Shown here: one piece after another, positions 1 to 29,218 of the stretch
How positions within the stretch are numbered: the stretch's first letter is position 1
Layout: every line of letters begins with the position of its first letter
Virus record (IMG/VR): IMGVR_UViG_3300008111_000258
Span: 1 to 29,218 of that record
Source of the DNA: a virus
DNA: 29,218 nucleotides
Strand: one strand, 5' to 3'
Notes under the pieces: generated by a model
What the model saw: the letters and a program-made list of their open reading frames with translations, nothing else
Databases searched by the model: none
What the model was told of the DNA's origin: nothing
Position numbers and translations under genes: made by a program

Positions 1-141
1 TGCTTCTTCAAATGTAGAATAATCACCATCCCTATATTCGTCTACAAATATATTATACCAGAACAATCCAAATCTTTTGTGTTGTGGGTAGTATCTGGTT
101 GAGTGTCCGTCTGTTACTTTTTTGATGCGATAGTTCTTCAT
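1..141 (-). CDS. Hypothetical protein, 3' end beyond window
   Basis: This is an open frame of 47 codons from an ATG at 141 that runs off the left edge with no stop. The visible residues begin MKNYRIKKVTDGHSTRYYPQ and are rich in Tyr, Arg, Lys and aromatics, with no signal peptide or membrane segment. The start codon shares an ATGA with the stop codon of the gene before it in transcription order, which supports the start and indicates translational coupling. It is the last visible member of a chain of tiny genes starting near 2020. I do not recognise the family, and the protein may be longer than what is seen here. Confidence 0.7.
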   Translation of the reverse strand, partial: MKNYRIKKVTDGHSTRYYPQHKRFGLFWYNIFVDEYRDGDYSTFEEA

Positions 142-323
142 ATATCATAAGGTTGTTGAGGGTCTCGGGTCCAGAGTTTAGAATACACTAACCATTTCTC
201 TTGCTTGTTATCCATCTCGGCATACCAGTGATGTCCATCCACATCAACAGCATCAAGATAATGAATACCTTTGCGGTCATCAATCACACGGGTGACTGAT
301 ACAAACTTTACTTTTTCAACCAT
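138..323 (-). CDS. Hypothetical small protein (61 aa)
   Basis: The 61-residue product starts MVEKVKFVSVTRVIDDRKG. It looks like a small beta-rich domain with several aromatics (WYAEMDNKQEKW) and no membrane segment. The frame is open upstream to 410, but the extra N-terminus is poor in character, and that DNA is used in another frame by a 35-residue membrane protein ending at 326. I therefore place the start at the ATG at 323, two bases after that stop. The stop overlaps the next start as ATGA. Family and function are unknown to me. It probably belongs to the same polycistronic early-type unit as its neighbours. Confidence 0.75.
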   Translation of the reverse strand: MVEKVKFVSVTRVIDDRKGIHYLDAVDVDGHHWYAEMDNKQEKWLVYSKLWTRDPQQPYDI

Positions 324-325
324 AG

Positions 326-433
326 TCAAACTCCGTCTGGTAGATTTCCTGTTAAAGCAAGAATAAGAGAAATAATCATAATAAGAACAAGTCCTATTGG
401 TAGTGGCCATTCTGGTTTTTCTGGGTCAATCAT
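326..433 (-). CDS. Small single-pass membrane protein (35 aa)
   Basis: This is a 35-residue frame that a length cut-off would miss. The protein begins MIDPEKPEWPLPIGLVLIMI and ends NLPDGV. An acidic, proline-rich N-terminus of about 11 residues is followed by a strongly hydrophobic stretch of about 17 residues (Ile/Leu/Val/Met/Ala), giving one likely transmembrane helix and a short polar tail. It fits exactly between its neighbours: the preceding gene stops two bases before its ATG, and it stops two bases before the next ATG. Such tiny membrane proteins are common in T4-like phage accessory regions. The function is unknown. Confidence 0.7.
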   Translation of the reverse strand: MIDPEKPEWPLPIGLVLIMIISLILALTGNLPDGV

Positions 434-435
434 AA

Positions 436-558
436 TCAATTACCGTTAATGATGTTCCAAAATTGTTTAGAATTAGCACCAGGAAGATGTGGTAGTTTCT
501 TCTCCCAGTATCCTGTGATATGATAATACCACGATTTTAGCACATATGGAAGTTTCAT
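436..558 (-). CDS. Hypothetical small protein (40 aa)
   Basis: A 40-residue frame beginning MKLPYVLKSWYYHITGYWEK and ending NIINGN. It is rich in Trp, Tyr and Lys, basic, and without a convincing membrane helix. Its ATG overlaps the stop of the preceding 81-residue gene in an ATGA (555-558), and it ends two bases before the next gene's ATG. The fit between neighbours is the main support, since the product is not recognised. It is too short for default gene-finding cut-offs. Confidence 0.65.
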   Translation of the reverse strand: MKLPYVLKSWYYHITGYWEKKLPHLPGANSKQFWNIINGN

Positions 559-800
559 AGTGCTTCTTCACCCTCCCAGTCAATCTCAACATCTTCAAAC
601 TGTTCTACATTAGTGTAAGGCATAGGATTTGCTGGTCCTCCCATCTCATAATGGATTTTATCAAACAATTCATTAAGCACTAAACTCTCAAATGCTTCTT
701 GGTCTGGATAATCCTCCCAGTCATCAAACATTTCTTTTGTAGGAGTAACTGTGAGAGTTCTTGTGTATGTGACTGTGATTGCTTTGAGTGGGATTTTCAT
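555..800 (-). CDS. Acidic hypothetical protein (81 aa)
   Basis: The protein starts MKIPLKAITVTYTRTLTVTP and ends in a very acidic tail (VEIDWEGEEAL). The first 20 residues look like a beta hairpin. Residues 22-50 (TKEMFDDWEDYPDQEAFESL) look helical and acidic. A TTG one codon upstream is also in frame, but the ATG at 800 forms a TGATG overlap with the preceding stop, so I use the ATG. The stop overlaps the next start as ATGA. The family is unknown to me. A small acidic protein expressed from an accessory operon could be a host-takeover or inhibitor-type protein, but nothing in the sequence proves this. Confidence 0.75.
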   Translation of the reverse strand: MKIPLKAITVTYTRTLTVTPTKEMFDDWEDYPDQEAFESLVLNELFDKIHYEMGGPANPMPYTNVEQFEDVEIDWEGEEAL

Positions 801-1075
801 CAACTTTTTACCTCTTCAGGTTGAACATAAAACAACTCATCACGCCAGTTACGACCAGCAATATCAAAAGTAAAACCTACTCGTCCAATAGAGAATAGAA
901 AGGAGAATAACCTACCATATCCCATACTCATTTGAAAATAAGGCCATTCAATCCAGTTACCATACTCACCATAATCAAAAGCAAGTTGAAGAAGTGAGTA
1001 TCGTTTTGTGGTAAGAAGAGTCATATAATACTCTTTACCATAGTCATTTCTTATACCGAACTGAATTAGTTTCAT
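800..1075 (-). CDS. Hypothetical protein (91 aa), aromatic-rich
   Basis: A 91-residue protein, MKLIQFGIRNDYGKEYYMTL onward, with many Tyr, Phe and Trp residues. A hydrophobic stretch around residues 52-70 (YGRLFSFLFSIGRVGFTF) is probably part of a folded core and is not a clear membrane helix. The ATG at 1075 overlaps the previous stop as ATGA, and its own stop overlaps the next ATG as TGATG. I recall similar short proteins in cyanophage accessory clusters but cannot name a family. The function is unknown. Confidence 0.75.
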   Translation of the reverse strand: MKLIQFGIRNDYGKEYYMTLLTTKRYSLLQLAFDYGEYGNWIEWPYFQMSMGYGRLFSFLFSIGRVGFTFDIAGRNWRDELFYVQPEEVKS

Positions 1076-1266
1076 TGATTTAATTCCTCTGCAAGTTGAA
1101 TCATATCGTTTTTATCCAAAACAATTCTACCATCTTGTGCGTTATAAAACTGAATATTTTCTGCAGCAATAAAAAGAATTGCTGCTACAAGTTTCTCTTC
1201 AGTATCAGCACCATTATTCCGATGCTCCCATACTGCATTCATAAACTCTTGTGCTCGTGTAGTCAT
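1072..1266 (-). CDS. Hypothetical small helical protein (64 aa)
   Basis: Starts MTTRAQEFMNAVWEHRNNGA and ends MIQLAEELNQ. Two amphipathic helices are likely (about residues 4-16 and 22-40, the latter alanine-rich), followed by a short strand and a third helix. There is no membrane segment and no cysteine. Both ends are fixed by ATGA overlaps with the neighbouring genes. The protein is not recognised. Confidence 0.75.
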   Translation of the reverse strand: MTTRAQEFMNAVWEHRNNGADTEEKLVAAILFIAAENIQFYNAQDGRIVLDKNDMIQLAEELNQ

Positions 1267-1457
1267 TTATAACTATCCCCCGTAGATTGTTCCTGAAATA
1301 CAAAAACCTCACTCACAGAAAGCATTACATTATCAACGATTGATTGAACTATTGCGTCTTCTGTGGGTGTTTCAGTGTGCTTGAATGCTATACGATAACC
1401 CATCAAGGCACCCTCTTCCACTGCTCGTACCATTATAACATAGGTATTTGGTTTCAT
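1263..1457 (-). CDS. Hypothetical small protein (64 aa)
   Basis: The product begins MKPNTYVIMVRAVEEGALMG and ends FVFQEQSTGDSYK. The pattern is an N-terminal strand, a turn, a helix around residues 32-48 and a C-terminal strand, suggesting a small alpha/beta domain. The start and stop are both embedded in ATGA overlaps (1454-1457 and 1263-1266). I do not recognise the family. It is the second gene of the unit that begins at 2020. Confidence 0.75.
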   Translation of the reverse strand: MKPNTYVIMVRAVEEGALMGYRIAFKHTETPTEDAIVQSIVDNVMLSVSEVFVFQEQSTGDSYK

Positions 1458-2020
1458 TTTGCTTTACCGTGCAGAGGACAATCACCATTTACCCACTTAC
1501 GGCCATCGGGCATATCTTCATTATCCATTACAGGACACTTACAACCCATCATTACAGCAGCATTACTACCAGGAACAATACCATTCCATTCCTTATGCTG
1601 CTCTGCCGTCATTGCTTCCATTTCTTCTTCAGTATAGTCTGGATTATCAGGTTGCTGACAGCGTGAGAGTTTTGCTTTCAGATCATAAATCTCATCCCCC
1701 AACTTACGAAACTCTTTTGCATAATCCTCTGACAGTTTCATCTCATACTCTTCAGCAACCTTACGCATATCCTCTTCACTACGCATATCATTAAATGCAA
1801 GCGAACAAGCACCTTTCATAATACCGATTTCATTATGTCCCATCGTGCGGGCAATATTTCCAAAGAAACGAAAGAGTTGAATGCTGTTAATATCTTCACA
1901 AGGAATCTCAAAGGTATAATGTTCCTCAGGAAGAGTTTCATCATCATAGATTCCAGACCCAATATAACTAGGAGTCCATTCTGTGTCGAAAGAAACTTTG
2001 AGACGTGCTTTGTAGGTCAT
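1454..2020 (-). CDS. Hypothetical protein with C-terminal CxC...CPLHG zinc-like motif (188 aa)
   Basis: First gene of the short-gene operon. I place the start at the ATG at 2020 (MTYKARLKVSFDTEWTP). The frame is open back to a TTG at 2071, but that extension lies inside a hairpin and promoter. Residues 1-60 look beta-rich. Residues 80-130 form a long charged helix or coiled coil (KVAEEYEMKLSEDYAKEFRK). The C-terminus carries GCKCPVMDN followed about 15 residues later by DCPLHG. This Cys-x-Cys / Cys-x2-His arrangement is a common phage C-terminal signature and probably binds zinc; that is from memory of the family. The function is unknown. A sigma70-like promoter lies directly upstream. Confidence 0.8.
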   Translation of the reverse strand: MTYKARLKVSFDTEWTPSYIGSGIYDDETLPEEHYTFEIPCEDINSIQLFRFFGNIARTMGHNEIGIMKGACSLAFNDMRSEEDMRKVAEEYEMKLSEDYAKEFRKLGDEIYDLKAKLSRCQQPDNPDYTEEEMEAMTAEQHKEWNGIVPGSNAAVMMGCKCPVMDNEDMPDGRKWVNGDCPLHGKAK

Positions 2021-2042
2021 TGCTCTTGACTTGTATGAGCCT

Positions 2043-2071
2043 ACTATAAAACCCCTGACCGCGAAAGTCAA
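2043..2071 (-). promoter_or_regulatory. Sigma70-like promoter for the 2020-to-1 operon
   Basis: On the minus strand TTGACT (2071-2066) and TATAGT (2048-2043) are separated by exactly 17 bases, a near-consensus sigma70 promoter. The predicted start lies about 15-20 bases before the ATG at 2020. The -35 and spacer are inside the terminator hairpin. T4-like phages use host sigma70 for early genes, so this operon is probably early. Confidence 0.7.
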
Positions 2072-2075
2072 GGGT
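2051..2075 (-). terminator. Hairpin terminator upstream of the short-gene operon
   Basis: On the minus strand ACCCTTGAC is followed by a 7-base loop and GTCAGGGGT. This gives a 9-bp stem with one G-U pair, followed directly by TTTTAT. It lies downstream of the 57-residue gene ending at 2099 and can serve as its rho-independent terminator. The same DNA carries the -35 and spacer of the next promoter. Confidence 0.65.
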
Positions 2076-2098
2076 GAGTGGACGGTTTTTAAACTGGT

Positions 2099-2272
2099 CT
2101 ATGTTGTTAAAAGTTTTCTACATATTCGCCTACAACTTTGACTATTTTCATCACATTCAGTTAGACATTCAAAATAATCATTCATCAAATCTTGTTTTTC
2201 TTTAAACTCATCAATAGTTTTTTCAAGATGTTGCCAACCCGAAAGTTGATTAAACGAAATTAAATTGTGCAT
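2099..2272 (-). CDS. Small protein with paired CX3C motifs (57 aa)
   Basis: I choose the ATG at 2272 because GGAGG lies five bases upstream; the in-frame TTG at 2290 would place this ribosome site inside the gene. The 57-residue product has a helical N-terminal half (LEKTIDEFKEKQDLMNDYF) and then CLTEC and CRRIC, two CX3C motifs seven residues apart. This spacing suits either a disulfide-linked helical hairpin or a four-Cys metal site. I cannot name the family. The gene seems to be transcribed alone, with a -10 element upstream and a hairpin terminator downstream. Confidence 0.7.
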   Translation of the reverse strand: MHNLISFNQLSGWQHLEKTIDEFKEKQDLMNDYFECLTECDENSQSCRRICRKLLTT

Positions 2273-2277
2273 AATGT

Positions 2278-2282
2278 CCTCC
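2278..2282 (-). promoter_or_regulatory. Ribosome binding site GGAGG
   Basis: GGAGG on the minus strand, five bases before the ATG at 2272. It decides the start against the in-frame TTG at 2290. It is one of the few strong Shine-Dalgarno sites in the window. Confidence 0.7.
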
Positions 2283-2295
2283 ACGCACAAAGAAT

Positions 2296-2304
2296 ATCAT
2301 AACA
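2296..2304 (-). promoter_or_regulatory. Extended -10 promoter candidate
   Basis: TGTTATGAT on the minus strand is a TGn extended -10 with hexamer TATGAT, about 25 bases before the ATG at 2272. I see no convincing -35, so confidence is limited. Confidence 0.4.
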
Positions 2305-2386
2305 AATAATTTTCAGTTCATTTTTATGACCTTACTATTCTACCACTATCTATGTGATTTGTCAGGAATTCTTAACATAACTATAC

Positions 2387-2860
2387 TTAGAATGTATATT
2401 CTCTCCACTCTTGAATGGAAGTATTGCTCAAGATAAATTGCATTTTGTTGTAAGGAGGTCTTGGTTTTCTTGCAAGTTTCATACCAGTTTGCTCTAACAA
2501 AGTATGACCTTTCTTAGTATTACAAGAACTACAAGCGACTACAAGATTTTCCCAAGTGTCTTGACCGCCACGACATTTTGGAATTACGTGGTCGATTGTA
2601 AGTTTTTTTGTTGAACCACAATATTGGCAGGTATGATTATCTCTTTTATAAATCATTGCCCTTGATGGTTTTTGAGCGACAATTTTGGACAAAGGAACCT
2701 TTACATAATCAAGAAGGCGAATTACCCGATTTGATAGAACTTGTGCTTTTTCTTTAAGTAGTAATACGATTGCTCTTTTCCAACTCGTAAGATTGAGTGG
2801 TTCAAAAGAAGAATTTAATACTAAAACCATTGTATTCGGTTGGATTTTTATTCCAGTCAT
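2387..2860 (-). CDS. HNH endonuclease
   Basis: A 157-residue free-standing HNH nuclease. CQYC (78-81) and CSSC (110-113) form the structural zinc site. The catalytic ββα-metal core is LTIDHVIPKCRGG (about 87-99), with D90-H91, then the Asn of WENL (N105) and K116. The N-terminal region with VLNSSFEPLN is typical of the McrA-like/HNH_5 group found in cyanobacteria and their phages. Family members usually start close to residue 11 here, so the internal ATG at 2830 is an alternative start; neither has a strong ribosome site. It could be a homing-type mobile gene or a DNA-processing nuclease. No intron is visible nearby. Confidence 0.9.
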   Translation of the reverse strand: MTGIKIQPNTMVLVLNSSFEPLNLTSWKRAIVLLLKEKAQVLSNRVIRLLDYVKVPLSKIVAQKPSRAMIYKRDNHTCQYCGSTKKLTIDHVIPKCRGGQDTWENLVVACSSCNTKKGHTLLEQTGMKLARKPRPPYNKMQFILSNTSIQEWREYTF

Positions 2861-2883
2861 ACCTTTTAAGAGGCTTACATTAT

Positions 2884-3201
2884 CTAGTCACGTTGTCTCC
2901 AGTCATCTGGTTTGTCACCTGTAAAGAAATCAATAATATCATCAGCACCATTAAATCCTGTGCGATGATTTGATGGATCTGGATCTCCCAAATCAAGAGC
3001 ATTCATAAAATCGTCTAGACTACCTTCCTGCATATTAGGATTAGCAGCACGGCGTCTTGCTTGCCTTAAAAGTGTTGCTGCAGAACGATTTGCTTTTGAC
3101 AACTTTTCTACCCAAATCATCTCACTTAATTCTACGGTTTCTCCTTTTACAATTTTTTCGCAGATTGCTTCAACGCGAAGTCTGTACTGAGTGGAGAGCA
3201 T
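2884..3201 (-). CDS. Conserved hypothetical protein, late promoter (105 aa)
   Basis: Starts MLSTQYRLRVEAICEKIVKG and ends GDKPDDWRQRD. The first 60 residues look all-helical (MIWVEKLSKANRSAATLLRQ followed by the basic ARRRAANPN). The second half is acidic and likely extended. I recall very similar proteins in cyanophage genomes but know no function. An ATAAATA motif lies 21 bases before the start, which would class it as a late gene. It has no cysteine-rich or membrane element. Possible roles are virion assembly or late regulation, but the sequence does not decide. Confidence 0.8.
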   Translation of the reverse strand: MLSTQYRLRVEAICEKIVKGETVELSEMIWVEKLSKANRSAATLLRQARRRAANPNMQEGSLDDFMNALDLGDPDPSNHRTGFNGADDIIDFFTGDKPDDWRQRD

Positions 3202-3221
3202 ATGTATTATTCAGATAATGA

Positions 3222-3461
3222 TTATTTATTTCTCGATTCTAACTCATCCATCAATTCCTTTGCAAGTTTATATGAGCGTCTCCACATCAAATACTTCACA
3301 ATAGGGTTTGCAGGATTATGAAGAATCCACCACTTTGTCTTTTCGTATTGTACTCTTGCCAGTTGAGTAAGCATATAAAATGCCCTTGCTACTGATTGGT
3401 CTGTAATAATCAGATAAGCAACACAAAAGAAAATAATAAAGTAAATGTATGTTGAATTCAT
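3222..3461 (-). CDS. Membrane-anchored hypothetical protein (79 aa)
   Basis: The first 20 residues (MNSTYIYFIIFFCVAYLIIT) form one clear transmembrane helix. The rest is amphipathic and basic, including WWILHNPANPIVKYLMWRR and a charged C-terminal helix. The likely topology is a single-pass protein with most of its mass on one side of the host membrane. The ATG at 3461 lies two bases after the stop of the preceding 56-residue gene (3463). I recall similar cyanophage proteins without assigned function. Confidence 0.75.
   Translation of the reverse strand: MNSTYIYFIIFFCVAYLIITDQSVARAFYMLTQLARVQYEKTKWWILHNPANPIVKYLMWRRSYKLAKELMDELESRNK
3223..3229 (-). promoter_or_regulatory. T4-type late promoter motif ATAAATA
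   Basis: ATAAATA on the minus strand, 21 bases before the ATG at 3201. It is in the same position as the motifs before the virion genes further right. It lies at the end of the preceding 79-residue gene. Confidence 0.5.
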
Positions 3462-3462
3462 T

Positions 3463-3633
3463 TTATGGATTATGATAAGCTTTCAAATCATAAAGATATT
3501 CGAGAATATTCACTTTCAATGCTTCAAGTTCTTTTTCACATTGTAACTTTTTGGCAATCGTCCTAATTTCTGGGTGATTTGTTTGCAAATCTTCCAACAT
3601 CAAATCAAGTGCCTGAAGTTCTTTTTGTGTCAT
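3463..3633 (-). CDS. Small helical protein (56 aa)
   Basis: A 56-residue frame just below common cut-offs: MTQKELQALDLMLEDLQTNH at the start and DLKAYHNP at the end. It is almost entirely helical and heptad-like (EKELEALKVNILEYLYDLKA), so a short coiled coil is likely. It ends two bases before the next start (3461) and overlaps the end of the preceding gene by 29 bases in another frame. The overlap is long for this genome but still normal for phage. The function is unknown. Confidence 0.65.
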   Translation of the reverse strand: MTQKELQALDLMLEDLQTNHPEIRTIAKKLQCEKELEALKVNILEYLYDLKAYHNP

Positions 3634-3793
3634 TTGGTTTTATGATTAGAGGACAAGTTGGAATTGATTGCTTAATAACTTGAACGATTTCTATTCTTTG
3701 TTGATTTGTTAAACCAACTACTCTACTTAGTCTACCAATAATAGAAAATGCATCATAGCATGATATGGTTGTTGTAAGAAACAGAGCAACCAT
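3605..3793 (-). CDS. Short secreted or lipoprotein-like protein (62 aa)
   Basis: Starts MVALFLTTTISCYDAFSIIG. A short hydrophobic N-terminus ends in ISC, which loosely resembles a lipobox, so export and lipidation are possible; the basic N-region normal for a signal peptide is missing. The remainder (GLTNQQRIEIVQVIKQSIP then CPLIIKPND) reads as a small conserved domain I recall from cyanophages. The last 29 bases overlap the next gene. The function is unknown and no ribosome site is evident. Confidence 0.65.
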   Translation of the reverse strand: MVALFLTTTISCYDAFSIIGRLSRVVGLTNQQRIEIVQVIKQSIPTCPLIIKPNDTKRTSGT

Positions 3794-3815
3794 GGCGGTT
3801 TATTTAATTCTACTA

Positions 3816-4091
3816 CTATTTAACATCAAAGCAAATATTTTCTTCACCATAGTTAATTACTATCTCTTCTCCAGCAGCAATATCCTTAATAGCAAAATGC
3901 TCCATAATCATATTTACATGGTCTCTCTTCCAATCCGCATTTGGTTCATAAGAATGATTGTAAAGACCAATGTCATACCTATAAATCAAAAAATTAAGAT
4001 TATTTAGTTTGAATAGACCAGTGCTCGTTTCCTGTTTTAGGAACCCAAGTACAGTATTGTCGATTAATTGAGACCAAAAAGAACATATCAT
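3816..4091 (-). pseudogene. SET-domain methyltransferase remnant, C-terminal half only
   Basis: The C-terminal part carries the hallmarks of a SET lysine methyltransferase: LYNHSYEPNADW (about 43-54, the NHSxxPN signature) and DIAAGEEIVINYGEE (about 70-84, the ExxxxxYG end of the pseudoknot). A full SET domain of this type is around 110-130 residues and starts with a GxGxF/A motif. That half is missing. The first 30 codons of this frame lie inside another gene (4000-4203) in a different frame and do not resemble SET. A CTAAATA motif occurs at 4001-4007, but no good ATG follows in frame; only a TTG at 3989 would open the recognisable part. I read this as a 5'-truncated remnant. Confidence 0.6.
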
Positions 4092-4203
4092 CAGTCTCTT
4101 GCTCTACTTCCATTGCATGAAGTGATTGCATGATATTCACAAAGCGATTTTTGGCTTTGCTGCTTTTTGGAGTGATGTTGACGAACTTACGTTTGATCTT
4201 CAT
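4000..4203 (-). CDS. Hypothetical basic protein (67 aa)
   Basis: I place the start at the ATG at 4203 (MKIKRKFVNITPKSSKAKNR). The frame stays open to 4260, but that extension covers a promoter and hairpin. The N-terminal 20 residues are strongly basic. The C-terminal part (MFFLVSINRQYCTWVPKTGN then EHWSIQTK) looks like a small beta sheet. I recall related short cyanophage proteins of unknown role. It is the first gene after the terminator-promoter element at 4225-4258, and its end overlaps the nominal SET-remnant frame. Confidence 0.7.
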   Translation of the reverse strand: MKIKRKFVNITPKSSKAKNRFVNIMQSLHAMEVEQETDDMFFLVSINRQYCTWVPKTGNEHWSIQTK

Positions 4204-4224
4204 TGTTTTGTTTGTGTTGAATGT

Positions 4225-4233
4225 ACTATAGCA
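4225..4233 (-). promoter_or_regulatory. Extended -10 promoter after terminator
   Basis: TGCTATAGT on the minus strand is an extended -10 (TGn plus TATAGT), seven bases past the terminator stem and 21 bases before the ATG at 4203. No clear -35 is seen, which is acceptable for an extended -10 promoter. Confidence 0.5.
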
Positions 4234-4240
4234 CAGAAAA

Positions 4241-4258
4241 GGGGTCAGTGACGACCCC
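4241..4258 (-). terminator. Hairpin terminator after the helicase gene
   Basis: On the minus strand GGGGTC, a 6-base loop and GACCCC are followed by TTTTCTG. The stem begins 24 bases after the helicase stop at 4282. The stem is short but all the outer pairs are G-C, and the T run is at the right place for a rho-independent terminator. Confidence 0.6.
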
Positions 4259-4281
4259 AATGTGACAGATTTAGAAGTGGT

Positions 4282-5850
4282 TCATACAAAAAATCTTTCC
4301 AATGTTCCATCAAAAGCCCAGTTTTGAATTTGGTTTTCTATTGATTTGTTACAATGTGGACAAGACAATTCTTTTTGGTTAAAAGATATTGGTTGATCCA
4401 ATTTTGTGACATCGTAAAGATATTGGTATCCAACTAAAACAGAGTTGACATAGAGTTTTTTAAATTCTTCTAGAGAATCTTTCCAAGTTCTTTTAACTTT
4501 TGGATTTTCGGGATACCAAATATCAAATATATTTGCAACTTTAATGGTTTCTACTACTGTTTCTAAATTAACATCATAATCTTTAGAGTAATTTAACAGA
4601 TATTTGCTCATATTATTTTGATATTCAGACCTAATTAATGACCCCGTACCAACGTTAATCCTCACCATTCTTCCAAAAATTTGAATTGGAATTTGAGTGC
4701 GAACTTCTTTTGGATCTCGAATCCTACAAACAACACATGTTGTTAAATTGTGAAGGTTAATTCCAGATCTCCCCCTATTGATTACAATCAAAAACCTCAC
4801 TTGATCCTGCGGATCTTGCAACCTCTTAAACAACTCTGCTGGAGTAGAAACTCTTTCATATCCACCATTCAAATCATGTATACGAATTCCACCACTACTA
4901 TCTTCTACCATAGTGGCAATCATTTTTTCATTTTCTGAGTATCCAATTGAAAGAAGATAATTTGAAATAACAGATTTGACTTCATCAATGGGACAACCCC
5001 AAATTCCTCTCTGGTCTCCAGCAATAAAGAGACCACTCAATTTTGGTACAATATTGTGATCATTAATTGCCAGTTCCTTAAGTTTTGCTTCTCTATCAAA
5101 CAAAATATCAACACTTTCTTCTACTGAGGATTGGATACAATATTTACCGTTATTTTTAACATAAGGATATTCTTTTGTGTTATTGATCCATGCTTGTGAA
5201 GAAAGAATTACTTCCAATTTGGCAAGATCACTACAAACCTGAAACATCGGAGAAAGATACTTATCTCCTTTATGGTGTTGAGTAGGTGTTGCAGTAAATC
5301 CCAAGATTCTAGGATTTTCTTCCCTCCACCTCATAATCCTACGAATAGTCTCTGCACTATATTCGGAATGATAACCAAAATTGATGATATATGCTTCTGG
5401 ACCTTCATCCCCACAACCAGTAAATTGATGAGCTTCTTCAATACAAAGAACAGATTTCTTTGCATATTTGACAAGTCTATCAAAATTTACAGTATAGTAA
5501 GTATGAGTACAAGAAATACAATATACAACATCATCATTATCTTCAGTTACGTCAAGAACAGATGATACTGGATTATCCAAATATCTAAATTTATATTCAC
5601 TATTGCTCAATTCTTTTACATTTTCAAATGTACCATCATTAGCAACTTCATTAGTTGGGGAAAGTCTAATAATGTACTTTAAATCTGGAAATGCCTCTTT
5701 AAGAATTACTGGCATTTCTTTATCTTGGAAAAATGATTTTCCACATCCTGTTTGGAGTTGAAAGATTTTAATCTTATTGTTTGTAAAATCTTCGCTAACT
5801 ACTGTTTTTTTAAAATCATCAGCAAACTGCTGATATGCTGTTTTTTTCAT
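4282..5850 (-). CDS. SF2 DNA/RNA helicase (DEAH-like)
   Basis: A 522-residue superfamily 2 helicase or translocase. Motifs in order: Walker A QTGCGKS (33-39), motif II EEAH (138-141, a DEAH variant with Glu first), motif III FTATP (185-189), motif V NRGRSGINLHN (358-368) and motif VI QIFGRMVR (390-397). The layout resembles the ResIII/type III restriction helicase group. A single CPHC (497-500) near the C-terminus could be half of a zinc knuckle. No nuclease, methylase or specificity domain is attached and no such partner is next to it. AGGA five bases before the ATG at 5850 supports the start. It appears distinct from T4 UvsW. It could act in replication, recombination or counter-defence; the sequence does not decide. 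Confidence 0.85.
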   Translation of the reverse strand: MKKTAYQQFADDFKKTVVSEDFTNNKIKIFQLQTGCGKSFFQDKEMPVILKEAFPDLKYIIRLSPTNEVANDGTFENVKELSNSEYKFRYLDNPVSSVLDVTEDNDDVVYCISCTHTYYTVNFDRLVKYAKKSVLCIEEAHQFTGCGDEGPEAYIINFGYHSEYSAETIRRIMRWREENPRILGFTATPTQHHKGDKYLSPMFQVCSDLAKLEVILSSQAWINNTKEYPYVKNNGKYCIQSSVEESVDILFDREAKLKELAINDHNIVPKLSGLFIAGDQRGIWGCPIDEVKSVISNYLLSIGYSENEKMIATMVEDSSGGIRIHDLNGGYERVSTPAELFKRLQDPQDQVRFLIVINRGRSGINLHNLTTCVVCRIRDPKEVRTQIPIQIFGRMVRINVGTGSLIRSEYQNNMSKYLLNYSKDYDVNLETVVETIKVANIFDIWYPENPKVKRTWKDSLEEFKKLYVNSVLVGYQYLYDVTKLDQPISFNQKELSCPHCNKSIENQIQNWAFDGTLERFFV

Positions 5851-5900
5851 AAATTCCTAATTGCTTTTACGCTGATTAATTTTTAAGAGAAGTATCTCAC

Positions 5901-6347
5901 CTATTGTTTTACCAATAGGCACTTTAAATAATACCTTTGATGTGGCCTCTGCCCCCATCCATACCATTTACCTTTCTTTCCGTTATGATAAGGTGGAATC
6001 TTCCCTACAGAGTAATATTGTTCTGCAGTTAAATCATAAACATTCTCACCATTCTGCAACCACCAATGATAATCATCACGGTAATCTAATCCAGCCATTG
6101 GAACTAACAAGTCAGTATCCATTAGATAAAATAGTGCTTGAGTAGAATGATAGCAATGACCGTACATTGGATTGCTTTGGTTCTCTTCACGATACTTAGG
6201 TGTAAGAAGGTCTGGTGTTAGATTTCTGCGAATCAATCCCATAACCAAACTCATATTTGCTTCTGAGTATCTGTAAGGTTCAAAAGTCAATCTCCTTGTC
6301 TGAAAGATTTGCTTATCTTTATACCTATGTCTCTCTACTACTTTCAT
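5901..6347 (-). CDS. YunG-like protein (148 aa)
   Basis: The core reads GHCYHST (C65), HWWLQNG (H94) and VYDLTAEQY (D105), followed by GKWYGWGQRPHQR near the end. From memory this matches the YunG family of small bacterial and phage proteins, whose biochemical role is unknown to me. The spacing of Cys, His and Asp resembles a papain/NlpC-like catalytic triad, which is an inference. There is no signal peptide. The ATG at 6347 is preceded by about 60 bases without other features. A 7-bp hairpin covers its last codons (5900-5919) but lacks a T tract, so it is not a terminator. Confidence 0.7.
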   Translation of the reverse strand: MKVVERHRYKDKQIFQTRRLTFEPYRYSEANMSLVMGLIRRNLTPDLLTPKYREENQSNPMYGHCYHSTQALFYLMDTDLLVPMAGLDYRDDYHWWLQNGENVYDLTAEQYYSVGKIPPYHNGKKGKWYGWGQRPHQRYYLKCLLVKQ

Positions 6348-6406
6348 AATGTCTTTATGTTCTTTAAGTATCTAGAGCCATCTTTATCAACCCCGACAAA
6401 GGTATT

Positions 6407-6844
6407 CTAGAGGGATTGGTTGGTGTCTGTCAAGTAGTCTAGATATTCCCCATAAAGAACTTCTTCCATTTGAAATGCTTGTACCTCCCATGGTTGCTCT
6501 GAATAGTCCGTATCACTGAAGTCTATGCCCCTCCAGTACCTCTTTCCTCTCTTATCCTTAAGAGCACCCATAACGTGCTGATAAACGTGCCAGAGTTCGT
6601 GTAGAAGGACAGTAGTGTAGTGTTCTGGAGTCATCTGATTATGCATTTCAATCTCAAATGCACGAGGTCTCCAATCACAATCAGTGACTCCTACCCAACC
6701 ATAAACTTCATCACGCAGCATCCCACGATGATTGACAGTAATCTCAAGTTTGTGTTTGGGAAGATGTTTAGAAATGAACCAGTTTACAATGCGTTCACAA
6801 CGACGCTTGCTATAGTTGTACCCACTGGTGTATGATGTAAGCAT
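6407..6844 (-). CDS. Putative zinc metallopeptidase (SprT-like, HExxH)
   Basis: A 145-residue protein with HELWH (82-86) in LLHELWHVYQHV, the zinc-binding HExxH helix. Downstream EQPWEVQAFQMEE supplies E120, a plausible third ligand. The N-terminal part contains strands (KLEITVNHRG, GWVGVTDCDW) placed as in SprT/wss-type minimal metallopeptidases. It has no export signal, so it probably acts in the host cytoplasm. Its ATG overlaps the stop of a 34-residue membrane protein as TAATG, so the two are coupled and probably share the promoter at 6971. The substrate is unknown: host-protein turnover or phage-protein processing are both possible. Confidence 0.8.
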   Translation of the reverse strand: MLTSYTSGYNYSKRRCERIVNWFISKHLPKHKLEITVNHRGMLRDEVYGWVGVTDCDWRPRAFEIEMHNQMTPEHYTTVLLHELWHVYQHVMGALKDKRGKRYWRGIDFSDTDYSEQPWEVQAFQMEEVLYGEYLDYLTDTNQSL

Positions 6845-6948
6845 TAGAATACAAAGTTCAACACTGCTTCAGAAATTTTTGTAGTCCAGTGAATGAACCA
6901 TACAAAACTTCCGACGAAAATCAAACGATCAAATGTAGAGTACCTCAT
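6844..6948 (-). CDS. Small single-pass membrane protein (34 aa)
   Basis: A 34-residue frame: MRYSTFDRLIFVGSFVWFIH then WTTKISEAVLNFVF. Residues 9-21 form a hydrophobic segment that could span or lie in the membrane, and the C-terminal helix is amphipathic. It is the first gene after the TATAAT element at 6971, with a leader of about 20 bases. Its TAA overlaps the next ATG (TAATG). It is too short for normal gene-finding cut-offs; the position and coupling support it. The function is unknown. Confidence 0.6.
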   Translation of the reverse strand: MRYSTFDRLIFVGSFVWFIHWTTKISEAVLNFVF

Positions 6949-6970
6949 CGGTCTTGAGCGATATGTACCT

Positions 6971-6976
6971 ATTATA
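6971..6976 (-). promoter_or_regulatory. -10 element TATAAT directly after terminator
   Basis: A consensus TATAAT on the minus strand, two bases beyond the terminator stem and 22 bases before the ATG at 6948. No good -35 is found at 16-18 bases, since the stem occupies that space. The arrangement matches the elements at 2043-2075 and 4225-4258. Confidence 0.5.
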
Positions 6977-6978
6977 AA

Positions 6979-7002
6979 ACCCACCAAGTCAGTTTGGTGG
7001 GT
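6979..7002 (-). terminator. Hairpin terminator after the FkbM/2OG fusion gene
   Basis: A perfect 9-bp stem, ACCCACCAA with TTGGTGGGT and a 6-base loop, is followed on the minus strand by TTTTAT. It starts 23 bases after the stop at 7025. This is the strongest terminator of the accessory region. Confidence 0.75.
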
Positions 7003-7024
7003 CAGTGTGCCAGTTTTTTAAGTG

Positions 7025-8866
7025 TCAGTCTGTGTCGAAGAAAAACATTTGCCACAATCTTGCGTTTTCTTTTATAGTTCCAAAGTATTGTGATGCGGAA
7101 TGAATAGCACTAGCATCAAAAATTACAAGACGGTTATAGACATTCCCTAGAACATCAACTGGTTCAAATGGAGTTCCATCTAAATGTGCGTCTCCAGGAA
7201 CATCTTTCCAAGAAACATCCCACCCCTCATCAAAATAAGTTCTTGCCCTGGTTTTTTTATGTGCGTATAGAGTAGTTCCACATTGATAAGGGGCATCTGG
7301 AGTAAGATACAACATTCCACCCCATTTTTGACTATCACAATGATATACTAATGGTTCTCCAGCCCATGCGATTTGGAATCTACCATTCATTCCATAATCT
7401 TCCCATTTTGTGATGGTTTTTCCCATAATTTTCTCAAATCTTTCTTTGAGACCTGGGAATAAGAATTGTTGTTCTGTGCGCCTACCAATAAATCCCCTGC
7501 CAAATCCACCTTCAACATAATCTTGATTTAGTGCAAACTCTCTAACTACATTTGGATTTTCGTAAAAGTTATCTACAATCCAAGAAGTCGGTTTGGAGTT
7601 TACGCTTAATTTAAAAAAATTTGGTTCTTCTCCTGATGAACTTAAAATATATTCTTTCGCGTGGTGTATCCCTTCAATAATTGATTTCATCTTATTAATA
7701 ATATTTTCATCAACTAAATCTGGATGTACCCACCAATCTTCAAAATTGGACTTTCCATCGGGTGATAAATCATTCGCCACCAATGTATAACCTTTACTTT
7801 TTAGAAATTCTCTTGATTTTTCTCGGAAAGATCTTGTGACATCCACATAATAATCATGTTCATAAGTAATCACTGCAAATTTGTATTTGTCAAAAGGAAC
7901 TCTCAACATACACTCATAAGTATTTTTTGCAGGTTCAATATCTAACTGAAGATAATCAATAGTATTTCCTTCAAAGTTTTCTTCTAGTAGTTTTTCATAA
8001 TTAATTGTCAGTGCATTGTCATGAAGCAGTTTTGCACTTCTATTATTTCTGTAGTTGTTTATAAACTTTTCATTATACTCAATAGAAACACCAGTCCAAC
8101 CAAAAGTCTTTTCAAGTAGCGCAGTATTATTACCCTTAAATGGGTCGGCACCACCAATCTCAAGGAATGTTCCATTCTTCTTTCCATTGAGCATTGAAAG
8201 AATAAACATATCTTGATAAACTTGAGAATAGTTTCTCTCAATGAAGGATGAGTTATCAAACTTAAATTTTAGTTTTGAGTGCTCTTCTTTTGTATAAGTA
8301 TGAAATGCTTGAGATTCTGGACCTGAACCAAGACGAGTTATATTATCTTCTACTGATCTTTTGTGAGTTTCATCCATTTCATTCCAATGATTATCAACTA
8401 AAGAATGAAAAAGTTTTCTAGATTCCATTCCTCTTCCCCACCACCAAGCAGAAACTGCTTTCTGGAAGATGAGTAGATATTTTCCTTTGAACTCTGGAAG
8501 ATCTAGTATATCGTCTATGGTTTGTTGAAGACCTAGATTTGCATATGTGTAAGAATTTTGCCATTCTTGTTTTCTTTCGTAAAGCAATGAAAGAAAATAA
8601 TATGCTTCTGGTCTTTGTGGAAGAAGATTGAGAGCATTCTCTAGAAGTACTTTTTCTGTACCATCTCTTGAACCCTGTGATTTATAACAAAATGATGCTC
8701 TTATCAACGCTTGATATGCAATATTTTCATCTTCTGCTCTTTCTGCTGACCTCAAATAATAAGTATGAGCAGGAGCGGTATGACCTTCGTTTTCATACCA
8801 TTTTGCAAGATTATAGTTCTTTTCTGCGTTTTCAGTATCTAAACTAAATTCAAGTAGTTCATTCAT
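7025..8866 (-). CDS. TPR + FkbM methyltransferase + 2OG-Fe(II) oxygenase fusion
   Basis: A 613-residue three-domain protein. Residues 1-190 are TPR-like helical repeats (YNLAKWYENEGH, PEAYYFLSLLYERKQEW) of the type often attached to phage and bacterial glycosyltransferases. Residues 205-385 are an FkbM-type SAM methyltransferase: FLEIGGADP (234-242) as motif I and YLQLDIEPA (305-313) as the acidic motif. Residues 420-613 resemble a 2OG-Fe(II) oxygenase: HCD (509-511) as HxD, VIFDASAIHSAS with distal H589, and R603 for 2-oxoglutarate. FkbM enzymes O-methylate sugars or small molecules, and the oxygenase would hydroxylate. The start overlaps the upstream GH130-like gene by 8 bases (ATGAATGA), so the two are cotranslated. 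A terminator follows. The substrate, glycan or protein, is unknown. Confidence 0.85.
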   Translation of the reverse strand: MNELLEFSLDTENAEKNYNLAKWYENEGHTAPAHTYYLRSAERAEDENIAYQALIRASFCYKSQGSRDGTEKVLLENALNLLPQRPEAYYFLSLLYERKQEWQNSYTYANLGLQQTIDDILDLPEFKGKYLLIFQKAVSAWWWGRGMESRKLFHSLVDNHWNEMDETHKRSVEDNITRLGSGPESQAFHTYTKEEHSKLKFKFDNSSFIERNYSQVYQDMFILSMLNGKKNGTFLEIGGADPFKGNNTALLEKTFGWTGVSIEYNEKFINNYRNNRSAKLLHDNALTINYEKLLEENFEGNTIDYLQLDIEPAKNTYECMLRVPFDKYKFAVITYEHDYYVDVTRSFREKSREFLKSKGYTLVANDLSPDGKSNFEDWWVHPDLVDENIINKMKSIIEGIHHAKEYILSSSGEEPNFFKLSVNSKPTSWIVDNFYENPNVVREFALNQDYVEGGFGRGFIGRRTEQQFLFPGLKERFEKIMGKTITKWEDYGMNGRFQIAWAGEPLVYHCDSQKWGGMLYLTPDAPYQCGTTLYAHKKTRARTYFDEGWDVSWKDVPGDAHLDGTPFEPVDVLGNVYNRLVIFDASAIHSASQYFGTIKENARLWQMFFFDTD

Positions 8867-9833
8867 TGATAAAATCCTCCACCAAAGATTGCGAAACTTT
8901 TAAAATATATGCTGCGTTATCTTGTGCTCCAAAAGTAATCAGTAAATCATCTCTATATTCTGCTAAACCACAACAGAATTCTATTTTCATATTGAGAAAA
9001 GAAAATAGTTTTGAAAGCTTTTGATTTTTAAAGTCTTTATCCCAGTAAACAAATCGGTGACGATATGTTGCGTTTTTTCTTCCTTGCTCACTATTATATA
9101 ATTCAGTCTCATGAATTAAAGTTAGATATCCATCTTTCCACTTAATAACTTGAGAACCACCTCTCATGTCATTCATTCTTTCAGTTTTTGAATTAGTTTC
9201 AAACACTTCAGTTTCGCCACCATTAGGATCAAATTTCATTAAACATGTTGGATTAGTCCATTTTAACAAATGGAATGGATTGCCCTCAATAGGAGTGCAA
9301 TTTTTCATGCAATATTCATTATCTGGCGGCGGTCCTGGAATACGATATCTAGATACTTCTTTGACTTCCGAATCTGTAAATTCAAGTTCTGAAAGTTCCA
9401 TCCTCCCAGTTCCTTTTGTATCTAAATCTCTTCTTACTCCGCAAATGTAAATATGATTTCCCCAGTTGATCAATCTACAGTCTTCTAAACCAACAAATTC
9501 CCATTGTGGTTGATATGTATCAAATTCAGAGGTGTCTACTTTAGTAGAATAAACCACCTCTAAATTTTCATCAAGTTCCGCAATATAATTTGTGGTCCGT
9601 AAATGCATATCATTCTCTGGATGAATGTATGACAATGGACCCCAAAGATGTTCAAATCTATTCAATTCTGCATGATAAAGCGTATAGTTGACATTTCTAA
9701 TATTTACTATTATCTTGTCATTTACTACAAGGACTGATGGATTTGTGAGAGATGGTCCTGATAAATCTTGTGGTTTTATAAGTAATGGTTTTACTTTCCC
9801 ACCATTTTCAAGGGCAAGTTTTACAAAGTTCAT
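8859..9833 (-). CDS. GH130-like beta-propeller glycoside-active protein
   Basis: A 324-residue protein with the signature order of the GH43/GH130 five-bladed propeller superfamily: NPSVLVVND (31-39), GLEDCRLI (115-122, compare the GxEDPR motif of GH130), RGGSQVI (224-230), LIHET (239-243), KIEFCCGLAEY (283-293) and FGAQDN (301-306). GH130 members phosphorolyse or hydrolyse mannosides. The Cys replacing the usual Pro in EDPR is unusual, so activity should not be assumed, and a lectin-like or transferase role is also possible. An ATAAATA late motif lies 31 bases upstream. It overlaps the FkbM/oxygenase gene, which suggests joint action on a sugar. Confidence 0.75.
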   Translation of the reverse strand: MNFVKLALENGGKVKPLLIKPQDLSGPSLTNPSVLVVNDKIIVNIRNVNYTLYHAELNRFEHLWGPLSYIHPENDMHLRTTNYIAELDENLEVVYSTKVDTSEFDTYQPQWEFVGLEDCRLINWGNHIYICGVRRDLDTKGTGRMELSELEFTDSEVKEVSRYRIPGPPPDNEYCMKNCTPIEGNPFHLLKWTNPTCLMKFDPNGGETEVFETNSKTERMNDMRGGSQVIKWKDGYLTLIHETELYNSEQGRKNATYRHRFVYWDKDFKNQKLSKLFSFLNMKIEFCCGLAEYRDDLLITFGAQDNAAYILKVSQSLVEDFINE

Positions 9834-9864
9834 TTAATTAATCAAATCACACTAATCTTTTTAG

Positions 9865-9871
9865 TATTTAT
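9865..9871 (-). promoter_or_regulatory. T4-type late promoter motif ATAAATA
   Basis: ATAAATA on the minus strand, 31 bases before the ATG at 9833, in an AT-rich spacer. It makes the GH130-like and FkbM/oxygenase genes probable late genes, expressed with the virion proteins. Confidence 0.6.
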
Positions 9872-9881
9872 TTTGCCTTTA

Positions 9882-10007
9882 TTATGCTTGAGATTCTGTC
9901 CAGGTAATTCTAGAAGAAACTGTAAGTGGTGAAGTTGCGTTAATTTCTGAGGTATCAACTGGTTTAATTGCAATCGTAAGAAGGTCGGGCCCATTTGGAT
10001 ATTTAAA
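9882..10007 (-). pseudogene. Partial duplicate of the preceding C-terminal tip (41 codons)
   Basis: Immediately after the TAA at 10008-10010, and in the same frame, 41 sense codons read FKYPNGPDLLTIAIK through SSRITWTESQA and then TAA. This repeats the end of the upstream frame, YPDGPDTLTVFA through AGRVTWTESQG. There is no start codon or ribosome site, so it can be translated only by readthrough. I read it as the scar of an unequal crossover or a tip-cassette exchange. An ancestral two-copy protein interrupted by a nonsense change is the alternative. Confidence 0.6.
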
Positions 10008-10562
10008 TTAACCCTGGGATTCGGTCCAGGTTACTCGTCCAGCAATTGATCTCTGTTGCCCAGAAATATTTGTGGCGAACACAGTTAATGTGTCGGGTCC
10101 ATCAGGATATACACCAGGACCACCAAGAATACTATTACCAAGTTCACGAATTATATCAATTGGATAGGTAGTATTTGCAAATCTACCTTGTCCGTCTTCA
10201 GCGAAGAATGCCGTAACAACGTCTCCCCCAGTAAATGTACCACCGCTAATACTATGGTCAACAAATTGTGCAATAGATCCGTTGGGAGCTCTTCTCCAGT
10301 TAGCAGTATTATTTAATACGCTAGATTCTGCATTAATTCTAACTTCTATACTAAAATTACCACTAGCAGAAATACCAATACTATTAAGAGTTAAAGCAGA
10401 TCTATTGATTAAGTTTCTAATTCCATAAAATCCAGGAATACCAAAATCAACGCTAGGTGCCAATCGAAGAGTTATAAGAGCAACTCTTGACCCATTAGGA
10501 ACAAGCTGATATCCTAGTCCTCCAACAGATGTTGATGCGGTAAATAGATATGATTTATCATC
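10008..10562 (-). pseudogene. C-terminal fragment of a broken virion/fibre gene
   Basis: A frame of about 184 codons, DDKSYLFTASTSVGG through VTWTESQG, that is open only back to 10583 and has no ATG. A TTG at 10463 (LAPSVDF) is the best internal start but lies after clearly protein-like sequence (GLGYQLVPNGSRVALITLRL). It overlaps the end of the 784-residue frame and needs a +1 shift to join it. From memory, related cyanophage virion proteins carry this type of C-terminal domain on the same chain as the preceding part. The likeliest reading is a 3' part separated by a frame-changing deletion. Confidence 0.65.
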
Positions 10563-12912
10563 TACCAGGCAAGTTACCCGTTCTCATATACGCTTCGGTA
10601 TTAACATTATTTTGCTTTACTTCATGCACGTAATGAATATATCCATCAGTTGTTCTAATTCCCCAACGGACTTTACCAGCACCATACCAAGAATAATCAA
10701 TAAATACCATCTGCATTCTATTTGGATCCAGAGTATATCTACTTGGTCCTGTACCATCAAGTTTATCCAAATTAAATGAATCTTGCCTATATCGATCATC
10801 TACAGTTTTAACAATTTTAACATCAGTTATAGTTGATGCTCTGTAATCAGGAGAAACTGTTAAAGTACTATCATCAGTTATTTTTGTAACTAAGTAATTT
10901 CCACCTTTAATAATAATATTGTCTTCTTCTTTAAGTTGAGTTAAAAACTTTGTATTTGTTCCTATAACTGTAGAAGAATTTTGGTTAATTGCAATTCTTC
11001 CTGCTAATTGATTTGTACTAGATCTTTTTACAGCGTACAAATATTTACCATCATGCTCAAAAAATATTCCATTTTGATCATCAAATAATCCAGATCTTAC
11101 TGTGGCATCATTCCACTCGATTACTTCAACTCTAGGAGTTCCTCCAGGATTAGTATCAGATGGCAATCCACCATTACCAGCACTCACATTTACATTAATT
11201 ACGAATGTAGTTCTGTTTACGATAGAGGCAACTCTATATTCTCCATTATAGGGATTATTTCCTGCCGTAACGGTAAACCCACTTAATCTAACTTTTGCAC
11301 CTTGTAGATAAGTAGAAGCAGAAGTAAATCCATGCTCTTGATCGGTTGTAATAGTTAAAGCATAAACCTCATTAGTTCCTGCTTGATAAACATTAGTTAA
11401 AACACTCCAAGTAGATGCATCATAAACTGGTCTGAAAAGAATACCTGTAGAGAACATGATACCTTTACCAGACTGGTATCTAAAATACTTACGTGTTTGT
11501 CTAATGATTTGACAATTTGGACTATTTGAGGATGGGTTAATTTGAACTCCACCATCCAAATATCTATGAGCAGCAATACCTTCATTTCTAACATAAACAA
11601 AAGTAGATCCAGTATTTAATGTTGTGGTACTAGCATAATTCGTTAATTCTCCAGTTTGATACTCAACTTGTGTATCACTTATAACTCTACTTACTTCACG
11701 AGCTCCAATCCACGTGGCGGCGCTAGATACTGTAGAATCTACAATATAAATTTTTGATCCAATATGTAAAGAATGATTAGAACTAAACGTTATTCTTGCT
11801 CTAGTAGTTCCAGAAACAGATTGAATATTAGTTAATGGTAAAGAAGAATTAGTAAAAAATCCTCCTGTATACAACGCGGTATAATCAGTCTTTTGATCAC
11901 CGACATATGCCGTTGGTGATCGATGAGAAAATAAAAATTGAGTTGGACTTATTACACCCGTAATCAAAAATGCTCCATCAAGATATAATGCATCTTTAGT
12001 TTCTTTTAAAACAATAGGACTACCAATTGCAAAAGGAGTAGCTGGGGCGGATGCAACTGTGACCTGCAAAGCATTAGATGATCCAGTTTGACCCCAAGCA
12101 AGTCTAAACGCTTGACCAGTTGTATATGGAGGACTTGGATTTGTATTAGGAGTCCAAGTTGCTAAGTATGCTGTAGCAGGTCCATTACCATCCTGCAATC
12201 CAACAAAACCATTTTGTTGTTGGTTAGCAACATAATGAAGTTCAATATTATTTTGCCCTTCATTAAATCTCAATTCAACAATAATACTACTAGCGATTCC
12301 ACCTAAAGAAGAACCTTCCCATCTAACAATCCAAGTTCTGTTTGGTGCCGTGCCAGTCGTAATATATCCTAACCATTGAATTGACTGGTCTGCAGCATTC
12401 CATTTTAAACCTGGCAATCCACTTGGGGCATTTTCAAGAGACAGACCTGAATAAGCACTAGATCCGGCACCAAACGTAAGATATCCATTACTTCCAAAAT
12501 AAACAGTAGAGTAATTAATTCCTAAAAAATTAATAATAAATGGAGATGGTAAAGCATAATTTGAATCATCAGAACTACCACTAAAGAACTCGGTCATTCC
12601 AGCTCTACCATTTTGTGCAAAAGTAATGCTAGTTGCCGAACCACTATACCCAGTTCCACCAGTTGCAGGAACGATACTTATAATATCCGAAGCTGTATAT
12701 GCTGGTTCGTTTGCTCTCTGGAAGATACTTGCAATGTTATTTTGTAATTGTACAGATTCCCATTTCGTTGCCTGTAATGAATATTCAAAGTCAGTATCCA
12801 TCAATGCTTGAGGGTTTGATACCCTCATTTTTTCTACAGGATCTTGATAGGTAAGATTGGGAGAAATTTTCTGTTCATTATAATATTCATCAATATAAAT
12901 CTGCAACTCCAC
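10558..12912 (-). CDS. Large virion structural/fibre protein, central part (784 aa)
   Basis: A 784-residue frame beginning at a GTG (12912) immediately after an in-frame TAG, with no ribosome site. Its first residues (ELQIYIDEYYNEQ, then PVEKMRVSNPQALMDTDFEY) match what I remember as an internal region of cyanophage structural proteins. Residues about 115-275 resemble a nidogen/NIDO-like beta domain (INFLGINYSTVYFGSNGYLT). Later parts are repeated beta domains with RVSGFTV-type and VITGVISPTQFLF-type segments. It ends AYMRTGNLPGR, where relatives, as I recall, continue. The N-terminal piece (12890-13069) and C-terminal piece (10008-10562) lie in other frames. It may still be translated by coupling to the N-terminal piece. 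Confidence 0.75.
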   Translation of the reverse strand: MELQIYIDEYYNEQKISPNLTYQDPVEKMRVSNPQALMDTDFEYSLQATKWESVQLQNNIASIFQRANEPAYTASDIISIVPATGGTGYSGSATSITFAQNGRAGMTEFFSGSSDDSNYALPSPFIINFLGINYSTVYFGSNGYLTFGAGSSAYSGLSLENAPSGLPGLKWNAADQSIQWLGYITTGTAPNRTWIVRWEGSSLGGIASSIIVELRFNEGQNNIELHYVANQQQNGFVGLQDGNGPATAYLATWTPNTNPSPPYTTGQAFRLAWGQTGSSNALQVTVASAPATPFAIGSPIVLKETKDALYLDGAFLITGVISPTQFLFSHRSPTAYVGDQKTDYTALYTGGFFTNSSLPLTNIQSVSGTTRARITFSSNHSLHIGSKIYIVDSTVSSAATWIGAREVSRVISDTQVEYQTGELTNYASTTTLNTGSTFVYVRNEGIAAHRYLDGGVQINPSSNSPNCQIIRQTRKYFRYQSGKGIMFSTGILFRPVYDASTWSVLTNVYQAGTNEVYALTITTDQEHGFTSASTYLQGAKVRLSGFTVTAGNNPYNGEYRVASIVNRTTFVINVNVSAGNGGLPSDTNPGGTPRVEVIEWNDATVRSGLFDDQNGIFFEHDGKYLYAVKRSSTNQLAGRIAINQNSSTVIGTNTKFLTQLKEEDNIIIKGGNYLVTKITDDSTLTVSPDYRASTITDVKIVKTVDDRYRQDSFNLDKLDGTGPSRYTLDPNRMQMVFIDYSWYGAGKVRWGIRTTDGYIHYVHEVKQNNVNTEAYMRTGNLPGR

Positions 12913-13069
12913 CTAGACCAGAAGACGCAAAGTTATAAATGATCGTATTGGTTGTTGTATTTGTAACTAATAAAAATCTAGACAATTCAACATAACCAGG
13001 AATCTGAATATTTCCAACTTCAGAAGCACCTGGATTAAATGTATAATTATAAACAAGTTTCTTTGCCAT
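12890..13069 (-). CDS. N-terminal fragment of a broken virion protein (59 aa)
   Basis: A 59-residue frame with a proper ATG and late promoter: MAKKLVYNYTFNPGASEVGN through TIIYNFASSGLGG, then an out-of-frame tail VADLY. MAKKLVYNYTF is, from memory, the start of a large cyanophage virion protein in which sequence like that of the next frame follows on the same chain. The frame closes 23 bases inside the 784-residue frame, and a +1 shift between 12890 and 12912 would connect them. This is therefore probably the true 5' end of that gene, cut off by a small deletion or insertion. Confidence 0.7.
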   Translation of the reverse strand: MAKKLVYNYTFNPGASEVGNIQIPGYVELSRFLLVTNTTTNTIIYNFASSGLGGVADLY

Positions 13070-13091
13070 TATTTGTTTATTTTATTTCCGG

Positions 13092-13098
13092 TATTTAT
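13092..13098 (-). promoter_or_regulatory. T4-type late promoter motif ATAAATA
   Basis: CATAAATACC on the minus strand, with ATAAATA 22 bases before the ATG at 13069. The extended form is identical to the motif before the collagen-like fibre gene (17430). Confidence 0.65.
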
Positions 13099-13103
13099 GA
13101 GAA

Positions 13104-13547
13104 TTAACCAAGAGCAATTGAAAATGCTATTACTTGAGATTGAGAAACTCCACCAGAAGCAGTGATGGTAACATTTCCTGTAGATTGGTCAATAGAAATT
13201 CCAGAACCAGCAGTTATTGATGTAACTCCAGCACCAGTTAAAGTCTGTCCACCTATTGTGACGGAAGTTGCATTAATTGTTCCAGAATTTCCATTAATCG
13301 TAACACCAGAACCAACAGTAATTCTATTACCAGACCCATCTAACGTGATTGAACTACTACCAACCGTCAGTATTCCTGATATTCTTGCATCACCATTAAC
13401 ATGCAAAGAAGTTCCTGATGTACCTACAGAACCAACTTCTAACTTAAATCTAGGTAGTGTGGTTCCTATACCAACTCTGCTGTGAGTTATGTCTACAGTT
13501 ATATGTTCATTAGAAACTAAACTTGAAGTCTGTCTTGACTTTCCCAT
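13104..13547 (-). CDS. Short fibre-like virion protein (147 aa)
   Basis: Starts MGKSRQTSSLVSNEHITVDI, then SRVGIGTTLPRFKLEV, a phrase typical of trimeric phage fibre proteins. It continues with Gly/Ser/Thr/Val-rich repeats (GSSSITLDGSGNRITVGSGV, TSVTIGGQTLTGAGVTSIT) suggesting a beta-helix or trimeric beta shaft, and ends QSQVIAFSIALG. There is no enzymatic motif. A CTAAATA late motif within the end of the upstream gene lies 20 bases before the start. It probably assembles with the neighbouring fibres as a short fibre or a tip adaptor. It may be a shortened relative, since comparable cyanophage proteins can be much longer. Confidence 0.75.
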   Translation of the reverse strand: MGKSRQTSSLVSNEHITVDITHSRVGIGTTLPRFKLEVGSVGTSGTSLHVNGDARISGILTVGSSSITLDGSGNRITVGSGVTINGNSGTINATSVTIGGQTLTGAGVTSITAGSGISIDQSTGNVTITASGGVSQSQVIAFSIALG

Positions 13548-13562
13548 TATTGAGAGTAATTT

Positions 13563-16500
13563 TTAACTATTTAGATTTTTTTGAATGATGTTAAGATTCT
13601 CTTTGACAATTTCAATTTCCTTTTGTTGTTCTTTGATTGCTTCAATTAATACACCTACAATATTTCCGTAAGAAACTGACTTAAGACCATTTTCATTTTC
13701 AACAACGACTTCTGGAATTACTTTTTCAATATCTTGTGCAATCACACCAATTGATGGTTGATTGTGATTATCCTTCCACTTATACCTTACACCTTCCATT
13801 TGTGATACCAAATCAAGTGCGTTTTCAATTAATTGAATATCAGTTTTTTGTGTTCTATCAGATAGTGAAGTAAATACGGTTGCTGATAATGTTCCTGTGG
13901 AAGGATTGAAGTTTAATTTAGTACTTGAAGCATAAGTTGCTGTTGGTGTTCCAGTAGAAACATCAGAAAATAGTGGATATCTTGTGCTATTTGTAGTAGT
14001 ATCATTAGTGATAGATGAACTACCAGAACTTCCAGTAGTGCCTTGAGCACCTGTAGTTCCTTGTGCTCCAGTTCCAGTGGTGCCTTGAGCACCTGTAGTT
14101 CCTTGTGCTCCAGTTCCAGTAGTTCCTTGTGTTCCAGTAGTTCCTTGAGCACCTGTAGTTCCTTGAGCACCTGTAGTTCCTTGAGCACCTGTAGTTCCTT
14201 GTGCTCCAGTGGTGCCTTGCGTTCCGGTGGTTCCCTGTACTCCTTGATTACCAGTTCTTGAGAATTGAACTGCTACAGATGCACCATTTGAAGGTAAAGA
14301 ACCTGATATATGCGATACTGGAATTTTATAGTATCCAGACGCTGCAATGACTGAGCCCGTAATACTCCAGATATTAATAAGAGTGCTTCCTGAAGTTGCT
14401 CCTTGTACAATTAAGTAACCTTTTTGGGATGAAGATGTTGAATCATCCCAAGTATCATACCAAGTTGTCTGAACATTTGAGTTAGTGTCATTATTATCAA
14501 TGTATATAAAACTGACAGACCCAATTGTTCCACTATCATACCTTAAAATTCCATTTCCGGGATCCGCATCAGTAGTTGTTGAACTAAATGTATATGGAGC
14601 ACCACCGGTTGCATCACTTCCTGTTGTTCCTTGAGCACCTGATCCTGCAGCACCTTGGACTCCCTGAGTACCTTGAGCACCTAATGTTCCACCATTGTAT
14701 GAAATAATATCAATAACATCACCTAATACTGCACCTACTGCCAATACCACAGAAGTTCCATTTGATGCAGTGTATTCTGATTCTGAAAGTCTGACACCAT
14801 TTAAAAATACGTCAATAAATCCAACCGTATAAGTTACTGAAAAATTAGTCTGTCCAGATGTTGCGGTATATGACGCAATTGACTTGTCATAATTAACACC
14901 TGAAGTTCCTTGTGTTCCGTTGGATCCTTGAGTTCCAGTAGTACCTTGAGTTCCAGTAGTACCTTGAGAACCAGTTGTTCCCTGAGTTCCTGTAGCACCT
15001 TGAGTTCCTGTAGCACCTTGAGTTCCTGTAGCACCTTGAGAACCAGTTGTTCCTTGAGAACCAGTTGTTCCTTGTGTTCCGTTGGATCCTTGAGTTCCTG
15101 TAGCACCTTGAGAACCAGTTGTTCCTTGAGTTCCTTCTGTACCCTGTGATCCAGTGGTTCCTTGAGTTCCTTCTGTACCCTGTGATCCAGTTGTTCCTTG
15201 AACACCTTGAATACCCGCATCAAATGGAGTTGTCCAAGAAACTCCAGCACCAGTTGAAATAAGAACTGATCCAGCTACTCCCACCTTTTCATAAAAATCT
15301 TTAAGACCAGAACGAAGTCTTAAGTTTCCGCCAGTTATATCTAATTTGTCTGTTGGAGATTGAGTTCCAATACCAACGTTGAAAAAATTATTTCCACTAA
15401 TCCAAGCAGTATTTCCAGAACCAATTAATAATTGAGTATTTCCAGTTTCACTTGGTAATGAAAGTGTAGATGAAGAACCACCTAGAATGACAACATTTGA
15501 ACTCCCTGATGTAATTTCATTTCCAGCATAATTTCCTAGAAGTAAATTTCCATTTCCTGATGTTATTGCAGCACCCGCTTGAACTCCAATGCCTATATTA
15601 AAATCACCATTTGTAGTAGTAGTACCATAAAGTGATTGATAACCAACAGCAATATTATAAGAACTGTCGGTTCCATCTTGATATTTTGCTTGATAACCTA
15701 TTGCGATGTTATAATCACCATCATCATGTGCATACATTGCCTCCTGTCCTAAGGAAACATTAGATATACCTGCAATAATACCAAAACCTGCACCAAAACC
15801 AATTAAGGTATTTCTTGATCCAGATGTTAGCGCCTCACCCGCTTGATATCCAATTGCAACATTATAATCACCACCGGTAGTTGAATAAAGAGACTGATAT
15901 CCAATAGCAACATTACCTAATGCACTAGAATTAAGAGTTCCTCCATAAAATGCTTGATAACCAATCGCAACATTATAATCGCAAGATGAAAGATCATAAC
16001 CGGCTTGATATCCAATTAAAACATTATACTCGCAAGTACTAGTTGCAAGTTCTGCTGCTTGATATCCTGCAACAAAGTTATAATCGAATGAAGTAGGCCA
16101 GTGAGTATTAAATCTTGCCGCAGTTACGATACCTGTAAAGTTTGAATTGCCTGTTACTGACAGTATACTAAAAGTAGAAATCCCAGAAATATTCAGTTGC
16201 GGAGAACTAATAGTACTATCAGTAACTTGCATACCTCCAGCAGCAAGTCTTACTCCATTTGGTAACTGTGTCGAACCAATACCAATTGCATAGTTACTCA
16301 ACCAAGCATCAGTATAACCAGCACCAATATCACCACCCCTGAACCACATAATTTTCTTATATGTGTCTGGATTAGTTTCTCCACCAATTGCAAGACTTAC
16401 AAGTGGAGTCCCTTCAGTTGATGCAATCGCAATACCACCATGGCTTGCAGTTGCATCAGTTGGTGAGAATGAAGTACCAATACCAAGAACAATATCAGCA

Positions 16501-17378
16501 TCAATTACTGTAAGTTGTTGAGTATTAAGTTGTGCTGATGTGCCACCAATAGTAATTGCACCATCAACATTTAAATTGCCGTTGATGTCAGTGTTATTTA
16601 AAACTGTCAGTGTATGAGTAACTAACTCGGTTCCATTGAATGTGAGATTAGAAGAACCAGTTGGATTATTAGAACCATCTTTATAAACAACTTGATTTGC
16701 AGAACCTGCTACTGGTCCTGTAATACCTTGAATGCCCTGAGATCCTTCAGTACCTTGTGCTCCAGTAGTTCCTTGTGTACCATCAGTACCTTGAGTTCCT
16801 GTTGCCCCCTGAGTTCCTGTGGTTCCTTGAGTTCCTGTGGTTCCTTGAGTGCCTTGGGTTCCCTGAGTACCTTGGGTGCCATCAGTACCTTGTGTTCCGT
16901 CAGTACCTTGAATTCCCTGAGTACCTTGAGTTCCTTGGATTCCCTGAGTACCTTGTGTTCCGTCAGTACCTTGAATTCCCTGAGTACCTTGAATTCCCTG
17001 AGTACCTTGTGTTCCTTCAGTACCTTGAATTCCCTGAGTACCTTGTGTTCCTTCAGTACCTTGAATTCCCTGAGTACCTTGTGTTCCGTCAGTACCTTGA
17101 ATTCCCTGAGTACCTTGAGTTCCTTGGATTCCCTGAGTACCTTGTGTTCCTTCAGTACCTTGGATTCCCTGAGTACCTTGTGTTCCTTGAGTTCCTTGTA
17201 GTCCTTGAACTCCAATTTGAACTACTGTAGTTCCTATTCCTACCCCTAAAGTATCTTGGCGAATAAACAACTTTCCATCATAATGGTTAATAGCTATTTC
17301 TCCAAGACCTAACTGTTCGACTGTGGGTGTTTTTCCCTGAACGGTAGACCTTTTAACTCTTATGATGGGATCAGCCAT
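13563..17378 (-). CDS. Collagen-like tail fibre with C-terminal S74 chaperone (1271 aa)
   Basis: Residues 1-50 (MADPIIRVKRSTVQGKTPTV, GLGEIAINHYDGKLFI) resemble the N-terminal anchor of tropism-determinant/fibre proteins. Residues about 56-221 are uninterrupted Gly-X-Y triplets, mostly GTQ, GIQ, GTD and GTE. A paralogous beta module follows (IAIASTEGTPLVS). Next come many NVAIGYQAG-type repeats like those of trimeric adhesin heads, then two more Gly-X-Y blocks. The last 99 residues are an S74 intramolecular chaperone: SDRTQKTDIQ (Ser at about 1173), GVRYKWK, IGVIAQDIE, SVSYGNIVGVLIEAIKEQ and a C-terminal coiled coil. S74 domains trimerise the fibre and usually cleave themselves off just before the Ser-Asp. 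It is most likely a host-recognition fibre. A late promoter and a palindromic leader precede it. Confidence 0.9.
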   Translation of the reverse strand: MADPIIRVKRSTVQGKTPTVEQLGLGEIAINHYDGKLFIRQDTLGVGIGTTVVQIGVQGLQGTQGTQGTQGIQGTEGTQGTQGIQGTQGTQGIQGTDGTQGTQGIQGTEGTQGTQGIQGTEGTQGTQGIQGTQGIQGTDGTQGTQGIQGTQGTQGIQGTDGTQGTDGTQGTQGTQGTQGTTGTQGTTGTQGATGTQGTDGTQGTTGAQGTEGSQGIQGITGPVAGSANQVVYKDGSNNPTGSSNLTFNGTELVTHTLTVLNNTDINGNLNVDGAITIGGTSAQLNTQQLTVIDADIVLGIGTSFSPTDATASHGGIAIASTEGTPLVSLAIGGETNPDTYKKIMWFRGGDIGAGYTDAWLSNYAIGIGSTQLPNGVRLAAGGMQVTDSTISSPQLNISGISTFSILSVTGNSNFTGIVTAARFNTHWPTSFDYNFVAGYQAAELATSTCEYNVLIGYQAGYDLSSCDYNVAIGYQAFYGGTLNSSALGNVAIGYQSLYSTTGGDYNVAIGYQAGEALTSGSRNTLIGFGAGFGIIAGISNVSLGQEAMYAHDDGDYNIAIGYQAKYQDGTDSSYNIAVGYQSLYGTTTTNGDFNIGIGVQAGAAITSGNGNLLLGNYAGNEITSGSSNVVILGGSSSTLSLPSETGNTQLLIGSGNTAWISGNNFFNVGIGTQSPTDKLDITGGNLRLRSGLKDFYEKVGVAGSVLISTGAGVSWTTPFDAGIQGVQGTTGSQGTEGTQGTTGSQGTEGTQGTTGSQGATGTQGSNGTQGTTGSQGTTGSQGATGTQGATGTQGATGTQGTTGSQGTTGTQGTTGTQGSNGTQGTSGVNYDKSIASYTATSGQTNFSVTYTVGFIDVFLNGVRLSESEYTASNGTSVVLAVGAVLGDVIDIISYNGGTLGAQGTQGVQGAAGSGAQGTTGSDATGGAPYTFSSTTTDADPGNGILRYDSGTIGSVSFIYIDNNDTNSNVQTTWYDTWDDSTSSSQKGYLIVQGATSGSTLINIWSITGSVIAASGYYKIPVSHISGSLPSNGASVAVQFSRTGNQGVQGTTGTQGTTGAQGTTGAQGTTGAQGTTGAQGTTGTQGTTGTGAQGTTGAQGTTGTGAQGTTGAQGTTGSSGSSSITNDTTTNSTRYPLFSDVSTGTPTATYASSTKLNFNPSTGTLSATVFTSLSDRTQKTDIQLIENALDLVSQMEGVRYKWKDNHNQPSIGVIAQDIEKVIPEVVVENENGLKSVSYGNIVGVLIEAIKEQQKEIEIVKENLNIIQKNLNS
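13568..13574 (-). promoter_or_regulatory. Late promoter motif CTAAATA
   Basis: CTAAATA on the minus strand, 20 bases before the ATG at 13547. It lies inside the last codons of the collagen-like fibre gene. Confidence 0.55.
14030..14252 (-). repeat. Collagen-like Gly-X-Y repeat block 3
   Basis: GTTGAQ and GTTGTQ units, interrupted twice by a GTGAQ that breaks the triplet phase. It lies just before the region leading to the S74 chaperone. Copies of the 18-base unit coding for GTTGAQ are nearly identical. Confidence 0.85.
14897..15217 (-). repeat. Collagen-like Gly-X-Y repeat block 2
   Basis: About 105 codons rich in GTQGTTGSQ and GATGTQ units, in the middle of the fibre gene. It lies between the NVAIGYQAG-type head repeats and a beta domain. 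Several 18- and 27-base units are near-identical direct repeats. Confidence 0.85.
16716..17213 (-). repeat. Collagen-like Gly-X-Y repeat block 1
   Basis: About 165 codons of G-X-Y with a 9-base period and a higher-order pattern in which blocks such as GTQGTQGIQGTEGTQGTQGIQ (20-residue scale) recur. The Y position is nearly always Gln in the first two thirds and Thr/Gln later. The DNA is repetitive enough for slippage and recombination and opens long spurious frames on the other strand. Confidence 0.9.
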
Positions 17379-17405
17379 TTATTCGCATAGTGGTAGGGAC
17401 CTTAG

Positions 17406-17425
17406 AGATTCTTATATAAGAATCT
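17406..17425. repeat. Perfect 20-bp palindrome in the fibre leader
   Basis: AGATTCTTATATAAGAATCT is a perfect inverted repeat centred at 17415/17416. It lies between the late promoter (17430-17436) and the fibre start codon (17378), so it would be at or near the 5' end of the fibre mRNA. It is AT-rich and has no T tract in the sense direction, so it does not look like a terminator. A 5' mRNA-protecting hairpin or a protein site is possible. Confidence 0.6.
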
Positions 17426-17429
17426 TAGG

Positions 17430-17436
17430 TATTTAT
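17430..17436 (-). promoter_or_regulatory. T4-type late promoter motif ATAAATA
   Basis: CATAAATACC on the minus strand, 51 bases before the ATG at 17378, in the gap after the coiled-coil gene. The distance to the start is longer than elsewhere because a palindrome is inserted between them. Confidence 0.65.
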
Positions 17437-17621
17437 GAAAAATCTCCTTCTACCTTTGAACTCCTTTTTGGTTTTCTCAATTTTTCTAACTCAGCACTCA
17501 AAGAATTTACAGTTGCGGTGAGCGATTCCACTTGAGTTTCCAATACAATATTGCGGTTAAACAAGTCAAATGCCTTCTGTTGGTATTTTGCAAGAACCGC
17601 TTTCAAATCTTCTTCAGACAT
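17433..17621 (-). CDS. Small coiled-coil protein (62 aa)
   Basis: Starts MSEEDLKAVLAKYQQKAFDL and continues with a heptad-like helix (NIVLETQVESLTATVNSLSA) and a basic end (KRSSKVEGDF). It lies between two large fibre/structural genes and has its own late promoter, so it is probably a virion component or a fibre-assembly chaperone, comparable in position to small accessory genes in T4-like fibre clusters. I recall similar proteins in cyanophages. No ribosome site is visible: the ATG lies immediately after a terminator-like hairpin. Confidence 0.75.
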   Translation of the reverse strand: MSEEDLKAVLAKYQQKAFDLFNRNIVLETQVESLTATVNSLSAELEKLRKPKRSSKVEGDFS

Positions 17622-17623
17622 AA

Positions 17624-17652
17624 AAATACACCCAGTTTTTCTGGGTGTATTT
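17624..17652 (-). terminator. 12-bp hairpin terminator overlapping a late promoter
   Basis: A perfect 12-bp stem (AAATACACCCAG with CTGGGTGTATTT, 5-base loop) on the minus strand, giving CTGGGTGTATTTTTATG with a T5 run. It starts 18 bases after the stop of the 1050-residue gene. The ATAAATA motif at 17648-17654 overlaps its first bases. A transcript begun at that promoter would lack most of the left stem arm, so only transcripts coming from upstream would form it. Confidence 0.75.
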
Positions 17653-17654
17653 AT
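17648..17654 (-). promoter_or_regulatory. T4-type late promoter motif ATAAATA
   Basis: CCATAAATAC on the minus strand, 26 bases before the ATG at 17621 and overlapping the left arm of the terminator. It lets the coiled-coil gene be transcribed independently of the structural gene before it. Confidence 0.65.
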
Positions 17655-17670
17655 GGTTTATGAATTAACT

Positions 17671-20600
17671 TCAGAAAGTCCCAGCGTCAATAGTAATATT
17701 TTGTAGATTTCTCGTAGAACCAGTACAAGAAATAACTTGAGATGTTCCAGCGCAATCAGTGACCCAAAGAGAACCAATTTCAATAGGAGCAAATGTGGAA
17801 ACTGTAATTTGAGGACTGTTGGCATCTGTTCCTCCACCATCACTAATTGCAGAACCAAACTGAAATCTTCCATCTGCGTGTTCCCAAACAACTGCAGATT
17901 GTTTTGCGCTATCAGTGTAGTAATTAAAGAGAACTCCAAGGTCCCAAGTCGTTGCAGTTGTTGGTGCAGCACCATCAACAATACCTAGTTGAATAGTGCG
18001 GTCTTCTACAGTAAGAGAAGCAGTATTAACTTGAGTAGTGTTTCCATTTACATAAAGATTACCTTGAACTGTTAGGTCATCAGCAATCGTAACATCATTC
18101 GCAGCAATCGTAATTGCAGTTGCGCCAGTGTTTGATGATTGAATAGTTGCAGTTCTTAATGTTGGAGCACTTAAGGAAGTTCCAACAACAACTGCATTTG
18201 GAAGACCTACAGTAATAGTTTGAGCCGATACTGAGGTTTCAACTTCATTCGCAGTTCCATTAATAACTAAGGTTTGTGAAGTATTAAGAGTACTTGGACC
18301 ACCACTATCAGCATTCAGTCCAAGAGTTAGATTAATTGCCCCAATCTCAGCATCAACATAATTAATAATTGCTGAAGAAGTGGGAACTGAAGAAGTTGAA
18401 GTTCCCGATCCGACTGCAGATGAGAACTGAGTAATGCCAACTCCAGTCCCTACCGTAGTAATACCACTAATAATTAAGTTTCTTGCAAAAGTTGCATCCA
18501 AATCAACAAAAGATAGTGTATTACTTGCGTTTGTTGAACTTCTAAAACTATTTGCAATGATTTTACCTTGGAACGATACATCGCCAGATGTATCGTACAT
18601 ATACATCGCACGAGTTCCATTTGCAGAATCAAGATAACCGCTACCTGCAATTAGGTCTCCAGCAGATTTTACATTTCCAGTTACTGTTGAAATAGAAACT
18701 GCAACAGTACCATCACTTGCCTGAATGTCATTACCACCAATCTTAACATCTCCAGCAAAAGTAGTTAATGTATTTGATGTTAATGTGATATTAGTATTGC
18801 CATCACTCGCTTTAATGTCATTGCCATTGATACGAATATCTCCATCAACAACGACATCGGTAGAGAAAGTTGAAATACCTGTTACGTTAATTCCACCAGA
18901 ACCAACAATTAATCCACCAGCACCAAAAGTAAGATTTGAACTATCTTCAAGAGCTCCAGAAGTTCCTGCGAGAACAACTCTACCTGCAGTTAAGTCAGAA
19001 ACTGTTGCAGATGATAGTGTTGTTTCTCCACCAGAAATATCAGCACCACCATTAGCATCAATTGCGCCAGTAAATGTTGATATTCCACTTACTAAAGTAT
19101 TGCCAGTAAACTCAGCGTGTTGTGTAGTAAGTTTATTAGTACCTGGGTTGTAGTAAATACCGTCATCAGTATAAATTGATTCATTTGTTGCAGAACCATT
19201 GTTTGCATCAACAAATGTGATATGATAATTTGCATTGGTATCTGCTGCAGTGACAGTCTTAACCTGGTCTGCTGATGATACATTACCTACTAAAGAACCA
19301 TAGAAAGTTGTTGCACTTACCTCAGTATCACTAACAGTAACACCTGAACCAACAGCAAGACGAACTCCGCTTGCCATTTGAGTGGTTCCGATTGCAACTC
19401 CATAGTTAAACCCAAATGCATCTGTAGAAAATCCAAGAGTTCCACTCTTGAACCACATCATCTGCTTATAAGTATCTGGAAGTGTATTGATTCCAGAAGC
19501 AGTAAATGATACTAATGGTGTTCCCTCAGTAGATGCAATAGCTACACCAGCGTGATTTGCTGAGGTATCTGTTGGTGTAACTGAAGTTGTGTATCCAAGT
19601 ATAATATCTTTGTTTTCAATATAAACATCTTGTCCGAGTAATGTGACTGTGGTTCCACCAATAGTTACATTACCATTTACCGTTAAATCATTCTGAATAA
19701 TAGTATTATCTTGAATGATTACGCTGCCTGCTGGATCAAGAACAAGATTTCCCGATGAAGTTGTAATCTTATTTGCATCATCAGCACCGATTCTTATATT
19801 ACTTGCGTCTATTCCACCATCAAATGTACCTATACCAGCAAAACTTGTATGTCTCCACTGCCTTGCACCATCACCTAAATCATAAGTATTTGACGCATTT
19901 GGATATAATCCTGAAGTAAACTCACCACCAACATTAATATTATCTCCAGTATCATCACCAAGATTAATTAACCCACCTTTAAATGTTACGACACCAACAA
20001 ATTCACTATAACCTTGTACTCCAAAGTTTCCTCCAACATAAAGGTCACTTAAGAATGTACCAACTCCAACAAATGTAGAGATTCCTGATACATTCAATGC
20101 ATCATCAATTGAGGTAAATCCTGTGGCAGAATCTAATATCAGATTTCCAACAGAAGTATCAATTTCATTATTTGTAGATACACCAATTCTTATATTTTTA
20201 ATCTCTGCACCACCATTGGCATCAAGTAGTCCAGTAAGAGTAGAAATTCCAGATACAAATAAATCAGTAAATGCTGCCTGAGATCCAGGAACTGCAACAC
20301 CTAAAATACCAGCGTAAACTGCACCACTAACATAAACACTTTTACCGGAAATCCCACTTGGTAAATTTGCTCCAATAAAGTTTAAGGTTCCTGATTGATA
20401 ATCAAAGAACCACTCATCATCATTTCCAGAACCTGCTCCATATATTTGAGTGCCACTGGAGGCAGCAGATGCAGCATTACCTGGAGTATGTAAATAAACT
20501 TTTACAAGATAGGTAGAACCAATTTCTGGAGGAATCCAATCGGTAATATTTGTTTTCCAAGTTCTGTTAAGAGAAGAAGTTGTATCGGCAGCACATTCTA

Positions 20601-20823
20601 CGGGACTTGAAGTTGGATATACTGTTACAATACCAGAGGTGCTCCCTGGCATAACTCCAGGTACTAAATTTGCTTGAGACCAAACTTTATCACCACGGAG
20701 AAGTAGTGGACTTGATATAGATTCATTGGTCGCTGCTTTTAGAGTGCCAGTATCTGTTTTAGCCCTACCATAACCAATTTTTTTCCAGAGATAATCAACC
20801 TTTTGAGTGTCTGTGATTGCCAT
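17671..20823 (-). CDS. Large virion structural protein with repeated beta modules (1050 aa)
   Basis: Starts MAITDTQKVDYLWKKIGYGR. The N-terminal about 170 residues form a distinct domain (WIPPEIGSTYLVKVYLHTPG, DDEWFFDYQSGTLNFIGANL) that I recall from many T4-like cyanophage virion proteins. The remainder consists of VSGISTFTG-like beta units and two copies of a module with IENKDIILGY / AIASTEGTPLVS, one of them divergent at the C-terminus (LTVEDRTIQLGI). The last residues are TIDAGTF. AAGGAG 12 bases before the ATG is a good ribosome site and overlaps the end of the upstream gene, so both are on one late transcript. Probable role: baseplate or fibre-associated structural protein. A terminator follows. 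Confidence 0.85.
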   Translation of the reverse strand: MAITDTQKVDYLWKKIGYGRAKTDTGTLKAATNESISSPLLLRGDKVWSQANLVPGVMPGSTSGIVTVYPTSSPVECAADTTSSLNRTWKTNITDWIPPEIGSTYLVKVYLHTPGNAASAASSGTQIYGAGSGNDDEWFFDYQSGTLNFIGANLPSGISGKSVYVSGAVYAGILGVAVPGSQAAFTDLFVSGISTLTGLLDANGGAEIKNIRIGVSTNNEIDTSVGNLILDSATGFTSIDDALNVSGISTFVGVGTFLSDLYVGGNFGVQGYSEFVGVVTFKGGLINLGDDTGDNINVGGEFTSGLYPNASNTYDLGDGARQWRHTSFAGIGTFDGGIDASNIRIGADDANKITTSSGNLVLDPAGSVIIQDNTIIQNDLTVNGNVTIGGTTVTLLGQDVYIENKDIILGYTTSVTPTDTSANHAGVAIASTEGTPLVSFTASGINTLPDTYKQMMWFKSGTLGFSTDAFGFNYGVAIGTTQMASGVRLAVGSGVTVSDTEVSATTFYGSLVGNVSSADQVKTVTAADTNANYHITFVDANNGSATNESIYTDDGIYYNPGTNKLTTQHAEFTGNTLVSGISTFTGAIDANGGADISGGETTLSSATVSDLTAGRVVLAGTSGALEDSSNLTFGAGGLIVGSGGINVTGISTFSTDVVVDGDIRINGNDIKASDGNTNITLTSNTLTTFAGDVKIGGNDIQASDGTVAVSISTVTGNVKSAGDLIAGSGYLDSANGTRAMYMYDTSGDVSFQGKIIANSFRSSTNASNTLSFVDLDATFARNLIISGITTVGTGVGITQFSSAVGSGTSTSSVPTSSAIINYVDAEIGAINLTLGLNADSGGPSTLNTSQTLVINGTANEVETSVSAQTITVGLPNAVVVGTSLSAPTLRTATIQSSNTGATAITIAANDVTIADDLTVQGNLYVNGNTTQVNTASLTVEDRTIQLGIVDGAAPTTATTWDLGVLFNYYTDSAKQSAVVWEHADGRFQFGSAISDGGGTDANSPQITVSTFAPIEIGSLWVTDCAGTSQVISCTGSTRNLQNITIDAGTF

Positions 20824-20835
20824 TTTGTCTAAATT

Positions 20836-20841
20836 CTCCTT
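20836..20841 (-). promoter_or_regulatory. Ribosome binding site AAGGAG
   Basis: AAGGAG on the minus strand, 12 bases before the ATG at 20823 and overlapping the TAA of the upstream gene. It is the strongest Shine-Dalgarno site of the virion block. Confidence 0.65.
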
Positions 20842-23668
20842 ATGTTATGCTAAGGCTTGTTACCGATTGACCAGAAGCGAGAGCGATTCTGACTAAAAGA
20901 ACATTACCAGTAGCATTACTTAAGTTTTCACTACCAAGAGTTAAAGTATAACTTCCACTCAAAGAGGTTCCGGAAGATATAACGTCACCAGGCGTATCCG
21001 CACATCCATTACTGCCATTACCACCTGCTCCAGTATTTGCACCTGGAACACCTGAACCTGCATATACAGTATCCGCTCTTAACCAACCATTAAGAGTGCT
21101 AGTACTATCTATACTTGTTCCAGGTGCAGCAATCCAAAGTCCAGTGATACCAGAAGATGTAATATTAACATTAACATTAGCAACTGCTTGTCTTCTAAAT
21201 GCAAAAGTGAAATATTGAGTTCCACTTCTGTTAGATGAAAAATCTGGACCAACGGGCAGATATCCAGTTGAATAATTTACTTGATTATGAGTAATATTTC
21301 CAAGTCTTACAACTGCTTCTCTAGTTGTAGTAATTCCTGCGGGTGCAGAACCTTCAGAGTATGGATTGTTGGTATAGAAATTAGTTGAACTATTGTATGA
21401 AGGAGTATCTGTAGCAATTCCAGGTCCAAAATCGTAAATTCTCTTACCATCATCAGTGTAAGTTCCATTACCTAAACTATCAGAAACTGCAATTGCAAGT
21501 TCACTAATTCCACTTTGTGCTGCAGTGTGAACTTGGATATTAGTTCCAATATCACTAGAATATCCACTGATTCCATTTACATTTCTAGCACGAACCTTTA
21601 CTCTATCAACTGTTCTTACACTTGAAGATGTGATAGGAACAGTTAAGTTACCTAATGTATATGCAGATGAAGTTCCAGTATTTGCATTTGGAATTCCGCC
21701 AGTCAACATACTTGAAGAACCATTTATCTGCGAGTATGTGTAATCACTATCAGTTGTACCAGCACTAGAGGTTCCTTCTTGATTTGTACCAGTGTCAACT
21801 TCTACAATATTTGACTGGTTAGTATAGGTTTGACCGACTATATTTGTAACTGTAACTCCAGAGAGAGTTAAACTTGGGGACCCAGTATTGTAATATGGGA
21901 TACCAGAAACATAGCGATAAGTACCAGAAACGTTTTCTGCTAAAGAAGCTCCTGCAACACTAACAGTAGGAGTTCCTGTCATATCGTCTTTAACAAACTC
22001 CACAGTATTAGTGTTGCCTGTAGCACTGTGAAGTAACTGCATACTGTTTAAACCAGTATTCAGATTTGAAACTAACTTTGAAACCTTTGCTTTGAAACCT
22101 TTATATAATCCAGGGTAGAAGGTACTTGCAGCAAAGGTAGTTGTTGCTCCAGTTGAATTCAATAACTGATAATCACTTTCTGAAGTAATTACCAGACTTG
22201 TATAAGTTCCAGAATCATCTCCACTTGTTAGTGTTGTTGAACCATCCGAAGAACCATTTACGTTTGCAGTAAGAGTTCCACTATTCGCATTATAAGCAAA
22301 TGTGGAGATTGGTCCAGCTTCTGCACTTCCTCCTGTTACACGATTGACATCGTTTCCTGCACTTAGAACTGCACCACCAGTGTTGTCGGTAAATCCAGAA
22401 GCAAGTTTTGGACTTGTGCCTACGCTAGTAACATTTGTTAGAGTTTTGCTGCTTAATCCGTCAGGTGCTGCAGGTGAATCATCATAAACCTTAAGTGCTA
22501 CAGTACCAGTGGCAGGAATAACACCTGGATTTGCGGTGTTATGCGAGTTTAGAGTTAATGTGAGAGTATCAGTACCAGTTGAACTATTTGTGCCCTGACT
22601 CCAAGTGTGTTGAAGTCTTGCTGCACCTGCACCTGCTCCACCAGATGCTGAATCGTTTGCAATTGAGTCATTTGAGGAACCATCTCCCCAACCCATCGTA
22701 TAATCAACTGTTGCGCCCGATGTATTTGTTGTATTATTGTCTAAGTAAAGAGATTCTCCCTCAACAACATATAAGTCATTACCTGAAAGAGCACTTCCGC
22801 CACTAGAACCTCTGTATAATGCAAATCCAACTACTGGATTTGGTGTGTAAAGAGTGATGTAATCTGTCTTAGAGGTTGTGAACGAACTTCCCGCACCTAC
22901 TCCTGTATTATTCTTTGCAGTTAATGTGATTGAGAACAATCCGCCATTAGCATCACTATAGGTGTGGGGGATAGATGCCGATGAATAGTTGGATGTTGTT
23001 GTACCGTCTCCCCAATCGACATCATAACGGTTAGCATTTCCAGAACTTGTAACCGTTAGTGTCACTGCAAGTGGAGAACCTCCTGCAAGAGTATTGGAAG
23101 AAAAGTCTACATTAGTAACCGCAGTGTTTCTTATGATATTGAATGCGAGTTCATTTAAGTCATCAATACTATCAACAATTTTTGTTGAAGTTGTAAGAGT
23201 ATTAAGTGCCCCATTACTAGTAATACTAGAATCTGTAGGAGTTCCTAACGTTAACGCACCACCTTCACCATAATAGTTTGTTGCGGTTACAACTCCAGAT
23301 ACAGAAACACTGGGGAATTGGTTAGACCAAGTTAATTCCCCAGTTGAATTTGTTTTTAAGAAGTAAGAACCAGCAGGATTTTCTGGAAAAGTGTATGTTG
23401 TGATTCCAGAGAGAGTGTTCGGAGCTTTAAAGGAAATATGATTTGTTCCGTCTTTATCTACAAGATTTAAGCGGAGAGAAGTACTTGCATCTTCTCTTCC
23501 CCAATAACGATGAGAACCGAAGAATTTATTACCATTAACAGACGTGTTTAGTCCTACAAATAAATCATATTTGTCAAGTGTTAATGCAGGTTCACCTGGA
23601 CGAAGAGCAGGAATAGTTGCCGCCGCCCCAATATTACCACGCTTAAACTGTAAGATTGGTGAAGCCAT
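20840..23668 (-). CDS. Large virion protein with PKD-like domains (942 aa)
   Basis: Residues 1-60 (MASPILQFKRGNIGAAATIP, LRPGEPALTLDKYDLFVGL) resemble the anchor of the collagen-like fibre and of tropism-determinant proteins. Two PKD-like Ig domains follow: YDVDWGDGTTTSNYS with IPHTYSDANGGLFSITLTAKN (about 186-255) and MGWGDGSSND with RLQHTWSQG (about 290-395). The rest is Gly/Ser/Thr/Val-rich beta structure ending SGQSVTSLSIT. PKD folds in phage tails usually mediate weak carbohydrate binding or act as spacers. AAAGG seven bases before the ATG and a CTAAATA 33 bases upstream support the start and late expression. It is most likely an adhesin or fibre of the baseplate region. Confidence 0.85.
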   Translation of the reverse strand: MASPILQFKRGNIGAAATIPALRPGEPALTLDKYDLFVGLNTSVNGNKFFGSHRYWGREDASTSLRLNLVDKDGTNHISFKAPNTLSGITTYTFPENPAGSYFLKTNSTGELTWSNQFPSVSVSGVVTATNYYGEGGALTLGTPTDSSITSNGALNTLTTSTKIVDSIDDLNELAFNIIRNTAVTNVDFSSNTLAGGSPLAVTLTVTSSGNANRYDVDWGDGTTTSNYSSASIPHTYSDANGGLFSITLTAKNNTGVGAGSSFTTSKTDYITLYTPNPVVGFALYRGSSGGSALSGNDLYVVEGESLYLDNNTTNTSGATVDYTMGWGDGSSNDSIANDSASGGAGAGAARLQHTWSQGTNSSTGTDTLTLTLNSHNTANPGVIPATGTVALKVYDDSPAAPDGLSSKTLTNVTSVGTSPKLASGFTDNTGGAVLSAGNDVNRVTGGSAEAGPISTFAYNANSGTLTANVNGSSDGSTTLTSGDDSGTYTSLVITSESDYQLLNSTGATTTFAASTFYPGLYKGFKAKVSKLVSNLNTGLNSMQLLHSATGNTNTVEFVKDDMTGTPTVSVAGASLAENVSGTYRYVSGIPYYNTGSPSLTLSGVTVTNIVGQTYTNQSNIVEVDTGTNQEGTSSAGTTDSDYTYSQINGSSSMLTGGIPNANTGTSSAYTLGNLTVPITSSSVRTVDRVKVRARNVNGISGYSSDIGTNIQVHTAAQSGISELAIAVSDSLGNGTYTDDGKRIYDFGPGIATDTPSYNSSTNFYTNNPYSEGSAPAGITTTREAVVRLGNITHNQVNYSTGYLPVGPDFSSNRSGTQYFTFAFRRQAVANVNVNITSSGITGLWIAAPGTSIDSTSTLNGWLRADTVYAGSGVPGANTGAGGNGSNGCADTPGDVISSGTSLSGSYTLTLGSENLSNATGNVLLVRIALASGQSVTSLSIT

Positions 23669-23701
23669 CCGAATACCTTTATGCAGTTTCCTAATTAATA
23701 T

Positions 23702-23708
23702 TATTTAG
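23702..23708 (-). promoter_or_regulatory. Late promoter motif CTAAATA
   Basis: TCTAAATAAT on the minus strand, 33 bases before the ATG at 23668, in the gap after the 101-residue gene. Confidence 0.55.
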
Positions 23709-23713
23709 AATAT

Positions 23714-24019
23714 TTAAAATGTTCCACCATCAAGATTAATTTTATTATCTAGGTCAACATCTACACGATCTAGGAAGGCAGTTGCATATCCAACAAATCC
23801 AGGTTGTGTTGTTTCTGTAGATGCTGCTGCATTAAAGACTTCATCTGGATTTACATCTTTCCACTTACCAGAAGCAGCATCATACATTAAAACATACTTA
23901 TCTCTATTACCACTTATCTGTACATCATATAATTCGTTTAAATTTTGTGGCATGATCTCTATCTTAGATGAAAGACTTACTTTGTAATTTTGTTGAGATA
24001 ACTTGACGTTATAAGTCAT
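23714..24019 (-). CDS. Small virion-associated protein (101 aa)
   Basis: Starts MTYNVKLSQQNYKVSLSSKI and ends VDVDLDNKINLDGGTF. The centre (DKYVLMYDAASGKWKDVNPD) is a phrase common in fibre-associated phage proteins. I recall near relatives in cyanophage structural clusters. Its ATG overlaps the stop of the 111-residue gene before it as ATGA, so the two are made together. The final DGGTF resembles the final DAGTF of the 1050-residue protein. It is probably a structural or assembly component. No enzymatic motif is seen. Confidence 0.8.
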   Translation of the reverse strand: MTYNVKLSQQNYKVSLSSKIEIMPQNLNELYDVQISGNRDKYVLMYDAASGKWKDVNPDEVFNAAASTETTQPGFVGYATAFLDRVDVDLDNKINLDGGTF

Positions 24020-24351
24020 ACTGATACACTCTCCTCTACCATGGCAGTACCTTTTATAACTTTAATTCTCTTTTCATTTAAAGTAAGCACAACATCAAAA
24101 TAATTTCTACCTGCTGTTAAATTTGCAGTTTGTTCTGGAGTCAATGTAAGTTTTATTGTTCCATTTCCAGAGGTAATTGTTTTTGCAAACTCTTCGTATG
24201 ATGTTGAGGTTTGATGTTTGCGAATGGACGCATAAGTTGTTGTGAGTCCTGTTAGAACTGAAGCAGACTGATTCGGATCAAAAAGATTAAAAGTTGCCTC
24301 AAAGTGAGTTCCCTTCTCAATGACTATATTTGTAATCTCAGCAACTGCCAT
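24016..24351 (-). CDS. Small beta-rich virion protein (111 aa)
   Basis: Starts MAVAEITNIVIEKGTHFEAT and has an Ig-like beta pattern (GTIKLTLTPEQTANLTAGRN, YFDVVLTLNEKRIKVIKG). GTHFEATFNLFDPN followed by the YFDVVLT strand is, from memory, typical of small baseplate/fibre-associated proteins of cyanophages and resembles the N-terminal Ig domain of upper-baseplate proteins. A late ATAAATA lies 20 bases upstream, and this is the first gene of the virion block after the sugar cassette. The stop overlaps the next ATG. Confidence 0.8.
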   Translation of the reverse strand: MAVAEITNIVIEKGTHFEATFNLFDPNQSASVLTGLTTTYASIRKHQTSTSYEEFAKTITSGNGTIKLTLTPEQTANLTAGRNYFDVVLTLNEKRIKVIKGTAMVEESVSV

Positions 24352-24371
24352 TTTTCTTGGGTATTTTTAAG

Positions 24372-24378
24372 TATTTAT
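24372..24378 (-). promoter_or_regulatory. T4-type late promoter motif ATAAATA
   Basis: GATAAATACT on the minus strand, 20 bases before the ATG at 24351. It lies in the 30-base gap that separates the glycan cassette from the virion block. Confidence 0.65.
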
Positions 24379-24381
24379 CTA

Positions 24382-24738
24382 TCAATATAATTTAATCTCT
24401 TTGTAATATGAATTAGTTACTTCATTAATTTTTCTTTTTATCTCTGCTCTTTTATCATTGGTAATATAAACACTTCGAGCAAGTTCAACAAACTTTTCTC
24501 CAAAGTCTTGCTTCTTTTCCAGTTCTCTCAATTCATCTTCAATCTTCCAGAGTTTTAAATTTACCTCACGCAATTCATTCATATATTCAAAAGTAAATTG
24601 CGTGAGAGTATTTTTAATTTGATTCAAGTCCTCAAGTTCTTTAATGACATATTCATTGTTGGTAAACATAGACTTAATTTCAAGAATTGAAATCTTATCT
24701 AATAGTTCACCTACAGATACTGGAATTGTGATTTTCAT
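24382..24738 (-). CDS. DUF6165-like protein (118 aa)
   Basis: Starts MKITIPVSVGELLDKISILE and carries LKLWKIEDELRELEKKQDFG, ELARSVYITNDKRAEIKRKI and a final EIKLY. These phrases match the DUF6165 family as I remember it: helical proteins of about 120-130 residues common in bacterial and cyanobacterial polysaccharide clusters, without a known activity. It is fully helical, with no membrane segment or catalytic motif. The start overlaps the exostosin-like gene as ATGA, and it is the last gene of the cassette. A helper or scaffold role for the neighbouring glycosyltransferases is a reasonable inference. Confidence 0.8.
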   Translation of the reverse strand: MKITIPVSVGELLDKISILEIKSMFTNNEYVIKELEDLNQIKNTLTQFTFEYMNELREVNLKLWKIEDELRELEKKQDFGEKFVELARSVYITNDKRAEIKRKINEVTNSYYKEIKLY

Positions 24739-25505
24739 AATACTTCCTTTACTCTATTTTGAATTGTTTGAATTCTATTTTGCCACCAATTCAAAACTGG
24801 CATATTATCTACAGGTTTTTCTAGTAGTGACTCACATTTATCTAATGCATCATTCCAAGTTTCCGCAAATACCCAAGGAGGATTTTCTTCATACTTAAAT
24901 GTAGATTCAATCTCTTCCTTCGAACCAACGACAACAGGTATAGATCCATTCATAGATGCTTCATAAAGTCTAAAACAATCTAGTGACGAATTGCCTCTCC
25001 CACAAGGAACAAATATAGATTTAGAATATATCTTGCACATTAAATCTTTGGGTAAAGACTTTCCTACAAAGTGTTTTGGAATACTTTTGAAAGTATCAAT
25101 CATTTTTTGTCTGTCTGTTTTAATTTCTCCAAGAAAAGACCAATGTAATTCTTTTTTCTCTTTGAATGATTTGCATCCATTTGTATATCCAAGAGGAATA
25201 TGAATAGTATTTGGTGTGTAACTATATTGTGGGTGATGATATTGTCTTAAAAACAAATCACAATAATTTCCCAACTGATTGAACTGATGTAGATTTTCCG
25301 CAATCAATTCATCAGAAAGGCAAATTATAATTTTTGGTTTTGTTTTTTGAACAATTGATAATATTTGGTTATATGAATGTGCTCTTGATGCAAAAACAAA
25401 AACATCCCCCACATCATTTAGATTATGAGAAACTTCTCCTTTGGATAAAATGTCTTTTAATAGAAAGTCAGTTTCCCATAATCCATTTTCAATTACAATC
25501 TTCAT
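24735..25505 (-). CDS. Exostosin-like glycosyltransferase (GT47 type)
   Basis: A 256-residue protein. The C-terminal nucleotide-sugar region reads FVPCGRGNSSLDCFRLYEAS then NGSIPVVVGSKEEIES, the exostosin signature (PRGxxxxSxRLxExxxxGxIPVVV). The middle part has LHWSFLGEIKTDRQKMIDTF, also typical of the family. It probably has a GT-B fold, transfers a sugar from a nucleotide donor, and acts in the cytoplasm, as no signal or membrane segment is present. ATGA overlaps link it to both neighbours. Donor and acceptor are unknown. Proteins of this family build polysaccharide or glycoprotein chains. Confidence 0.8.
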   Translation of the reverse strand: MKIVIENGLWETDFLLKDILSKGEVSHNLNDVGDVFVFASRAHSYNQILSIVQKTKPKIIICLSDELIAENLHQFNQLGNYCDLFLRQYHHPQYSYTPNTIHIPLGYTNGCKSFKEKKELHWSFLGEIKTDRQKMIDTFKSIPKHFVGKSLPKDLMCKIYSKSIFVPCGRGNSSLDCFRLYEASMNGSIPVVVGSKEEIESTFKYEENPPWVFAETWNDALDKCESLLEKPVDNMPVLNWWQNRIQTIQNRVKEVL

Positions 25506-26959
25506 AGATTAAATGTTGTTTTAATTTCATTGATAATTGTGGGATTCTTGCAAACCACACCTAAACCAAAAGAATGTTCAAATGTAAATTTAGGCATATC
25601 GAGTTCATCAAAGAACTTTTTAACTCCATACTCCTTTCCTTCATATTGTTCTACGCAAGTGTCGTGCATTAGAATAATACCATTATCAGAAACAAACTTA
25701 CTCCAAGTTTCAAAGTCTTTTTTAACGTCTTCGTAGTGATGACTACCATCAATGTGAAGAATGTCAATTTTTTTATCCCAGGTTTCTGCTACTTCATTAA
25801 AATCACCTTTGATAAGAGTGACATTATCTTGAAGATGGAGTTTTTCTCTCTTCATATTTACAAAATTATATTGGTAAGAAGAATGTTCTCCAACAAAATC
25901 ATCACCAACAAAGTTATCAACACCATAAACGTGACCGATTCTTGGAATAGCAAAGGAGAATGTTGAGAACCCATAATCAACTCCCAAATCAACAATTACT
26001 TTTGGATTTAAAAACTTAACTAACCATTCGGCAAAATTACGATGACCTGACCAAGCTGTTGCTGGTGTGTCATCAAGATTATTCAAGAAAAGATTGTCAA
26101 TGGCATCAGTTCTTTCTTTGAGTCTTAATGTATCTGGATTAAATCCTGATGCAAATACAATAATGTTTGGATTTTGTGTAAGTTGACCGATTTTCAGGAG
26201 ATGAGTGAATGCATTACCCATAGCATTTCCACCAATATTCATTGCCTCACTTACAGCATGGAAAGCATAATTAGATGCTTGTTGAATATTTTGAAGATTC
26301 ACTAAAGCAATACTAGACATAATGAATACATCAATTCTTACTTCAAAATAATGCTTGAAGATAAACCAAATATAATATGAATTTTCTGGATTATTTTGAT
26401 ACTCTCTTTCACAAATTGAAAGATAGAAAAGTTGCTTATCAATACTTGGTTGAATTGTTTTTGTAATCTTAATTGTCGTATCTACTGCAACTTCACCAAG
26501 ATGTTCTTCAGTAGGAAGGAACATTGGTGTTTCGTGAACTGCATTAACCCAAGTATAGTTTTTAGTTCTATGAAAACGAACATGTGCTGTTTGACCTAGA
26601 GTTGGTTCTTCTTCTCCAACTTTATCATATCGTTCGTGATTAAATGCAGTAAATTCTCCAGAGATTACTTCAAAACCTTCAGGGAAAAACTCATCAAGGT
26701 CTTCATTAAAGTCCAGAGAAAAAGCCCAATCTGTTTTTACATAAGAAAGTGCTTGATTTCTTGCTTTGGAGAAATCAAACTCATCTCTGCTTTGAGGATG
26801 TTCGTGAACTTCAATACCAGCATCCTTAAGAAGTTGAACCGTATTATCTGTACTGCCAGTATCAACTACAACTGTATGAGAAAATTTCTTTGAATTTTCA
26901 ATAAACTTTTCAATGTTCTTTTCTTCGTTTTTTGCAATAGCATAAAGTGTGATGTTCAT
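25502..26959 (-). CDS. GT2 glycosyltransferase + SAM methyltransferase fusion (485 aa)
   Basis: The start is the ATG at 26959, which overlaps the previous stop as ATGA; a TTG-type extension to 26974 is rejected. Residues 1-150 are a GT2 domain: LYAIAKNEEKNIEKFI, VVVDTGSTDNTVQLLKDAGI and FDFSKARNQAL. The usual metal-binding DxDE is replaced by DFNED (83-87). Residues 175-290 are helical, TPR-like. Residues 305-470 are a class I methyltransferase of the Methyltransf_24 type: VIVDLGVDYGFSTFSF (321-336), VYGVDNF, LIKGDF, ILHIDGSHHYEDVKKDFETW and IILMHDTC. It would glycosylate and methylate the same product. The acceptor is unknown, and the altered DxD puts transferase activity in some doubt. Confidence 0.85.
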   Translation of the reverse strand: MNITLYAIAKNEEKNIEKFIENSKKFSHTVVVDTGSTDNTVQLLKDAGIEVHEHPQSRDEFDFSKARNQALSYVKTDWAFSLDFNEDLDEFFPEGFEVISGEFTAFNHERYDKVGEEEPTLGQTAHVRFHRTKNYTWVNAVHETPMFLPTEEHLGEVAVDTTIKITKTIQPSIDKQLFYLSICEREYQNNPENSYYIWFIFKHYFEVRIDVFIMSSIALVNLQNIQQASNYAFHAVSEAMNIGGNAMGNAFTHLLKIGQLTQNPNIIVFASGFNPDTLRLKERTDAIDNLFLNNLDDTPATAWSGHRNFAEWLVKFLNPKVIVDLGVDYGFSTFSFAIPRIGHVYGVDNFVGDDFVGEHSSYQYNFVNMKREKLHLQDNVTLIKGDFNEVAETWDKKIDILHIDGSHHYEDVKKDFETWSKFVSDNGIILMHDTCVEQYEGKEYGVKKFFDELDMPKFTFEHSFGLGVVCKNPTIINEIKTTFNL

Positions 26960-27654
26960 AAAAATTTTTCCCAATCAATACAAGGTGATAATAAGTCTGC
27001 TTGACAATGTGTAGAATAACCGGGTAAACAAGAGATTAAATAGTTTCCTCTTTGATTGAGATCTAAAAACTTTGAATGGTCTTGTGTCGGTTCAGTATCT
27101 GTTGAATACTTCTGATGTATGTATAAGTCTTTTAAAAGTGTCTTATATTTTACAGCAAAGGTATTTGTAGTGGAAGGAACTGGTTTCCAATGAGAACTTT
27201 CAGTAATCAAAATCTTACTCATTAGTTCAGCATACATCTCTTGATACTTGTCTCTGTGGTCGTACAAGGTTACATAAGAAACTGGAAGTGTAAATCCCTC
27301 CATTAAAATCTTATCCCATTCTGGGCGGTGTACATAATCATCTTCAAGGAAATAGATGATGTCTTCTGAAGAATGATTTTGAGTTTGAATATATTCTAAA
27401 GTTTTAAGAAAACTCTTTGCTTCTCCTCCACAATTGATTGTATAAACATTCTGTTCTTGAGATAGGAAAGTATCTTCTATCTTCCCATAATGTTCGTCAT
27501 AGATGATTGTGTATTTGGTGGTTTCTGGATTGAGTGTATTCTTAAAGTTTTGGAATACCTTTTCCTTATCCCACCAAGAAGGTCTCTGCTTTCCCGGACT
27601 TTCCTGTATCTTTGAGTAATAGCAGTGCCTTAAATATACATTAATTTTTTTCAT
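26956..27654 (-). CDS. Putative GT-A glycosyltransferase (232 aa)
   Basis: Start at the ATG at 27654 (MKKINVYLRHCYYSKIQESP), where a 14-base overlap with the preceding gene's end gives coupling; the longer frame to 27717 is less likely. DIIYFLEDDYVHRPEWDKIL (around 98-117) resembles the acidic metal-binding motif and following helix of GT-A glycosyltransferases. The later SHWKPVPSTTNTFAV and DHSKF segments fit the acceptor side. No methyltransferase or membrane segment is present. Similar proteins are found in phage and bacterial glycan clusters, but the family assignment is from a weak pattern. It may be a distant paralogue of the next-listed gene. Confidence 0.65.
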   Translation of the reverse strand: MKKINVYLRHCYYSKIQESPGKQRPSWWDKEKVFQNFKNTLNPETTKYTIIYDEHYGKIEDTFLSQEQNVYTINCGGEAKSFLKTLEYIQTQNHSSEDIIYFLEDDYVHRPEWDKILMEGFTLPVSYVTLYDHRDKYQEMYAELMSKILITESSHWKPVPSTTNTFAVKYKTLLKDLYIHQKYSTDTEPTQDHSKFLDLNQRGNYLISCLPGYSTHCQADLLSPCIDWEKFL

Positions 27655-28444
27655 TGAGTTTCTCCAAATCGTATTCATTCCACCAAGACTTCCAATCAAT
27701 AAAGAAATCTCTATCATACTCTCCTTGTAAATGAAGTGTTAATGATGGGATAGGTGTAAAGCAAAAATGTCCTCTTTCATAATAGATTTTGCAAATACTA
27801 TCCATTTCCATTGTTTCACTCACTTCACTGGTTCCCATTTTGTGAAATAAATCCCAGTGCTTTCTTATAATACCTATGTGAGTCATCAAAGTGACTGCTG
27901 GATGAATATTAGTTCTCCAATATCTGTCCTTTGATACTACAATATTACAAGAAACAGCAGTATTCTCTGCTTGATGATATTCTGCTGGTTTATTAAATGG
28001 AAAGATACTTGCTGGAGCATTTAGATTACAACTAAACTGATTAATAGCGTGTATCATCAGTTCAACAGAGTTTTGTTGATGAAGAAAATCATCCTGAACA
28101 AAATATACCCAATCTTTCCCAAAGTCTCTTCCGTGCTCGTAACACCTCAAGATAGAAGGCATAATACCATAAGTCTCAAGATGAGTTAGATTAGTTTTAA
28201 ACTTTGCGATGGTGATAAGTTTTTTTAGAATATCTAAAAACTCTTTGTCCGAGTGGTCATCAAAGATTTGTAGTTCAATCTCATAATCTGGATAATGTTC
28301 TTGTGTGTAATTGAGACTATCAATCAAAGAAAAGATACACCTTGAAGAAACTTCAATCTTTGGTGCCTCACAATATCTTCCAGAATCCTTATCACGATTT
28401 CCTTTTGAATGTGTCTGAACAACAACTAACAAATGAGTTTTCAT
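27641..28444 (-). CDS. Putative GT-A glycosyltransferase (267 aa)
   Basis: Starts MKTHLLVVVQTHSKGNRDKD. Residues 50-140 look like a Rossmann-type GT-A core: EIELQIFDDHSDKEFLDILK, then KDWVYFVQDDFLHQQNSVEL with QDD as the probable metal-binding acidic motif. The C-terminal half has SNIVVSKDRYWRTNIHP-like sequence and PIPSLTLHLQGEYD. The ATG overlaps the sulfotransferase stop (ATGA), and the end overlaps the next gene by 14 bases. It shares the YF-x2-DDF/Y-x-H pattern with that gene, so the two could have arisen by duplication. Donor and acceptor are unknown. Confidence 0.65.
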   Translation of the reverse strand: MKTHLLVVVQTHSKGNRDKDSGRYCEAPKIEVSSRCIFSLIDSLNYTQEHYPDYEIELQIFDDHSDKEFLDILKKLITIAKFKTNLTHLETYGIMPSILRCYEHGRDFGKDWVYFVQDDFLHQQNSVELMIHAINQFSCNLNAPASIFPFNKPAEYHQAENTAVSCNIVVSKDRYWRTNIHPAVTLMTHIGIIRKHWDLFHKMGTSEVSETMEMDSICKIYYERGHFCFTPIPSLTLHLQGEYDRDFFIDWKSWWNEYDLEKLNEKN

Positions 28445-29218
28445 AAGTCAAACTTGGAATAAAGTTTTACATTCTCTTCTCCTATTACATCAATAGGATT
28501 TTGTGAAATTTTAGCAAGATTTGGACGAATATCGTGAAGCCCTTTAAGTCCCCATTCTTCATCCTTTTGTTCTCCACAAGCATTTTCAATATTATTAAAA
28601 GTATTTGTATGAGATGGAACTTCTAGAAAGTTGTAAATCTTATTAAGTTCTTCTTCTGGATTATTTACAAGAGCATTATATTCAACTAAATGAACCCAAT
28701 CTGGATACTTATTGAGTCCATAAATCATTGATTCATAAGAAGGAGCAACATAATATCTCCAAATGTATTCGGCACGATTGTTATTTGTGATTGGTAGATT
28801 ATCTTTTCTTAAATGATTATCAATGAAGTTATTTTCGTGTTGAGTTCTTTCTATAAGTGAAATATAAGATGTAAGAACTTCTGGTATAGAACGATAAGTT
28901 GCTACAATCTTTGGTTTGTTAGAAAGAAACATTTGAACTGTATCAAGGTTCTTTCCCCAAAACCGATGCTTATCTAGGATTGTTGATTTTGGAATGTGAT
29001 TATAAAAGTTTGCAAGAACTGCCTTATAGACATTATAAGAGATTGCCTTGCGGTCAAAGGTGAATTGAATATCTAAAGTATTAAATGATTTCTCAATATC
29101 AGTCACTACATCACCCAATGGAGATGTTGGTGATACATAAATGTCTGGATGTTGATTGAGAAGAGACCCAAGTAATGTAGAACCACTTCTTGGAAGTCCT
29201 CCAAGAAAATATAATGTC
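28441..29218 (-). CDS. Sulfotransferase, 5' end beyond window
   Basis: The frame stays open to the right edge. The visible N-terminal part reads FLGGLPRSGSTLLGSLLNQH, the PAPS 5'-phosphosulfate loop of sulfotransferases (GLPRSGST). KIVATYRSIPEVLTSYISL supplies the 3'-phosphate-binding Arg/Ser region. A TTG at 29118 should not be taken as the start because it would remove the PAPS loop. Later, VHLVEYNALVNNPEEELNKI and IYNFLEVP are typical of Sulfotransfer_1/3 proteins. The enzyme moves sulfate from PAPS to a hydroxyl, probably of a sugar made by the coupled glycosyltransferases. The stop overlaps the next ATG. Only a few residues of the start should be missing. Confidence 0.9.
   Translation of the reverse strand, partial: TLYFLGGLPRSGSTLLGSLLNQHPDIYVSPTSPLGDVVTDIEKSFNTLDIQFTFDRKAISYNVYKAVLANFYNHIPKSTILDKHRFWGKNLDTVQMFLSNKPKIVATYRSIPEVLTSYISLIERTQHENNFIDNHLRKDNLPITNNNRAEYIWRYYVAPSYESMIYGLNKYPDWVHLVEYNALVNNPEEELNKIYNFLEVPSHTNTFNNIENACGEQKDEEWGLKGLHDIRPNLAKISQNPIDVIGEENVKLYSKFDL

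Follow-up and report, generated by a model that had tools for sequence, protein, structure and literature searches.

Among isolated cyanophages, the closest described counterparts of the locus examined here are S-PM2d173 of S-PM2 and QPB08154.1 of S-H9-1, which belong to the same family as all three of its pieces and likewise stand after other large structural genes. The family, phrog_5838, is a cyanophage virion structural protein, with the "virion" name coming from annotation. PMC9910659 places S-PM2d175 in an uninterrupted run of genes that may encode adhesins; S-PM2d173, the orthologue of the window gene, lies two genes from it. The window, i.e. the whole 29,218-nucleotide stretch of virus record IMGVR_UViG_3300008111_000258 that was analysed, does not contain the continuous ORF of this family (about 850–1925 aa).

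Three open frames lie end to end on the minus strand of the window (13069–12890, 12912–10558, and 10583–10008), with a +1 shift at each junction. Frame 1, the gene start, runs from ATG 13069 to TGA 12890 (59 aa) and begins MAKKLVYNYTF; upstream of 13069 is a promoter-like CATAAATA, which we take to resemble the T4 late promoter TATAAATA. Frame 2 (10558–12912), the body of the virion protein, is open after a TAG, has GTG 12912 as its first codon, and extends over 784 codons to TGA 10558. Frame 3 (10008–10583), apparently the C-terminal part of a donor-type allele, comprises 191 open codons up to its own stop, TAA 10008, with 183 codons homologous to relatives; it has no ATG and its first listed start is the TTG at 10463. 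The preliminary description had given the three frames, their coordinates and shifts, the start and end of frame 1, the 784 codons from a GTG directly after the TAG, and a third frame lacking ATG, all of which are found in the sequence. Its lower limit of 9882 is a real stop, but one that belongs to an additional in-frame 41-codon remnant of a second allele (9882–10007) that it did not describe. The upstream neighbour (13104–13547, minus strand) is intact with 147 aa and a weak tail-fibre PHROG match, and the downstream neighbour (8859–9833, minus strand) is intact with 324 aa and 95% protein identity to the related contig L166, serving as a marker of the resident backbone. Elsewhere in the window, one end of a 490-aa ORF (25502–26974) resembles a glycosyltransferase family, whereas its opposite end matches DNA methyltransferase families, and an HNH endonuclease gene (2387–2860) lies near the edge of the structural block.

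The three translations match consecutive stretches of phrog_5838, covering profile positions 1–50, 85–647, and 914–1105 of 1106 with E-values of 1.5e-7, 3.3e-132, and 7.9e-35 for frames 1, 2, and 3, respectively; the profile positions that they skip are those absent from the window DNA. Because the three pieces match consecutive parts of one PHROG, the alignment places the pattern far beyond chance, and the earlier impression that all three frames look like protein holds for each. In Pfam, frames 2 and 3 and the intact form from the related contig L002 gave no match. The predicted fold of the intact L002 protein has a pLDDT of 76 and found no convincing match among solved structures (best E 9.8e-4, probability 0.08), while in a profile search an F2-pyocin side fibre (63 positions, 1.8e-6) and the phi92 endosialidase (3e-4) were matched weakly, which is consistent with fibre-like parts and nothing beyond. 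Based on the gene neighbours, which include a collagen-like fibre ending in S74 (13563–17378), the S-PM2d175 block described in PMC9910659, the PHROG annotation, and the weak pyocin side fibre match, the protein probably belongs to the cyanophage adhesin/tail-fibre block. A near-identity search of isolates found no DNA-level match to the window gene; isolate protein relatives are all <60% identical (among the matches listed, 37–44% for frame 2 and 32–37% for frame 3), and the same protein search gave no relatives for frame 1.

The nearest alleles were found in five contigs (L002, L003, L004/L022, L005/L021, and L006/L023), several of which represent about the same strain, and independent alleles are fewer than contigs. 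L002, with 89% DNA identity to the window across frame 2 and 92% across frame 3, has one ORF of 1155 aa, and L022 one of 1154 aa, each from an ATG; L003 is open with its 5′ end cut, and L005 and L006 start within the gene and are open onward. At the first junction (J1, 12908–12909, minus strand), all three contigs covering it (L002, L003, and L022) carry 80 additional bp where the window runs straight from 12909 to 12908, with 0 bases of microhomology as measured on L003. At the second (J2, 10559–10560, minus strand), all five carry 326 extra bp at 10560|10559, with 1 base of microhomology as measured on L002 and L022. Each loss leaves a remainder of 2 on division by 3, hence the two +1 shifts. 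The preliminary description had spoken of relatives with one continuous protein and extra sequence at both junctions. L002, L022, S-PM2, and S-H9-1 do have a single protein, the nearest contigs do carry the extra sequence, and the alignment to homologues that it proposed gave the losses their sizes; of its "two small deletions", the two deletions stand, but against close relatives they are not small. Sequencing indels in an otherwise intact gene would account for two frameshifts within one gene, but differences of 80 and 326 bp are neither single bases nor homopolymers. The alignment to relatives refutes this explanation, to which we give next to no credence, and the remaining long ORFs of the window (1271, 1050, 942, 613, and 522 aa) are all open, in line with the earlier remarks that other long genes are intact and general sequencing error unlikely.

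The J1 loss corresponds to L002 residues 54–81, where the prediction places two strands of an N-terminal beta domain, and the J2 loss to about 109 residues (L002 864–972) that include seven strands of the prediction as well as the conserved SHWG..DG motif (SHWG..DGRFD region). From the predicted structure, these losses should wreck the protein fold. A working split or recoded protein, made by ribosomes shifting +1 at each junction or by the assembly of three polypeptides, would agree with the retention of protein-like sequence under purifying selection in all three frames. It is nevertheless very improbable, as the joints remove those strands and that motif, GTG 12912 lies within sequence that relatives read in another frame and appears to be an accidental start, and no ribosome site or slippery stretch was seen by eye. 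A conserved shift site, as for a programmed frameshift, was not found either, the relatives being open across both sites. No relative has the boundaries of the window's frames; the preliminary description had held that homologues divided into separate proteins at the same boundaries would speak against its account.

Across 85 family loci (window included) de-duplicated at >90% shared 31-mers with near copies removed, 65 have one complete ORF, which also argues against a split protein, 17 have one ORF cut by the contig end, and 3 have more than one ORF, namely the window, L025, and L057. The 65 include L019, though it is shortened by 208 bp; the isolates Sf-CH11 and Sf-CH1a form a near-identical pair, and the isolate is counted apart. 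In L057, the family is present as tandem copies (3–575 and 662–4300), the first cut by the contig end. In L025, a 123-kb contig, the family gene lies in two overlapping frames of 296 and 760 aa (3479–6552), and its nearest intact relatives are about 50% identical. In a control for split genes covering 139 de-duplicated loci (from 186), 45 adjacent pairs were candidates, most with only one or two supports. More than one ORF was found in 4/66 loci for the family of the 613-aa neighbour (e.g. L107 and L112) and in 0/69 for the 324-aa neighbour; broken large genes are therefore not unique to this family, and no enrichment is claimed. The homologues of the 613-aa gene (window 7025–8866) in L107 (10850–12783) and L112 (7935–10654) are two adjacent ORFs, and the 324-aa protein (8859–9833), which has no PHROG or Pfam match, is a complete single ORF in all 69 de-duplicated loci.

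A feature absent from the preliminary description is that, judged from the alignments, the gene is mosaic and combines two alleles. L166, reached via the gene at 8859–9833 and part of a 153-kb contig, has the same backbone, with 89.6% identity between window 10002–6461 and L166 6832–10374, and 77.7% between window 14033–13007 and L166 346–1390. The corresponding position in L166 is occupied by a single intact open frame of 1881 aa, which from its ATG starts MAKKLVYNYTFNPGAS, as does the window, and whose final 39 residues are those in frame past the window's TAA 10008. Frame 1 is similar to the resident L166-type allele over its first ∼21 codons and to the donor L003 allele over the remainder, with window 13011–12909 identical to L003 at 103/103 positions; the gene body is L002/L003-like, unlike the L166 allele. 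On this comparison, the gene in this contig has a start of resident type, then a donor body that carries its own stop, and finally a 3′ relic of the resident, the last 39–40 codons of the L166-type allele (9882–10007, minus strand), in frame past the donor stop and meeting the donor at a third joint (J3, about 10005/10002, minus strand). The relic retains 39/39 residues of L166 and 95.7% identity over 117 bases; its 5 differences are all silent (dN 0, dS 0.19), and the join is therefore younger than nearly all of that divergence. Compared with L002, the frames have no extra stops (dN 0.07/dS 0.31 and dN 0.06/dS 0.18). Signs of old decay, i.e. further stops, indels, or relaxed selection, were not found in the gene (dN/dS about 0.2–0.3, relic dN 0), and a pseudogene formed by old decay is ruled against.

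The three abrupt joints lie within 3 kb and no other decay is seen; all of them would therefore have to be younger than almost every substitution. The locus represents one large cyanophage virion (adhesin-block) protein gene in a broken mosaic form, with its ends from the resident allele of the backbone and its body from another allele circulating in related phages; the loss of 80 and 326 bp from the donor body puts the rest out of frame twice. An origin of these breaks in the computational assembly of a strain mixture is at least as likely as one in the virus itself, and with slightly better than even confidence we favour a mis-joined assembly of co-occurring strains as their cause. A short-read assembler most probably stitched such strains across a hypervariable gene, leaving the three joints, with gaps closed without their sequence and alleles switched during assembly; scaffold gap collapse is an assumption here. 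L003 contradicts J1, since it carries the same strain's sequence in intact form, with 103 identical bases to the left and 88 to the right of J1 and the 80 bp present. All five nearest contigs end inside this gene or ≤65 nt from it. Exact-word scans of viral_contigs returned 0 contigs for the J2 word and 0 for the J3 word, and found a 45-mer beside J1 only in L003, which is intact there, although the scans could omit records near the window, which weakens the zero counts; the word at the 5′ switch gave nothing in the genome_contigs scan, and a strain-specific word of the gene body gave nothing in its scan. L003 is itself a strain mosaic at 1–271, its 5′ end identical with the window except for the 80 bp and the rest with L022. 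The switch occurs inside a 35-base word common to both strains, and after the first 236 nt L003 has 1 difference from L022 in 3500 positions compared. Another contig, L019 (IMGVR_UViG_3300008107_001333), has a clean 208-bp loss in the same gene relative to siblings 99.4% identical, without overlapping bases as judged by eye.

Against an assembly origin, joints with 0 and 1 base of microhomology are not accounted for by simple false overlaps in a de Bruijn graph, and chimeras usually make up <5% of large contigs in simulated viromes according to PMC5610896, which sets a low prior for mis-joins in general. The frameshift in the isolate Sf-CH11 points the same way, in that broken copies may occur in real phages. 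The same observations bear on a real, very recent null allele, in which a phage acquired a donor body in its resident gene by recombination, the 3′ end of the resident persisted as a relic, and the function of the protein was lost through two out-of-frame deletions, tolerated or selected in host adaptation. This is the main rival and a serious possibility, yet one that we hold to be less than probable. It would fit a backbone and relic matching L166 and a body matching L002/L003, joints without overlap, the low chimera rate in simulated viromes, the split copy in L025, and the 2-bp frameshift of Sf-CH11 in the same gene; PMC9910659 reports that virion genes mutate early in coevolution, and PMC6224464 mentions allelic exchange between cyanophages. 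It would also demand that a single gene underwent three independent non-homologous events, each more recent than almost any substitution. No second contig has any joint tested, and a sequencing error could lie behind the gap in Sf-CH11. The literature searched on phage frameshifts and assembly errors yielded nothing on this gene, and absence from print is not claimed. The preliminary description had offered decay, collapse of strain variants in assembly, or a split protein; this was the right set, and the evidence leans towards assembly collapse over decay and strongly against the split protein.

A broader idea, which we regard as unlikely, is that this adhesin-block gene habitually undergoes allele swapping with loss, whereby a resident phage takes up a foreign body via non-homologous joints, its own start and 3′ tip are kept, and broken OFF forms (the window, L019, L025, and isolate Sf-CH11) are part of host-range change. 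In the window the relic even lies in frame past the donor stop, and stop readthrough would give a second tip. A real locus would record allele replacement at one moment, with a relic that can be dated, and a cyanophage losing one of its large virion proteins. An assembly effect alone would be a warning that contigs of uncultivated viruses can present spurious frameshifts and alleles in hypervariable genes for host recognition.

In comparison with known systems, the isolates S-PM2 and S-H9-1 have a single continuous CDS, in contrast to the three frames of the window and its missing 80 and 326 bp. L019 resembles the window in its clean loss within the same gene, the right end of which lies at the PNGPD codons where the window relic also starts, but it has one loss and no second allele. 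Sf-CH11 (L185, PV340848.1) differs from Sf-CH1a (L186, PV340849.1) solely by 2 bp in 9.7 kb, at L185 4547. As in the window, a gene of the same family is affected, annotated there as two virion structural proteins owing to the frameshift; in contrast, Sf-CH11 has one 2-bp deletion elsewhere in the gene, and neither an allele mosaic nor a relic was seen in it.

Follow-up and report, generated by a model that had tools for sequence, protein, structure and literature searches.

The window analysed here, i.e. the whole stretch of DNA under study, is a linear fragment of 29,218 bases (IMG/VR record IMGVR_UViG_3300008111_000258), in which six minus-strand genes (24382-29217 in the ORF listing) run into a block of fibre genes. 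Read from the contig end, they encode a sulfotransferase, a GT2-like glycosyltransferase (GTA1), a GT-A glycosyltransferase (GTA2), a fusion of a GT2 domain with a methyltransferase (GT2/MT), a GT-B glycosyltransferase and a DUF6165 protein. Neighbouring genes overlap by 4 bases at four junctions and by 14 bases at the GTA1/GTA2 junction, where GTA2 starts at the ATG at 27654, and 30 bases separate DUF6165 from the fibre block; the original prediction of six genes linked here by overlaps of 4 or 14 bases is borne out by the ORF listing and the coordinates. Curated Pfam cut-offs are exceeded by the sulfotransferase, GTA1, both domains of GT2/MT and DUF6165, the matches of GTA2 and the GT-B protein all staying below threshold, and the NCBIfam profiles gave no match above cut-off.

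Predicted enzymes of the cassette

The sulfotransferase (28441..29217, minus strand) matches PF13469 (5.3e-15; 56.7 bits, cut-off 27) and PF00685 (4.2e-11; 43.2 bits, cut-off 22) and is open at the contig end. Since locus L002 encodes an identical protein starting MKTLYFLGG and the copy in the window begins TLYFLGG, only the first two codons are missing. Among 38 homologues, the loop GLPRSGSTLL, which binds the 5'-phosphosulfate (5'-PSB), is largely invariant, and the 3'-phosphate-binding residues R109 and S117 are invariant. By family and motifs, the protein is predicted to be a PAPS-dependent sulfotransferase, and in a search of solved-structure profiles its closest relatives are the protein-tyrosine sulfotransferases 1 and 2.

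GTA1 (27641..28444, minus strand) passes the PF00535 cut-off (25.2 versus 23.3 bits), keeps its D-D motif in 17 homologues and finds weak matches to GT25 and other glycosyltransferases among solved-structure profiles. The fold of GTA2 (26956..27654 from the internal ATG at 27654, minus strand) was modelled with AlphaFold2 from 44 phage sequences (pLDDT 88.8). The model superposes on solved GT-A glycosyltransferases with Z 12.6-14.5 and rmsd 2.9-4.0 over 172-204 residues; GnT-I, the lysyl hydroxylase LH3, GalNAc transferases and POMGnT1 rank high, RmlT, TarP and a viral hyaluronan synthase also belong to this group, and ColGalT1 is matched too. An EDDYxH motif, comprising the acidic metal-site residues E104-D105-D106, is invariant, and GTA2 can confidently be predicted to be a GT-A glycosyltransferase. 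When the genomes of 84,980 bacteria and archaea were scanned for relatives retaining either of two conserved peptide patterns, none was found, and GTA2 appears to be restricted to phages. Neither GTA1 nor the GT-B protein has a relative in 50,697 phage records.

GT2/MT (25502..26959, minus strand) joins a GT2 domain (PF00535, 5.7e-9) to a Methyltransf_24 domain (PF13578, 2e-20), and its catalytic and SAM motifs are kept in 61 homologues. The closest solved relatives of the GT2 domain are the protein glycosyltransferases GmaR and SunS, and similarity to the TylF and CmcI types was seen among the methyltransferases. Gene length varies between loci, which encode GT2 alone, GT2-MT or MT-GT2-MT.

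For the GT-B protein (24735..25505, minus strand), labelled an exostosin-like glycosyltransferase in the original prediction, the enzyme class held, whereas the family name is at most putative. Its RXYLT1_C match (20.2 bits) is below the cut-off of 27, there is no match to the Pfam family Exostosin (PF03016), and solved-structure profiles gave chance matches only. An AlphaFold2 model from 22 sequences (pLDDT 88.1) ranks FUT9 and the chlorovirus enzyme AO75L first in Foldseek, with EXT1/2 only at rank 50, and we dropped exostosin as a firm name; a second aligner returned GT4-like GT-B enzymes, including glycosyltransferases of serine-rich adhesins, with Z 12-14. The protein is confidently predicted to be a GT-B-fold glycosyltransferase, a fold common to many GT families. 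For both GTA2 and the GT-B protein the assignment as glycosyltransferases follows from the folds, from which donor and acceptor cannot be deduced. In a cyanophage-like contig (L018, 289-3588), a protein of 1,100 residues combines an N-terminal Methyltransf_24 domain with a GT-B domain and is followed by a glutaredoxin-like gene; similar proteins are found in L019-L021.

The last gene (24382..24738, minus strand) encodes a DUF6165 protein (PF19662, 40.7 bits, cut-off 27), probably an accessory protein or adaptor. Its cellular relatives number in the hundreds. Among 71 neighbouring genes from about 20 cellular loci, a sample taken without a random-gene control, 13 encode GT9 heptosyltransferases, and sugar epimerases and Kdo/WaaP kinases occur as well; because of these neighbours, the bacterial members of the DUF6165 family appear to accompany enzymes of surface glycans.

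Conservation, carriers and genomic setting

Relatives on viral contigs numbered 168 for GTA2, 405 for DUF6165 and 24 for the GT-B protein, of which no more than 80 per scan were retained. Clustering GTA2 at 95% identity yielded 52 clusters, 32 of them with enough flanking sequence: GT2/MT is present in 31, DUF6165 in 30, the sulfotransferase in 29, GTA1 in 10 and the GT-B gene in 7. All four core genes stand in order and on one strand in 28 of the 32, and 4-base overlaps are near-universal in cassette loci. Seeding with DUF6165 gave 33 clusters, in which the sulfotransferase and GTA2 were each found 29 times and GT2/MT 27 times. Of the six genes first proposed as one set, the core of sulfotransferase, GTA2, GT2/MT and DUF6165 is stable, whereas GTA1 (10/32) and the GT-B gene (7/32) are optional. 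A pN/pS of 0.08-0.23 against relatives, calculated for the five cassette genes other than GT2/MT, indicates that the cassette is under purifying selection, and motifs stay intact even where identity between loci falls to about 55% for GTA2 and to 27% for the sulfotransferase. With an identical order in 28 of the 32 non-redundant loci and a low pN/pS, the association lies far beyond chance; the refuting condition first proposed, co-occurrence at chance level, was checked and did not refute it. A divergent branch (L173, L177, L179, L182, L104, L149, L151), whose sulfotransferase and GTA1 share about 30% identity with those of the window, has a partly different middle section.

The carriers are cyanophages, because all six cassette records longer than 150 kb encode psbA/psbD family genes; the window itself, a short fragment of 29,218 bases, contains none. 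The cultured Synechococcus phage S-SRM01 (NC_070963) encodes the sulfotransferase, GTA2, GT2/MT and DUF6165 as gp345-gp348, in the order of the window, its proteins being 54-66% identical to those of the window (61% for GT2/MT). As in the window, the site is a fibre locus, in this phage between baseplate-wedge/fibre genes and a virion-protein gene; S-SRM01 differs in lacking GTA1 and the GT-B gene, and a nucleotide-sugar epimerase directly follows its DUF6165. In the Microcystis phage Mel-JY01, a GTA2 relative lies inside a cluster of glycosyltransferase and methyltransferase genes, and no fibre gene is annotated less than 6 kb away.

The constant neighbour of the cassette is an upstream operon comprising a TPR protein, a 2OG oxygenase, two unknown proteins, a cysteine-rich protein and, at its end, an RCC1-repeat protein. 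Among 28 clusters with upstream sequence, the TPR, the two unknown, the cysteine-rich and the RCC1 proteins each occur in 24-27 (RCC1 in 25), the 2OG-Fe(II) oxygenase in 20. The gap between the RCC1 gene and the sulfotransferase is below 30 bases in L002. In that locus, a small cysteine-rich (CxxCxxCC) protein, kept in 27 of the 28 clusters, is encoded just before the RCC1 gene (2617-2973).

Downstream, the window continues on the minus strand with a homologue of an L-shaped tail fibre assembly protein (24016..24351; phrog_3304, 2.7e-17) and three candidate acceptors: a virion-like protein with 27% Ser+Thr (20840..23668; phrog_8578, 6.8e-77), whose PKD-domain matches are weak and below cut-off, a large fibre-like or structural protein (17671..20823; phrog_9417, 1.2e-31, and the structural-protein family phrog_697) and a collagen-like tail fibre with a Peptidase_S74 C-terminus (13563..17378; PF01391, 3.4e-48, PF13884, 4e-16, and tail-fibre PHROGs). 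The cassette does stand directly before the virion block in the window, as originally stated, but this is a minority layout: within 9 kb downstream, the L-shaped-fibre/PKD/collagen genes were found in 4 of 39 GTA2 clusters, and the cassette thus occurs without the PKD and L-shaped-fibre genes as obligatory partners. About 20 of the 39 have instead the pair g324-g613, which in the window lies beyond the fibre block. g324 (8859..9833, minus strand), directly after DUF6165 in many relatives, is weakly GH130-like (PF04041, 15.5 bits, below cut-off). g613 (7025..8866, minus strand), likewise a conserved downstream partner in other loci, has a homologue in L016 (2796-5276) that combines TPR, FkbM methyltransferase and DUF6445 regions, and its family is a candidate second modifying enzyme of the locus. 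Two adjacent ORFs at 10008-12912 (784 and 151 aa) match the start and the end of one virion structural family, phrog_5838, and the frame appears to shift near 10,555 (frameshift, sequencing error or split gene).

Between cassette and fibre block, a pattern scan located a T4-type late-promoter-like octamer, NATAAATA (24372..24379, minus strand; a motif match only). The octamer occurs six times on the coding (minus) strand (24379, 17655, 17437, 13099, 9872 and 3230) and once on the other, several copies standing just ahead of virion genes or g324. Directly before the sulfotransferase it was found in only 2 of 30 loci and in none of the other 28, so that the test gives no support for late control of the cassette.

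Possible targets of the predicted glycan

The sulfation, glycosylation and methylation chemistry of the cassette is well supported, and a sulfated, methylated oligosaccharide, as first suggested, is a plausible product of what are real enzymes forming one conserved unit. Our preferred reading, to which we assign a probability of just under one half (about 0.48), is that this cyanophage operon builds a sulfated, O-methylated oligosaccharide in the host cytosol, with fibre or adhesin proteins of the phage itself as the most likely acceptors. Enzyme families, folds, motifs, gene order, the apparent phage restriction of GTA2 and purifying selection, as read from sequences or models, form its basis; for substrate, order of steps, acceptor, the role of DUF6165 and benefit we infer the following scheme. 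Soluble glycosyltransferases (GTA2 and the GT2 domain, joined in some loci by GTA1 and the GT-B enzyme) would use nucleotide-sugars of the host to glycosylate a side chain, which the 2OG oxygenase of the operon may have hydroxylated beforehand. The Methyltransf_24 domain(s) would methylate a sugar, the sulfotransferase would sulfate the glycan or a tyrosine with PAPS of the host as donor, and DUF6165 would act as a non-catalytic helper. The benefit may lie in changed adhesion, in protection from proteases or grazers, or in blocked self-adsorption to debris.

A virion protein as target is favoured by the fixed cassette order, by an operon reaching upstream through the RCC1 protein and the 2OG oxygenase, by the fibre-locus position in S-SRM01, by the lack of membrane machinery in the cassette and by the apparent restriction of GTA2 to phages. 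The nearness of the sulfotransferase to protein-tyrosine sulfotransferases and of the GT2 domain to GmaR and SunS would point the same way, as would the high rank of glycoprotein enzymes for the GTA2 model and of the chlorovirus glycosyltransferase AO75L for the GT-B model; against this, the bank of solved structures is biased to human protein glycosyltransferases, and TarP, RmlT and hyaluronan synthases score similarly. The pN/pS of 0.08-0.23 would also fit. The octamer is absent before the sulfotransferase in 28 of 30 loci and RCC1 is a putative virion protein only, both of which count against a virion target, as does the Mel-JY01 relative of GTA2 in its glycosyltransferase cluster.

Somewhat less probable, and still to be taken seriously, is that the cassette, in the way proposed for LPS clusters of the P-SSM2 type, remodels LPS or another surface glycan of the host during infection and thereby excludes superinfection or evades grazers; its position beside fibre genes would then reflect shared diversifying selection. 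Cyanophage sugar clusters have been read as host-surface modification (PMC7824862, PMC9602691), the bacterial neighbours of DUF6165 are LPS-core genes (GT9, Kdo/WaaP kinases), which speaks against a virion target, the nucleotide-sugar epimerase directly follows DUF6165 in S-SRM01, and locus L005, judged from its translations, adds a sugar nucleotidyltransferase-like and a fucosyltransferase-like gene. However, the cassette comprises no membrane protein, polymerase, flippase or ligase. As no hydrophobic 19-residue segment above 1.6 occurs in any of its proteins, it has neither a flippase nor polyprenyl machinery like that of gtr systems; the cassette does not fit gtr-type O-antigen conversion, the membrane flippase and membrane-bound glycosyltransferases being absent and the GtrB PHROG match reaching only E 0.05. 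GTA2 was not found in the scan of 84,980 cellular genomes, unlike what would be expected of a gene borrowed from host LPS synthesis, and late LPS remodelling is of little use to a lytic phage unless infection is long.

A bolder form of the preferred reading, that the operon hydroxylates, glycosylates, methylates and sulfates the fibre or adhesin proteins of the cyanophages that carry it and that collagen-type (LH3/L230-like) glycosylation evolved in a phage lineage, seems unlikely to us; no precedent was found for sulfated phage fibres. Rather improbable is a small diffusible, secondary-metabolite-like sulfated glycoside, or the modification of some other protein or nucleic acid of the host. 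Secondary-metabolite pathways have been seen in a second class of cyanophage cluster, where sugar enzymes are combined with 2OG oxygenases and O-methyltransferases (PMC7824862), and the TylF- and CmcI-type similarity would fit, but the cassette lacks a core-scaffold enzyme, its several different glycosyltransferases suggest a chain on a macromolecule, and its place with RCC1 and fibre genes is constant. Chance clustering of unrelated enzymes, or decaying cargo, to which the two optional members and the variable GT2/MT architecture might be ascribed, is hardly credible when gene order is fixed, genes overlap, purifying selection is strong and motifs are intact; chance clustering was rejected on conservation.

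Relation to known systems

Cyanophage glycan clusters, virion glycosylation in phages, methylated virion glycans in chloroviruses and collagen modification in mimivirus are already known. LPS/capsule clusters of P-SSM2-type cyanophages contain several GT families and 1-4 sugar epimerases or dehydratases, their glycosyltransferases being polymorphic between related phages (PMC7824862); the window likewise combines several glycosyltransferases with modifying enzymes, but its core is fixed and includes a sulfotransferase, and none of the ORFs searched encodes a sugar-making enzyme, the contig ending at the cassette. Chlorovirus PBCV-1 uses a GT-GT-methyltransferase machinery (A064R/A061L) that places a methylated glycan on a virion protein, the capsid protein (PMC9614988). 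Virus-encoded glycosyltransferases and methyltransferases are common to both, and the fold search with the GT-B protein placed the chlorovirus enzyme AO75L among its best matches; PBCV-1 is, however, a eukaryotic virus for which that review mentions no sulfotransferase, and we claim no homology to the GT2/MT fusion. Mimivirus L230 is a collagen hydroxylase-glucosyltransferase, viral collagen-like proteins being hydroxylated and glycosylated (PMC9614988). The match of the GTA2 model to LH3 and ColGalT1 and the 2OG oxygenase of the wider operon recall this system, but the likeness of GTA2 is at the level of a fold common to many GT-A enzymes, and collagen is a candidate acceptor. Mycobacteriophages Che8, Corndog and Myrna glycosylate capsid and tail proteins with their own glycosyltransferases (Freeman 2023, as cited in PMC12363180); these are different phages with different hosts, and no sulfotransferase or methyltransferase operon is described for them in that source.

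The open-access literature yielded no sulfotransferase cassette of a phage or cyanophage, which is not proof of absence. The original remark that no described phage system combining these five activities was known holds for that literature, with the qualification that S-SRM01 has four of the six genes, undiscussed, the paper on that phage making no mention of a sulfotransferase. What is distinct here, and apparently undescribed, is the sulfation together with the fixed fibre-locus position of an operon of sulfotransferase, glycosyltransferase, methyltransferase and DUF6165.

The choice between virion and host surface as the site where glycan genes of cyanophages act has so far been argued from gene content. 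The presence of the gene set in the cultured pair of S-SRM01 and Synechococcus sp. KCZYC6 allows a direct test of virion versus host surface, and DUF6165 gains a testable context. If the preferred reading is true, tailed phages would make a sulfated, methylated glycan by means of a compact, conserved operon whose core glycosyltransferase is apparently phage-specific.
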